43,460 nucleotides of DNA from a virus, in the IMG/VR virus record IMGVR_UViG_3300036944_000900, positions 1 to 43,460 of that record; one strand, 5' to 3'. Both the position numbers and the translations under genes were made by a program. A model generated the notes under the pieces. It had not been told where the DNA came from. It did no database searches and saw only the letters and a list, made by a program, of their open reading frames with translations. Numbering within the stretch: position 1 is the stretch's first letter; each line of letters begins with the position of its first letter. This document shows positions 1-43,460 of the stretch, one piece after another.

Positions 1-895
1 CGGGTGAATATGAAAGAATAATAGCCTTGATATTGAAATTTGCTAGAAGCTTCTTATCAATCAGCTCAGATGTAGTGGTAACTCTCTTGACTGCTCCAAA
101 CACACCTTCTAGAACTAACTTATTAGTTTGACTTCCGTCTAGAGTGCCGGTTGTTCCGAATCTATATTTGCAGTTTATCAGTTTCTCCATGATAGAGATA
201 AGAGAAGTTGCTTTAAACAGATGAGCCTCATCACCAATAACTACCTCATATTGTTGAAAATACGATTTTGGAAGTTTATAGAGACTCTGCCAAGTGCTGA
301 TAGTGATTTTCTTCGGTGAGTCCTTTGCCTGACCGGCATACACCTGATGAACATTCTTTTCGGTGTTATAGCCATAATCTTCAAAGTCAGAAGTCAGCTG
401 AGATACTAGAGATGTAGTAGGAACAATGATCAGAGTTTTCATATTGTAGAATCTAGTCAGAAGATAGATAATCAATGACTTACCAGATCCAGTTGGAGAC
501 AGAAGCAATCCTCTGTGATTTCTCACTCCATAAAGAAACCCTGCTTCTTGATGCTCTCTGACCTCATATGGTAGATTCAGAGACTTGAAAAAATCTCTAG
601 CTTCTAAAGCTGAGATTTCAAATTGATCAAAGTCAGATGATAATTCAACTTCGTAGTCTCTGTCCTTAGCAAAGAGCTCTATATAAGATAGAAGACCATG
701 ATAAAGCAATCCAGTCATAGGATTAAAGAGATAGATATTTCCGTCCCAGATTCCATTTCTGAATTTCGGTGAGAACTTAGCTCCAGGAACAGCAAACTTG
801 AAATACTCTTTCAGTTCAAAAAGTATTCCAGGATCTGTTGTTTTGATTCTTATGTGAACTTCATTAACTTTTTCAACATATATTGTATCTGCCAC
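1..895 (-). CDS. uvsW: UvsW-type DNA/RNA helicase (3' end beyond window)
   Basis: Superfamily 2 helicase that in T4 unwinds R-loops and branched DNA and drives the switch to recombination-dependent replication. About 298 residues are visible. They include an N-terminal DNA-binding region with FRNGIWDG (res. ~46-52), Walker A SPTGSGKS (133-140), the DEAH box GDEAHLF (221-227) and motif III-like GTTGTLDG (247-254). T4 UvsW is ~587 aa, so the C-terminal RecA lobe lies outside the window. The chosen start is GTG at 895-893, four bases after the uvsY stop, with a GGGG-rich ribosome site inside the end of uvsY. The pair is probably cotranscribed. Confidence 0.93.
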   Translation of the reverse strand, partial: MADTIYVEKVNEVHIRIKTTDPGILFELKEYFKFAVPGAKFSPKFRNGIWDGNIYLFNPMTGLLYHGLLSYIELFAKDRDYEVELSSDFDQFEISALEARDFFKSLNLPYEVREHQEAGFLYGVRNHRGLLLSPTGSGKSLIIYLLTRFYNMKTLIIVPTTSLVSQLTSDFEDYGYNTEKNVHQVYAGQAKDSPKKITISTWQSLYKLPKSYFQQYEVVIGDEAHLFKATSLISIMEKLINCKYRFGTTGTLDGSQTNKLVLEGVFGAVKRVTTTSELIDKKLLANFNIKAIILSYSP

Positions 896-896
896 T

Positions 897-1346
897 TTAT
901 GCCCCTACTTGGAATTTCTCCCAGTCGATCCCGTTTTTGATTAAAAATCCACGATTCACAAATGATTTGATAATCGAATTGAGAAGTTCAATCTTTTCGA
1001 GCTGTACTGCTACTTTGAGATTTTTTTCTATGATATGCTTATCTGACTCTAGATGCCGAGAGATATCGCTCTTGAGAATGGTTTTTCTCCCGACTGACTG
1101 AAATTCTTCTAGCCAACCGAAATCCCGCAGAGTCTCGTCGTCCATAGCTCCACTATAGAAGTCATGGCGATGTGCGGTAAATTGTTTCAGATCAGCTTGC
1201 ATCTTAAGAAGCTTTAACTTCTCATTCATATAGATGCGATAATATTTATGATGTAATTTTGGAATGTTTATAGCTTCATTCCCGAGCTGCGTCTTATCGA
1301 TCTTAGAATCTACGTTCCAGGCATCAAATATTTCATCAATAGTCAT
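897..1346 (-). CDS. uvsY: UvsY recombination mediator
   Basis: UvsY loads the UvsX recombinase on gp32-coated ssDNA. The 149-aa product matches T4-like UvsY in length (T4 137 aa) and in layout: N-terminal MTIDEIFDAWNVDSKIDKT, a central DFYSGAMDDE segment (compare DYYSG in T4) and the C-terminal RGFLIKNGIDWEKF. A good ribosome site (AAAGGA) precedes the ATG, and a sigma70-like promoter lies immediately upstream on the minus strand (1375-1403). It is followed directly by uvsW, an order seen in other T4-like phages. Confidence 0.92.
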   Translation of the reverse strand: MTIDEIFDAWNVDSKIDKTQLGNEAINIPKLHHKYYRIYMNEKLKLLKMQADLKQFTAHRHDFYSGAMDDETLRDFGWLEEFQSVGRKTILKSDISRHLESDKHIIEKNLKVAVQLEKIELLNSIIKSFVNRGFLIKNGIDWEKFQVGA

Positions 1347-1374
1347 GATTTATCCTTTTATACTCATTGCAAGT

Positions 1375-1403
1375 ATTATATCAGGTTACACAATAAAAGT
1401 AAA
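1375..1403 (-). promoter_or_regulatory. Promoter of uvsY-uvsW
   Basis: Read on the minus strand: -35 TTTACT (1403-1398), 17-bp spacer, extended -10 TGATATAAT (1383-1375). It starts right after the stop codon of the tail-tube-like gene and lies about 30 bases before the uvsY ATG, so recombination genes can be transcribed separately from the structural gene upstream. Confidence 0.6.
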
Positions 1404-1406
1404 CAC

Positions 1407-1886
1407 TTAAAGTGTAGTATAGTCATAATTTGTGTAATTAAATCGCACTGTTGCTTCTACATACTGAACATCATTACCGTCTAGAGCTAAATTGAATCCA
1501 GATAGATAGTCAGGATATAGATCGTAGAATGTATATTGAATGGTAGGATTAAGAGAAGAATCTAAGATAGAGAGAGTGGCCTGAATCTGTGGATCTAAAA
1601 GAGCTTTTCTCTCTGTGTAAGAAGTCGGTTTACCCAAGCCACGGATCCAGTCAAAAATCTCTGTATAATTTGACATATCGTAGTTGACTTTGAATCTAGC
1701 AGAAATAGGTTCAAATGTCATATGTTCTCCGGGTAGAGCTATTGTCTGGAATGGCGTCTTGAATCCACCAGTTTCTCCCATGACCACGCCAGGGAATGTC
1801 ACACCCTGAACGTATTCCTCAAAGCCCGGTAATTTATGGACCTGAAATTTGAAACCATTGTTGGGTAAAAACGCTTTGCACGTCAT
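1407..1886 (-). CDS. gp19-type tail tube / virion structural protein
   Basis: 159-aa protein of the T4-like gp19 tail-tube family. It contains FQVHKLPGFEEYVQGVTFPGV near the N terminus and the family-typical NYDMSNYTEIFDWIRGLGKP near residues 69-88, which resembles the 'NYxEIxxWxxGLG' signature of cyanophage gp19-like proteins. It could be the main tube protein or a paralogous baseplate/tail completion protein; sequence alone does not decide. Ribosome site AGGAAA. A T4-like late promoter TATAAATA lies ~41 nt upstream, as expected for a structural gene. Confidence 0.75.
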   Translation of the reverse strand: MTCKAFLPNNGFKFQVHKLPGFEEYVQGVTFPGVVMGETGGFKTPFQTIALPGEHMTFEPISARFKVNYDMSNYTEIFDWIRGLGKPTSYTERKALLDPQIQATLSILDSSLNPTIQYTFYDLYPDYLSGFNLALDGNDVQYVEATVRFNYTNYDYTTL

Positions 1887-1897
1887 GTTTTTTCCTA

Positions 1898-1926
1898 TTT
1901 ACATTAATTCGTAGCCTGATATAATA
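1898..1926 (+). promoter_or_regulatory. Early-type promoter, copy 1
   Basis: TTTACATTAATTC (1898-1910), 6 nt, then TGATATAATA (1917-1926). It matches the phage's repeated early promoter and drives the membrane-protein/SPFH cluster beginning at 1957. Confidence 0.7.
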
Positions 1927-1934
1927 TATTTATA
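1927..1934 (-). promoter_or_regulatory. T4-like late promoter (TATAAATA)
   Basis: Exact TATAAATA on the minus strand, ~41 nt before the ATG of the tail-tube-like gene. T4-superfamily late promoters are a single -10-like element of this type. It abuts the early promoter facing the other way. Confidence 0.6.
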
Positions 1935-1956
1935 CCAACCAAACAGGAACAAACAA

Positions 1957-2145
1957 ATGAACGACCGACGTAACCAATTTCAGGTGGATTTCACCTACTC
2001 CGACGGCAATAGCGAAGGCCGGATGAAGATTCAGGGCAATGTCAACCAGCTCGGTGGTGCTACTAGCGAATTTGCTATTCTTGAGCATGTCCGTCGGCAG
2101 TACCCGAACTACAACGTCACTATCATGAACGTCAAGTGGATGTAA
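1957..2145 (+). CDS. Small hypothetical protein
   Basis: 62 aa, soluble, with no signal or membrane segment and no recognised family. The start is supported by AGGA seven bases upstream and by the early promoter at 1898. It is more GC-rich and regular in codon use than the membrane genes that follow. Confidence 0.65.
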   Translation: MNDRRNQFQVDFTYSDGNSEGRMKIQGNVNQLGGATSEFAILEHVRRQYPNYNVTIMNVKWM

Positions 2146-2149
2146 TTTA

Positions 2150-2371
2150 ATGAAAGCTGAAAATCTTTTAGTTAAAACGGTGTTTGGTGCATCTGTTTTT
2201 GCTATCGCTAATCTTCTCTGGTTTAGGATGCTGGTCAATTCAGCTCTGATGTCAGGAAGTGATTTTGGAGTTCTGGCAGCTCCATTCTTGATTGCTGCAG
2301 GTGTGGCAATCGATATCTATGTTATCACCAAGTTTGTATCTTACCTCTCGAAATGGATTGAATCAGAATGA
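2150..2371 (+). CDS. Small membrane protein (2 TM)
   Basis: 73 aa with two hydrophobic segments (about res. 8-30 and 40-63) and a short charged C terminus. Its stop overlaps the ATG of the SPFH lipoprotein by four bases (ATGA), implying translational coupling. Probably an inner-membrane partner of that protein; function unknown. Confidence 0.7.
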   Translation: MKAENLLVKTVFGASVFAIANLLWFRMLVNSALMSGSDFGVLAAPFLIAAGVAIDIYVITKFVSYLSKWIESE

Positions 2372-3195
2372 ATATTAAGACTCTTCTAATCGTCGCTGCT
2401 TCTGCAGTTGCTCTTGCTGGCTGCGGCCAGGTCGTTGATGCCGGTTCTATCGGTGTTAAGGTTAAGAATGTCGGCTCTAATGCCGGTGTTCAATCAGAAC
2501 CTCTGCCCACTGGTTGGCATGCTCTGGGACTCTTTGGTGAAAAGATCATCGAATATCCAGTCACTCAGAAGGTTTATTCCTTCACTCGTGCGACATCTGA
2601 AGGTGAGCCTCTCAATGAAGAAATCGTCTTCAATGACAATACCGGTCTGACTTTGTCTGGTGATATTGCGGTTACCGTTCGAATCAACCCCGCTAAGGCT
2701 CCTGCTATCTATGCGAAGTATCGCGCCTCTACAGACGATCTGATTCATGGCACCATTCGTAACGCTATTCGTTCTGCAGTGAACGCTGAAGCAGAAAAGA
2801 TGTCGTCTGAGCAGATTTACACTGGTGGTAAGGCACAACTGATTAGATCTGCACTCGTCGATGTTCAGAAGCAGTTCGATAAGGAAGGCATCGAGGTTCT
2901 TAACCTTGAATGGATTGGCTCTATCCGTTACCCCGCATCCGTGACTGCCGCTATCACTCTGAAGACTACTAAGCTTCAAGAAGCAGAAGCCGCTAAGGCA
3001 GATGAAGCTCGTGCTACTGCTCAAGCCGCAGCTAAGGTTGCTGAAGCAAAGGGTGAGGCAGAAGCTACTCGTATCCGTGGTGAAGCTCTTCGCTCTAATC
3101 CTCAGATCCTGCAACAAATGTGGGTTGAGACTTGGGACGGTAAGCTGCCCACTTACGTCGGCAACGGTGAAACCTTCATGATGGTCAAGCCGTAA
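2368..3195 (+). CDS. SPFH/band-7 (prohibitin-like) lipoprotein
   Basis: 275 aa. The N-terminal signal ends in a lipobox LALAGC, with the lipidated Cys at res. 19. Residues ~25-195 have the band-7 fold pattern, and ~198-240 form an alanine/glutamate-rich coiled coil (EAEAAKADEARATAQAAA), typical of prohibitin/stomatin oligomerisation. Prohibitin-like proteins occur in several T4-like phages; their role (membrane scaffold, lysis timing or superinfection effects) is not settled. It is embedded in a run of small membrane proteins with overlapping starts and stops. Confidence 0.85.
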   Translation: MNIKTLLIVAASAVALAGCGQVVDAGSIGVKVKNVGSNAGVQSEPLPTGWHALGLFGEKIIEYPVTQKVYSFTRATSEGEPLNEEIVFNDNTGLTLSGDIAVTVRINPAKAPAIYAKYRASTDDLIHGTIRNAIRSAVNAEAEKMSSEQIYTGGKAQLIRSALVDVQKQFDKEGIEVLNLEWIGSIRYPASVTAAITLKTTKLQEAEAAKADEARATAQAAAKVAEAKGEAEATRIRGEALRSNPQILQQMWVETWDGKLPTYVGNGETFMMVKP

Positions 3196-3417
3196 ATGTT
3201 TACGCCGCTTTGGCTTATGGTTGCTACGGTGATTTATTTCATCGTAGCAGTCAAAGCAACAATCGAATACAAGAAATCTACTAGATTCGACCCAGAGTTT
3301 GACCTATTCATGTTTTTGTTATTTGCTGGTGTTTTCTGTTATTTATTCTGGCCAATTCTTTTGGTTATCGGTCCGGCATATTTGATCGGAACTTTTATCT
3401 CTAATAGGAAGAACTAA
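3196..3417 (+). CDS. Small membrane protein
   Basis: 73 aa, two predicted membrane helices (res. ~3-20 and ~38-65). The ATG abuts the stop of the SPFH gene with no gap, and its own stop overlaps the next ATG (TAATG). Similar in size and topology to the following gene, possibly an old duplication. Confidence 0.7.
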   Translation: MFTPLWLMVATVIYFIVAVKATIEYKKSTRFDPEFDLFMFLLFAGVFCYLFWPILLVIGPAYLIGTFISNRKN

Positions 3418-3635
3418 TGACTTTTATTTGGATTCTAGGTGTAGTAACTACCTATTTCGTATTTGCCATTTACGTCTTTTGTAAGCCACTTGTTCCATAT
3501 GAAATGGATGAAAGTGATCGATTTATACAGTTGGTGATGGGTGCGCTCGGATGTGTAGTCGTCTGGCCATTTTTCGTGATCGTTGGTCTTGCTTATCTTA
3601 GTAAGAAGACGTTCTTTTCTGGAGTTAAAGTATGA
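3417..3635 (+). CDS. Small membrane protein
   Basis: 72 aa, two hydrophobic segments (res. ~4-22 and ~38-62) and a short basic tail. The layout resembles the preceding protein. Its stop overlaps the next ATG (ATGA), so the cluster is translationally coupled. Confidence 0.7.
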   Translation: MTFIWILGVVTTYFVFAIYVFCKPLVPYEMDESDRFIQLVMGALGCVVVWPFFVIVGLAYLSKKTFFSGVKV

Positions 3636-3799
3636 AGACTGTTCTAAGGGAATCTATTGATCGACATGGTCGTGTCTGGAAATCTCAGTATGGTCTTATG
3701 TGGACTAATGCCAAGAGGACCATTCGCCGACCAAAAGGCGATCTAGTCATTGAAGAAGGACAAATTTTGCGTCATCAATCCGACATTTCTTGGGTTTGA
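3632..3799 (+). CDS. Small basic hypothetical protein
   Basis: 55 aa, beginning MKTVLRESIDRHGRVW and rich in Arg/Lys. It starts by ATGA overlap with the membrane gene upstream, and its stop codon lies inside the -35 of the tRNA promoter. No family recognised. Confidence 0.55.
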   Translation: MKTVLRESIDRHGRVWKSQYGLMWTNAKRTIRRPKGDLVIEEGQILRHQSDISWV

Positions 3800-3823
3800 C
3801 AATAAATAAAATTAAGATATAAT
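3796..3823 (+). promoter_or_regulatory. Strong sigma70-type promoter of the tRNA region
   Basis: TTGACA (3796-3801), 16-bp AT-only spacer, TATAAT (3818-3823). Both hexamers are perfect consensus. It lies 15 bases before a tRNA 5' half. Confidence 0.75.
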
Positions 3824-3837
3824 ACATCTTAACAAAT

Positions 3838-3872
3838 GGTCCTGTAGCTCAATGGTAGAGCGAAGAGCTTAG
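3838..3872 (+). pseudogene. tRNA 5' half, interrupted in the anticodon loop
   Basis: Acceptor strand GGTCCTG, TA, D-arm GCTC-AATGGTA-GAGC and 5' anticodon strand AAGAG are all canonical. The sequence then leaves tRNA form at CTTAG. No matching 3' strand (CTCTT, or CAGGACC followed by NCCA) is found downstream. A homing endonuclease gene follows directly, so the 3' half was probably lost when that element arrived. Confidence 0.65.
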
Positions 3873-3875
3873 TAT

Positions 3876-3883
3876 AATAAATA
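3876..3883 (+). promoter_or_regulatory. Possible late promoter (AATAAATA)
   Basis: NATAAATA motif 22 nt before the ATG of the endonuclease gene. Consistent with late expression of a homing endonuclease, but AT-rich surroundings make a chance match possible. Confidence 0.35.
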
Positions 3884-3905
3884 GATGCATATAGGAGATG
3901 CGTCT

Positions 3906-4556
3906 ATGATTAGAAACAAAACAAGTTGCACTAAATGCAATAAAGATATAAGTAACTCTAATTTTCGAAAGCACTTGGTAGCTTGCCAAGGTGTAAAACT
4001 TAAAAAAGTTAGAGGTATAGATTATGATCCAAATCATGGATACAAGACTAGTAATAGAAAAGCTTGGAACCACGATTTAACTAAAGCTACTGATGATAGA
4101 GTAAAATTTAATTCGGAAAAAGTTTCTAATTCTAGACTTAATAATCCTAATATATCAGGTTGGCGCCATTCTTCTGAAACAAAAGATAAACTTTCTGTAT
4201 TAGCATGCACCAGACTTAAGAAAAATTCTAAATATTCTAAGAATGTAGAATACAAACCTGGAGTAATTTTAGAATCATCATATGAAGTTAGAGTTGCTAA
4301 AATTTTAGATGAAATATGCGTTGAATGGATTAAAGTAAGAAAAGGCTTTATTTGGAATGATAATGGTAAAATTAGAAGATACATTCCAGATTTTTATTTG
4401 CCGGCTTATGATTTATATTTAGATCCAAAAAATGATTATTTAATTCTTAAAGATAAATTAAAAATTGAAAGTGCAATGCATCTAAATAATATTCAAGTTT
4501 TAGTTTTGAATAACTCAAACATAAATAAAGAATATTTACTTAATATGCTGGGGTAG
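3906..4556 (+). CDS. Homing endonuclease (NUMOD3 + VSR-like nuclease)
   Basis: 216 aa from the ATG that has AGGAG at 3893-3897; an in-frame ATG at 3885 lacks a ribosome site. Residues 8-28 form a small zinc finger (CTKC...H...C). Residues ~84-97 carry a NUMOD3-like DNA-binding motif (GWRHSSETKDKLS). Residues 123-180 match a VSR/EDxHD-type PD-(D/E)XK nuclease, with ESSYE (E127), IPDFYLP (D162) and DPK (173-175). Base use is much more AT-rich than the neighbours, a sign of transfer. The last ten bases, including the stop, form the 5' acceptor strand of the next tRNA. Confidence 0.8.
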   Translation: MIRNKTSCTKCNKDISNSNFRKHLVACQGVKLKKVRGIDYDPNHGYKTSNRKAWNHDLTKATDDRVKFNSEKVSNSRLNNPNISGWRHSSETKDKLSVLACTRLKKNSKYSKNVEYKPGVILESSYEVRVAKILDEICVEWIKVRKGFIWNDNGKIRRYIPDFYLPAYDLYLDPKNDYLILKDKLKIESAMHLNNIQVLVLNNSNINKEYLLNMLG

Positions 4557-4641
4557 TGTAATGGATAGCACGACGAGATTTATAACCTCGATTTCGCCAG
4601 ATTAGCGGTTAGTGTGGGTTCGAATCCCACCCTCAGTACCA
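4547..4641 (+). tRNA. Type II tRNA, anticodon reads UAU (isotype uncertain)
   Basis: 95 nt with encoded CCA. Acceptor GCTGGGG/CCTCAGT, D-arm GTGT/GCAC and T-arm GTGGG-TTCGAAT-CCCAC are sound. The anticodon stem CGAGA/CCTCG has an A-C mismatch, and loop TTTATAA places UAU (Ile AUA) at 34-36. A ~20-nt variable arm pairs as CGC/GCG, which is normal for Leu/Ser/Tyr rather than Ile. Confidence 0.7.
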
Positions 4642-4656
4642 AGTTTTTATCATTAT

Positions 4657-4740
4657 GGGTGTGTTACCGTAGCGGTCGAACGGCCATGACTTTTAATCAT
4701 GCATTCCACAACGTGGGTTCGAATCCCACCACACCTACCA
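4657..4740 (+). tRNA. tRNA-Lys(UUU), unusual variable loop
   Basis: Acceptor GGGTGTG/CACACCT, anticodon arm CATGA-CTTTTAA-TCATG (anticodon UUU), T-arm GTGGG-TTCGAAT-CCCAC, encoded CCA. The variable loop is about 11 nt instead of 5, and three bases precede the D-stem, so the isotype should be treated with some caution. Confidence 0.7.
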
Positions 4741-4819
4741 TTATTACTGAATTTAGATTCGATTTCCAGTAGACCCTCCACTTTTCCCTAAATAAATTGA
4801 ATTCGTTAGGGAGAATACC

Positions 4820-5245
4820 ATGATTAGTAGCAGAAAAGTAGAAGATCTTCATCCAAAAGTACAAGCAATGGCAAAAGCTCATGTAGCAGCTTGTCATGCA
4901 GCAGGCATCGATATTATGATTACTTGTACATATAGAGATGCAGAAGAACAAAACCGTCTGTATAATCAGGGAAGAACTACACCAGGTGCTAAGGTGACCA
5001 ATGCTAAAGCTGGTCAGTCGATGCACAATTATAGAATTGCGTATGATGTAGTACCACTTCGTTATGGAAAGCCAGTCTGGAAAACCACTGGCGAAGACGG
5101 AGTACTCTGGCAAAAGGTCGGAGCTTTGGGTAAGCAGTGTGGATTAGAGTGGGCTGGAGATTGGAAGACGTTTAGAGAATTTCCTCATTTCCAGTACACA
5201 GGCGGACATAAGTTAGCTCATTTCCAGGCTGGTGGTACTATCTAA
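4820..5245 (+). CDS. M15-family peptidase, probable endolysin
   Basis: 141-aa zinc peptidase of the VanY/L-alanyl-D-glutamate peptidase type, which cleaves the peptide cross-bridge of peptidoglycan during lysis. The zinc ligand pattern is visible: SMHNYRIAYDV (H69, D76) and EFPHF (H123). T(Y)RDAEEQNRLYNQGRT (~res. 37-53) is typical of phage M15C enzymes. There is no signal peptide, so a holin would be needed; none is recognised here. Ribosome site TAGGGAGA. An inverted repeat CCCTAA/TTAGGG surrounds the leader. Confidence 0.88.
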   Translation: MISSRKVEDLHPKVQAMAKAHVAACHAAGIDIMITCTYRDAEEQNRLYNQGRTTPGAKVTNAKAGQSMHNYRIAYDVVPLRYGKPVWKTTGEDGVLWQKVGALGKQCGLEWAGDWKTFREFPHFQYTGGHKLAHFQAGGTI

Positions 5246-5251
5246 GTTTGA

Positions 5252-5327
5252 TGCAGATTGGCGCAGTGGTCAGCGCGCTTGGCTCATACCCAAGAGGACG
5301 GTGGTTCGAATCCATCATCTGCCCCCA
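5252..5327 (+). tRNA. tRNA-Met(CAU)
   Basis: Acceptor TGCAGAT/ATCTGCC with a 1-72 mismatch, D-arm GCGC/GCGC, anticodon arm CTTGG-CTCATAC-CCAAG, T-loop TTCGAAT, encoded CCA. CAU may be elongator Met or, if modified to lysidine, Ile. Confidence 0.85.
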
Positions 5328-5333
5328 TTTTTT

Positions 5334-5409
5334 AGTCGTATAGTTTAATTGAATAAAACACCCAGCTACGAACTGGGAGCCTCGGGTTTGAATCCTGATA
5401 CGACTGCCA
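5334..5409 (+). tRNA. tRNA-Arg(ACG)
   Basis: Perfect 7-bp acceptor AGTCGTA/TACGACT, anticodon arm CCCAG-CTACGAA-CTGGG, encoded CCA. Spaced seven bases from the previous tRNA. Confidence 0.85.
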
Positions 5410-5421
5410 ATTTTTGATACT

Positions 5422-5496
5422 GTCGGTGAAGCTTTAACAGTGAAGCGTCGGTCTCCAAAACCGAAGAATGCGGGGCGGTACCGCACACCTTCGCCA
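5422..5496 (+). tRNA. tRNA-Trp-like, degenerate (anticodon CCA)
   Basis: D-arm GCTT/AAGC, anticodon arm TCGGT-CTCCAAA-ACCGA (anticodon CCA, Trp) and encoded CCA end are intact. The acceptor GTCGGTG/CACCTTC has two mismatches, and the T-arm TGCGG/CCGCA carries loop GGCGGTA instead of the invariant TTCRANY. It may be decaying or modified in function. Confidence 0.6.
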
Positions 5497-5512
5497 TTTT
5501 AACAGGTGCGTA

Positions 5513-5959
5513 ATGTATGATAAAGCAAGAAAAGCAATTCAGGACTCTAGTGTAACTTCTTCTGTTTACATTGGGTGTGATAGTCAAAGATTTAAGAAGC
5601 ACGATATTTGGTATGCTAGATACAGCACCGTTATCATTCTTCATGTAGACTCAAACAAAGGATGTAAATTATTCCATGATACGTTTGAGCTTCCAGACTT
5701 TGGCAATCTAAAGCAAAGACTTCTTAATGAAGTTATGTATGCTACATCTGCTGCTCTAGAAGTTATTGATGTAATTGGCAAGAGGCATCTAGAAATTCAC
5801 CTCGATCTGAACCCTTCAGAAAAGCATAAATCTAATGTTGCAGTTAAAGAAGCTTTAGGTTATGTTAAGGGACAGACCGGAATTGATGCTACTATCAAGC
5901 CAAATTCTTTTGCTGCATCTCATTGTGGTGATCATCTAGTTAGAGGAAAGCTTAAATGA
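5513..5959 (+). CDS. YkuK/DUF458-type RNase H-fold protein
   Basis: 148 aa from the ATG preceded by AGGTG; a longer reading would run back into the tRNA. It starts with a beta-strand carrying YIGCDSQ (catalytic-type D23). A central helix LKQRLLNEVMYATSAALEVI follows, then HLDLNP and a C-terminal PNSFAASHCGDHLVRGK. This is the pattern of the DUF458/YkuK family, which adopts an RNase H-like fold. Cellular role unknown. Its stop overlaps the next ATG by four bases. Confidence 0.8.
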   Translation: MYDKARKAIQDSSVTSSVYIGCDSQRFKKHDIWYARYSTVIILHVDSNKGCKLFHDTFELPDFGNLKQRLLNEVMYATSAALEVIDVIGKRHLEIHLDLNPSEKHKSNVAVKEALGYVKGQTGIDATIKPNSFAASHCGDHLVRGKLK

Positions 5960-6177
5960 AATCATTCAAGGATTATCTAAACAAGAAGACTTTATCACCA
6001 GCTGAAATTGCAGCTAAGCATAAAGTTTCTGTTGAGGAAATCGAAGATGCTCTTGTTGTCGGTACTGAATCCGAAATGGAACACACCGACAACAAGAGTG
6101 TAGCAAAAGAAATTGCTCTAGATCATTTGGGAGAAGATCCTAAATATTACACAAAGTTAAAAGCAGCTAAACTTTAG
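5956..6177 (+). CDS. DUF5661 family protein
   Basis: 73 aa: N-terminal helix-turn-helix-like LSPAEIAAKHKVSVEEIEDAL, then the family-like EMEHTDNKSVAKEIALDHLGEDPKYYTKL. Common in large phages, function unknown. ATGA overlap with the YkuK-like gene suggests a joint role. The last two bases of its stop codon are the first bases of the next tRNA. Confidence 0.8.
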   Translation: MKSFKDYLNKKTLSPAEIAAKHKVSVEEIEDALVVGTESEMEHTDNKSVAKEIALDHLGEDPKYYTKLKAAKL

Positions 6178-6246
6178 TTCCATCTTAGGTAAGGACTTCG
6201 ATCTCATAAGTCGAATGGCACAGATCGATACTGTGTGGAACTACCA
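6176..6246 (+). tRNA. tRNA-like, probable CAU anticodon, reduced D-arm
   Basis: Perfect 7-bp acceptor AGTTCCA/TGGAACT with encoded CCA, and T-arm CACAG-ATCGATA-CTGTG. The most canonical anticodon loop is CTCATAA (CAU) on stem TCGAT/GTCGA. An alternative stem GACTT/AAGTC would give a 9-nt loop. Only ~71 nt long, with at most a 2-3 bp D-stem. Confidence 0.6.
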
Positions 6247-6253
6247 AGTTTAT

Positions 6254-6327
6254 GCCCTCGTAGTTCAATGGTAGAACGTCTGTTTTACACGCAGATTACG
6301 GCAGTTCGATTCTGTCCGAGGGTACCA
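6254..6327 (+). tRNA. tRNA-Val(UAC)
   Basis: Acceptor GCCCTCG/CGAGGGT, D-arm GTTC/GAAC, anticodon arm TCTGT-TTTACAC-GCAGA, T-arm with TTCGATT, encoded CCA. Well formed. Confidence 0.88.
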
Positions 6328-6328
6328 T

Positions 6329-6403
6329 TCCGGATTAGTTTACGTGGAAAAATCCCTGACTTTGAATCAGGAGTACGTGGTTCGAGTCCATGATCCGGAA
6401 CCA
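6329..6403 (+). tRNA. tRNA-Gln(UUG)
   Basis: Perfect acceptor TCCGGAT/ATCCGGA, anticodon arm CCTGA-CTTTGAA-TCAGG, T-loop TTCGAGT, encoded CCA. One base after tRNA-Val. Confidence 0.88.
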
Positions 6404-6428
6404 ATTTTATAATGAAGGAGAGATCTTG

Positions 6429-6668
6429 ATGTACGATCACGCGTTAGTTTATACTAAGCCAAATTGCCCCCATTGCCGTATGGCAATCAAAGCTTTAGAA
6501 AAAGCAAATATCTCATATGACAAGTTGGTTCTCGATGAAGACTTTACTCGAGAAGAACTGCTAGAGATGATTCCCACAGCTAAAACTTTTCCGCAAATTT
6601 ACCTTTACAATAATAACGTGAAGGTGTATATTGGTGGTAGTGTTGAACTTCTAGAGGAACTACGGTAA
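6429..6668 (+). CDS. Glutaredoxin
   Basis: 79-aa thioredoxin-fold redox protein. Active site CPHC (Cys13, Cys16) and cis-proline motif TFPQI (Pro55), followed by the glutathione-binding style GGSVELLEEL. In T4-like phages it supplies electrons to ribonucleotide reductase, which is not in this window. The start at 6429 is chosen because GAAGGAGAG lies seven bases upstream; upstream in-frame codons lie inside tRNA-Gln. Stop and next start overlap (TAATG). Confidence 0.92.
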   Translation: MYDHALVYTKPNCPHCRMAIKALEKANISYDKLVLDEDFTREELLEMIPTAKTFPQIYLYNNNVKVYIGGSVELLEELR

Positions 6669-6916
6669 TGATTATTTTTGATAATGTAGAAGATGCTCTC
6701 CATGCTGGAGAAGTTGAGGTGAAATTCATCAAGGTTAATGGTGAAGAGCGAGTTATGATTTGCACTCTTGAAGCAAATTATCTAGAGAATAATGTCGGCC
6801 CGGGGTCTGCTCAAGTTCGAGATCGTAATCCAGATGTTCTGGTTGTTTATGATACGGAAAATGCTGGTTGGCGTTCTATGCGTAAGGAAAGCATTCTGGA
6901 GTTTAAAGCACTGTGA
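6668..6916 (+). CDS. DUF2693 family protein
   Basis: 82 aa matching the small phage DUF2693 pattern: early GEVEVKFIKVNGEERVMICTL, then VVYDTENAGWRSMRKESILEF. Likely a small beta-barrel; function unknown. It starts by one-base overlap with glutaredoxin and overlaps the next GTG start. Confidence 0.8.
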   Translation: MIIFDNVEDALHAGEVEVKFIKVNGEERVMICTLEANYLENNVGPGSAQVRDRNPDVLVVYDTENAGWRSMRKESILEFKAL

Positions 6917-7083
6917 AGAGCGAAATTAAATTAAGTCGGTGGGAATATTTCAAGGCAGTTTTAGCCAAACGTCTAGTTTGGTTTGCTTGTATGATTTCAC
7001 CGCTTGCTGTTCTTTCTTTATGTTTAGAGATCGGCCGAGAATATACATCAGCAATTGAATTACAAGAGGATGATGATGAGTGA
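6913..7083 (+). CDS. Small membrane protein, GTG start
   Basis: 56 aa with one hydrophobic segment (res. ~24-42) and an acidic tail ELQEDDDE. It begins at GTG overlapping the upstream stop (GTGA) and ends inside the next gene's start region. Unrecognised. Confidence 0.55.
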   Translation: MKSEIKLSRWEYFKAVLAKRLVWFACMISPLAVLSLCLEIGREYTSAIELQEDDDE

Positions 7084-7465
7084 AGAAAGTTTTGATTATA
7101 TTTCACAGCGCCGAGCAAAGTGGGATGCTTTAACTCCAGAAGATAGACTTGACTACTTTTGTTGTGTATCTGAGCTAATTCTTGAAGCACAAAAGCAAGG
7201 CAGATCTTATCGAGGCACACTGTATGAGGTTTTCGGTTTTGGACCAGAATCATATGTTCTAGCTTTTGATGCTGGTTATATGGATCTTCATAATATGATG
7301 TGGCCAGACCATCTTCCAAGCCAGAATGAACAGCAACTCAAAGAGCGAATTGCTCTACTAGAAGGTAGGCTTATGCATATTGCTAATGCTGCTGCTCCTT
7401 ATGGCTATATTGACAGAATGGCTCGAGAGTTAATTAAGCATGTAGAGGATGTCACACCAGCATGA
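7076..7465 (+). CDS. Hypothetical protein
   Basis: 129 aa beginning MSEESFDYISQRRAKWDAL, largely helical, soluble. Three in-frame ATGs cluster at 7070-7078; 7076 fits the AAGAGGA ribosome site. Its stop overlaps the epimerase ATG (ATGA), so it leads into the sugar cassette. No family recognised. Confidence 0.7.
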   Translation: MSEESFDYISQRRAKWDALTPEDRLDYFCCVSELILEAQKQGRSYRGTLYEVFGFGPESYVLAFDAGYMDLHNMMWPDHLPSQNEQQLKERIALLEGRLMHIANAAAPYGYIDRMARELIKHVEDVTPA

Positions 7466-8448
7466 ATTTTGCAATAACAGGTACATCAGGTTATATCGGA
7501 TCAGTTTTATGCCAACGGTTGCTAGACCTTGGCCATACTGTAGTTTCTGTAGATCATCGACCACTGCCACAACAGCTGCAGGCGGATCACCCAAATCTAA
7601 GACATTTTTATGGAGATTTTAGTGAGACTAATTTCTGCGTAGCTGTGGTAGAATATAATTGTGATCATATTTTTCATCTAGCAGCTCACTCTCTTTTAGG
7701 CCCATCGGTAACAAATCCGATGCCGTATTTCTCAAATAATGCTGGTAATTTAGCTGCTATGTTAGATACGCTAAATCACTTAGGTTGGAAGGGAAATATT
7801 GTATTCTCTTCAACTGCAGCTACTTACGGAGCTCAGAATCATCTGGTGTCTGAATTTGCTCCTACTCGACCAATCAATCCATATGGAAAGTCTAAGCTTC
7901 AGGCTGAACAGATTCTACAATCTGCATACGAAGCTCATGGAATTAAATCTGTCATTTTCAGGTATTTCAATGTAGCCGGTGCTTATAGAAGCAACTCAGG
8001 TAAATATGTCGGCCAACCAAAAGATCAACCTCATATTCTGACTCAGATGTCAAAAGCTGCCTCTGCTGGCTTCAGATTCAAGATCTACGGTGATGACTAT
8101 TCAACTAAAGATGGTACAGGTGTCAGAGATTATGTTCATGTAATGGACGTGGTAGAAGCTCATTTACTTGCTGTTGATAAGCTGTTCAAAGATTCAGTCT
8201 ATAAGTGTCCAGAAGATATGGTTTTTAATCTTGGCTCATCTCACGGCACATCTAATAAAGAATTAGTTGAAACATTTAGGTATATCTCTGGAGTTGATCT
8301 TAAGGTTGAAATTACTCCTCGTAGGCCCGGCGATCCCGACTTTCTAGTTGCAGACTCTACTAAATTCACTCGTTGGACTGGATATGAATTTCCGTATTCC
8401 AACATCAAACAAATCGTATTATCACAGTGGGATTATTTCAATGCCTGA
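7462..8448 (+). CDS. galE: NAD-dependent sugar epimerase (GalE-like)
   Basis: 328-aa extended SDR. Nucleotide-binding GTSGYIG (res. 7-13), active-site SSTAATYG (116-123) and YGKSK (Y141, K145), substrate-side RYFNVAGA, and KIYGDDYSTKDGTGVRDYVHV plus RRPGDPDF, which are typical of UDP-glucose/UDP-hexose 4-epimerases. It interconverts UDP-glucose and UDP-galactose or a related nucleotide sugar in the cytoplasm. First enzyme of a four-gene sugar cassette with overlapping genes. Exact substrate unproven. Confidence 0.88.
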   Translation: MNFAITGTSGYIGSVLCQRLLDLGHTVVSVDHRPLPQQLQADHPNLRHFYGDFSETNFCVAVVEYNCDHIFHLAAHSLLGPSVTNPMPYFSNNAGNLAAMLDTLNHLGWKGNIVFSSTAATYGAQNHLVSEFAPTRPINPYGKSKLQAEQILQSAYEAHGIKSVIFRYFNVAGAYRSNSGKYVGQPKDQPHILTQMSKAASAGFRFKIYGDDYSTKDGTGVRDYVHVMDVVEAHLLAVDKLFKDSVYKCPEDMVFNLGSSHGTSNKELVETFRYISGVDLKVEITPRRPGDPDFLVADSTKFTRWTGYEFPYSNIKQIVLSQWDYFNA

Positions 8449-9457
8449 ACAATATAAGCCATGGGAACGCAATGAGTTAAACAAGAATTCTCAGGGCGGA
8501 ACAGAAAAAATGGTCGAGGGGCTTATTTCTCGACTTGACCCAGATCTTCTTCAGAATTTCCAGATCATTCCGTCTCGAGTTCGTGAACTAAGAGATGACA
8601 AGATTAGACTCTATTGGCTTCATGATCTTCCCGGTGACCCCGAGACAAACCATTTGAAGAACGATTCATCTCGTGACAGATTTCACAAGATCATCTATTG
8701 TGGCAACTGGCAGATGAATCAATATCAATCTCAGCTTGCTATTCCACATGACTCTAAGACTTGTGTTCTAGAAACTGCTATCGAGCCAATCTCAGCTGAT
8801 CTTATTAATAAGTCTTCTGATGAAATTCGGCTAATCTATACCTCAACACCTCAGCGAGGCTTAGAGATTCTAATTCCAGTGTTTGAGGAATTAGCAAAGC
8901 ATCATGATAACATCGTTCTTGATGTATTTTCTTCTTACAAGATTTATGGTTGGGATGGTGCAGATGCTCAGTTTGAACATCTATACGAGAAGTGTCGTCA
9001 ACATCCCAAGATCAACTATCATGGATTTGCTCCAAATGATACCGTTAGAGAATATCTGGGTAAAGCTCATATTCTAGCATATCCTTCTATCTGGCTGGAA
9101 TGCAACAGTAAGTCTCTAATTGAGGCTATGTCAGCTGGTGTTATGTGTGTGCATCCTAATTTTGGTGGTCTACCCGACACGGCTGGTGGAATGACTGTGA
9201 TGTACAACTGGGATCAAGATCTGAATGTGCATGCCAACATCTTCTATCAGATGCTGAATCAGGCTATTGCTTCAGTCAAGAGTGAACAGCCTCAGAATTA
9301 TCTTAATTTCGTAAAGCAGTATGCTGATAATCGATATAATTGGACTAAGGTAGCCTCTCAGTGGGATGTTATGCTTCGTAGTCTGCTTAATCAGTATGAA
9401 GGCGTAGATCTGAAAGTAAGAGACACTTCACAAATTCTAACATTCAAGATTATTTGA
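8441..9457 (+). CDS. GT4-type glycosyltransferase
   Basis: 338 aa from the ATG overlapping the epimerase stop by eight bases. The C-terminal half has the GT-B/GT4 pattern: IYTSTPQRGLEILIPVFEEL, then FAPNDTVREYLGKAHILAYPS, and the donor-binding EAMSAGVMCVHPNFGGLPDT. It would transfer a sugar, possibly the product of its neighbours, to an unknown acceptor (host LPS, phage DNA or virion protein). Confidence 0.85.
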   Translation: MPEQYKPWERNELNKNSQGGTEKMVEGLISRLDPDLLQNFQIIPSRVRELRDDKIRLYWLHDLPGDPETNHLKNDSSRDRFHKIIYCGNWQMNQYQSQLAIPHDSKTCVLETAIEPISADLINKSSDEIRLIYTSTPQRGLEILIPVFEELAKHHDNIVLDVFSSYKIYGWDGADAQFEHLYEKCRQHPKINYHGFAPNDTVREYLGKAHILAYPSIWLECNSKSLIEAMSAGVMCVHPNFGGLPDTAGGMTVMYNWDQDLNVHANIFYQMLNQAIASVKSEQPQNYLNFVKQYADNRYNWTKVASQWDVMLRSLLNQYEGVDLKVRDTSQILTFKII

Positions 9458-9458
9458 T

Positions 9459-10427
9459 ATGATTTTAACAAGAGCACCTCTAAGAACCAGCTTCTTCGGT
9501 GGAGGAAGTGACATCTATTCTCACTATTCTCGACATGGTGGAGCTGTTCTATCTGCCGCCATTGACAAATACATGTACGTAGCGGTAAATCAAACTGTAC
9601 ACAATTACATTCGACTTTCATATTCAGAAGTAGAAACTGTTAAAACACCAGAAGAACTGGAGCACGACATTGCTAGGAATATTCTTAAGAGTTCTAGATA
9701 TAGGCCTACTACTGGAATTGAGATTTCTTCATTCGCTGACATTCCAACTGCTGGTACTGGATTAGGTTCATCATCAACATATGCATGTGCTCTCCTTAAA
9801 GCTCTGAACCCAACTCTGGGAAAGTATGATTTAGCAAATGAAGCCGCATACATAGAAATCAATCTATGTGGATCGCCAATCGGCCTTCAAGATCAATACG
9901 CAGCTTCATATGGTGGATTCAATTATATTCAATTCAATGAAGATGATTCAGTAGAAGTTACGCCAATCACGACTGATACTAAACTTCTACAAGATAATTT
10001 GTTTTTGTATTACATCGGTATCAAAAGATCTGCTAATTCTATTCTAAGCGATCAAGCCAAGCGTGCAGCATCTAATGTTGATTTGCTAAATAGTATGGTA
10101 GATCAGGCCAAGCTTGGTTTACAATATGTGGTTCAGGCTAGATATCATGACTTCGGAGCTCTGATGAATGAGGCGTGGCAAGCTAAGAAGTGTCTGACAC
10201 CTCTAATTAGCAATGATATTGTAGACGAATACTATAAGCAAGCTATCAACAGTGGAGCTCTTGGTGGTAAGTTGCTTGGTGCTGGCGGAGGTGGTTACAT
10301 GATGTTCTATGTTCCACCTGAAAATCAAGATCAATTCAAGAGAAGCATGGCTTTATATGATGATCTAACTCCAGTTTCATTCTCATTTTCTCCTACAGGA
10401 ACAGAGGTTCTTTATGACTCACGCTAA
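9459..10427 (+). CDS. hddA: D-glycero-D-manno-heptose 7-phosphate kinase-like GHMP kinase
   Basis: 322 aa. GHMP motif 1 RAPLRTSFFGGGSD (res. 5-18), phosphate-binding IPTAGTGLGSSST (95-107) and motif 3 KLLGAGGGGYMMF (271-283). It most resembles HddA, which phosphorylates heptose 7-phosphate at C1 in GDP-D-glycero-D-manno-heptose synthesis; L-fucokinase-like enzymes are the main alternative. Adjacent gmhA supports heptose. Two bases after the glycosyltransferase. Confidence 0.85.
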   Translation: MILTRAPLRTSFFGGGSDIYSHYSRHGGAVLSAAIDKYMYVAVNQTVHNYIRLSYSEVETVKTPEELEHDIARNILKSSRYRPTTGIEISSFADIPTAGTGLGSSSTYACALLKALNPTLGKYDLANEAAYIEINLCGSPIGLQDQYAASYGGFNYIQFNEDDSVEVTPITTDTKLLQDNLFLYYIGIKRSANSILSDQAKRAASNVDLLNSMVDQAKLGLQYVVQARYHDFGALMNEAWQAKKCLTPLISNDIVDEYYKQAINSGALGGKLLGAGGGGYMMFYVPPENQDQFKRSMALYDDLTPVSFSFSPTGTEVLYDSR

Positions 10428-11025
10428 CTTCTTCAATGATTATATCAGAGATCTTAATGCAGCTCTATTGAGTGTAGACCAGGCTGAGATTGCCAAAGCA
10501 ATACGCCTGATTAAAGCTACAACTAAACCAAGACGCGGTCTTCTGGGTTATAATGTTCCCAATAAAATCTATGTCTGTGGAAACGGTGGATCTGCTGCAA
10601 TTGCTGAACATCTGACTTGTGATTGCTTAAAGGGGATTAGAGAAACATCAGAGCAGAGCATTAAGCCTAAAGTAATTTCTCTTTCTTCTAATCTCCCTCT
10701 CATTACGGCTATTGCTAATGATCTTGGTTATGAAAACGTTTATTCGTATCAGTTAGAATCTATTATAGAGCCGGGTGATGTTGTTATTGCTATTTCTTCA
10801 TCTGGTAATTCTAGAAACATTATTAACGCCCTGGAAGTCGTTAGAAGAAGAGGCGGAGGAATAATCACTCTTACCGGCTTTGATGAATATAATCTGGCTA
10901 ACACATTTGAGACAATATCTCAGGCAGATGCCAGGATTCACGTTAAGTCCCACAACTATGGGATCGTAGAAGACGCTCATCAAGCCGTGATGCATATGAT
11001 TGCACAATATGCTGGTGTACATTAA
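10414..11025 (+). CDS. gmhA: Sedoheptulose 7-phosphate isomerase (SIS domain)
   Basis: 203 aa. SIS-fold motifs VCGNGGSAAIAEHL (54-67) and AISSSGNSRNI (126-136) and a C-terminal IVEDAHQAVMHM typical of GmhA. It converts sedoheptulose 7-phosphate to D-glycero-manno-heptose 7-phosphate, feeding HddA. It overlaps hddA by 14 bases. Its last codons overlap the -35 of the next promoter. Confidence 0.87.
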   Translation: MTHANFFNDYIRDLNAALLSVDQAEIAKAIRLIKATTKPRRGLLGYNVPNKIYVCGNGGSAAIAEHLTCDCLKGIRETSEQSIKPKVISLSSNLPLITAIANDLGYENVYSYQLESIIEPGDVVIAISSSGNSRNIINALEVVRRRGGGIITLTGFDEYNLANTFETISQADARIHVKSHNYGIVEDAHQAVMHMIAQYAGVH

Positions 11026-11043
11026 TTCATTATATGATATTAT
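11019..11043 (+). promoter_or_regulatory. Early-type promoter, copy 2
   Basis: ACATTAATTC (11019-11028), 6 nt, TGATATTAT (11035-11043). The -35 block is embedded in the end of gmhA. Drives the gene at 11073. Confidence 0.6.
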
Positions 11044-11072
11044 TGACTTAATAACTAATTTGGATAACTATT

Positions 11073-12224
11073 ATGGCATCAGCGCTTAAAAAGATTTCAT
11101 CTAAGCCGGACAAGAATGCAAAGAAGATTGCTCAGCGAGCAAAGTTTGCAGCCGGCATCGACAAGTTCATTGGTCCAGAGCCTCGTCCAGAAGATATTCA
11201 AAAAGAGTCTGGGATTGCTATGGCTCTGAGCTGGTACAACTATAATTATAATGTGAAAGACATGATTCCGTGGATTGTTCAATTCATGGAAGCTACTAAC
11301 TATTCTGCTGCACAGATTGCTCTGTTTAAGAGTGCACCCGACTGGCGGACTCCTATGTCTGCTGGATCTATTGCTAGAATCATTAATCAAGGTGGAACTC
11401 TGCCTCAAGACTATATTGATCGTTGTCATGCAAACATTGATGCAACCATCTCTTGGGCCGATAATCAAAAAGCATTGACATCAAAGCCTAAATCTACTTT
11501 AACCGTATCAGATCGAGTTAAAGAGAAAGTAAATGCTATGCTTGGTGACTTCGAAGAAGAGATTGATAATTTCATCTCGAATGGATATTCTTCTACGTTT
11601 GATCCGTATGCCTATATGAAGAAGAATGAAATCAAGGCAGGCCAATCATTAAGCATTGCTGAATTCTATAAGCCTCTGCGTGATCAGTTGGTTGAAGCTA
11701 TTGCTGGTAAGGATGCTCAACTCAAAGAAGCATACTCCAAAGTGACTAAAGCAAATCTCAAGAAGTATCTTGAATTTGTAGAGTCTTTCATCAGCAATTC
11801 TGAAGCTGCTGCTCAAGTCACTAAGACTATTCGCAAAGCTAGGAAGCCGAAAGTTAAGTCTGCTGCTCAGCTGACTGATAAGATGAATTTCCTTGCCGAG
11901 AGCGCTCAATATAAGATTGCCTCCGTTGATCCTTCTAAGATCATTGGTGCTCAAACTCTAGTAGTGGTAAACACTAAATATAAGAAGTTAGGCATGTATG
12001 TGGCTTCTTCACCTGAAGGCCTATCTGTTCGAGGCAGCACCATTGTTGGATTTGACGAGACTAAGTCTATCAACAAGACAATGAGAAAGCCGGAGCAGAT
12101 CATTCCGTCTGTAGTGCAAAGCGGAAAGCTAGCACTTAAGAAGGTCTGGGAAGGCATTAAGACTGCTGAATCTCCCCTAACTGGTCGTATCAACAAAGAA
12201 ACCATTCTGCTTAGGGTATTTTAA
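11073..12224 (+). CDS. Conserved hypothetical T4-like phage protein
   Basis: 383 aa, lysine-rich N terminus (~KKISSKPDKNAKKIAQRAK), long helical middle, and a C-terminal segment VNTKYKKLGMYVASSPEGL followed by RGSTIVGFDE that reads like a family found in marine T4-like phages. Position before rnh suggests a replication/recombination or virion role, but nothing in the sequence proves either. Confidence 0.75.
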   Translation: MASALKKISSKPDKNAKKIAQRAKFAAGIDKFIGPEPRPEDIQKESGIAMALSWYNYNYNVKDMIPWIVQFMEATNYSAAQIALFKSAPDWRTPMSAGSIARIINQGGTLPQDYIDRCHANIDATISWADNQKALTSKPKSTLTVSDRVKEKVNAMLGDFEEEIDNFISNGYSSTFDPYAYMKKNEIKAGQSLSIAEFYKPLRDQLVEAIAGKDAQLKEAYSKVTKANLKKYLEFVESFISNSEAAAQVTKTIRKARKPKVKSAAQLTDKMNFLAESAQYKIASVDPSKIIGAQTLVVVNTKYKKLGMYVASSPEGLSVRGSTIVGFDETKSINKTMRKPEQIIPSVVQSGKLALKKVWEGIKTAESPLTGRINKETILLRVF

Positions 12225-12565
12225 TGAGTGATGAAGTCTCCAACGTAATCCCGTTTCCTAAAGCCTCAGAGCTTCCAACAAATTTAGAAGAAGTTGGATT
12301 AGCTCTCCATGCAGTTCAAGAATTATATCTAGAGCAAATTTCAGCTGAAGTTTCTGGAGATGTGTTTACTAGACTGATAAACATGGGATATGATATCTCT
12401 GATGAATCATATTTACGAGACACCATTCTAGTCGTAGAATCTATTAAATCTCTTCTTATGAGAGTGAATGGTAAAACTTATCCTCTGCAGAGTATTTCTG
12501 ATTCAATGATCATTGAAGACGAAGACGGCTTTGTTCTGGATGACGAAGATCTAATTGACATTTAA
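12224..12565 (+). CDS. Acidic hypothetical protein
   Basis: 113 aa, strongly acidic C terminus (EDEDGFVLDDEDLIDI). Starts by one-base overlap (TAATG) with the preceding gene, so probably a partner of it. Unrecognised. Confidence 0.7.
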   Translation: MSDEVSNVIPFPKASELPTNLEEVGLALHAVQELYLEQISAEVSGDVFTRLINMGYDISDESYLRDTILVVESIKSLLMRVNGKTYPLQSISDSMIIEDEDGFVLDDEDLIDI

Positions 12566-12582
12566 TTAAACTGATATATAAT
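12555..12582 (+). promoter_or_regulatory. Promoter of rnh
   Basis: TTGACA (12555-12560), 16-bp spacer, TATAAT (12577-12582), with an extended TGA before the -10. The -35 overlaps the end of the upstream gene. Confidence 0.65.
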
Positions 12583-12612
12583 TATATCATAGCTTGAGAT
12601 TTGGAATTTTAC

Positions 12613-13461
12613 ATGATACTAATGGATTTAAGTCAGGTGATGATTGCTACACTCATGGTGCAGCTTGGTAATCACACAAATGCTGAGGTGGATGAAAATA
12701 TTCTTCGCCATATGACTCTCAATAGCATTCGAGCTAATAAGGTTAAGTTCACTCCTGAATACGGAGAGCTTATCATCTGCGCTGACTCTAAGCACTCGTG
12801 GCGCAAGGACGCATTCCCATATTACAAAGCTAATCGTAGCGAAGATCGTTCCAAGTCAGAATTGAATTGGTCACAGATCTTTAGTGCTCTGAATAATATT
12901 CGCGATGAGCTGAAAGAGTATTTCCCTTATCGAGTTATTCAGGTCGAGCATGCTGAGGCCGACGACATCATCGGCGTTTTAGCTAAAGAATACTCTCATA
13001 GCCAGAATGTTCTTATTCTGAGCGGTGATAAGGACTTTCAGCAGCTTCAGAAGTACCCAAATATCAAGCAGTATAGCCCTACTCTCAAGAAGTATCTTAA
13101 GTGTGAAAACCCTGAAAAGTTCTTGAAGGAGCATATCATTCGTGGTGACCGCGGCGATGGCGTTCCCAATTTCCTTAGTGCTGACGACTCTCTGGTTCTT
13201 AAGATCAGGCAAAAGTCTATCTCAGAAAAGAAGCTTGCAGCTTGGGTAGATGCTAATCCTTTTGAATTCTGTAATGAGTCTATGCTTCGTGGTTATAAGC
13301 GTAACGAGATTCTGGTAAATCTAGATTACACTCCTGCTGATATGCAGAAGGCTATCATTGCCGAATACGAAGCTCAGGCTAATCAAACACGATCAAAAAT
13401 GATGACCTACTTTATCGAAAAGAGGTTAAAGAATCTCATGGAGCAAATCGGTGACTTCTGA
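12613..13461 (+). CDS. rnh: RNase H / FEN-family 5'-3' exonuclease (T4 Rnh-like)
   Basis: 282 aa from the ATG; an in-frame TTG four codons upstream is less likely. The metal-binding acidic residues of the FEN/PIN fold are visible: MDLSQ near the start, ICADSKHSWRKDAFPYYK, HAEADDIIG and ILSGDKDFQQL. It removes RNA primers from Okazaki fragments together with gp32. Its own promoter lies at 12555. Confidence 0.9.
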   Translation: MILMDLSQVMIATLMVQLGNHTNAEVDENILRHMTLNSIRANKVKFTPEYGELIICADSKHSWRKDAFPYYKANRSEDRSKSELNWSQIFSALNNIRDELKEYFPYRVIQVEHAEADDIIGVLAKEYSHSQNVLILSGDKDFQQLQKYPNIKQYSPTLKKYLKCENPEKFLKEHIIRGDRGDGVPNFLSADDSLVLKIRQKSISEKKLAAWVDANPFEFCNESMLRGYKRNEILVNLDYTPADMQKAIIAEYEAQANQTRSKMMTYFIEKRLKNLMEQIGDF

Positions 13462-13603
13462 TATTACAATTGCTGCTACTATCTGGCATGCTTTATATCC
13501 ACATTTGACTTTTTATGATATTAAATACATCAATAGTGATAAATATAGACGCATGCTAAATGTAGTCAAAGAATTAAGAGAAAAAGGAATTATTAATGGC
13601 TAG
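13451..13603 (+). CDS. Small hypothetical protein, GTG start
   Basis: 50 aa starting at GTG with GGAG eight bases before, overlapping the rnh stop and running eight bases into the next gene. Coding nature is supported only by context and spacing. Confidence 0.45.
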   Translation: MTSDITIAATIWHALYPHLTFYDIKYINSDKYRRMLNVVKELREKGIING

Positions 13604-14246
13604 ACCCGGAATTGCCGAAATCCTTAGAAAGATTTCAGAGCTACCCACACCGCAAGAACGACAAGACGCTCTTGGATTTGGTGCATCTAATCAAGTTTTG
13701 GTTGGAACATTGAGATTAATTTTCGATCCTAGCATCGAGTTTGTTCTACCTCCGGGTGAACCACCTTACACTCCGGCAACAGCTCTTGATCTAGAGTCTA
13801 GCTATTATCAGGCATTCAATCGAATGTATCTGTTTGTCAAAGGCGGCAATGATAACTTACATAAGCTCAAGCGAGAAGCACTCTTCGTGCAGATGCTAGA
13901 GTCTGTTACACCCGAAGATGCTAAAATGATTATCGCCATGAAAGACAAGAAGTCTCTCTGGAAGAATATCACCTACGAATTAGTTTACAATACTTTCCCT
14001 GGTTTGCTTCCTCCTCCAGAAGAAGCAGCAAAGATGTTTAAGCAAGTAGAAGAAGTTGAAAAGAAAGAGGCAAAGAAAACCAACTATAAACTAAGCGCGG
14101 AGGACCTCGAAAGAGCCTGTCCTTTTGGTTGCGTCTCAGTTGGTGGAAAAGCTTTCTACGGAAAGGGTCCTCTGATGATTCATCTTAAGTCTAAGCATGC
14201 TTACACACCAGAACAAATCGAAGCCTTCAAGGCCGAGAACTATTAA
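13596..14246 (+). CDS. DUF6433 family protein
   Basis: 216 aa. Contains TLRLIFDPSIEFVLPPGEPPY and LHKLKREALFVQMLESVTPEDAKMI, typical of a conserved T4-like phage family. A C-terminal CPFGC...H...H pattern (res. ~171-201: CPFGCVSVGGKAF, HLKSKH) could bind zinc. Function not established. AAAAAGGAA ribosome site. Confidence 0.8.
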   Translation: MARPGIAEILRKISELPTPQERQDALGFGASNQVLVGTLRLIFDPSIEFVLPPGEPPYTPATALDLESSYYQAFNRMYLFVKGGNDNLHKLKREALFVQMLESVTPEDAKMIIAMKDKKSLWKNITYELVYNTFPGLLPPPEEAAKMFKQVEEVEKKEAKKTNYKLSAEDLERACPFGCVSVGGKAFYGKGPLMIHLKSKHAYTPEQIEAFKAENY

Positions 14247-14269
14247 TCTCTAAAAGGAAAATTGAAACT

Positions 14270-14431
14270 ATGAGTAAGACCCGTCGCAACTATGCCGAAG
14301 AATATTTTGACGATGAAGAATATGGTATGGATATTGACGAATATCGTCGTAAAAAGAACGAGCGGCGATTCAATAAGTCTCTGAAGAATATGGATCTGGA
14401 AGATCTATTGCATTATGACGATGACGAATGA
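14270..14431 (+). CDS. Small charged protein
   Basis: 53 aa, alternating acidic (EEYFDDEEYGMDIDEY) and basic (RRKKNERRFNK) stretches. Excellent ribosome site AAAAGGAAAA. Similar tiny charged proteins sit at this place in other T4-like genomes; no function assigned. Confidence 0.65.
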   Translation: MSKTRRNYAEEYFDDEEYGMDIDEYRRKKNERRFNKSLKNMDLEDLLHYDDDE

Positions 14432-14432
14432 C

Positions 14433-14440
14433 GATAAATA
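14433..14440 (+). promoter_or_regulatory. Possible late promoter (GATAAATA)
   Basis: NATAAATA motif 26 nt before the ATG of the SpeD-like gene. Confidence 0.4.
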
Positions 14441-14465
14441 GTTTCTTTTAGAGGAGTTTACATGA

Positions 14466-14834
14466 ATGTCATACTGGGGGTACCACGCAATATTTGATTG
14501 CGCAAATTGTGATTTTGCTTCTATTACCAATCCCGATGTTTTGAAAGAATGGGTTGAAGCTTTAGTAGAAGAAATCGAAATGGTTCCATATGGAGATCCT
14601 CAGATTATTCATTTTGGTCATAACGAAGAGCATCTAGCTGGCTGGACAGTTCTTCAATTCATTGAGACGAGCAACATCATGGCACATTTCTGTGATAATT
14701 CAAGAGAAGCATACATTGATGTGTTTTCGTGCAAGCCATTCAGTGTTGAAATAGCATTGGAAGTTATCAGCAGATTCTTCCATCCAACGAAGATCAGAAC
14801 TACTTTTCTGACTCGGCAGGCAGATACTATCTAA
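14466..14834 (+). CDS. SpeD-like protein (AdoMet decarboxylase-related)
   Basis: 122 aa. WGYHAIFDCANCDF at the N terminus, then VPYGDPQIIHFG, FIETSNIMAHF (65-75) and YIDVFSCK (83-90) follow the order of the S-adenosylmethionine decarboxylase fold. Bacterial SpeD self-cleaves at ESH before ISIH to make its pyruvoyl group. Here that site reads ETSNIMAH, with no E-S-H triad, as in other phage SpeD-like proteins. Catalytic activity is therefore doubtful. Ribosome site AGAGGAG. Confidence 0.78.
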   Translation: MSYWGYHAIFDCANCDFASITNPDVLKEWVEALVEEIEMVPYGDPQIIHFGHNEEHLAGWTVLQFIETSNIMAHFCDNSREAYIDVFSCKPFSVEIALEVISRFFHPTKIRTTFLTRQADTI

Positions 14835-14865
14835 TGTTTTCGCCTCTAGTAACATCTCTGATTAG

Positions 14866-14897
14866 CGACCTATTCCAGAATAGAATAGGTCGTTTTT
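14866..14897 (+). terminator. Rho-independent terminator
   Basis: Perfect 10-bp stem CGACCTATTC/GAATAGGTCG, 7-nt loop, then TTTTT. It closes the SpeD-like transcript. Confidence 0.85.
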
Positions 14898-14963
14898 CTA
14901 TACCTGGAGTTGCTAGAGGTTGGAAAAATTCTGATAATAGTCATACGATAGAATGGCTAAAAT

Positions 14964-14971
14964 CATAAATA
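14964..14971 (+). promoter_or_regulatory. Possible late promoter (CATAAATA)
   Basis: NATAAATA motif 22 nt before the ATG at 14993, directly after a terminator, so an independent start of transcription is needed here. Confidence 0.45.
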
Positions 14972-14992
14972 ACTAGTGAGCAAGGAGTATCA

Positions 14993-15247
14993 ATGCCTAC
15001 GTACAAATTTCGAAATACTCAAACAAATGAAGAATTCATCGAATTCATGGGAATCTCGGCAGCGGACGAGTTTCTAGAAAAAAATCCACACATCATCAAG
15101 TTAGTAAATGGCGCACCAATGCTTCATAGCGGAGCTGGTCTCGGCGGCGGACTGCGCAAAATCGACTCAGGATTCAACGACGTGCTTATGAACATTAAGC
15201 GAGAGCATAGTCGTGGGATAACAAAATCAACCGTCAACACTAAGTAA
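14993..15247 (+). CDS. FmdB-like small protein lacking zinc cysteines
   Basis: 84 aa opening MPTYKFRNTQTNEEFIEFM, like the FmdB zinc-ribbon family (MPTYxFxC...), but with no cysteines, as in other T4-like phage versions. Later KNPHIIKLVNGAPMLHSGAG and a FNDVLMNIK helix. Function unknown. Ribosome site AAGGAG. Confidence 0.7.
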   Translation: MPTYKFRNTQTNEEFIEFMGISAADEFLEKNPHIIKLVNGAPMLHSGAGLGGGLRKIDSGFNDVLMNIKREHSRGITKSTVNTK

Positions 15248-15320
15248 GCAAAGGATCCTCATATCAAACCCATTTGAAGTTTTGGTTATGCTTGTATTTT
15301 AACCACAAAAGGACCTGTTC

Positions 15321-16052
15321 ATGACTGTATTAGAAAGAACGTCTAAAAAACAAAGAAGAGCCGATCGCCGCCAAGGTGGAGGAGATCAGCAACAAAGAGG
15401 ATTACAGCTAAAGCATATTAAGCCTCTGACAAACAATCAAGTTAAAACTTTTGATTCTTATGCTAAAGATAAAAACTTGATGTTGCATGGCACCGCAGGA
15501 ACAGGAAAAACGTTTATTCTAATGTACTTAGCATTAAACGAGATTTTAAGTGAGTATTCTACTTTCAATAAGATCGTCATCATTCGATCAGTAGTACCAA
15601 GTAGAGATATGGGATTTTTACCAGGAAGTGCTGCAACTAAAGCAGCTGTTTACGAAGCACCTTATTACGGCATCTGTAGCGAACTCTTTGGTCGTGGAGA
15701 TGCATATGACATTTTAAAGAATAAAGGTCTGATTGAATTTCAGACTACATCATTCGTCAGAGGTATTACATTCAACAATGCCATTGTTATTGTAGACGAA
15801 TTACAAAACCTCAGTTTCCATGAAAATGATTCAATTATTACTAGAGTTGGAGAGAATTGCAAGATTCTATTCTGTGGAGATTTTAGACAAACGGATTTAG
15901 ATAAAGATTCAGAAAAAAGTGGTATTCTTAAATTCATGAGAATCTTGAAACAAATCAAGTCGTTTGATTCAGTAGAATTTAATAAAAATGATATCGTAAG
16001 ATCAGAATTAGTGAAACAATACATCATAGCAAAAGAAGATTTGGGATTTTAA
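15321..16052 (+). CDS. phoH: PhoH-like ATPase
   Basis: 243 aa. Walker A HGTAGTGKT (56-64) and Walker B AIVIVDELQN (154-163), with the PhoH-type RSVVPSRDMGFLPG between them. A basic N-terminal tail is present. Widespread in T4-like phages, where its role (perhaps RNA-related; phosphate-starvation regulated in hosts) is unsettled. A weak -35/-10-like pair precedes it (~15276-15300). Two bases from the next gene. Confidence 0.9.
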   Translation: MTVLERTSKKQRRADRRQGGGDQQQRGLQLKHIKPLTNNQVKTFDSYAKDKNLMLHGTAGTGKTFILMYLALNEILSEYSTFNKIVIIRSVVPSRDMGFLPGSAATKAAVYEAPYYGICSELFGRGDAYDILKNKGLIEFQTTSFVRGITFNNAIVIVDELQNLSFHENDSIITRVGENCKILFCGDFRQTDLDKDSEKSGILKFMRILKQIKSFDSVEFNKNDIVRSELVKQYIIAKEDLGF

Positions 16053-16053
16053 C

Positions 16054-16392
16054 ATGAAACATATTGGAATTTTGTCATTAGTCTTAGCTTTAGTAGCATC
16101 TAACGCTGTTGCTCAAGAAAGATATAATTACAGAGAATATAACAGACCAACCATGGAAAGACGCGATAATCGTGACTTAGCGTTGAGTCTGGCCACCATC
16201 GCAATTGCTGCGGCTTTAGTCAAGAAAGACCACCCGCAGCCACAGATGGTGTATCGTTATGAACAGCCACTTTACTATAACTATAACAGTGAGTATAACG
16301 CGTATCAGCGAGGCTTTGAAGATAGAGTTAGAGAAAACCGTGAACTGAGAAATCAGCGTGCATACAATTGTGGGTATTATCAGTACTGCTAA
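16054..16392 (+). CDS. Exported Tyr/Asn/Arg-rich protein
   Basis: 112 aa with a clear Sec signal peptide (KHIGILSLVLALVASNAVAQ, cleavage after ~res. 20), a second hydrophobic patch (43-58) and a Tyr/Asn/Arg-rich tail ending YNCGYYQYC. Likely periplasmic or membrane-associated; unrecognised. Confidence 0.7.
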   Translation: MKHIGILSLVLALVASNAVAQERYNYREYNRPTMERRDNRDLALSLATIAIAAALVKKDHPQPQMVYRYEQPLYYNYNSEYNAYQRGFEDRVRENRELRNQRAYNCGYYQYC

Positions 16393-16398
16393 TTGACC

Positions 16399-17058
16399 AT
16401 GTTTAAGCACGATTTAATTGAAAATAAAAACATAACTTCTATCGATACAGAAGTCGGTCGCTTTTATACTAATGATGAAGGCGACCGATTTCCTTCTGTA
16501 ACTACATTCTTGAGTGCTGTTCTGGATAAGTCCGGCCTCGATGAATGGAGAAAGAGAGTTGGTGATGAAGAAGCAGACAGAGCTACTAATAGAGGAGCTC
16601 GTAGAGGTACAGCTCTACATCTAGCTTGTGAAAAGTATGTGTTGAATGAACCTCTACCAAAGATGATGCCATCTACGGTTGTTCTATTTAATCAGGTTAA
16701 ACCAAAACTAGATGCCAAATTGGATGTAGTTCTGGGTGTTGAAATTCCACTAATGTCACCTAAGCTTCGGCTTGGTGGTAGATGCGACTTGGTTTGTGAA
16801 TTCGATGGTAAAAAAACCATTTTAGACTTCAAAACCACAAATTGGTGGAAAGACCGTGATATGTTATACGGCTATTTCATTCAAGAGACAGTATACTCTC
16901 TGATGTTACTAGAGATGTACGGAGTAGATGCTCCGTGGCTTGTGACAATATCTGCTGGAGACTCTGAACCAGAAGCACAAGTCATAACAGAACACAGAGA
17001 TACATGGATCAGACCTGCACTGAAACTCATTAAGCAATTTTATCAGAAAAATTCCTAA
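16399..17058 (+). CDS. RecB/Cas4-type PD-(D/E)XK exonuclease
   Basis: 219 aa. Catalytic order H74 (GTALHLA), E115 (GVEIPL), D130 (GRCDLV) and D143-x-K145 (ILDFKTT) matches the RecB/MGME1-like nuclease family; a later QETVYSLMLLE helix supports this. Common in T4-like phages near recombination genes. The ATG at 16399 is preferred to a TTG two codons earlier. Its last codons (KNS-stop) are in a 31-bp repeat shared with 17480. Confidence 0.82.
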   Translation: MFKHDLIENKNITSIDTEVGRFYTNDEGDRFPSVTTFLSAVLDKSGLDEWRKRVGDEEADRATNRGARRGTALHLACEKYVLNEPLPKMMPSTVVLFNQVKPKLDAKLDVVLGVEIPLMSPKLRLGGRCDLVCEFDGKKTILDFKTTNWWKDRDMLYGYFIQETVYSLMLLEMYGVDAPWLVTISAGDSEPEAQVITEHRDTWIRPALKLIKQFYQKNS

Positions 17059-17077
17059 AAAGGGTTTTCAATAATTC
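17047..17077 (+). repeat. 31-bp direct repeat, copy A (gene end + promoter)
   Basis: Covers the last codons and stop of the nuclease gene and the promoter -35 block. It is identical to 17469-17499. Confidence 0.8.
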
Positions 17078-17092
17078 GTTTCCATATATAAT
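17065..17092 (+). promoter_or_regulatory. Early-type promoter, copy 3
   Basis: TTTTCAATAATTC (17065-17077), 6 nt, ATATATAAT (17084-17092). Drives 17123. Confidence 0.7.
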
Positions 17093-17122
17093 AATTCTAT
17101 CAAAAGGAAACGGAGAAGGTCG

Positions 17123-17236
17123 ATGCGCAATCCCATTGCGAAAAACATTGTGAAATTCAACCGCCCTTCGGCCGTGGCACCGAAGCGTGGCAAAGGCTCT
17201 TTTAAGCGCACGAAGCAGGTTGACATTAATTCTTAA
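17123..17236 (+). CDS. Small basic peptide containing a fossil promoter
   Basis: 37 aa, very basic (PKRGKGSFKRTK). Leader AACGGAGAAGG supplies the ribosome site. Its last codons (VDINS) are written by TTGACATTAATTC (17220-17232), the exact early-promoter -35 block, so the 3' end seems to have arisen by recombination into a promoter. Confidence 0.6.
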   Translation: MRNPIAKNIVKFNRPSAVAPKRGKGSFKRTKQVDINS

Positions 17237-17252
17237 TGGAAATGGATCAGGC

Positions 17253-17480
17253 GTGACTCCGGTTATCAACGAACGATATAAGTTTGTGAACAAGGTTTAT
17301 GGTGTTCACAAAGTAGAATACAATCCTCCAACTACGGCTCTTGGGTATCTGCGTCTTCTTGGTGCAGCGAATGAAGCTCTGAGCCGCGCTACTTCTTCGT
17401 GGGGTAAGACGTATTGGAGCAATGTCGTGGCTCAAATCAAGCGAAAAGCCGACGAAAAAATTAATGAAAAAAATTCCTAA
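17253..17480 (+). CDS. Hypothetical protein
   Basis: 75 aa if GTG at 17253 is used (GGATCAGG just upstream); an upstream GTG at 17187 would overlap the basic peptide heavily. Contains YNPPTTALGYLRLLGAANEALS and a Lys-rich tail ending KNS, identical at DNA level to the end of the RecB-type nuclease gene. Confidence 0.6.
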   Translation: MTPVINERYKFVNKVYGVHKVEYNPPTTALGYLRLLGAANEALSRATSSWGKTYWSNVVAQIKRKADEKINEKNS

Positions 17481-17499
17481 AAAGGGTTTTCAATAATTC
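17469..17499 (+). repeat. 31-bp direct repeat, copy B (gene end + promoter)
   Basis: Identical to 17047-17077. It again spans the KNS-stop codons and the promoter -35 block, which points to cassette duplication or recombination at promoter repeats. Confidence 0.8.
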
Positions 17500-17516
17500 T
17501 TTTCATTATATAATGG
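17487..17516 (+). promoter_or_regulatory. Early-type promoter, copy 4
   Basis: TTTTCAATAATTC, 6 nt, TTATATAATGG, followed by the common leader GTATCAGGAAACAGGG. Drives the DUF932 gene. Confidence 0.75.
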
Positions 17517-17568
17517 TATCAGGAAACAGGGAAGGAATGGCCTTCCCGCAAATTGAAGGAATAACAAA

Positions 17569-18534
17569 TTGGCTCATGAAGTTGAAATCGTCGATGGCGT
17601 GGCTCAAATGGCGTATGCTGGTGCGGTTCCGTGGCACGGTCTCGGTAAGCCGGTCAGTAACGACCTGACCACCGCTCAGATGATGAAGGAGGCTGGGCTT
17701 GATTGGACTGTCAGCAAGCGGTCTCTGTTTGCTGAAGTTGCTGGCAAGCGTATCGAAACTACTGCTCAGGCTCTGATCCGAGATACCGATAACAAGGTTC
17801 TCACCATCGTCTCTGACTCTTGGAATCCTGTTCAGAATGAAGAGGCTTTTGACTTCTTCAACGAATTCGTCCATGCTGGTGACATGGAAATGCATACTGC
17901 TGGTTCACTCAAGGGTGGCCGTCAGGTCTGGGCTCTTGCTAAGATCAAGGACTCTTTCTTTGACCTCTTTGGTGGTGACCGGACCGAAGGCTATCTGCTC
18001 TTCAGTAATCCGCATCAGTTCGGTAAGGCCATCGACGTTCGATTCACCGCGGTTCGAGTTGTTTGCAATAACACTCTGACTCTGTCTCTCGATACTGCTA
18101 CCAAGAACTCTGTCTCTATTAACCACCGCGCGGTGTTTGACTCCGCTAAGGTCAAGGAAACTCTGGGTATTGCTACCGGTAAGCTTGACAAGTACAAGGA
18201 AATGGCTGCGTTCCTTGGTTCTAAGCAGTACACCGATGAGAACATCGTGGAGTATTTCAACCGCGTGTTCCCGATGACTAGCGGAACTAAGGCTTCGGAA
18301 GGTAAGCTCGCCTCTCGGGCTTCTCGTAAGGCTTTCGATGCTATTGAAACTCAGCCGGGTGCTGAGTATGCGGAAGGTTCTTTCTGGCAGCTCTACAACA
18401 GCGCTACTTTCCTGATGGACCATAAGCTTGGTCGGTCGGCCGATAACCGCATGAATTCTGCCTGGTTTGGTGGTAATCGTGAGCGTAAGGTCAAGGCTCT
18501 TAACATCGCGATGGAAATGGCTGAGGTCGCCTAA
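17569..18534 (+). CDS. DUF932 / TIGR03299 phage-plasmid-like protein
   Basis: 321 aa, starting at TTG (reads MAHEVEIVDG as in family members), supported by GAAGGA ten bases upstream. Family features: VPWHGLGKPV (21-30), WNPVQNEEAFDFF (~84-96) and FTAVRVVCNNTLTLSL (~160-175). Abundant in phages and plasmids; function unknown. Codon use is GC-richer than nearby genes, suggesting high expression. Confidence 0.88.
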   Translation: MAHEVEIVDGVAQMAYAGAVPWHGLGKPVSNDLTTAQMMKEAGLDWTVSKRSLFAEVAGKRIETTAQALIRDTDNKVLTIVSDSWNPVQNEEAFDFFNEFVHAGDMEMHTAGSLKGGRQVWALAKIKDSFFDLFGGDRTEGYLLFSNPHQFGKAIDVRFTAVRVVCNNTLTLSLDTATKNSVSINHRAVFDSAKVKETLGIATGKLDKYKEMAAFLGSKQYTDENIVEYFNRVFPMTSGTKASEGKLASRASRKAFDAIETQPGAEYAEGSFWQLYNSATFLMDHKLGRSADNRMNSAWFGGNRERKVKALNIAMEMAEVA

Positions 18535-18708
18535 ATGGAAAACGTCGATACTCCATTTTCTCAGGTGGAAATCGCAGTTGGAGAGTTCTATGGAGCTCTT
18601 CTTATGCTGGAAAAGATCAATCCGGAAGAAGCTCTCACTAATATGCAGGTTCTTCGTAACATGCTAAATGAAGATATTGCTCGACTCATCAAGAAGTTGT
18701 ACGAGTGA
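18535..18708 (+). CDS. Small helical protein
   Basis: 57 aa, starting immediately after the DUF932 stop. Two amphipathic helices (FYGALLMLEKINPEEALTNM and ARLIKKLYE). Unrecognised; likely coupled to DUF932. Confidence 0.6.
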   Translation: MENVDTPFSQVEIAVGEFYGALLMLEKINPEEALTNMQVLRNMLNEDIARLIKKLYE

Positions 18709-18715
18709 TAACTGT

Positions 18716-18753
18716 AAATAGAGGGAGAGTCAAAGTTCTCTCCCTCTATTTTT
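18716..18753 (+). terminator. Rho-independent terminator
   Basis: 14-bp stem AAATAGAGGGAGAG/CTCTCCCTCTATTT, 8-nt loop, U-run. Ends the DUF932 operon. Confidence 0.9.
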
Positions 18754-18766
18754 CAAGGAGTTTGAA

Positions 18767-18940
18767 ATGTATACAGTTAAAACCTCAGCTAATATCATCC
18801 TTTATACGGGCTCAAAGCTAGTAGATGCTATTAGTTACGCTGAGAACCAGAAAGAAACAGTTCAGATCGTAACATCGACTGGGTCTGTTTTATACGAATG
18901 GTCTCAAGATTTTGGTCTTCGTGATTTTCTAGTCGAGTAA
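18767..18940 (+). CDS. Small hypothetical protein
   Basis: 57 aa (starts MYTVKTSANIILYTG), mixed beta/alpha, with an AAGGAG ribosome site. It ends one base before the convergent HNH gene. Confidence 0.6.
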   Translation: MYTVKTSANIILYTGSKLVDAISYAENQKETVQIVTSTGSVLYEWSQDFGLRDFLVE

Positions 18941-18941
18941 A

Positions 18942-19625
18942 TCATAGCTGCTTAAAGTGTTTACATTTATCTCCATGGTATCTTCCATATACTAAAAGAC
19001 TATATTCTATAAAACAATGTGTGCAGAATTTTTTTCTTTGATGATTAGCAGCACCATTCGAGATTCTAGTGTTTAGTCCTTTAGCCAACGAGTTTTTTCT
19101 AGATTCAGGAGATATATTTTGGAAGTTATGAGTTCCAGCTTCTAATTGCTTCTTGGCATTTCTTTTACCTAACTTAGATTTTTCTTCGTATGACATTAGT
19201 TGAAAGTTATGAGTTCCGTTGGAAACTTTATCATTTTGTATAGTTGATAATAGTTTGCAATGATCTTTATGGGAATCAGACTCCCAACTTTTCTTAGCAG
19301 CATTGCTTTGAAAGTTTTTATCTAAAAACATATGAGTGCCGTTGTCAATTCTCTTTTTATTAGCTAATTTAGCTAAGTTGCTTTTTTCTTCAGGCGATAA
19401 CTTTAAACGAGATGCAATCAATGAACATGCAGCCCAATCACCTTGAGTATAATGAATATCATAATGTTCTTTGATAGTAATAGCAATTAAGTTTGATATG
19501 TCGTTGTTGTTTGGGTTTCCATCTATATGGTGTATTTCATACGATCTACCGTCTTCGTCTTTAGGTAATTCACCAAAGTTTGAGATGTAAACTTTACGAT
19601 ATTCTTTATTTCTATAAATAGTCAT
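18942..19625 (-). CDS. HNH homing endonuclease
   Basis: 227 aa from the ATG with AAGGAGA upstream. The HNH_3-type core is YEIHHIDGNPNNNDISNLIA (29-48), followed by KEHYDIHY. The C-terminal half has four degenerate copies of a (N/S)GTHNFQ-type repeat in Lys/Ser-rich helices, a layout seen in DNA-binding tails of such enzymes, and ends with Cys/His residues (CTHC...C...H). Opposite orientation to all neighbours and AT-rich codons indicate a mobile insertion between two plus-strand genes. Confidence 0.85.
   Translation of the reverse strand: MTIYRNKEYRKVYISNFGELPKDEDGRSYEIHHIDGNPNNNDISNLIAITIKEHYDIHYTQGDWAACSLIASRLKLSPEEKSNLAKLANKKRIDNGTHMFLDKNFQSNAAKKSWESDSHKDHCKLLSTIQNDKVSNGTHNFQLMSYEEKSKLGKRNAKKQLEAGTHNFQNISPESRKNSLAKGLNTRISNGAANHQRKKFCTHCFIEYSLLVYGRYHGDKCKHFKQL
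19613..19620 (+). promoter_or_regulatory. Possible late promoter (TATAAATA)
   Basis: Exact T4-like late motif on the plus strand, inside the 5' end of the HNH gene, ~48 nt before the gene at 19668. Confidence 0.35.
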
Positions 19626-19667
19626 GCTGGTTCTCCTTAGTTGAGCTAGAGTAGGTGGAGTTCGGGG

Positions 19668-19976
19668 ATGTCCTCGCGACCTACATCTATTTATATTATG
19701 TTGCACCCAGATGGTTACTATATTTTAGGGGATTTAGATATGCCAATATCAGAAGAACTAAGCAAAAAATTTCTACCTGATGTGCTAGAGAGAGAATCGA
19801 TGCCGGATTGGTTTATCGTCACAGCTGATTCAAGATCAAAGGGATCTGTCGAATATATCGTCTGGGATCATTTAGACAAGAATACCATACATGCCGACTA
19901 TTTTCTGAATGGTGTGTACCACGAAACTAAAACATTTGAAGTTCAACCCACGAGTCGTAATAAAAGGAGTAAGTGA
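19668..19976 (+). CDS. Hypothetical protein
   Basis: 102 aa; GGTGGAG lies nine bases before the ATG. An ATG at 19698 is the alternative start. Contains YYILGDLDMPISEEL and VEYIVWDHLDKNTIHADYF. No family recognised. It lies just after the HNH insertion and may have lost its original promoter. Confidence 0.55.
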   Translation: MSSRPTSIYIMLHPDGYYILGDLDMPISEELSKKFLPDVLERESMPDWFIVTADSRSKGSVEYIVWDHLDKNTIHADYFLNGVYHETKTFEVQPTSRNKRSK

Positions 19977-19979
19977 ATT

Positions 19980-20246
19980 ATGGGGAAGAAGAAGTTGCGT
20001 AAGGCCCGCCAGTCAAAGGGCCAACGTTCGCTAGTTAGTAGCGGCCTGACTCAGGCTGTTCGGAGTGATCGGACCTATCTCGATAAGCTGGATGGCATCA
20101 TCAAGGCCTGGGAAGCTCATCGTAATCCGTGGATTACTATTCCCAACCCGTCTAAGGCTGAAACTAATAAGCCGTTTATTCGGGTTCGTACCAACGACTA
20201 CTGGTATAATCCCAAGTTCAAGGACTCTCCACTGGGGAGTGCCTGA
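19980..20246 (+). CDS. Small basic hypothetical protein
   Basis: 88 aa, Lys/Arg-rich N terminus (GKKKLRKARQSKGQR) and a C terminus with FIRVRTNDYWYNPKFKDSP. AAAGGAG ribosome site. Could bind nucleic acid; unrecognised. Confidence 0.65.
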   Translation: MGKKKLRKARQSKGQRSLVSSGLTQAVRSDRTYLDKLDGIIKAWEAHRNPWITIPNPSKAETNKPFIRVRTNDYWYNPKFKDSPLGSA

Positions 20247-20254
20247 GGCCTTCG

Positions 20255-20307
20255 CTCCGTGCATGGAGCCCTATAACCCACCGACACGAAAAATTCTGTG
20301 CACGGAG
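20255..20307 (+). repeat. Paired-palindrome element, copy 1 (degenerate)
   Basis: CTCCGTGCATGGAG (20255-20268) and TTCTGTGCACGGAG (near 20294-20307), about 40 bp apart. The same paired 14-bp palindromes occur at 22988 and 36721. Confidence 0.6.
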
Positions 20308-20336
20308 CGCTGTTACAAATTAACAGCGCTTTTTTT
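20306..20336 (+). terminator. Rho-independent terminator
   Basis: 10-bp stem AGCGCTGTTA/TAACAGCGCT, 5-nt loop, seven T. Precedes promoter copy 5. Confidence 0.9.
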
Positions 20337-20347
20337 CGTTTTATGGG

Positions 20348-20377
20348 TTTTCATTAATTCCCGATATGATAGAATGG
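20348..20377 (+). promoter_or_regulatory. Early-type promoter, copy 5
   Basis: TTTTCATTAATTC, 6 nt, TGATAGAATGG, then leader GTATCAGGAAACAGGG. Drives 20407. Confidence 0.8.
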
Positions 20378-20406
20378 TATCAGGAAACAGGGAAAAGGAA
20401 CCCGAC

Positions 20407-20613
20407 ATGACCACCGACCCGACCCAAGGCATCGTGGCCTTCGAGGCCTTGAAGGCTCTCGAACTGCAATTCCAAGCCGATGAAGGCATCGCCCGGGCCC
20501 AACATGTGCTCGCTCATTCGGTTGCTGCCCTCGATGTGGGCGGTGTTAACTTTTGGGCCGATAGCCTGAAATTCTGGATGGACGTCCGGGTGAACCCTAA
20601 GAATTTTGTCTGA
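20407..20613 (+). CDS. Small helical hypothetical protein
   Basis: 68 aa (MTTDPTQGIVAFEALKALEL...), GC-rich codons. AAAAGGA ribosome site; the upstream in-frame extension would read through promoter and terminator and is not used. Confidence 0.65.
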   Translation: MTTDPTQGIVAFEALKALELQFQADEGIARAQHVLAHSVAALDVGGVNFWADSLKFWMDVRVNPKNFV

Positions 20614-20618
20614 TGGGA

Positions 20619-20648
20619 TTTACATTAATTCCTCATAGGATATAATGG
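20619..20648 (+). promoter_or_regulatory. Early-type promoter, copy 6
   Basis: TTTACATTAATTC, 6 nt, GGATATAATGG. Drives the AAA ATPase gene. Confidence 0.8.
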
Positions 20649-20698
20649 GTTATCAAATCGGAACGGGCGGCTGCCCAACTAACTGAAGGAATACGAAT

Positions 20699-21535
20699 TT
20701 GCCCCGTGGTGTTTACGACCGCTCGAAGGCCCGCAATGTCCGCAACCTGGACGCTTTTGCTCCTGTTATTACCGAGACCGATGAGCAGATTGCTGCTAAG
20801 CTCGACGAGCGCTTCTCGGTTCTTCACGATCTCACTGTTGCCGCAGTTGGCGGCGAGGTCAAGGCTCTTGTCGTCTCTGGTCCTGCTGGTCTCGGTAAGT
20901 CGTATACGGTTGAACAGGTCCTGAAGGACTCCGACCCGTACGAGGAAAACAGCACTCAGATCAAGGGTTATGTGCGCGCTACTGGCCTGATGAAGGCTCT
21001 CTATAAGTATCGCAATCCTGGCCAGATCATCGTGTTTGACGATGCTGACGCTATCTTCTTCGATGATGTGTCTCTTAACATCCTCAAAGCCGCGACCGAC
21101 TCTTCGGATCGGCGCATGATCTCGTGGATGTCTGAGGCTAAGTTCGAAGACGATGATGGTGACATTATTCCTCATCGCTTTGAATTCAAGGGTACTATCC
21201 TCTTTATCACTAATCTTGACTTCGATGTGATGATCGACAAGGGCCATAAGCTGGCTCCTCACCTGCAGGCTCTGATTTCGCGTGCTCACTACATCGATCT
21301 CGCGATGAAGACCAAGCGTGACTATTTCGTCCGCATCAAGCAGGTCGTGAAAGCTGGTATGCTCGAGAAGGCTGGCTACAACAAGGCCGAAGAGGCTGAC
21401 GTGATGGCCTTTATCGAAAGCAACTTCGATAAGCTGCGTGAGACGTCTCTTCGTATGGTGCTGAAGATTGCTGCGCTGCGTAAGTCGAATGCTTCTCGCT
21501 TCGAGTCTCTTGCTCGCATCACCTGCTGCAAGTAA
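20699..21535 (+). CDS. AAA-family ATPase
   Basis: 278 aa starting at TTG (reads MPRGVYDRSKARN), with GAAGGA upstream as in the DUF932 gene. Walker A GPAGLGKS (61-68), Walker B IIVFDDADAIF (110-120), sensor-like FITNLDF (169-175), and a C-terminal helical lid. Phage AAA proteins of this type act as motors or chaperones on protein or DNA; the partner is unknown. Sits next to a metalloprotease gene. Confidence 0.85.
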   Translation: MPRGVYDRSKARNVRNLDAFAPVITETDEQIAAKLDERFSVLHDLTVAAVGGEVKALVVSGPAGLGKSYTVEQVLKDSDPYEENSTQIKGYVRATGLMKALYKYRNPGQIIVFDDADAIFFDDVSLNILKAATDSSDRRMISWMSEAKFEDDDGDIIPHRFEFKGTILFITNLDFDVMIDKGHKLAPHLQALISRAHYIDLAMKTKRDYFVRIKQVVKAGMLEKAGYNKAEEADVMAFIESNFDKLRETSLRMVLKIAALRKSNASRFESLARITCCK

Positions 21536-21540
21536 GAACA

Positions 21541-22002
21541 GTGCAAGTAGTTTGTAGCGTTGAGGATGCCGGCTCTAGTCTTGACTACAATGCGTCAGAT
21601 CTAGAGTCGGCGGTCGTCTTCTATATGGAGCAACTTATTAGTCGCAGACTACGTAAAAAACTGACTATTCATGTTAAAGCTACATATTTGGATGACGGAC
21701 CCTTTATCAACCAAGGAACATGTGAACCTCTTGATGATGTACATCGGCCCAAAGAGTTTGCGATTAAGTTGAATGCCTCTTGTAAAGAAGAGGCTCTTCT
21801 CTTCTTAGCACATGAGATGGTTCATGTGAAGCAATACGTCAAGGGAGAGCTGCGCGACTACATCTACCACGATGACGTCATTGGATGGAAGGGTTCCAAA
21901 TACGCGGCATATACATCTGGCCCCGAGTATGCCGACTTGCCTTGGGAGGTAGAAGCCTTTGGTCGTGAAGAAGAGTTATATAAAAAGTTAGTGAGTGTGT
22001 GA
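21541..22002 (+). CDS. Zinc metalloprotease-like protein (HExxH)
   Basis: 153 aa, GTG start five bases after the ATPase stop. HEMVH at 91-95 within FLAHEMVHVKQYVKGEL, and a third-ligand candidate in PWEVEAFGRE. SprT/zincin-like architecture. Together with the AAA gene it may form a protease-unfoldase pair (inference). Confidence 0.75.
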   Translation: MQVVCSVEDAGSSLDYNASDLESAVVFYMEQLISRRLRKKLTIHVKATYLDDGPFINQGTCEPLDDVHRPKEFAIKLNASCKEEALLFLAHEMVHVKQYVKGELRDYIYHDDVIGWKGSKYAAYTSGPEYADLPWEVEAFGREEELYKKLVSV

Positions 22003-22079
22003 TGTTATTTTGGTTCTCCTGTGCATCTGTGGCACTGGTCGTTATCATTCTCTGTAGCAAATCTATCTGGAAAGAATAA
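22002..22079 (+). CDS. Tiny single-TM peptide
   Basis: 25 aa, one hydrophobic helix (CASVALVVIILC) and a basic end. Starts by TGATG overlap with the zincin gene. Size and coupling are typical of phage microproteins, but it is too short for certainty. Confidence 0.45.
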   Translation: MLFWFSCASVALVVIILCSKSIWKE

Positions 22080-22083
22080 TCGA

Positions 22084-22278
22084 ATGGCATATCGTGGGTT
22101 TATCTTTGGGTACGAAGTGGATGAACAAGAGCATTCTTTACCTACTCTTTGGCACTACGTAGAGGATACTGTTACCACCAAGCGATATTATCTGAATCAC
22201 TCTCATCATTCTTGGCCTCTTCGAGAGGATTTTGAGAGGCGTGTGAACGAGGCTCTGGGCGATATCGCCGAAGGCTAA
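22084..22278 (+). CDS. Small hypothetical protein
   Basis: 64 aa starting MAYRGFIFGYEVDEQ, His-rich middle (NHSHHSW). Five bases after the TM peptide. Unrecognised. Confidence 0.6.
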   Translation: MAYRGFIFGYEVDEQEHSLPTLWHYVEDTVTTKRYYLNHSHHSWPLREDFERRVNEALGDIAEG

Positions 22279-22289
22279 GAATTTTTGTC

Positions 22290-22330
22290 AACCCACGGAG
22301 CGAAAAATAAAATTCGTTCTCGTGGGTTTT
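22290..22330 (+). terminator. Terminator fused to the next promoter
   Basis: Stem AACCCACG/CGTGGGTT with an inner CGAA/TTCG. Its T-run is the TTTT that begins the following promoter -35 block (22327). Confidence 0.7.
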
Positions 22331-22354
22331 CATTAATTCGTTTTGGTATATAAT
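22327..22354 (+). promoter_or_regulatory. Early-type promoter, copy 7
   Basis: TTTTCATTAATTC, 6 nt, GTATATAAT, then leader class TATCTTATCAAAACGAAACG. Confidence 0.75.
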
Positions 22355-22383
22355 TATCTTATCAAAACGAAACGGAGAACGAA

Positions 22384-22572
22384 ATGACCGCACATGAAGT
22401 TACCGAACTTCTGGAAACGATGAAGCCGACTGAATTGCCTTTTTGGCTTGGTCAGGCATATGCAACTCTGATGGCTTCGCCGTCGGATTACTCCACGTCT
22501 TCAGAGCAAGCCACTGCGAACTCTACGGCTCGTGCTATCATCTCTTTCTGCAATGCAAGGAACGTGCGCTAA
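22384..22572 (+). CDS. Small helical hypothetical protein
   Basis: 62 aa, MTAHEVTELLETMKPTELPF and a Thr/Ser-rich middle. ACGGAGAACGAA leader. Its stop overlaps the next ATG. Confidence 0.65.
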   Translation: MTAHEVTELLETMKPTELPFWLGQAYATLMASPSDYSTSSEQATANSTARAIISFCNARNVR

Positions 22573-22979
22573 TGATGTATTTTGAACTCAAGGGTTACAG
22601 CCCTATGAATCGCACTCAGCTGGTTATTGGCCGGTTTGAAAGTTCTCTTGAAGCTACTGCTTGCCAAAAAGCGATCGTTGTTGTGTACGATTCGTGGCTC
22701 AAGAGTCTTAATGGTCGCCGTGCTGCTCCTCGAAAAGATCGGGAAGTGTATCTTGACTTCATCATTGATATCTTTCCATCGCTAAACGCTGATAACTTAG
22801 ATGTAGTGTTTCAACACCAAGCTCTAGTTGCCAATTTTACTTTAATTGGCCAGATGAATGTAGTTCCTGTGCAGGTAATTGAACGCATTGACTCTTCTCT
22901 TACAGAAGATCTGAATTATATGCTGCGGCAATACGATACGCTTCTTAAGAATTACGAGAACCCCGGCCGTAAACGGTAA
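22572..22979 (+). CDS. Hypothetical protein
   Basis: 135 aa (or one less from the ATG at 22575). Begins MMYFELKGYSPMNRTQLVIG; beta-strands then helices (ERIDSSLTEDLNYMLRQYDT). One-base overlap with the preceding gene. No family recognised. Confidence 0.65.
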   Translation: MMYFELKGYSPMNRTQLVIGRFESSLEATACQKAIVVVYDSWLKSLNGRRAAPRKDREVYLDFIIDIFPSLNADNLDVVFQHQALVANFTLIGQMNVVPVQVIERIDSSLTEDLNYMLRQYDTLLKNYENPGRKR

Positions 22980-22987
22980 ATCGCCTC

Positions 22988-23049
22988 CTCCGTGCACGGA
23001 GCCTCGTTTGTCGGATATATCATGGGCTCGTATGGCTCCGTGCACGGAG
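22988..23049 (+). repeat. Paired-palindrome element, copy 2 (intact)
   Basis: Two identical perfect palindromes CTCCGTGCACGGAG (22988-23001 and 23036-23049), separated by 34 bp containing CGTTTGTCGGATATAT. The same order recurs at 36721-36785. No ORF explains it. Confidence 0.75.
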
Positions 23050-23089
23050 CGCTGTTATAAATTAACACCAAAATTCTTTTCATAGCGGG

Positions 23090-23119
23090 TTTTCATTAAT
23101 TCCTTTTAGGATATAATGG
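23090..23119 (+). promoter_or_regulatory. Early-type promoter, copy 8
   Basis: TTTTCATTAATTC, 6 nt, GGATATAATGG, leader GTATCAGGAAACAAGGG. Upstream GCGCTGTTATAAATTAACA is a decayed version of the terminator at 20306. Confidence 0.8.
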
Positions 23120-23173
23120 TATCAGGAAACAAGGGAGGGAAGGCCCCTCTCGCCAAATCGGAGAAGGCTCGAA

Positions 23174-23437
23174 ATGATTATGAATATGCCGTTTGAAGGT
23201 ACCGTGCATAGCTGGTCTCCGGCACAGCTTGATTATGCTCGAGAAAAATACACTATAGCTATCAAATATCTTGAAGATGCTCAAGAAAAGCTTGAATTCG
23301 GTGAAGATGATCTTCTGTTTGCTGAAGATCTCTATGCCCGAATGAATAAGCTCACCATGCAACTTGAGCTTCTGACTCAAGACGTCAAAGATCGACACAT
23401 CATGGTCGAGCGTCTCTGGAATTCTCCTAGGTCTTAA
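23174..23437 (+). CDS. Helical hypothetical protein
   Basis: 87 aa, largely alpha-helical (AREKYTIAIKYLEDAQEKL and LYARMNKLTMQLELLTQ). First gene of a four-gene run. Unrecognised. Confidence 0.65.
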   Translation: MIMNMPFEGTVHSWSPAQLDYAREKYTIAIKYLEDAQEKLEFGEDDLLFAEDLYARMNKLTMQLELLTQDVKDRHIMVERLWNSPRS

Positions 23438-23452
23438 TAAGGAACTACACTC

Positions 23453-23857
23453 ATGTCTATGCCTGCTGGTACGTACTATGTCGGTGATCTCTGCTACGTT
23501 CTCAATGACGAATGGAGTGATTTCTGTGACAGGACTATCGTCGATGGTCGTTGTCTGAATGGTGAGATTGTTCTCTCCAATGGTGTGCGAGTCGCATCCT
23601 ATCAGACTGCTTATGGCGACGGTCTCTATAATGACGCCGATGGCAAGCGTTACGCTGTCGATGCAGGTCTGATTGGTTGTGTCAAGGTCGAAGACTGTGA
23701 CATCTCGAATATCAGAGATCTGGGCCATATCGTTGTGTTCGATACCTTCTTCAGGACTGGTGTCACTCAAGACGGTATGATCTGGTTTGGTGATAAGGTC
23801 GAGATCTGCACTGGAGATGCTGTAGCTGACTATTTTGACAACGAAGAGGATTGGTAA
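23453..23857 (+). CDS. Hypothetical beta-rich protein
   Basis: 134 aa with MPAGTYYVGDLCYVL at the start, then YQTAYGDGLYNDADGKRYAVD and DAGLIGC. This Tyr/Gly/Asp pattern recurs in uncharacterised bacterial and phage proteins. AAGGA ribosome site. Confidence 0.7.
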   Translation: MSMPAGTYYVGDLCYVLNDEWSDFCDRTIVDGRCLNGEIVLSNGVRVASYQTAYGDGLYNDADGKRYAVDAGLIGCVKVEDCDISNIRDLGHIVVFDTFFRTGVTQDGMIWFGDKVEICTGDAVADYFDNEEDW

Positions 23858-23861
23858 TCCC

Positions 23862-24116
23862 ATGGTAGATAACGACTCTGTTATCGCAGAGTTAAAGCAG
23901 CTCGTTGAAGAGAAGAGAGCTCGGCGTATTCGGCTGAACACTCCGGAAGCTAATGAAGAGCTCAGGAAACTTCTGAAAGAACAAGAAGTTCTGGTGATTG
24001 AACTGCGAGCGGAAAATCAACGACTTCAGCATGAGTTAGATCTTGCTAAAGTTGAACTCAAACATCAATATAAGGCTATAGTTAGAAACTATAGAAGCGA
24101 TGACATCCCATGGTGA
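23862..24116 (+). CDS. Coiled-coil protein
   Basis: 84 aa; a long heptad-like helix (IAELKQLVEEKRARRIRL, then ELRAENQRLQHELDLAKVEL). Overlaps the next gene by seven bases. Confidence 0.65.
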   Translation: MVDNDSVIAELKQLVEEKRARRIRLNTPEANEELRKLLKEQEVLVIELRAENQRLQHELDLAKVELKHQYKAIVRNYRSDDIPW

Positions 24117-24301
24117 ATGAATCTATCGAGAATATCTACGAGGCTATTTCTGCTAAGTTTGATGAGAAGGATAATCTGATTGCTGAGCTTCGAGAGCGTG
24201 TTGACTCTCTTGAACAAGAAATCTATAGTCAAGATCGTGAGATCAATTCATTGCGAATGAGTCTTTTTCAGAATGAGCTTCAGACACCCTGGCGGCCATA
24301 A
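24110..24301 (+). CDS. Coiled-coil protein
   Basis: 63 aa, Glu/Leu-rich coiled coil (LIAELRERVDSLEQEIYSQ). Possibly a partner of the preceding coiled-coil protein. Confidence 0.65.
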   Translation: MVNESIENIYEAISAKFDEKDNLIAELRERVDSLEQEIYSQDREINSLRMSLFQNELQTPWRP

Positions 24302-24314
24302 AAGAATTTTTGTC

Positions 24315-24357
24315 AACCCTTCGCGAAAGAAAAATCTTTTTTCGTTTAACGGGTTTT
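24315..24357 (+). terminator. Terminator fused to the next promoter
   Basis: Stem AACCC/GGGTT with inner CGAAAGA/TCTTTTTTCG; its terminal TTTT starts promoter copy 9. Confidence 0.6.
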
Positions 24358-24383
24358 CATTAATTCCATTCCTGATATAATTA
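24354..24383 (+). promoter_or_regulatory. Early-type promoter, copy 9
   Basis: TTTTCATTAATTC, 6 nt, TGATATAATTA, leader TCTTATCAAAACGAAAACG. Confidence 0.8.
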
Positions 24384-24420
24384 TCTTATCAAAACGAAAA
24401 CGAAAACGAAGGAATACGAA

Positions 24421-24675
24421 ATGTCCGCGATCAAAGATCTTGGTGTCCAATACCATGCCGCTTGCAGCGAATACGCTCGTGCGATTGATTTGGCTGCAGA
24501 TGCTGAGACTCTTCTTGATACAATCGGTGAATCCGACCTCTTTGACCAAGAAGTTCCCATTCTTGCTCGCATTCTTGTTGAGAAGATGGAAGAAGGCATT
24601 AAGCTCAGGAAGTCCTATATTGATTCTCTGAAAGTAAAGATGAGCATCATTCTCGACGCGATGGAAGCGCGTTAA
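24421..24675 (+). CDS. Helical hypothetical protein
   Basis: 84 aa, nearly all helical and acidic (SEYARAIDLAADAETLLDT). GAAGGAATACGAA leader. Single-gene cassette between a promoter and a terminator. Confidence 0.65.
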   Translation: MSAIKDLGVQYHAACSEYARAIDLAADAETLLDTIGESDLFDQEVPILARILVEKMEEGIKLRKSYIDSLKVKMSIILDAMEAR

Positions 24676-24689
24676 AAGAATTTTTGTCA

Positions 24690-24728
24690 ATGGGTATCGG
24701 AAAAAATAAATTCTCCGGTGCCTATTTT
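24690..24728 (+). terminator. Terminator fused to the next promoter
   Basis: About 12-bp stem with wobble pairs between ATGGGTATCGGA and TCTCCGGTGCCTAT, then TTTT shared with promoter copy 10. Confidence 0.6.
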
Positions 24729-24754
24729 CATTAATTCTTTTCCTGATATAATTA
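24725..24754 (+). promoter_or_regulatory. Early-type promoter, copy 10
   Basis: TTTTCATTAATTC, 6 nt, TGATATAATTA. Confidence 0.8.
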
Positions 24755-24794
24755 TCTTATCAATCAGATACAAACGAAAACGAAGGAATACGAA

Positions 24795-25145
24795 ATGACT
24801 GCTCTTAATCGCGCTCGCGTTCAGAAGCTCCGTACCGAACTTGACTCTATTCTGGCAGAATACGGCAAGAAGAATGGCATGACCATCTCTATCGGTAAGA
24901 TGGTATTCTCTGAAGATCGAGTAGAGGCTAAGTTCGAGGCAGTGGTCGAGGGCGGCCAATCTGCCGGCCAGGCTGCTTTGGCAGTGATGATGAAGCAACT
25001 CCACCTTCAGACTGATGGTGTCGATGGTCGAAAGCTTGTGTCATACAACTCTCGCTCCTATAAGTACCCCTTCGTCTTCGCTTATCGCGGTAAGAACTGG
25101 AAGTGTTCTAAGGCTTCCGCCATCTCTTACTTCGGAAAGAAGTAA
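24795..25145 (+). CDS. Conserved phage hypothetical protein
   Basis: 116 aa: N-terminal helix LNRARVQKLRTELDSILAEY, beta-rich middle, C-terminal FAYRGKNWKCSKASAISYFG. This ending resembles a common uncharacterised phage family. GAAGGAATACGAA ribosome leader. Heads a long operon up to 27105. Confidence 0.7.
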   Translation: MTALNRARVQKLRTELDSILAEYGKKNGMTISIGKMVFSEDRVEAKFEAVVEGGQSAGQAALAVMMKQLHLQTDGVDGRKLVSYNSRSYKYPFVFAYRGKNWKCSKASAISYFGKK

Positions 25146-25146
25146 T

Positions 25147-25341
25147 ATGGATAAGAACCGCGTGATCTTTCATTATCCTATGCTCGTGGCTCTACCACTC
25201 TTTGGGTGGTATTGCTACGATGATGCTCTGGCATCTTACTTGAATAATGCATCTGTCGGCACGGTTCCTCTTCTCTTCTATATCGGTTTAGTGTTGGGCA
25301 TCGGGCTCATCTTTGGTGAAAGTTCTAGAAAAGATGTCTAA
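25147..25341 (+). CDS. Small membrane protein
   Basis: 64 aa with two hydrophobic helices (~10-30 and ~40-58). Overlaps the next gene by eight bases. Confidence 0.6.
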   Translation: MDKNRVIFHYPMLVALPLFGWYCYDDALASYLNNASVGTVPLLFYIGLVLGIGLIFGESSRKDV

Positions 25342-25525
25342 GATGGAAACGATTATCGAAATCCTGACCCGCGAAGCTGTTCGTGCGACTATCACTGAAG
25401 AATGCCCTCATGACAGTGCGTATGACTGGTCAGGCGGCAACTTCGATGATGCATACTACCAGGGTGTCGAGGCTGGTTACATTCTCTTCGCTCGTGAACT
25501 ACTGAAAATTCTAGCAGATGGATAA
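25334..25525 (+). CDS. Module protein A1
   Basis: 63 aa (start at 25334, or 25343). C-terminal YYQGVEAGYILFARELLKIL is closely related to YDEGVRAGKILFARQLMLDL in the gene at 26328, so the two are paralogs. Unknown function. Confidence 0.65.
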   Translation: MSKMETIIEILTREAVRATITEECPHDSAYDWSGGNFDDAYYQGVEAGYILFARELLKILADG

Positions 25526-25832
25526 TAGTAAACTGCCAACGACTCGTCAGCGCACGTATACGATTCATTATCTGAAGAAGGAGCCTATCGCTAATCTAGT
25601 GGCGGTAAGAGCAGCCTACTCGTGGCTGAGTGTTGATGAGCCTCAGATTCAATATATGCAGTATCGTGACAATGATACTTGGTTTTATGCTAACTGCACC
25701 GCAGCTGAGGCCACTCACTTCTCTGTGTATCCCAATAATAATGACCATTGGTGGAATCACTATATCTACCATGAATCTCTTCAATATAAACTAGACGATC
25801 TGAGAGAGTACTATGCTGATTACGGTTGGTAA
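25518..25832 (+). CDS. Module protein B1 (ATHF family)
   Basis: 104 aa. IHYLKKEPIANLVAVRAAYSWL, later AAEATHFSVYP. Shares YLxxEPIxN and ATHFxIxP with B2 (26522) and B3 (26749). Overlaps A1 and C1. No outside family recognised. Confidence 0.7.
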   Translation: MDNSKLPTTRQRTYTIHYLKKEPIANLVAVRAAYSWLSVDEPQIQYMQYRDNDTWFYANCTAAEATHFSVYPNNNDHWWNHYIYHESLQYKLDDLREYYADYGW

Positions 25833-26097
25833 AAAGAAAAAGAATTCAATCAACTATAAGATCGTGCAGAGAGCCGCGAGCATACTCTTCTTTGCACCTA
25901 TCGTGATGGCACTTATTGGTGGTATCATAGCAGCTGCGTACGCTGGCTACTGGCCTCTACTTATCTTTGTTGGTTGGTTCGGTGGCTCTATTGCTCTGAC
26001 TCTTTATGCATCAGCTTTAAAGTACGAACACGACTTCGGTTATACCATTCTCGATGAATCAGATAAAGATGATAAGGAAGACGAAGATGCGGATTGA
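25813..26097 (+). CDS. Module membrane protein C1
   Basis: 94 aa: INYKIVQRAASILFF, two TM helices, then LYASALKYEHDFGYTI and an acidic tail. Paralog of C2, which keeps the same order (IDYRIVEGIATGLFW, then WYASILKKNQYKEYTI). Overlaps B1 by 20 bases. Confidence 0.65.
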   Translation: MLITVGKKKKNSINYKIVQRAASILFFAPIVMALIGGIIAAAYAGYWPLLIFVGWFGGSIALTLYASALKYEHDFGYTILDESDKDDKEDEDAD

Positions 26098-26338
26098 CTA
26101 TAGGATCGTAGAGGGTATCGCGACTGGACTGTTCTGGGGAACCACCACTATAGTTGGTATCTCTGTGATTATCTCTAGTATCATCCTTCTCATTCGCGCT
26201 GGGCTCTGGTTTTTAGCTCTCATTCCTATTCTTCTCATCATTTCGGTTATTCTATTCTGGTATGCATCGATTCTGAAGAAAAACCAATATAAAGAATACA
26301 CCATCACCACCACAAAGGAAGAATTCAATGCACGATGA
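26087..26338 (+). CDS. Module membrane protein C2
   Basis: 83 aa, two TM helices, paralog of C1. The start at 26087 is chosen because it aligns with C1 and overlaps the C1 stop. Confidence 0.65.
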   Translation: MRIDYRIVEGIATGLFWGTTTIVGISVIISSIILLIRAGLWFLALIPILLIISVILFWYASILKKNQYKEYTITTTKEEFNAR

Positions 26339-26513
26339 TCTAACTGATAGAGTGAATAGGTTTGTCAGGAATATTCTGAAAGAAGCAATCAATGAGATCG
26401 GTGAAGACGATATTCCTTCCTATGCACCTCTAGCCTATGATGAAGGAGTAAGAGCCGGTAAAATTCTCTTCGCTCGCCAACTGATGCTAGATCTCTATGA
26501 GGTTAAAGAATAG
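26328..26513 (+). CDS. Module protein A2
   Basis: 61 aa, paralog of A1 by the shared GVxAGxILFARxL segment. Overlaps C2 by 11 bases. Confidence 0.65.
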   Translation: MHDDLTDRVNRFVRNILKEAINEIGEDDIPSYAPLAYDEGVRAGKILFARQLMLDLYEVKE

Positions 26514-26521
26514 AAATAATC

Positions 26522-26752
26522 ATGCCAATCGTCAATTATCTAAAGAACGAACCCATCGAGAACATGCATTCAGCTCTTCGTGTGTATAAGTTCCTAGATA
26601 GAATGAATTGGAGCATGAAACTATACGACGTCAATGGACCCGTATACCATATCGAAGATGCAACTCACTTCTCGATCATTCCCGGCTTCGCCTCTATGCC
26701 CACTGTTAGCTCAGAAGATATAGATATGCTGAATAGGATCATAGGTAAATGA
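26522..26752 (+). CDS. Module protein B2 (ATHF family)
   Basis: 76 aa: VNYLKNEPIENMHSALRVYKFL, then EDATHFSIIPGF. Paralog of B1 and B3. ATGA overlap with B3. Confidence 0.7.
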   Translation: MPIVNYLKNEPIENMHSALRVYKFLDRMNWSMKLYDVNGPVYHIEDATHFSIIPGFASMPTVSSEDIDMLNRIIGK

Positions 26753-27105
26753 TTATCACCTATAAGATGTATAAGATCAACTATCTCACTCGTGAACCAA
26801 TCGAGAACTATCTGGCAGTAACATATGCCTATGATTATCTTGGTATATACGACTATGATGTGGTATTTACTAATGGAGCATATGTAACCACTCAGGAATC
26901 TGCTACTCATTTCGATATATTCCCATCACTATACTATGATAATATCACTCACATCTCTGCTGATGAATTAGAAGCATGTATCTGCCAGGTTGAGGAAGAT
27001 TATGGTTATGAATACGAACCAACACCACCAACTTTTCCTACGGCTCAATTCACCGCTTATATGAATCATCTAGAATTTATACGAGAACACTTCAATAAGA
27101 TTTAA
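26749..27105 (+). CDS. Module protein B3 (ATHF family)
   Basis: 118 aa: INYLTREPIENYLAVTYAYDYL, then ESATHFDIFPSLYYD, plus a longer C-terminal extension (EYEPTPPTFPTAQF). An internal ATG at 26767 would align better with B2's start, but the ATGA overlap favours 26749. Confidence 0.68.
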   Translation: MIITYKMYKINYLTREPIENYLAVTYAYDYLGIYDYDVVFTNGAYVTTQESATHFDIFPSLYYDNITHISADELEACICQVEEDYGYEYEPTPPTFPTAQFTAYMNHLEFIREHFNKI

Positions 27106-27231
27106 GCTCCAGTGCCTGTAGCAGTATAGCGGTATGTATAAAATTCTTTACATTTAGGAATGGTTAAAAACATGGGTATTCGTCCTCGATAAGGGATAGA
27201 AAAATTGTGCGAAAAAACCCACGAAAAGCCA

Positions 27232-27261
27232 TTTACATTAATTCCACGTATGATAGAATGG
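27232..27261 (+). promoter_or_regulatory. Early-type promoter, copy 11
   Basis: TTTACATTAATTC, 6 nt, TGATAGAATGG, leader GTATCAGGAAAACGAGG. Confidence 0.8.
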
Positions 27262-27279
27262 TATCAGGAAAACGAGGAA

Positions 27280-27531
27280 ATGGAAATGCAAGGCCTACGC
27301 GAAAAGATCGACAACGTCTCACTCGAAATGAAAATCGTCCGCGAAACGATCGACGATCTCGAGCTCGAACTCTGCGATCTACTCAACTCTGACAAGAGTG
27401 ACTTGAACGTTGCTCAACTTTTGAGTATCGATAACCTGAAAGAGTCGATCTATGATAGTATCGATAAGTATGAGGCCGCGTATGATCGCCTGAAAGCTCT
27501 GCGCGATAAGTATGTTGCGTGGGGGAACTGA
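27280..27531 (+). CDS. Coiled-coil protein
   Basis: 83 aa, long acidic coiled coil (EMKIVRETIDDLELELCDLL, then SIDKYEAAYDRLKALRDKY). AACGAGGAA leader; the upstream in-frame reading runs through the promoter. Confidence 0.65.
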   Translation: MEMQGLREKIDNVSLEMKIVRETIDDLELELCDLLNSDKSDLNVAQLLSIDNLKESIYDSIDKYEAAYDRLKALRDKYVAWGN

Positions 27532-27534
27532 TCC

Positions 27535-27750
27535 ATGAGCTGGTCACAATCTGATACAACTGCAGCAGAGACTGTAGCATATGCCGAATCTATTCGGGAA
27601 TCTAAAGATCCAGAGACTTATCATCTAGACAAAGCTCTGTATCATCTGAATAAGCTTCGTTTTCATATCAAGACGGTAGGTTTAGACTCAAGCTCTACTG
27701 AGAAGTACTCTCAGCTGGAAGAACTTGTATTGTCTATCATGTCTTTCTGA
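27535..27750 (+). CDS. Small helical hypothetical protein
   Basis: 71 aa (MSWSQSDTTAAETVAYAESI; LDKALYHLNKLRFHIK). Three bases after the preceding stop. Unrecognised. Confidence 0.6.
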   Translation: MSWSQSDTTAAETVAYAESIRESKDPETYHLDKALYHLNKLRFHIKTVGLDSSSTEKYSQLEELVLSIMSF

Positions 27751-27813
27751 TCTGAATACTGTACGAGATTCTCGTATCGCTGGTGTAAGATAATTCTATC
27801 AGGAAAAGAATTA

Positions 27814-27909
27814 ATGTCAAATGACCTAAAGGCGCATAAAAGCGGTTTGACATTAATTCGCCATATGATAGAATGGTATCAGGAAACAAGGAAAAGGGAT
27901 TCCAAATGA
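27814..27909 (+). CDS. Possible 31-aa leader peptide across a promoter
   Basis: ATG with AGGAAA upstream. The frame runs through the early promoter at 27847 and ends in an ATGA overlap with the gene at 27906. A weak promoter-like TAAGATAAT precedes it. May be chance. Confidence 0.25.
   Translation: MSNDLKAHKSGLTLIRHMIEWYQETRKRDSK
27847..27876 (+). promoter_or_regulatory. Early-type promoter, copy 12
   Basis: TTGACATTAATTC (perfect -35), 6 nt, TGATAGAATGG, leader GTATCAGGAAACAAGG. Confidence 0.85.
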
Positions 27910-28088
27910 CCACGACGATCACGCTCCAAATGACCAAGGAACGTCTCCGCGCCATCCGGCTGGCCGCGGGTATGACCGACGATGTGGTTCGTGTCAAGCG
28001 GGGTAAAGTTCAGGTTCCGGATGGTTCTCTGCCCACGGACTTCAAGGGCCGGAAGTTCTCTCGTCATCATCAGCTCCGCGCAGCTTAA
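27906..28088 (+). CDS. Small basic hypothetical protein
   Basis: 60 aa: TMTKERLRAIRLAAGM-like helix, then VRVKRGKVQVPDG and a basic end (GRKFSRHHQLR). AAAAGGGA leader. Could be a small DNA- or RNA-binding protein; unrecognised. Confidence 0.6.
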   Translation: MTTTITLQMTKERLRAIRLAAGMTDDVVRVKRGKVQVPDGSLPTDFKGRKFSRHHQLRAA

Positions 28089-28272
28089 GGAGGTCTAACA
28101 CGGCGATATCCTGTCGTGGAGGATGATGGTCTTTTAAGAACCTTCCCAGAGGGCTTCGGAAGCCCTGATCGGGGGTTATCCGGTAAGATCGTTGCAACTA
28201 TGATTATCGGCGGGAGATGCCGGGTCGGGGGGTGACGAGCGGCAGGTGGGAACCCTGCCTCCTTGTTTTTTT
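28089..28272 (+). ncRNA. Candidate structured non-coding RNA
   Basis: GC-rich 184-nt stretch with no plausible ORF. Helices include AGGGCTT/GAAGCCCT (28149-28165), CCGGTA/TATCGG, CGGC/GCCG and a terminal GGCAGG/CCTGCC hairpin followed by seven T. It begins at AAGGAGGT just after the preceding stop. No known RNA family recognised. Confidence 0.5.
28241..28272 (+). terminator. Terminator of the candidate ncRNA
   Basis: GGCAGG-loop-CCTGCC stem, TCCTTG, then TTTTTTT. Immediately precedes promoter copy 13. Confidence 0.7.
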
Positions 28273-28275
28273 GGG

Positions 28276-28305
28276 TTTACATTAATTCCATTCCTGATAG
28301 AATGG
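28276..28305 (+). promoter_or_regulatory. Early-type promoter, copy 13
   Basis: TTTACATTAATTC, 6 nt, TGATAGAATGG, leader GTATCAGGAAACAGGG. Confidence 0.83.
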
Positions 28306-28334
28306 TATCAGGAAACAGGGAAAAGGAACCCCAG

Positions 28335-28853
28335 ATGCGCATCACCAACCAAAAGCTGCTCGCCGACGCCGCGGAAATCGTCTCCAAGGAGTTTTTCCTG
28401 AATGAGGAAACCGGTGAGATTCGGCAGGGTGTGGCTTATTCTCAGCTGATGCATCAGCTTCGCGGTTACACGTACAACTGGAAGAACGTCTCTAACATTA
28501 CTGAGAGCGACTTCGAAGACTCTGGCTTTACTCTGCTGACTAAGTATTCCGGGAAGAAGACTCCCTGGGTTGCTCTGGAGCCCGACCGGAAGACTGGTAA
28601 GATCAGCAAAGGTCGTCGCGTTGCTCGGACTACCTGGATCATTGCTCTTCCCAATACTATCACTCACGAAGCTCTCGAGAGTTTCTGGGTCGCTAACCAT
28701 GAGCAATACTCTAAGGAGCGAGCTCTCTATAAGCAACTGGTAGAAGATGGTGAGATTGCTAAGATGACCGATCCTCGTGCTAAGCATCTGGCTTATCGTG
28801 AGGCAGAAGCTAAGAGCAAGGCGGCTTTCCCCAAAATCCCTCTGGCGGCGTAA
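28335..28853 (+). CDS. Hypothetical protein
   Basis: 172 aa starting MRITNQKLLADAAEIV, mixed fold with FTLLTKYSGKKTPWVAL and RTTWIIALPNTITHEALESF. GC-rich, regular codon use suggests good expression. AAAAGGAA leader. No family recognised. Confidence 0.7.
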   Translation: MRITNQKLLADAAEIVSKEFFLNEETGEIRQGVAYSQLMHQLRGYTYNWKNVSNITESDFEDSGFTLLTKYSGKKTPWVALEPDRKTGKISKGRRVARTTWIIALPNTITHEALESFWVANHEQYSKERALYKQLVEDGEIAKMTDPRAKHLAYREAEAKSKAAFPKIPLAA

Positions 28854-28860
28854 GAGGGAT

Positions 28861-28890
28861 TTGACATTAATTCCATTCCTGATAGAATGG
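28861..28890 (+). promoter_or_regulatory. Early-type promoter, copy 14
   Basis: TTGACATTAATTC, 6 nt, TGATAGAATGG, leader class ATATATCAGGTGGCAGGG. Confidence 0.85.
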
Positions 28891-28949
28891 ATATATCAGG
28901 TGGCAGGGAAAAGGTTCCCTGCAACGGACCAAGGGAAAAGGACCCCGAC

Positions 28950-29249
28950 ATGACCATCTACGCCATCCGCAGAAGTGACATCGCGACCCTCCTGACCGTG
29001 GTGGACATCAGGGAAACCGACATCGAGGACATGCGGCATCTGATGCGCCAAGCTGCTGGGCTTATGAATACCTGCTATTCTCTCAGTGTTGAGTGCCCCG
29101 ACGAAAGTCTGAACGCTTTCATCAGGAAGCTGAGTCTGAAGATCGAGAATCTCAACGAAGAGAAGCAGGACATTCTGAGTCAGATTGTGCTGGCCGAAGC
29201 TATGTTCGATGAGATGGAAGCTAATAATCGCGTGACGGAGATCGACTAA
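28950..29249 (+). CDS. Helical hypothetical protein
   Basis: 99 aa: MTIYAIRRSDIATLL then helices with Met and Glu (LIRKLSLKIENLNEEKQ-like). AAAAGGA leader. Stop overlaps the next ATG (TAATG). Confidence 0.65.
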   Translation: MTIYAIRRSDIATLLTVVDIRETDIEDMRHLMRQAAGLMNTCYSLSVECPDESLNAFIRKLSLKIENLNEEKQDILSQIVLAEAMFDEMEANNRVTEID

Positions 29250-29533
29250 TGACCGAAGATGACAAGGAACTTCGTCTGGCTATTGCTGAGGTACGCTTGG
29301 CCAAAGCTAACGACGCTCTGACTGCGCTCCTCGATATCGAAATAACAGCTATCTCTCTGAAGTCCCAGATGCGGGCTCTGGAGGCATCTGCTTTGGGATA
29401 TTCCAATCAGAACTTCGCTGCGATTGACGAAATCATCTCGTATATCAAGATTCGTGTTCCCGCTGCTCATAACTTTATGATCAAATGCGAAGAAAACTTG
29501 GCACAAACTAAGGAAATTATCATCAATGGCTAA
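29249..29533 (+). CDS. Helical hypothetical protein
   Basis: 94 aa, all-alpha (LRLAIAEVRLAKANDALTAL). Overlaps both neighbours; part of a three-gene operon ending at the tRNA-Leu. Confidence 0.65.
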   Translation: MTEDDKELRLAIAEVRLAKANDALTALLDIEITAISLKSQMRALEASALGYSNQNFAAIDEIISYIKIRVPAAHNFMIKCEENLAQTKEIIING

Positions 29534-29726
29534 CATGTCCTATTGCATGTTCGAAAATGCCGCTACTGAGCTGACTCAGTGCCTCAATGCCATGCTGGAA
29601 TGGGAAGGGACTCTTGCTGAGTTCTATGAATCTCTCAGCTCTGACTACGAGCGTGCTGGTTTCGATCTGGTTATGCGTCGTATTGATCAGATGTCAGAGG
29701 CATTCGAGGAGCTAGCTGACGCCTAA
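29526..29726 (+). CDS. MANMSYC-type phage hypothetical protein
   Basis: 66 aa beginning MANMSYCMFENAATELTQCL, close to the widespread phage family starting MANMSYCRFxNT. C-terminal helices. Function unknown. Overlaps the preceding gene by eight bases. Confidence 0.75.
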   Translation: MANMSYCMFENAATELTQCLNAMLEWEGTLAEFYESLSSDYERAGFDLVMRRIDQMSEAFEELADA

Positions 29727-29736
29727 ATACGAGTAT

Positions 29737-29820
29737 GCTCCATTGGTGGAATTGGTAGACGCGACGGACTTAAAATTCGTTTCCTAGTGAGTCCCGGTTC
29801 GAGTCCGGGATGGAGCACCA
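29737..29820 (+). tRNA. tRNA-Leu(UAA)
   Basis: Acceptor GCTCCAT/ATGGAGC, anticodon arm ACGGA-CTTAAAA-TTCGT, type II variable arm, T-loop TTCGAGT, encoded CCA. Isolated from the main tRNA cluster, ten bases after a gene. Confidence 0.9.
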
Positions 29821-29854
29821 ATTTTTTAGCGGTTTGACATTTCTTAATGTCGAT

Positions 29855-29884
29855 TTGACATTAATTCCATTCCTGATAGAATGG
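29855..29884 (+). promoter_or_regulatory. Early-type promoter, copy 15
   Basis: TTGACATTAATTC, 6 nt, TGATAGAATGG. Just upstream, TTTGACATT-TCTT-AATGTC is an inverted repeat containing a partial -35 copy. Confidence 0.85.
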
Positions 29885-29919
29885 ATATATCAGACAGGCA
29901 GGGAAAAGGAACCCTTCAG

Positions 29920-30183
29920 ATGACCAACACCGCCGCCCAGATCGAACTCCTTCAGGACCTCCACTTCGGACTCCGCATGGACGCCCGCGACGTCGCTAAG
30001 GCTCGCGAGGAAATCTCCAATGTCAGGGACTTCCTGATTTTCCGAGCCGGTGGAGATGACACGAGCCGCTCTGTTGTAGAGGCACAGAAGATCTACAAGC
30101 TTCTGAACTATGAGCTCATCGATCTGGAGTCTAATATGAGAGATGTCGAAGAAGATCTGTCCATTCTGCGTGGAGAGGGCTAA
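29920..30183 (+). CDS. Helical hypothetical protein
   Basis: 87 aa (MTNTAAQIELLQDLHFGLRM), helical with an acidic coiled-coil end (YELIDLESNMRDVEEDL). Similar in style to the gene at 28950. AAAAGGA leader. Confidence 0.62.
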   Translation: MTNTAAQIELLQDLHFGLRMDARDVAKAREEISNVRDFLIFRAGGDDTSRSVVEAQKIYKLLNYELIDLESNMRDVEEDLSILRGEG

Positions 30184-30185
30184 TC

Positions 30186-30284
30186 ATGCGCGCTCTGATT
30201 CTTCTGATGGAATTCCTCTCGGTCAGCGCCTTCGTGGTTCTGATGATCCATATCGCGCTGTTCGCTGGCGGTGGTGGCTATTGA
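30186..30284 (+). CDS. Tiny single-TM protein
   Basis: 32 aa, hydrophobic helix (LMEFLSVSAFVVLMIHIALF) and a Gly tail. Two bases after the preceding stop; its stop overlaps the next ATG (TGATG). Confidence 0.5.
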   Translation: MRALILLMEFLSVSAFVVLMIHIALFAGGGGY

Positions 30285-30340
30285 TGGTAGCGATCATCCT
30301 ACTGGCCCTGCTAATAGCATATCCGCTATATCGCTCTTAG
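30284..30340 (+). CDS. Possible 18-aa TM peptide
   Basis: MVAIILLALLIAYPLYRS: a membrane helix with positive end, coupled by TGATG overlap. Very short; confidence is low. Confidence 0.35.
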   Translation: MVAIILLALLIAYPLYRS

Positions 30341-30346
30341 CGGCAT

Positions 30347-30376
30347 TTGACATTAATTCCATTCCTGATAGAATGG
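30347..30376 (+). promoter_or_regulatory. Early-type promoter, copy 16
   Basis: TTGACATTAATTC, 6 nt, TGATAGAATGG, leader ATATATCAGGTGGCAAGG. Confidence 0.85.
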
Positions 30377-30402
30377 ATATATCAGGTGGCAAGGAGCCAA
30401 AC

Positions 30403-30603
30403 ATGACCACGTTCATCGCAATGACCACGCCCAAGGGCCGGATCATCAACGTCAATCCGGCTTTCCCGATGCCCGCCGAGCACCTTGAGGAGTGGGACCG
30501 CTGGCTTGATGCCCTCGGGGATCAGGACGATTTCGATGAGGACTATGACACCAACGAGGACTACGCTCTCGGTGCTCCTCGCTTCAACTACGATCTGTTC
30601 TAA
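30403..30603 (+). CDS. Acidic hypothetical protein
   Basis: 66 aa: MTTFIAMTTPKGRIINVNPA then an acidic run (LGDQDDFDEDYDTNEDY). AAGGAG ribosome site. Strong acidity could suggest a nucleic-acid mimic, but nothing proves it. Confidence 0.62.
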   Translation: MTTFIAMTTPKGRIINVNPAFPMPAEHLEEWDRWLDALGDQDDFDEDYDTNEDYALGAPRFNYDLF

Positions 30604-30612
30604 GGAAACCAC

Positions 30613-31008
30613 ATGTTCTACGAGTACAACCAAAACAACTCCGGCGGTAGCTTCCTCATGGATGAGGATGTCGCTCATCATGTCATCATCGAAGCTCGAT
30701 CTGCTGAAGCTGCTGATGCTATCGCTGAGAATATCGGCATCTATTTCAACGGAACTGAGGACGACGGTCCGGACTGTCCGTGCTGTGGTGACCGCTGGCG
30801 ATCGGCGTACGGTGATGGCGATGAGGTCCCTTCGATCTACGGCAGCCCGGCTGACCAATACGACAGCGGGCTGAAGAGGGACTCCCGGGACATGTGGACG
30901 CCGATCGGCGAGCCGTATGCCTATATCTATTACGCCGATGGTCGTAAGGCGTCGCTGATCAACGGCCCGGCCAACGAGCCCGTCCAGGTGGTGATCGATA
31001 GCCACTAA
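30613..31008 (+). CDS. MFYEYNQNNSGGSF-type phage protein (DUF7296-like)
   Basis: 131 aa opening MFYEYNQNNSGGSFLMDED, a common phage family. Internal IGIYFNGTEDDGPDCPCCGDRW contains a CxCCGDRW metal-binding-like motif. Function unknown. AAGGAA leader ten bases after the previous gene. Confidence 0.8.
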   Translation: MFYEYNQNNSGGSFLMDEDVAHHVIIEARSAEAADAIAENIGIYFNGTEDDGPDCPCCGDRWRSAYGDGDEVPSIYGSPADQYDSGLKRDSRDMWTPIGEPYAYIYYADGRKASLINGPANEPVQVVIDSH

Positions 31009-31015
31009 GCGCAGT

Positions 31016-31045
31016 TTGACATTAATTCATTCTATGATAGAATGG
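31016..31045 (+). promoter_or_regulatory. Early-type promoter, copy 17
   Basis: TTGACATTAATTC, 6 nt, TGATAGAATGG, leader ATATATCAGGTGGCAAGGG. Confidence 0.85.
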
Positions 31046-31100
31046 ATATATCAGGTGGCAAGGGAATGGCCCTCCACCTCCTCTGAATGGGAACTACCAC

Positions 31101-31340
31101 ATGTACGCTCTGAAGATCGAATCCACTCACACGATCACCACCTTCGACACCTGGGCCGGTCTGACCGACTTTATCGACATCTGGGATGCCGCTGGCTTTC
31201 CGATCGGCGAGTACGAGATCGACATCCTCGAGGACGGTGACGCTGTTCGCACGAACCTCATGAGCGGGTTCGATCTGATCGTGGAAAACGGCACTCCTCT
31301 GTCCTGCGATCCCTCTCGCGAAACGTACTGGTGCATGTGA
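31101..31340 (+). CDS. Hypothetical protein
   Basis: 79 aa (MYALKIESTHTITTFDTWAG), beta-rich with EYEIDILEDGDAV. Similar in style to the gene at 31725. Unrecognised. Confidence 0.62.
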   Translation: MYALKIESTHTITTFDTWAGLTDFIDIWDAAGFPIGEYEIDILEDGDAVRTNLMSGFDLIVENGTPLSCDPSRETYWCM

Positions 31341-31341
31341 G

Positions 31342-31503
31342 GTGGATTTTACCGAAACTCCTGGAGCTGAAGACCTGAGCGAAGAGCTGGGTCAGCTCCT
31401 TTCAGATTACTATCAAGATCGGAACGTAACGGCAGAGACTCTCTGTATGGTGTTGCAGGCAGCTCTTGAGGAATGGGTCAGTTATACAGTTTATTATGAT
31501 TGA
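31342..31503 (+). CDS. Small acidic protein, GTG start
   Basis: 53 aa from GTG one base after the preceding stop; helical (ETLCMVLQAALEEWVSY). Stop abuts the candidate ncRNA. The start is uncertain because no ribosome site stands out. Confidence 0.5.
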   Translation: MDFTETPGAEDLSEELGQLLSDYYQDRNVTAETLCMVLQAALEEWVSYTVYYD

Positions 31504-31663
31504 GCGCGCGAGCGCATAAAGACCGCCGGTCCGCTGGTGACCATCCGTCTTAGCTCTGTGCCAGCAAGCCAAGGTCCTCCTGCCAGGGGATAGGTAGCCG
31601 GCTTCGATCCCCGGGGTGTGTCTTTATGCGCTCGCGTGTTAGCGCGGGCCCGCGCTGTTTTTT
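31504..31663 (+). ncRNA. Candidate structured ncRNA with 17-bp closing stem
   Basis: A perfect 17-bp stem (31507-31523 with 31620-31636), extendable with G-U pairs, encloses ~96 nt. The enclosed part includes hairpin GGTC/GACC and a T-arm-like CCGGC-TTCGATC-CCCGG with one mismatch. A strong terminator follows at once. No ORF fits. Could be a tRNA-like or regulatory RNA; family unknown. Confidence 0.6.
31641..31663 (+). terminator. Rho-independent terminator
   Basis: AGCGCGGGCCCGCGCT palindrome followed by G and six T. Confidence 0.85.
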
Positions 31664-31668
31664 CCTAT

Positions 31669-31698
31669 TTGACATTAATTCGCCATATGATAGAATGG
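31669..31698 (+). promoter_or_regulatory. Early-type promoter, copy 18
   Basis: TTGACATTAATTC, 6 nt, TGATAGAATGG, leader ATATATCAAGAGGCAAGG. Confidence 0.85.
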
Positions 31699-31724
31699 AT
31701 ATATCAAGAGGCAAGGAGCCAATC

Positions 31725-31901
31725 ATGCATATCTTCATCACCATCATCGACGGCGTTAACGAGGGCGTTTTCTCCACCGAGGCCGATGCTTCGGAATTCC
31801 TCGACACGTATGGCGCGAACTATGGTACGCCGGAATCCGCTGAGATCCAGAACTGGATCGTCGGTGGTGGAATGGTCGAAGAAATCCAGTTCGGGAGCTG
31901 A
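31725..31901 (+). CDS. Small hypothetical protein
   Basis: 58 aa (MHIFITIIDGVNEGVFSTEA), beta-strand then helix. AAGGAG ribosome site eight bases before ATG. Confidence 0.6.
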   Translation: MHIFITIIDGVNEGVFSTEADASEFLDTYGANYGTPESAEIQNWIVGGGMVEEIQFGS

Positions 31902-31906
31902 ATCTG

Positions 31907-32155
31907 ATGAACTGGAAACCGATTGAGCAGCTAGTGGTCGAGAACCCGATCTGGGTGATCAAGTACGATATGTATGAGGATCCGATCACTCGCACGGCGT
32001 GTGCTTCCTCTGTTCCAGGCGCTATCAAGTTCACCGATTGTCATGGCTATTACACATCCGAACAAGATGCGCTAGCCGTGATGTTTCATTTCCCCAAGCC
32101 CAACTCCTATCGCGTCGAGAAAGTTTATCAGAGGAAACTGATTAATGCAGAATAG
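31907..32155 (+). CDS. Hypothetical protein
   Basis: 82 aa, MNWKPIEQLVVENPIWVIKY, then FHFPKPNSYRVEKVY. Overlaps the next gene by 11 bases. Unrecognised. Confidence 0.6.
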   Translation: MNWKPIEQLVVENPIWVIKYDMYEDPITRTACASSVPGAIKFTDCHGYYTSEQDALAVMFHFPKPNSYRVEKVYQRKLINAE

Positions 32156-32291
32156 CTCCAATTGGTATGATCGTCTCCTGCAAGCCGCCTGGGTCAAAGC
32201 CCATCGAGAAAACTTACGCAACCAGTTCGAGCGGCAACAGGCCATCAAGCGCCTCAATGACAAACTCGATGCCGCTCTGAAAGCCTGTTGA
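32145..32291 (+). CDS. Small basic helical protein
   Basis: 48 aa, helical and Arg/Gln-rich (HRENLRNQFERQQAIKRL). Its stop codon TGA is inside the -35 TTGACA of the next promoter. Confidence 0.58.
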   Translation: MQNSSNWYDRLLQAAWVKAHRENLRNQFERQQAIKRLNDKLDAALKAC

Positions 32292-32317
32292 CATTAATTC
32301 GTCATATGATAGAATGG
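32288..32317 (+). promoter_or_regulatory. Early-type promoter, copy 19
   Basis: TTGACATTAATTC, 6 nt, TGATAGAATGG, leader GTATCAGGAAACAGGAA. Confidence 0.85.
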
Positions 32318-32339
32318 TATCAGGAAACAGGAACCAGAC

Positions 32340-32570
32340 ATGGTCAAGACGTATAAGACATACGGCGCTGCAGTCGCTGACTTCTCTCAACGCATGTTCG
32401 ATCTAGCATACGGAGAATCTCCTCCTGCTCCTCGGGCTTGGGTCAATCTGCAGTTTGCTATGCGACATTTTTGTTCAGGGACAAAGCTGCATCCCGACAC
32501 TATCATCGCCGACTCCTACCGAGAGTTTACCAAGAAGACGATGGCATACGATAAGAAAGGCGTAAGTTAA
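32340..32570 (+). CDS. Hypothetical protein
   Basis: 76 aa, MVKTYKTYGAAVADFSQRMF, helical with FCSGTKLHPDTIIADSYREF. Heads a five-gene run to 33626. Confidence 0.62.
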   Translation: MVKTYKTYGAAVADFSQRMFDLAYGESPPAPRAWVNLQFAMRHFCSGTKLHPDTIIADSYREFTKKTMAYDKKGVS

Positions 32571-32571
32571 T

Positions 32572-32820
32572 ATGAAGTTCGAATACACACCGACTACAGC
32601 TGATCTTTCTCAATTTCAGAAATCCTGTGGTCTCAACTATCCGATCACTCCCATGACGTATGTCTACCGGTTTGCTATGTCTGGCGAAGGCCCAGAAGCC
32701 TATAACTGGGAAGATAAGCCGCATCGTTTGGTATATGATCTATGTGCACGGATTGAAGAACTAGAGCATTTCATCGGACACCAACTTGGATTTCCTCCTC
32801 CTGTATGGAAAAGTTTCTGA
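32572..32820 (+). CDS. Hypothetical protein
   Basis: 82 aa, MKFEYTPTTADLSQFQKSCG, with YNWEDKPHRLVYDLCARIEE. One base after the preceding stop. Unrecognised. Confidence 0.62.
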   Translation: MKFEYTPTTADLSQFQKSCGLNYPITPMTYVYRFAMSGEGPEAYNWEDKPHRLVYDLCARIEELEHFIGHQLGFPPPVWKSF

Positions 32821-32821
32821 T

Positions 32822-32977
32822 ATGACTGATGCTTATACACTCAGCATTCTAACGATCGTCCTTCTCATGCGGGTTCTAGTCGTTCCTGTTAAGTGGCTCT
32901 TTGGTATGAAGACCGAGGAGATTGATTTTGTCTGGATCGTTATCACCATGCTAGCTATCGCGGTCATTGTCAAATGA
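32822..32977 (+). CDS. Small membrane protein
   Basis: 51 aa, two hydrophobic helices (LSILTIVLLMRVLVVPV; WIVITMLAIAVIV). ATGA overlap with the next membrane gene. Confidence 0.62.
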   Translation: MTDAYTLSILTIVLLMRVLVVPVKWLFGMKTEEIDFVWIVITMLAIAVIVK

Positions 32978-33126
32978 TCTGGTTTGCTGTTATGATCAAT
33001 ACGTTCGTGTTTGTTTCCAATCTCCTGATGATATACAATAAGATCCGTATGAATGAGCATTACGAATTCGAGCTGCTTCTGGTTTGGATATCGTTTACTG
33101 CTCTTATTATGTTGACAATCCAATGA
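32974..33126 (+). CDS. Small membrane protein
   Basis: 50 aa, two TM helices (FAVMINTFVFVSNLLMIY; LLLVWISFTALIMLTI) around a charged turn. Coupled by ATGA at both ends; probably a pair with the preceding protein. Confidence 0.6.
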   Translation: MIWFAVMINTFVFVSNLLMIYNKIRMNEHYEFELLLVWISFTALIMLTIQ

Positions 33127-33626
33127 GTCATCAACCAAAAGTTCCAGGAACCACACTAGCTGATCTACATATCAGTGCTTCTCTGCTCGATATCGATGCA
33201 GAATGGTCTGAATGCACTCATATGAAGACTCTTCGGCTATATGCTGACAACTCGCATAAGTCTCTTACCGGTAACGACAAAACTGGTGCAAGCCGTAAAG
33301 TCGGCGTATATCGGCATACGGCTGTTATTGATGACGAGCCTGTTGTGATATATGTTGGTATGACGATGGCTGGAAGTTCTAGTATCGCTAATCGACAGAC
33401 TTCTCATTTTTGTTCTTTTAAGAATCCCAAGAACACAACCGAGAAGTCGGGCTGGAAATATCGTGATCTGATTCAAAAGCTGGGTGTAGATTATCTAGAT
33501 GTCAGAATCGAATATGTCGATCTGACTCATTTGAACGTCGGGTTGATTCCTCTCTTCGAGATTCTCAGCATCAATCATCTGCTGCCTCTGATTAATCAGC
33601 GAGATAAGTCAGAAATTATCGAATAG
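33123..33626 (+). CDS. GIY-YIG nuclease-fold protein
   Basis: 167 aa. GIY-YIG elements in order: GVY (61-63), YVG (77-79), R91 and H95 in IANRQTSHF, E146 in LFEILSI, and N158 in PLIN. Free-standing rather than in an intron, and coupled to membrane genes, so it may be a homing or early host-DNA nuclease. Active-site residues appear intact. Confidence 0.75.
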   Translation: MSHQPKVPGTTLADLHISASLLDIDAEWSECTHMKTLRLYADNSHKSLTGNDKTGASRKVGVYRHTAVIDDEPVVIYVGMTMAGSSSIANRQTSHFCSFKNPKNTTEKSGWKYRDLIQKLGVDYLDVRIEYVDLTHLNVGLIPLFEILSINHLLPLINQRDKSEIIE

Positions 33627-33630
33627 ATAG

Positions 33631-33660
33631 TGTACAACAATTCCGTTCCTGATAGAATGG
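33631..33660 (+). promoter_or_regulatory. Early-type promoter, copy 20 (divergent -35)
   Basis: TGTACAACAATTC, 6 nt, TGATAGAATGG. Drives the coiled-coil genes and possibly the first part of the microprotein array. Confidence 0.7.
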
Positions 33661-33715
33661 ATCTATAAGGAAACACGGAAACAACTAAAACTGATTATGT
33701 CTGGTGAGAATGTAA

Positions 33716-33943
33716 ATGTTTGATTCTGATGAGTTGCAATGGGAAATTGGAATATTAAAGAAGCAGAATGAACTTCTAGTCGAAAAGATTGAAGAGCTGG
33801 AACAGACTATCGAAGAGATGGCCGAGACTATTCGCCAACAAGAAGCTGAGATCTATGACCAGAATAGCCATATCGAAGAGCTGACTGAGGAAGTCACTTC
33901 GCTCCGCTATCGAATCGATGATGGTTATGACGATTACCGATAA
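33716..33943 (+). CDS. Coiled-coil protein
   Basis: 75 aa, continuous acidic coiled coil (ELLVEKIEELEQTIEEMAET). Likely forms dimers. Confidence 0.65.
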   Translation: MFDSDELQWEIGILKKQNELLVEKIEELEQTIEEMAETIRQQEAEIYDQNSHIEELTEEVTSLRYRIDDGYDDYR

Positions 33944-33958
33944 GGATTTGAATGAACA

Positions 33959-34183
33959 ATGACTGAATCTGCATGGTCCGCTATCTCTACACTAGAGAGT
34001 CAGATTGAATCTCTCCGAGAAGAGAATACCGAAATCCGTGGTAGAATTGAGGAACTAGAGCGATCTCTAGCTGACTCTGATGAAGGTATTCGCCGAATCA
34101 TCGAAGACTTGCTAACTTCAGCAATCCCCTCGGATGGCGTATGGAATGAACTTTCCCCTTTCCCTGGATTGTTAAAACTTTAA
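33959..34183 (+). CDS. Coiled-coil protein
   Basis: 74 aa, coiled coil (LESQIESLREENTEIRGRIE) followed by a hydrophobic end. Sister of the preceding gene in style. Confidence 0.62.
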   Translation: MTESAWSAISTLESQIESLREENTEIRGRIEELERSLADSDEGIRRIIEDLLTSAIPSDGVWNELSPFPGLLKL

Positions 34184-34198
34184 GAAGAAAGAAATAAC

Positions 34199-34381
34199 AT
34201 GAATATTATCTCAGTTACCGATGAAGGCACTGGTGAAAAAATCTTCATTAATGCCAATTACATCATTCGCTTTCGGTCAAATGCTAACGGTACTCGAGTC
34301 GAACTACAAAATGCTACCGGTGGCTTCTACATTAAAGAATCTGCCGAGTGGCTATTCGAACGTCTTAATAATATTGCCTAA
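34199..34381 (+). CDS. Small FlbD-like protein
   Basis: 60 aa: KIFINANYIIRFRSNANGT and FYIKESAEWLFERL resemble the small flagellar FlbD/beta-barrel pattern (NAxxIxxF...VKES). Resemblance only; no flagellar context. Confidence 0.55.
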   Translation: MNIISVTDEGTGEKIFINANYIIRFRSNANGTRVELQNATGGFYIKESAEWLFERLNNIA

Positions 34382-34394
34382 GGAAAGAAAAAAT

Positions 34395-34865
34395 ATGAAT
34401 ACCACTACTGACTATCTCGCCGACCTTCGAGAGGTTATTGCTATGCAGTCTCAGATCCTTTCTATGAAGGATGAGATCATTGCTACTAAGAATGATACCA
34501 TCGCCGCTCTGAAAGAGTCTCTGGCTAAGAACAAGTCTCTCTATGACGATATCGAAAAGCTGGTGATTGAAAATGAATCTCTGACAGATAGGATCGATCG
34601 CCAGGCGGTAACCATTGTTGCTAAGAACACTCAGATCGCCGAGCTGGAAAATGAGCTAGCGACTAATAGTAAGAATGTAGCTTCTGTTATGGATCAGGTC
34701 GATGTCGTTCTGAGGAAGAATGCCGAGCTGACTTCTAAAGTCCGTTGGCGGGAAGAGAAGCTTGCTGAATATAAAAACGAGATCGAATGTATGAACAAGA
34801 ATCTGGATCAATACGAAAAAGCTCTAGCTTTTCAGTTCGCGATAAACAAGGAGACTAAACAATGA
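34395..34865 (+). CDS. Long coiled-coil protein
   Basis: 156 aa, nearly all heptad repeat (AMQSQILSMKDEIIATKNDT, then ASVMDQVDVVLRKNAELTSK). AAGGAAAG leader. ATGA overlap with the next tiny gene. Confidence 0.68.
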   Translation: MNTTTDYLADLREVIAMQSQILSMKDEIIATKNDTIAALKESLAKNKSLYDDIEKLVIENESLTDRIDRQAVTIVAKNTQIAELENELATNSKNVASVMDQVDVVLRKNAELTSKVRWREEKLAEYKNEIECMNKNLDQYEKALAFQFAINKETKQ

Positions 34866-34954
34866 CTAACATTCTAACCTGGCTAAAGGATCTTCTGGAC
34901 ACGTTTGTTCGCAGCTTTCTGGAATCATTCCTTAGTGGAGATCATCGAGACTAA
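34862..34954 (+). CDS. Tiny amphipathic peptide
   Basis: 30 aa, amphipathic helix (ILTWLKDLLDTFVRSFLESF). Coupled by ATGA to the coiled-coil gene. Could associate with membrane; low certainty. Confidence 0.45.
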   Translation: MTNILTWLKDLLDTFVRSFLESFLSGDHRD

Positions 34955-34955
34955 T

Positions 34956-35138
34956 ATGTCATACTCGCTCTATACGAAGCTACTTTTAGTTGCATTCACT
35001 CTTTTGTCTGTTGGCTTCTTCTTTTCGTCTTTCCCGCCTTTTTTGTTAGTAATCAGCGCGACTGGCGTCTTCGTGTCTGCGTGTGCTATCGCTGCGGATG
35101 AACACTGGAAGAAGATGCAAGACCGTTGGGACGATTAA
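34956..35138 (+). CDS. Small membrane protein
   Basis: 60 aa, two TM helices (LLLVAFTLLSVGFFF; FLLVISATGVFVSACAIA) and an acidic end. One base after the preceding stop. Confidence 0.6.
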   Translation: MSYSLYTKLLLVAFTLLSVGFFFSSFPPFLLVISATGVFVSACAIAADEHWKKMQDRWDD

Positions 35139-35141
35139 CAG

Positions 35142-35336
35142 ATGTCGCATTACGATAGACTCTATGTCATTCTAGAGAATGATAAGCAGAATCCGGTGAG
35201 AGCTCTGGGAATCTATGGTGATAGCAAAACCGCATACGAAGTTTTAGATCAGTGGCAGAAAAAACTGCCGTATTCTTATCTCTGGTTGCATCTCATAGAA
35301 GATACATTCCTAATTCCAGAAAGAAAGTGTGATTAA
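35142..35336 (+). CDS. Hypothetical protein related to the gene at 41698
   Basis: 64 aa. LYVILENDKQNPVRALGIYG, then TAYEVLDQW, is similar in order to YVIYLKKDNETEAVAVFTD, then RAYDKLLWL, in the array gene at 41698, so the two may be paralogs. Confidence 0.6.
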   Translation: MSHYDRLYVILENDKQNPVRALGIYGDSKTAYEVLDQWQKKLPYSYLWLHLIEDTFLIPERKCD

Positions 35337-35337
35337 A

Positions 35338-35724
35338 ATGGTTACTAAGTTATATCTACAGGAAAAGTATGATCCGTCCTTTCCGCAGCTGACCACATGG
35401 CGGCTGATTGAAAATACACCCGCTGGACCGAATGTCTTCTGGGAACTTTCCTACAGAGATATTCGAACCGGTTCCGCGCTACTAACACATACTGAACGCA
35501 GATTCAGTAAAAGCTTCGTCGATGAGGATGTTCCAAGCATCAGCTTCTACTATAGTATCACAAAAAACGAGCCTACTGTGTCTGATAGTAATACTATTGT
35601 CGATAACATTCGGAAAGCTCTAAGGTGTGAAGTAGTATACATTAACCGTAAGCGTGAAGAACAAGCAGACGAAATCGAAGCATGGAAGAATATGATCTGG
35701 CGGCCAGTGGAAGACATACATTGA
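35338..35724 (+). CDS. Hypothetical protein
   Basis: 128 aa, YLQEKYDPSFPQLTTWRLIE, beta-rich. ATG at 35338 or GTG at 35329 are both possible. Its stop overlaps the TTG start of the first array gene. Confidence 0.62.
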   Translation: MVTKLYLQEKYDPSFPQLTTWRLIENTPAGPNVFWELSYRDIRTGSALLTHTERRFSKSFVDEDVPSISFYYSITKNEPTVSDSNTIVDNIRKALRCEVVYINRKREEQADEIEAWKNMIWRPVEDIH

Positions 35725-35900
35725 AATCAGTTCGAGCTAAACTAAAGAATGAACCCTGGACTAGAGCTCATCAAAAAACTATAACCTATAATCAATTCGA
35801 GTATACACTCTGGAGTCGTATTGTAAATTCCTTTGAACTAAAGTTCAGATCACCAATTCGAGTACTAATCTGGGAAAAATTAGTCAATGAGAAGAATTAA
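35721..35900 (+). CDS. Array microprotein 1 (TTG start)
   Basis: 59 aa, reading MKSVRAKLKNEPW with a TTG start that overlaps the previous stop (TTGA). C-terminal IRVLIWEKLVNEKN carries the family IWxxL motif. First clear member of the MKxV array. Confidence 0.6.
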   Translation: MKSVRAKLKNEPWTRAHQKTITYNQFEYTLWSRIVNSFELKFRSPIRVLIWEKLVNEKN

Positions 35901-36084
35901 GAACTTCGGACTTACTCTTCCTGGCGAATATACTCTTCTATCTAGAGTTAGGTTAGTTGAGGCTGTCAATTATACCACAAGAGATAGATTGTATCACGAA
36001 GTTAATCCCAGAGAGGTTTGGGCTTTCCGCAGTCATATTATCTTAGATTTGAGAGATCTACATGAATATGAAACAACATTCTAA
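35887..36084 (+). CDS. Array microprotein 2
   Basis: 65 aa, MRRIKNFGLTL...; overlaps member 1 by 14 bases. Contains REVWAFRSHIILDLRDL, a shifted form of the tryptophan motif. Confidence 0.6.
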   Translation: MRRIKNFGLTLPGEYTLLSRVRLVEAVNYTTRDRLYHEVNPREVWAFRSHIILDLRDLHEYETTF

Positions 36085-36220
36085 TCCGAAACCAAAGCAG
36101 AAGAAGTCAGACCCGAAACACTGGCCGATTTATGTATCTCCCTTGTTAGCTACTTATAAGAGTAACTTCATGAAAGAAGACGAGGAACATTGGCCGAGAG
36201 ATGATTATGATGAGTACTAA
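36062..36220 (+). CDS. Charged microprotein within the array
   Basis: 52 aa, Lys/Pro-rich start (PKPKQKKSDPKHWP) and acidic end (EHWPRDDYDEY). It lacks the family signature and overlaps both neighbours. Confidence 0.5.
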   Translation: MNMKQHSNPKPKQKKSDPKHWPIYVSPLLATYKSNFMKEDEEHWPRDDYDEY

Positions 36221-36410
36221 GCGTAAGAAAATGAGATTGGTTTCTAGAAAGTTAACTCAGTCTGCGCTTCTACCGGTTGGAGTTAAGTTAGAAAAGATGT
36301 ATACTGGTTCGGTTCAGGACAATATCTGGAATAAACTTGCAACAAGCCTTGGTTATCAACATCAGAGAAGAATCTTACAAGATTTATCAACTCAGCGTTG
36401 GCCAGCATGA
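36210..36410 (+). CDS. Array microprotein 3
   Basis: 66 aa from 36210; an ATG at 36231 gives MRLVSRKL, which fits the family start better. SVQDNIWNKLATSL is the clearest early example of the (D/N)xIWxxL motif. Confidence 0.58.
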   Translation: MSTKRKKMRLVSRKLTQSALLPVGVKLEKMYTGSVQDNIWNKLATSLGYQHQRRILQDLSTQRWPA

Positions 36411-36577
36411 AAAGTGTATCTCTTATCATTCCTAAAGTTGAACAGCTTGCTGGGCGGCCAATCAGAGAACAAATAGATAATAGTAAAGTCGTTCAACAAT
36501 TAGTTCCTGTCACTCGCCGGGGTGTTACTCCAATTGCTTTACATATATGGCGAAGTTTGGCTTCTTCTTTAAGTTAA
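36407..36577 (+). CDS. Array microprotein 4
   Basis: 56 aa, MKSVSLIIPKVEQL, ending ALHIWRSLASSLS. ATGA overlap with the preceding member. Last gene before a terminator-like hairpin. Confidence 0.6.
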   Translation: MKSVSLIIPKVEQLAGRPIREQIDNSKVVQQLVPVTRRGVTPIALHIWRSLASSLS

Positions 36578-36613
36578 ATCTAGCCTAAATTTCATACCAA
36601 TTTAGTCACTCTA

Positions 36614-36679
36614 CAGGGCATATTTTTCTAGTTTTCTATCGAAATCGGTAGTTTATTGGAAGGATATGCCCTGCTTTTT
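36614..36679 (+). terminator. Long-hairpin terminator candidate
   Basis: Perfect 10-bp stem CAGGGCATAT/ATATGCCCTG around a 40-nt loop with inner CTATCG/CGGTAG hairpin, then CTTTTTG. It splits the array into two transcripts, or is a regulatory RNA. Confidence 0.55.
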
Positions 36680-36720
36680 GATGTTTATTTGACTTTTAGA
36701 GTAGAGATATGAGAAATTCA

Positions 36721-36785
36721 CTCTGTGGTGAACGGAGCAGCGTTTGTCGGATAGATATAAGGCTAAGATGCTTCTGTGCACGGAG
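36721..36785 (+). repeat. Paired-palindrome element, copy 3 (degenerate)
   Basis: CTCTGTGGTGAACGGAG, then CGTTTGTCGGATAGAT (matches copy 2 at 13 of 14 leading bases), then TTCTGTGCACGGAG. Same order and spacing as 22988-23049. Confidence 0.7.
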
Positions 36786-36802
36786 GAGGCAGTTTCAGAC
36801 TA

Positions 36803-36832
36803 TGTACATTAATTCGGAATATGATAGAATAA
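36803..36832 (+). promoter_or_regulatory. Early-type promoter, copy 21 (main array promoter)
   Basis: TGTACATTAATTC, 6 nt, TGATAGAATAA. The ATG at 36837 is about seven bases after the -10, so the transcript may be leaderless. Confidence 0.78.
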
Positions 36833-36836
36833 CTAT

Positions 36837-37004
36837 ATGAAAAACATTGCACATACCCTCAAACTCGAAACTCGTAGATCTGTCATGAACCAGATCCACG
36901 GAAAGACTAAGAAAATAAAGGGAGTTTCTCAGGTCACGATTAAGCTTGCTTATCGGCCAATTATTTTTACTCATTTTGTAATTAAAGAAAATCTAGGTTT
37001 ATGA
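36837..37004 (+). CDS. Array microprotein 5
   Basis: 55 aa, MKNIAHTLKLETRR, very basic. No ribosome site; the start lies at the expected +1 of the promoter. Ends in ATGA overlap with the next gene. Lacks the Trp motif. Confidence 0.58.
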   Translation: MKNIAHTLKLETRRSVMNQIHGKTKKIKGVSQVTIKLAYRPIIFTHFVIKENLGL

Positions 37005-37192
37005 AAAACGTTAAAGTTCAACTTGAAAGCAGTAGCTGGAATACACAAATGCAGCTCGAGAAAGATTTGTTCAAGATTAAATTCAATTCGACTAGAAAAC
37101 TGTATAATCTTTATCTCACAGAGTTGCCACATATGATGGTCGAGAGAATTAACAGAGATTTAAAGAAAACCACAAAAAATGAAAAGCGTTAA
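37001..37192 (+). CDS. Array microprotein 6
   Basis: 63 aa, MKNVKVQLESSSWNTQ, basic C-terminal helix MMVERINRDLKK. ATGA overlap upstream, 14-base overlap downstream. Confidence 0.62.
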   Translation: MKNVKVQLESSSWNTQMQLEKDLFKIKFNSTRKLYNLYLTELPHMMVERINRDLKKTTKNEKR

Positions 37193-37382
37193 ACAGGAAG
37201 TATATTTTAGTCTTCATGGAAGAATTTCTATGATAATTTTCCCCTGGATTTTAGGTGGTGGGCCAGAGCAACAAGCAATTAGAGCAAATCATATCGGTGA
37301 CCAAATTCAGACCAGATCAATGCAGGCTATTGCGTGGATGATTCGAGATTTATTAGTTGAGCAAAAGAATGAAATCAGTTAA
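37179..37382 (+). CDS. Array microprotein 7
   Basis: 67 aa, MKSVKQEVYFSLHGRISM, then SMQAIAWMIRDLLVEQK (motif form IAWxxRDL). Confidence 0.62.
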   Translation: MKSVKQEVYFSLHGRISMIIFPWILGGGPEQQAIRANHIGDQIQTRSMQAIAWMIRDLLVEQKNEIS

Positions 37383-37527
37383 AACTGAAATATGGTCTCA
37401 GATTGAGAACAAAGTATGTGGACTATGCGGAGATGTTAGATTTGATAAACGCATTGTTTCTCTTGGCATAAACAGCCCTACTCTGTCTCTGGCAGTATGG
37501 CACCAAGTATTTGTGGATGTCCGATGA
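37369..37527 (+). CDS. Array microprotein 8
   Basis: 52 aa, MKSVKTEIWSQIENKV at the N terminus and LSLAVWHQVFVDV at the C terminus: Trp motifs at both ends. Two close cysteines (CGLC). Confidence 0.62.
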   Translation: MKSVKTEIWSQIENKVCGLCGDVRFDKRIVSLGINSPTLSLAVWHQVFVDVR

Positions 37528-37706
37528 TAAACTGCAGCGATGAGATAAAGACGTTTCTTGAGGCGGACGCCTGGTTCGCAATGTCAGAACATAACATAGC
37601 AAGCGCACTCAAGTGGAAAATTACTAATATGGTCTCGTCATCGGAACCTACTCTAATATTACAGATTATTACTTGTGAAGATCTTCGCTCAGAGTATTCA
37701 GAATGA
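37524..37706 (+). CDS. Array microprotein 9
   Basis: 60 aa, MINCSDEIKTFLEADAW; C-terminal LILQIITCEDLRSE. ATGA overlap at both ends. More acidic than its neighbours. Confidence 0.58.
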   Translation: MINCSDEIKTFLEADAWFAMSEHNIASALKWKITNMVSSSEPTLILQIITCEDLRSEYSE

Positions 37707-37876
37707 AACACGTTAGAAAAAAAATTGGTCTCGAGTGGCTTTCGAAAGCAATCGTATTAAGTAAAGTTTCGTTAGATACTAGATTAAGAGTGACAATTCT
37801 TGGTAGAGAACAACATGCAGTGCTTAGCTTTGCTATGGATCAGGTGCTGATTGATCATAAGATAATTCATGAATAG
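37703..37876 (+). CDS. Array microprotein 10
   Basis: 57 aa, MKHVRKKIGLEWLSKAI, middle strand RLRVTILGRE, C-terminal FAMDQVLIDHKI. ATGA overlap upstream. Confidence 0.6.
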   Translation: MKHVRKKIGLEWLSKAIVLSKVSLDTRLRVTILGREQHAVLSFAMDQVLIDHKIIHE

Positions 37877-38057
37877 CCGTCAGGAAAATATAAGTAACCT
37901 TGAGATAGACATCTGGAAAGTGATGTCTACTCTTTCAACAAAAAATCTCAAGTGGAAAGTCTGGTATAAGGTAACATACGCGGACGCAGATGGTTTTGTG
38001 TTAGATGAAATGATTCGACAAGATCTTTTTAACACTCATGCGAAAGAATTAGAATGA
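37869..38057 (+). CDS. Array microprotein 11
   Basis: 62 aa, MNSRQENISNLEIDIWKVMS, then LKWKVWYKVTYAD and MIRQDLFN. IDIW motif is in the first third here. Confidence 0.6.
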   Translation: MNSRQENISNLEIDIWKVMSTLSTKNLKWKVWYKVTYADADGFVLDEMIRQDLFNTHAKELE

Positions 38058-38221
38058 AATCCTTAGGTTTTATATTGAGATATAGTGATCATAATGTGAG
38101 TAAGCAACTAAATCATAAAAAAATCAGCGGTAAAGTGTCAAATGACATTTGGATAGAGGTATCACTTCAACCAGAATTAATGGATTTATTAGAAGTGATT
38201 TATGAAAATCTTTTGGGGTAG
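38054..38221 (+). CDS. Array microprotein 12
   Basis: 55 aa, MKSLGFILRYSDHNVS; KVSNDIWIEVSLQPEL gives the NDIW motif, then DLLEVIYENLLG. ATGA overlap upstream; 8-base gap downstream. Confidence 0.62.
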   Translation: MKSLGFILRYSDHNVSKQLNHKKISGKVSNDIWIEVSLQPELMDLLEVIYENLLG

Positions 38222-38229
38222 TACATATA

Positions 38230-38409
38230 ATGAAAAGAGTAAACTCCGAAGTATCTTTTAAGACACGATATACTGCTATTCAATTTCTGAAACCTCTGGA
38301 AAATGAAAGAGTTGGGGTTAAGATGAGAATAAACAATAATAGCTTGGATCTAATAGAAAATATTAAAGATGAGATTTGGGTTGATAGTATATGGAAATCA
38401 GTAGAGTAA
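38230..38409 (+). CDS. Array microprotein 13
   Basis: 59 aa, MKRVNSEVSFKTRY; strand VGVKMRINNNS; end NIKDEIWVDSIWKSVE with DEIW. The next ATG follows its stop directly. Confidence 0.63.
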   Translation: MKRVNSEVSFKTRYTAIQFLKPLENERVGVKMRINNNSLDLIENIKDEIWVDSIWKSVE

Positions 38410-38616
38410 ATGAACAGCGTTAAGAATCTAATATGGATCCACCGAGTGCGCGTGTGGTATAATCTTACAGATCCGCGTAATCCGACGAGACATTCGCCCT
38501 CGATGAGATCGATTAAGCTAAAGTTTATGGGAGATGATACTCTATTTGGAGTATCCGATCTGATCTGGACTTATCTAGATTATCTAAGTTTCCCAGAAGA
38601 ACTGAAAGAGCTTTGA
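38410..38616 (+). CDS. Array microprotein 14
   Basis: 68 aa, MNSVKNLIWIHRVRVWYN; C-terminal GVSDLIWTYLDYLSFPEEL. Trp motifs at both ends and a strand MRSIKLKFMG between. Confidence 0.63.
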   Translation: MNSVKNLIWIHRVRVWYNLTDPRNPTRHSPSMRSIKLKFMGDDTLFGVSDLIWTYLDYLSFPEELKEL

Positions 38617-38619
38617 ACA

Positions 38620-38814
38620 ATGAAATCTATTAAGGATAAAATACTTTTCCAGGTTGAGGATAAAGCATGGAGACACCATCTAAATCATACTAATCCAAAC
38701 TATCTACGCCTACTCCGATATATTAGAGCTAGAATATCAGATAATTTAACGTCGGATTACGCGGATATCGTTTGGGTTTCTCTTGTAGAAGAAATGGAAC
38801 ATGAAAAGAGTTAG
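38620..38814 (+). CDS. Array microprotein 15
   Basis: 64 aa, MKSIKDKILFQVEDKAW; C-terminal DYADIVWVSLVEEME. Strong candidate for the family archetype. Confidence 0.63.
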   Translation: MKSIKDKILFQVEDKAWRHHLNHTNPNYLRLLRYIRARISDNLTSDYADIVWVSLVEEMEHEKS

Positions 38815-39001
38815 AGATCAAATCTGGGATGATATTAGAGAAGAAACAGATATCGTCTATGTTAGAGATACTGATATATGTTGGTCAGAGAGTTTGATAA
38901 TCTTTGAGCTCTTCTCTAAAATTAGAGTTAAACTAGAAGTACATGCTACTGTTAATATTGCAAATGATATTTGGTTTTCTATTTTAAGAGACTCGCAATA
39001 G
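38801..39001 (+). CDS. Array microprotein 16
   Basis: 66 aa, MKRVRDQIWDDIREET; strand KIRVKLEVHATV; end NIANDIWFSILRDSQ. Best example of helix-strand-helix with motifs at both ends. Overlaps member 15 by 14 bases. Confidence 0.64.
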   Translation: MKRVRDQIWDDIREETDIVYVRDTDICWSESLIIFELFSKIRVKLEVHATVNIANDIWFSILRDSQ

Positions 39002-39011
39002 GAATGTTTAG

Positions 39012-39179
39012 ATGAAACCATTAAATCATAGATTGTATCCTCAGCTAAAGAAATTAGGAATTCATCATCGAATTCATCCTGGTGGTGAAAAATTGTTGAA
39101 TCTTGATTTGAGTCGCCGAACGATAGATGATCAAATTATTCTCAAGATTTGGAATCAAGTGAAAGTTGACTCAAAATGA
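39012..39179 (+). CDS. Array microprotein 17
   Basis: 55 aa, MKPLNHRLYPQLKKLG; end DDQIILKIWNQVKVDSK. ATGA overlap with the next gene. Confidence 0.6.
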   Translation: MKPLNHRLYPQLKKLGIHHRIHPGGEKLLNLDLSRRTIDDQIILKIWNQVKVDSK

Positions 39180-39361
39180 ATAACGTAACTGAACAGATTT
39201 ATGATGTACGCCAAAAGTTTGGGCGGGTCCCGGGCTTGTCAAGAAATATCGATCATCGTGTCTGGACTAGAACCTATGATAGAGTTTTCTTAGCAGTTTA
39301 TCCAGCAAGTTATGAAGTCTGGAGAAAAATCAGAATTATGGGAGATTTTCATTCTAAATGA
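39176..39361 (+). CDS. Array microprotein 18
   Basis: 61 aa, MNNVTEQIYDVRQKFG; end SYEVWRKIRIMGDF (motif EVWxxI). ATGA overlaps at both ends. Confidence 0.62.
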   Translation: MNNVTEQIYDVRQKFGRVPGLSRNIDHRVWTRTYDRVFLAVYPASYEVWRKIRIMGDFHSK

Positions 39362-39564
39362 AACCAGAAGTTAAAGCTATCATGCAGAATCAAGCTCTGA
39401 GTAGAATTCCTGCTCTTAGCGGATTAAAATTTCTGAATACCAAATTTTTCATGCTGCGGGGGCTGCAAAGTCCAATATTTGATTTAGTATCTCCCGTTGT
39501 TCGGCATGTTAAACAAGATATGTACATTAATTCTTTTCCTGATAGAATGGATATATCAAATTAA
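39358..39564 (+). CDS. Array microprotein 19, 3' end is a promoter
   Basis: 68 aa, MKPEVKAIMQNQALSR. The last ~16 codons (MYINSFPDRMDISN) are written by the early promoter at 39521, so the natural C terminus was probably replaced by recombination at a promoter repeat. Confidence 0.55.
   Translation: MKPEVKAIMQNQALSRIPALSGLKFLNTKFFMLRGLQSPIFDLVSPVVRHVKQDMYINSFPDRMDISN
39521..39550 (+). promoter_or_regulatory. Early-type promoter, copy 22 (inside a coding end)
   Basis: TGTACATTAATTC, 6 nt, TGATAGAATGG, leader ATATATCAAATTAACCAGG. Drives 39578 onward. Confidence 0.8.
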
Positions 39565-39577
39565 CCAGGAAAAGAAC

Positions 39578-39817
39578 ATGACTAGCGCTCTGCATTTTGT
39601 GGGATTCAATGTTAATCCGTCTCGCATCAATCCACATAGCGATATTCGATACGATCATGCTGTTACAGCTTTTGGCCAGCCAGACTTTATTCACAAGATC
39701 TGGGATGGTCGAGCTAAGAGCATGATCGTTGATGACGATATCGTCGTGTTTGCTGATAACATCAATATCGATACTCCAACACAGAAGTATAGCTATGACG
39801 ACTCTCAATACAACTGA
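39578..39817 (+). CDS. Hypothetical protein inserted in the array
   Basis: 79 aa, MTSALHFVGFNVNPSRINPH, with PDFIHKIWDGRAKSMIVDDD. Better ribosome site (CCAGGAAAAG) and more balanced base composition than the array members. Not a clear family member. Confidence 0.62.
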   Translation: MTSALHFVGFNVNPSRINPHSDIRYDHAVTAFGQPDFIHKIWDGRAKSMIVDDDIVVFADNINIDTPTQKYSYDDSQYN

Positions 39818-40142
39818 TTACTGGCCGGTGATTGACTCGAAAGCCGGCCATATTCATTCTGATAATGGAATTGATATGGCTGTAGTTGGTCATTTCATTG
39901 CGCATGTTCATGTTCGGCAACCAGATGGAAGCTGGACTGATGTAGCTCTGATTCAACGCGATACAGATTTTCAGAAATATGTTGTGCGAGTTTCTCATAA
40001 CACATTTACTGATCGAAAGTCTGCTCACGCTTCTGATGATCTGACAGGAGCGTATCGTGACTATGATGCTGTAGTTCGAGCTATTCCACGAGTTGGGGGC
40101 TCTCCCTCTATTCGTTCTCGTGATTGGAAACACTTTGTATGA
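39795..40142 (+). CDS. Hypothetical protein inserted in the array
   Basis: 115 aa, MTTLNTTDYWPVIDSKAGHI, then FIAHVHVRQPDGSWTDVALI. Overlaps the gene before by 23 bases and the next array member by four (ATGA). Unrecognised. Confidence 0.62.
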   Translation: MTTLNTTDYWPVIDSKAGHIHSDNGIDMAVVGHFIAHVHVRQPDGSWTDVALIQRDTDFQKYVVRVSHNTFTDRKSAHASDDLTGAYRDYDAVVRAIPRVGGSPSIRSRDWKHFV

Positions 40143-40312
40143 AACTGAAAGCTTTAAGTTTAGTATTGAAGAGAGCAGTCCCTTCTAGGCCTTGGCCTGA
40201 ACGACTGAGGATTGCTACGACTAATGCTCAGACTACACTTGTGTTTTATGACATTATTGATCAACTTTATGAAGATTTCAGCGTTGTATGCAAAGAGTTA
40301 ATCTATCACTGA
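40139..40312 (+). CDS. Array microprotein 20
   Basis: 57 aa, MKLKALSLVLKRAVPSRPW; end YDIIDQLYEDFSVVCKEL. ATGA overlap with the inserted gene upstream, 25-base overlap downstream. Confidence 0.58.
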   Translation: MKLKALSLVLKRAVPSRPWPERLRIATTNAQTTLVFYDIIDQLYEDFSVVCKELIYH

Positions 40313-40467
40313 AGCCAGATCCAAAAGATTATTCTTTAGCCGATCTTCTAGAGCTGAGGAGAAACCTCCCGCCGCCAACAGAGAAACTAACTTCTCCGAT
40401 TATGGATATTATGGATCCGATCTGGGATTTCGTATATGACCAAACAGAAGAAATGACAGAAAAATGA
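40288..40467 (+). CDS. Array microprotein 21
   Basis: 59 aa, MQRVNLSLKPDPKDYSL; end IMDPIWDFVYDQTEEM with DPIW. ATGA overlap downstream. Confidence 0.6.
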   Translation: MQRVNLSLKPDPKDYSLADLLELRRNLPPPTEKLTSPIMDIMDPIWDFVYDQTEEMTEK

Positions 40468-40628
40468 AACCAGTAAGTTTTCAACTTAACAATTTGAATC
40501 TTCTTCGCGGCCTTGATGGGGAGTTCCACCTCGACATCGGAGTCTGGTTCGTTCGAAATATAAATTTTGTACATTCTCAGATTGGGTTTATCAGAACTCA
40601 ATTGTATCTTGACTCAGGCGAGGTTTAA
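40464..40628 (+). CDS. Array microprotein 22
   Basis: 54 aa, MKPVSFQLNNLNLLRGL; GVWFVRNINFVHSQIGF. Beta-rich; start and stop both overlap neighbours (ATGA, TAATG). Confidence 0.58.
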   Translation: MKPVSFQLNNLNLLRGLDGEFHLDIGVWFVRNINFVHSQIGFIRTQLYLDSGEV

Positions 40629-40801
40629 TGAAAAACTTAGGTAAAAAATTCAGAAGTATTATTAAACATCCAGAATGGATTGATGTTGAGACTAGATTTC
40701 TCCAAAACTCTGGTTGGGATATGGTAAAGCGCGTTATGCGAGTAACTGGACCAGTCGGGTTTGTTATCAGGCGTGACTTAATCAACGGTAACGAGATATG
40801 A
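40628..40801 (+). CDS. Array microprotein 23
   Basis: 57 aa, MKNLGKKFRSIIKHPEWIDV. Its first ~12 codons are nearly the same as member 24, showing a recent tandem duplication. End GPVGFVIRRDLI. Confidence 0.62.
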   Translation: MKNLGKKFRSIIKHPEWIDVETRFLQNSGWDMVKRVMRVTGPVGFVIRRDLINGNEI

Positions 40802-40992
40802 AAAACTTCGGTAACAAATTTAGAAGTATCATTAGAGAGACGATTTTCGAGGTTGATCTTAAAGTTCCTAGATTTTATGCAAAACCATGTTGGGTTCTTG
40901 TAAATAATGTTCATCGAGTAATTGAGTTTAGCTCCCATATTAGACTTGATTTATATGACATGGCATGGAGAAGAAAGTTCTACATGACATGA
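40798..40992 (+). CDS. Array microprotein 24
   Basis: 64 aa, MKNFGNKFRSIIRETIFEVD, paralog of member 23 at the N terminus but unrelated-looking after residue ~15; end RLDLYDMAWRRKFYMT. Confidence 0.62.
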   Translation: MKNFGNKFRSIIRETIFEVDLKVPRFYAKPCWVLVNNVHRVIEFSSHIRLDLYDMAWRRKFYMT

Positions 40993-41165
40993 ATAGAGTT
41001 GACCGCAGATTACACAACATTATCAATTCAAAAGTTCTAGCGTCAGTCGCAGAACCAGTGAAAGATGTTGTTTGGGGTGTTGTGTTTCATGGAACTAGAG
41101 AGGCAGTTAATCCAACGTTTAGATTTGTTTTAGTTAGTTTGAGAGACAATGATGAAGGTGAATAG
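40989..41165 (+). CDS. Array microprotein 25
   Basis: 58 aa, MNRVDRRLHNIINSKV; EPVKDVVWGVVFHGTRE (DVVW motif) then strand TFRFVLVSLRD. ATGA overlap upstream. Confidence 0.62.
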   Translation: MNRVDRRLHNIINSKVLASVAEPVKDVVWGVVFHGTREAVNPTFRFVLVSLRDNDEGE

Positions 41166-41340
41166 TGTTGAATTATGCCAGGCTAATTATTGGGCTGTTC
41201 TTAATGAATCGCATATAAATTGGCGCATTCATGCTGAATTAACATATCCTATATCTGATATTGTTACAGACCTCAGGCTTGTTATTGTTCTTGGCGTTAG
41301 ATCAGAGTATCCAAAAGAGAATTTATATGAAACGAGTTAA
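41149..41340 (+). CDS. Array microprotein 26
   Basis: 63 aa from 41149. ATG at 41152, or GTG at 41158 giving MNSVELCQANYW, fit the family start as well. End ISDIVTDLRLVIVLGVRSE. Confidence 0.58.
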   Translation: MMKVNSVELCQANYWAVLNESHINWRIHAELTYPISDIVTDLRLVIVLGVRSEYPKENLYETS

Positions 41341-41509
41341 GACCACTGTGCTCACTTCCCATCCCGGCAGGATGCAGATTAATTTGAATCTTAGCACTCT
41401 AGTCGATGTATTGGTGACTACGGGCCCAAGTCAGATGACGAACCCAGTTTGGGATGGGGTGTTTTGGAATTTAACTCTGGACTTAAGAGAAGAGTTGAAT
41501 GATGCGTAA
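41327..41509 (+). CDS. Array microprotein 27
   Basis: 60 aa, MKRVKTTVLTSHPGRMQINL; end TNPVWDGVFWNLTLDLREEL with NPVW. Overlaps by 14 bases upstream and 11 downstream. Confidence 0.62.
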   Translation: MKRVKTTVLTSHPGRMQINLNLSTLVDVLVTTGPSQMTNPVWDGVFWNLTLDLREELNDA

Positions 41510-41711
41510 TGTAATCTCTAGAGTTCATCATGATAGAAGAGTTAAAGCTATTTTATCTGTTGGTAGTAAAAAGATAAATCCGATGATCCTAACAAAAGTA
41601 TTCACTGATCCAGATACAAACCCAAGATCTTCTTTTTTAAGCTTTATGGTTGATTTAGAGATTATGGTTTTAGACGATATGCATGATAGGACTCAATATG
41701 AGCTTACGTGA
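41499..41711 (+). CDS. Array microprotein 28
   Basis: 70 aa, MMRNVISRVHHDRRVKAIL (ATG at 41502 gives MRNV); end SFMVDLEIMVLDDMHDR. No Trp in the C-terminal segment. Confidence 0.58.
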   Translation: MMRNVISRVHHDRRVKAILSVGSKKINPMILTKVFTDPDTNPRSSFLSFMVDLEIMVLDDMHDRTQYELT

Positions 41712-41898
41712 AGATAATGATTATGTATCCTGTGCGTACGTCATCTATCTTAAAAAAGATAATGAGACCGAAGCAGTAGCTGTTTTCACTGACGAAAATA
41801 GAGCCTATGATAAGTTATTATGGCTAGTTACGTTTAATGAAAATTATACTGGCGGTAAATACGTACTAGAATCTCATTCTGTAGAAGTGTATTTGTGA
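41698..41898 (+). CDS. Non-family gene in the array, related to 35142
   Basis: 66 aa, MSLREDNDYVSCAYVIYL, then EAVAVFTDENRAYDKLLWL. Lacks the MKxV start and resembles the protein at 35142. TGATG overlap with the next gene. Confidence 0.58.
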   Translation: MSLREDNDYVSCAYVIYLKKDNETEAVAVFTDENRAYDKLLWLVTFNENYTGGKYVLESHSVEVYL

Positions 41899-42083
41899 TG
41901 AATAGCGTTCGAGATATGATGTACTACAACCTAAAAATAAAACACTCTTCATTTAATAATATGATGTGGATTATTGAGACATCGTTCGAGGTTAACGTGG
42001 CGCCTGTAATTATGCCGTGTAGACATCGAGTAGAAGATGATTTTTATGATGAGCTTGGGAATACTCGTGAAATCAGTCAGTAG
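41898..42083 (+). CDS. Array microprotein 29
   Basis: 61 aa, MNSVRDMMYYNLKIKHSS, then MMWIIETSFEVNVA. The ATG at 41898 is preferred to GTG at 41895. Overlaps member 30 by 17 bases. Confidence 0.6.
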   Translation: MNSVRDMMYYNLKIKHSSFNNMMWIIETSFEVNVAPVIMPCRHRVEDDFYDELGNTREISQ

Positions 42084-42240
42084 TAATATTAAGTACACCT
42101 TTATAGAGATCTGGGCAGGTGTGCAGGAACAGGTGCATTATAAAATACGCGATCGTGTAATCAGGCCGCTTCAACGCAACACCGATATGATTCATCAGAT
42201 GAAACCTAGAATCAGTGACCCGCTTCGATGGGAAGAGTAA
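42067..42240 (+). CDS. Array microprotein 30 (GTG start)
   Basis: 57 aa, reading MKSVSSNIKYTFIEIWAGVQ from a GTG. The MKSV start and EIW motif support this codon over upstream ATGs in frame. Confidence 0.58.
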   Translation: MKSVSSNIKYTFIEIWAGVQEQVHYKIRDRVIRPLQRNTDMIHQMKPRISDPLRWEE

Positions 42241-42241
42241 A

Positions 42242-42418
42242 ATGAGGTCTGTTAGTGAAGTGTTGCTTCGGCGACCATCATATTGCTTGCCTAGACGAGT
42301 AGCTCAGTATATGGATGATCAAGTTTATCATCACTTAGATGACCTGATAGATGTTATTGATATGGAACTTTGGTTTGATGGTCTTATTGAAGATAAAAGG
42401 AATTTAAGCAATGATTGA
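42242..42418 (+). CDS. Array microprotein 31
   Basis: 58 aa, MRSVSEVLLRRPSYCLPRRV; end DVIDMELWFDGLIED (MELW). Last member; one base after member 30. Confidence 0.6.
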   Translation: MRSVSEVLLRRPSYCLPRRVAQYMDDQVYHHLDDLIDVIDMELWFDGLIEDKRNLSND

Positions 42419-42659
42419 TATTACACCGTATAAGGCTGGAAGCAAGTGGTTGTTATCAGTTACTCTAGGTGATAGTGACCAATACGCGATACGTATATGG
42501 ACAGCTGGAACCGCATCACTTTTACGCATGGATCCACGATATGCAGGTTGCCTTATTCCCGCATCCATATTGACCGAACTTAAGTCCCGAGATGGTATCA
42601 TTGGTGATCCTTGGGCCGGTTCGCGAGGGAAGGTGTACAATAATTCCAGATCATGTTAA
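42411..42659 (+). CDS. Hypothetical protein
   Basis: 82 aa, MIDITPYKAGSKWLLSVTLG, then YAIRIWTAGTASLLRMDPR. Overlaps the last array member by eight bases. Its last codons cover the next promoter, another coding end fused to a promoter. Confidence 0.6.
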   Translation: MIDITPYKAGSKWLLSVTLGDSDQYAIRIWTAGTASLLRMDPRYAGCLIPASILTELKSRDGIIGDPWAGSRGKVYNNSRSC

Positions 42660-42663
42660 AATG
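42634..42663 (+). promoter_or_regulatory. Early-type promoter, copy 23 (divergent)
   Basis: TGTACAATAATTC, 6 nt, then ATGTTAAAATGG in place of TGATAGAATGG. Drives the paralog pair at 42692. Confidence 0.6.
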
Positions 42664-42691
42664 GATCTATTAAAAGATTAGGAGATAAAAA

Positions 42692-43018
42692 ATGAATGTA
42701 GACATTTCAAAAATTAAGCTTGGAGATATGGTCACGCTGGTCCCGCTGGAGGTGGCTGAAGACCCCACGGGCTCCGGTTATATACGTCTTGTCACTGCCG
42801 GGTCCAACTCCTTCGTATGGTTTGAACAAGACCAAATCGCCGCCCACCACCCTGCGCCCCGCAAGATCGGGGTAGGGGATAGGGTGCGAAGCAGTCCCAC
42901 TAGCGTTAAAGGAACTGTAGAGCATATCACTCGCGGAAAAGCGTGGGTAGTGTGGGACGCCTGTTATGAGACGGTCTGGAACATCGCAGATCTCATTCTC
43001 GTGGAGAAGGCTAGATGA
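42692..43018 (+). CDS. Beta-barrel-like paralog 1
   Basis: 108 aa: VDISKIKLGDMVTLVPLEVA, then DQIAAHHPAPRKIGVGDRVR, ending ADLILVEKA. 'KxGDxVTLVPL' and 'VGDRV' suggest two small SH3/KOW-like barrels. Forms of this protein occur widely in alphaproteobacterial phages. TAGGAGA ribosome site; 4-base overlap with paralog 2. Confidence 0.75.
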   Translation: MNVDISKIKLGDMVTLVPLEVAEDPTGSGYIRLVTAGSNSFVWFEQDQIAAHHPAPRKIGVGDRVRSSPTSVKGTVEHITRGKAWVVWDACYETVWNIADLILVEKAR

Positions 43019-43347
43019 CCGTGGATATTTCGAAAATCAAACCCGGCGACAAGGTGACGCTGGTCCCGCTGGAGGTGGCTCGTAACGGCGCATGTTGCCT
43101 CATGTTCAAAGATGCAAGCGGGTCTGAGATATGGTTCGACGACAACCAAATCGCCGCCCACCACCCTGCGCCCCGCGAGATCGGGGTGGGGGATAGGGTG
43201 TGGGTGCAGGGATCGACACTGCGCGTCGCAGAGGTGCGTGGCCTAGACGGAAAACAAGCGTGGGTTAGGTGGACCGAGGGCACAGAGAACTGGTCTGTGC
43301 ATATCCGCGCCCTCACCCTCGTGGAGGGCGACCATGAGCGTGCTTAA
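43015..43347 (+). CDS. Beta-barrel-like paralog 2
   Basis: 110 aa: VDISKIKPGDKVTLVPLEVA, NQIAAHHPAPREIGVGDRVW, ending RALTLVEGD. Clear tandem duplicate of paralog 1, with near-identical DNA around IAAHHPAPR and variable stretches between. Much more GC-rich than the array. Confidence 0.75.
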   Translation: MTVDISKIKPGDKVTLVPLEVARNGACCLMFKDASGSEIWFDDNQIAAHHPAPREIGVGDRVWVQGSTLRVAEVRGLDGKQAWVRWTEGTENWSVHIRALTLVEGDHERA

Positions 43348-43460
43348 GCCCTGCGTGTATTGCGGTGGAACTGACTTCAGCCACATGGACCGTGGCGGTC
43401 CTATCTGCCATCGGTGTACCGGGACTGGTTCGACGTATCGACCCGGGGACTGGAACACCC
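43334..43460 (+). CDS. Zinc-ribbon-like protein (3' end beyond window)
   Basis: 42 residues visible: CVYCGG at 7-12 and CHRCTG at 25-30, a CxxC...CxxC ribbon. Overlaps paralog 2 by 14 bases. Incomplete at the window edge. Confidence 0.6.
   Translation, partial: MSVLKPCVYCGGTDFSHMDRGGPICHRCTGTGSTYRPGDWNT

Follow-up and report, generated by a model that had tools for sequence, protein, structure and literature searches.

The window analysed here is a 43-kb fragment of a viral genome from IMG/VR (record IMGVR_UViG_3300036944_000900; 43,460 nucleotides), and reading its ORFs and their overlaps shows positions 35721-42418 to be tiled by 35 small ORFs, all on the plus strand (Table 1). About 31 of them are family-like, so that the run of some 31 tiny, related, overlapping genes reported from a sequence-only reading is confirmed; the ORFs that do not look like the family are g03, g21, g22 and g32. 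The grammar common to the 31 is weak, an MK/N-x-V start followed later by xxIWxxV, although g26 and g27 also share MKN[L/F]GxKFRSII. Neighbouring genes overlap mainly by 4 and 14 bp and next by 8, 17, 23 and 25 bp, and the TTG and GTG starts noticed earlier are indeed seen, at 35721 and 42067. Small ORFs alike in layout, g32 and an ORF at 35142-35336, are possible paralogues and flank most of the array.

Genes, signals and setting of the array

The reading frames are real and not chance. Codon usage trained on conserved genes favours the annotated frame over its five alternatives in 26 of 36 genes, where 6 would be expected; about 870 stops fall in those alternative frames of the array. The back-to-back tiling described earlier stands, but the single unbroken run does not, since a terminator-like hairpin with a promoter (~36590-36836) and a second promoter further on cut the array into three units. 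The ATG of g06 lies only about 7 nt past the -10 of the promoter-like element at 36801, so the message may be leaderless.

Table 1. Features of the array and its flanks in the window
Feature	Position	Strand	Basis and remarks
Array unit 1	35721-36577	+	ORFs, overlaps; g01 and g04 match the tetrad model
Unit 1 genes	g01 35721-35900 (TTG), g02 35887-36084, g03 36062-36220 (not family-like), g04 36231-36410, g05 36407-36577	+	
Imperfect hairpin CAGGGCATAT...ATATGCCCTG, inner terminator-like stem 36636-36651	36592-36695	+	Between units 1 and 2; sequence, terminator scan at possibly chance level
Extended -10 promoter-like element starting unit 2	36801-36842	+	Phage repeat family D2, promoter scan
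Array unit 2	36837-39564	+	ORFs, overlaps; majority of top profile matches, several strong tetrad scores
Unit 2 genes g06-g10	g06 36837-37004, g07 37001-37192, g08 37179-37382, g09 37369-37527, g10 37524-37706	+	
Unit 2 genes g11-g15	g11 37703-37876, g12 37869-38057, g13 38054-38221, g14 38230-38409, g15 38410-38616	+	
Unit 2 genes g16-g20	g16 38620-38814, g17 38801-39001, g18 39012-39179, g19 39176-39361, g20 39358-39564	+	
Second promoter-like element	39519-39574	+	Repeat families D1 and D2, sequence; encodes C-terminus of g20
Intervening non-family genes	39578-40142 (g21 39578-39817, g22 39795-40142)	+	Without tetrad signal; other length/composition
Array unit 3	40139-42418	+	ORFs, overlaps; strong tetrad scores in g24, g30, g34
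Unit 3 genes g23-g27	g23 40139-40312, g24 40288-40467, g25 40464-40628, g26 40628-40801, g27 40798-40992	+	
Unit 3 genes g28-g31	g28 40989-41165, g29 41152-41340, g30 41327-41509, g31 41502-41711	+	
Unit 3 genes g32-g35	g32 41698-41898 (not family-like), g33 41898-42083, g34 42067-42240 (GTG), g35 42242-42418	+	
Promoter-like element 3' of array	42633-42662	+	Promoter scan, sequence

Elsewhere in the window, an extended -10 sigma70-like promoter, TTGACATTAATTC-N5-TGATAGAATGG, precedes many genes (about 20 sites at 17062-39574). A short conserved element, GTGCACGGAGC...GTTTGTCGGATA..., occurs near promoters at 20256-20325, 22992-23067 and 36728-36785 (repeats D10/D11); it has no Rfam match, and an Rfam scan of the window from 20 to 43 kb returned tRNA only. 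Its PhoH, exonuclease and other genes group the phage with large T4-like myoviruses. Seven tRNA genes lie at 4547-6403 and 29737-29820, and homing-endonuclease-like ORFs near 3885, 18942 and 33084. Genes that by appearance act on sugar nucleotides (epimerase, glycosyltransferase-like, GHMP kinase, sugar isomerase) occupy 7462-11025 and are likely surface-sugar auxiliary genes. Just past the array stand tandem paralogues at 42692-43018 and 43015-43347 (KIKPGDKVTLVPLEV, possibly SH3/KOW-like).

A probable tetrapeptide-repeat remnant in the window, and the repeat in other viral loci

Hydrophobic residues recur every four positions in the array proteins (V/I lag-4 autocorrelation, z = 5.7), and the array DNA is periodic at lag 12 (z = 4.3) and lag 24 (z = 2.8), against 2.0 and 0.9 in control genes. 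A tetrad model applied gene by gene gives z > 1.7 in 16 of 36 genes, with a mean z of 1.63 against 0.41 in controls (p = 0.003); only about half of the window genes fit it individually. The best reading of this signal is the putative remnant of a repeat four amino acids long, x-[Q/S]-V-[W/R/G/E/Y], each unit of which takes 12 bp of DNA. The window carries eroded units only, yet a profile of its proteins still matches canonical arrays. The M[K/N/R]xV/I starts and (D/N)x(I/V)W signatures described before are present; what that description overlooked is that they look like eroded tetrapeptide units, and that loci related to the array are linked with DUF6745. Because the protein has period 4 and the DNA periods 12 and 24, "MKSV" and "(D/N)x(I/V)W" can be taken as one kind of unit, x-x-V/I-R/W, found at both ends of the repeat.

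The profile in question, A1, was built from 18 window proteins alone and first searched against IMG/VR records carrying the PhoH gene, where it matched six other records. Where the ORFs of these records were read, coupled genes hold repeats that are nearly perfect, for example MNQVKNQVWNQVKNQVDSQVRLQV..., and stand beside degenerate ones. At E <= 0.01, A1 finds 61 ORFs in 13 array loci, 60 of them with canonical NQVW units, and nothing in 15 control loci; 30 column-permuted versions of A1 average 0.1 matches (maximum 2), so the family does yield an alignable profile above shuffled background. A DNA scan for NQVW units yields at least 120 stretches, and canonical versions of the repeat are found in over 100 loci of IMG/VR, many of which are arrays of coupled genes about 60 aa long. 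Among the matches listed in that scan are 291 distinct repeat genes (median 62 aa), which most often start with MKSV (57), MNSV (19), MNQV (12), MKPV (7) or MNNV (7); their overlaps measure 4, 8, 17 or 14 bp. These start tetrads and overlap lengths are the window array's own vocabulary.

Searches in other directions returned little. No phage DNA near-identical to the window was found, nor did tblastn of a degenerate relative find anything among GenBank phages. As anchors for related loci, the flanking gene at 35338-35721 gave no match and the second tandem paralogue (~43015-43347) no GenBank phage relative, its one match being in an unrelated contig (L324). Bacterial genomes gave 115 pattern matches, near the estimated chance level, with runs fitting the repeat pattern in 5 ORFs only. 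The earlier judgement that no known family fits holds for the array members searched, for which Pfam and PHROG scans gave nothing above cut-off. Matches of canonical repeats to PF16086, PF23248, YpjP and Trigger_C are low-complexity and were rejected as composition matches; YpjP, in the repeat of locus L125, was the sole one above its cut-off.

In the NQV units position 2 is Q, a residue demanded by the search pattern, position 3 is V, position 1 is mostly N/D, and position 4 is W/R/G/E/S/Y. A separate DNA family encodes D/A/N-S-V-W/R/G (DSVW) using all six Ser codons and all four Val codons, and its position 4 is rich in W/R/G as in the NQV units. GenBank holds the further variants SSL[G/E/W/R] and GQL[G/R/W]. 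Several distinct DNA repeats thus preserve a single amino-acid pattern, which speaks for selection at the protein level. (A frameshift, in which SSLE would merely be the NQVW DNA translated out of frame, was rejected, since the Manatee Spring repeat reads AGCAGCCTCNGG at the DNA level and retains W/R/G/E at position 4.) In the relatives' repeat units variation is concentrated at positions 1 and 4, with positions 2-3 conserved, and the two variable positions change nearly independently of each other (mutual information 0.20 bits against 0.08 bits after shuffling). Position-4 codons of the NQV and DSV repeats are mostly NGG (57-75%), with Arg usually AGG, which leaves W, R and G one base apart. 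This codon pattern, with its rare-looking AGG for Arg, looks as if diversity arose at one base.

The dynamics of the repeat are seen in relatives of the window array, as no close relative of the window itself was found. Closely related or near-identical phages differ inside the repeats by multiples of 12 bp, that is, by in-frame gain or loss of units. Between G004 and G023, dN/dS is 0.05-0.08 in flanking genes and 0.21-0.74 in eroded array genes, and one gene is chimeric: its C-terminus is kept, but its N-terminal part consists of repeat in only one of the two phages. An apparent pN/pS of about 6 inside canonical units was not read as positive selection, since shuffling of units can produce the same rise. 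These sequence comparisons fit expansion, erosion and recombination with frames kept. Two earlier suggestions gain support: that the genes were duplicated and rapidly diversified, and that the locus is a recombining reservoir (from unit gain and loss, the chimera and dN/dS in relatives).

Exchange of the repeat with DUF6745

The gene adjoining one canonical array (G001) encodes DUF6745 (PF20530, E = 3.8e-35). This domain is found in 23 of 28 records with NQV arrays, leaving 5 without it, and in none of 21 records without the repeat; by our own tally the Fisher p is 3e-9, an optimistic value because the records compared are partly related (most are also fragments). Among 11 DSV-array records, 7 carry DUF6745 and 4 do not. 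The seven ORFs are 316-349 aa long; six could be read directly and are without tetrads, and the seventh is hidden by an antisense ORF. Other loci have the repeat within DUF6745 itself, with up to 84 tetrads.

The two arrangements have not been met together. In a first table, the 15 loci with the repeat in cis had zero separate repeat genes, and the 28 loci without a cis repeat had 1-15. An enlarged table holds 48 cis loci, 41 trans loci (an array plus a repeat-less DUF6745), 2 with neither form and 0 with both, in a sample found via the repeat, so that DUF6745 with neither form is under-sampled. Since repeat-selected loci that are not cis must carry separate repeats, the informative fact is the zero for both forms. 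A tree of 72 DUF6745 sequences shows 9-10 changes of the cis/trans state, at least 6 of them forced by well-supported branches, in a quick reconstruction with many weak forks. Repeated exchange between a fusion and separate genes is a classical sign of functional association, and the exclusivity of the two forms points to a shared job for repeat and DUF6745. PF20530 has no match anywhere in the 43-kb window, which is a fragment of the genome; a DUF6745 partner of the window array is predicted elsewhere in that genome.

Interpretation and comparison with known systems

AlphaFold2 models a canonical array member as one helix (pLDDT 89), a generic prediction, and g17 as two helices (pLDDT 74). 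The helix-strand-helix order once proposed for the proteins is not seen in these models, which give helices only, at moderate confidence. A fold search with the window model gave no match at E <= 0.001, and sequence searches of the PDB returned nothing for DUF6745 and one non-significant ribosomal protein match for the repeat profile.

The window array would appear to belong, in degenerate form, to a class of phage loci that is widespread and consists of tandem, translationally coupled tetrapeptide mini-genes. We consider it reasonably probable that the array represents the repeat portion of a DUF6745 system, now detached and diversified, its proteins acting in trans with DUF6745. The products would be mostly helical, multivalent chains in which two variable residues per unit may set the binding target. 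With the module divided among many genes, each translated separately, every copy could alter its length and sequence independently. In the window the repeat would have been eroded by substitution with reading frames and start/stop coupling kept, making the array an old, strongly diversified version of the canonical ones. A bolder proposal, which we advance only tentatively, is a novel phage recognition system: DUF6745, a conserved protein, would operate alongside dozens of genome-encoded helical repeat peptides, each translated on its own. Each unit would offer two variable residues, 12-bp slippage together with gene duplication would supply the diversity, and the repeat would have switched several times independently between insertion in cis and an array in trans.

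The array could instead be a selfish or neutral coding minisatellite, spreading by 12-bp slippage where in-frame repeats are tolerated and then decaying, its products serving no selected role and its frames merely keeping the operon translated. The 12-bp differences between closely related phages, the raised dN/dS of the relatives' array genes and the apparent pN/pS within units, which shuffling can produce, all suit such an origin. We nevertheless think it unlikely: unrelated codons keep an identical amino-acid pattern, eroded orthologues in the relatives stay below a dN/dS of 1, the cis/trans exclusivity with DUF6745 is strict, and the window retains 31 intact frames.

A diversified set of effectors that acts independently of DUF6745, as decoys or as inhibitors of the host's defence or enzymes, would agree with small diverse proteins, sigma70-like promoters and fast evolution in relatives. 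This seems quite improbable to us, as the searched members belong to no Pfam or PHROG family, no evidence supporting any host target was found, and the cis insert in DUF6745 is left unexplained. We give even less credence to the view that the window array is an expanded family of small helical proteins with no relation to tetrapeptide arrays, resembling them through helix periodicity only. Such a family would account for the roughly half of the members lacking an individual tetrad signal and for the lag-12 signal that control genes show too; it is opposed by the permutation-controlled profile matches, the start tetrads and overlaps shared with relatives, and the lag-24 signal.

As a detached repeat module, the array turns from a list of orphan mini-genes into one instance of a repeat grammar recurring in more than 200 viral loci, and DUF6745, an unstudied family, gains a candidate partner through repeated cis/trans exchange of one module. 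Peptide binding to DUF6745, and choice of target by two variable residues per unit, become directly testable. The locus would exemplify a phage module in which change by 12-bp units is followed by diversification that leaves the reading frames intact.

The nearest counterparts are DUF6745 proteins with an internal repeat, such as gp38 of Mycobacterium phage prophiGD102-1 and UOF77368.1 of Caudoviricetes sp. MW202476. Like the window they carry x-[Q/S]-[V/L]-[W/R/G/E], here between an N-terminal part and the DUF6745 domain; unlike it they are single long proteins with the repeat in cis. In the window the mini-genes are separate and coupled, the repeats are eroded, and DUF6745 is not in view. 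Phage "MCKFFSF" proteins bear the same tetrapeptide (xSV[W/R/G]) as an insert in an unrelated carrier (44 DSV-type loci). Three copies of the family starting MCKFFSF/MCQFFSF stand in tandem in L446 (4656-6926), and a single query detected the family in none of the array-bearing records tested. A literature search covering non-subscription journals found no paper with these repeat strings, DUF6745 or similar arrays. Within the reach of the searches, coupled mini-gene arrays, the conserved tetrad and the repeat's exchange with DUF6745 are apparently undescribed. In-frame coding tandem repeats on mobile elements are already known from Borg extrachromosomal elements, whose amino-acid tandem repeats (aaTR) are in-frame and fast-evolving and are reported to be commonly intrinsically disordered regions within ORFs (PMC9879509). 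In both cases rapidly evolving in-frame tandem repeats yield repeat proteins on a mobile element. The perfect in-frame repeats of the Borg type do not occur in the window, where the repeats are eroded and periodicity is statistical only, and what sets the phage loci apart from Borg aaTR is one conserved tetrad, running across arrays of stand-alone coupled genes and exchanged with one partner protein.
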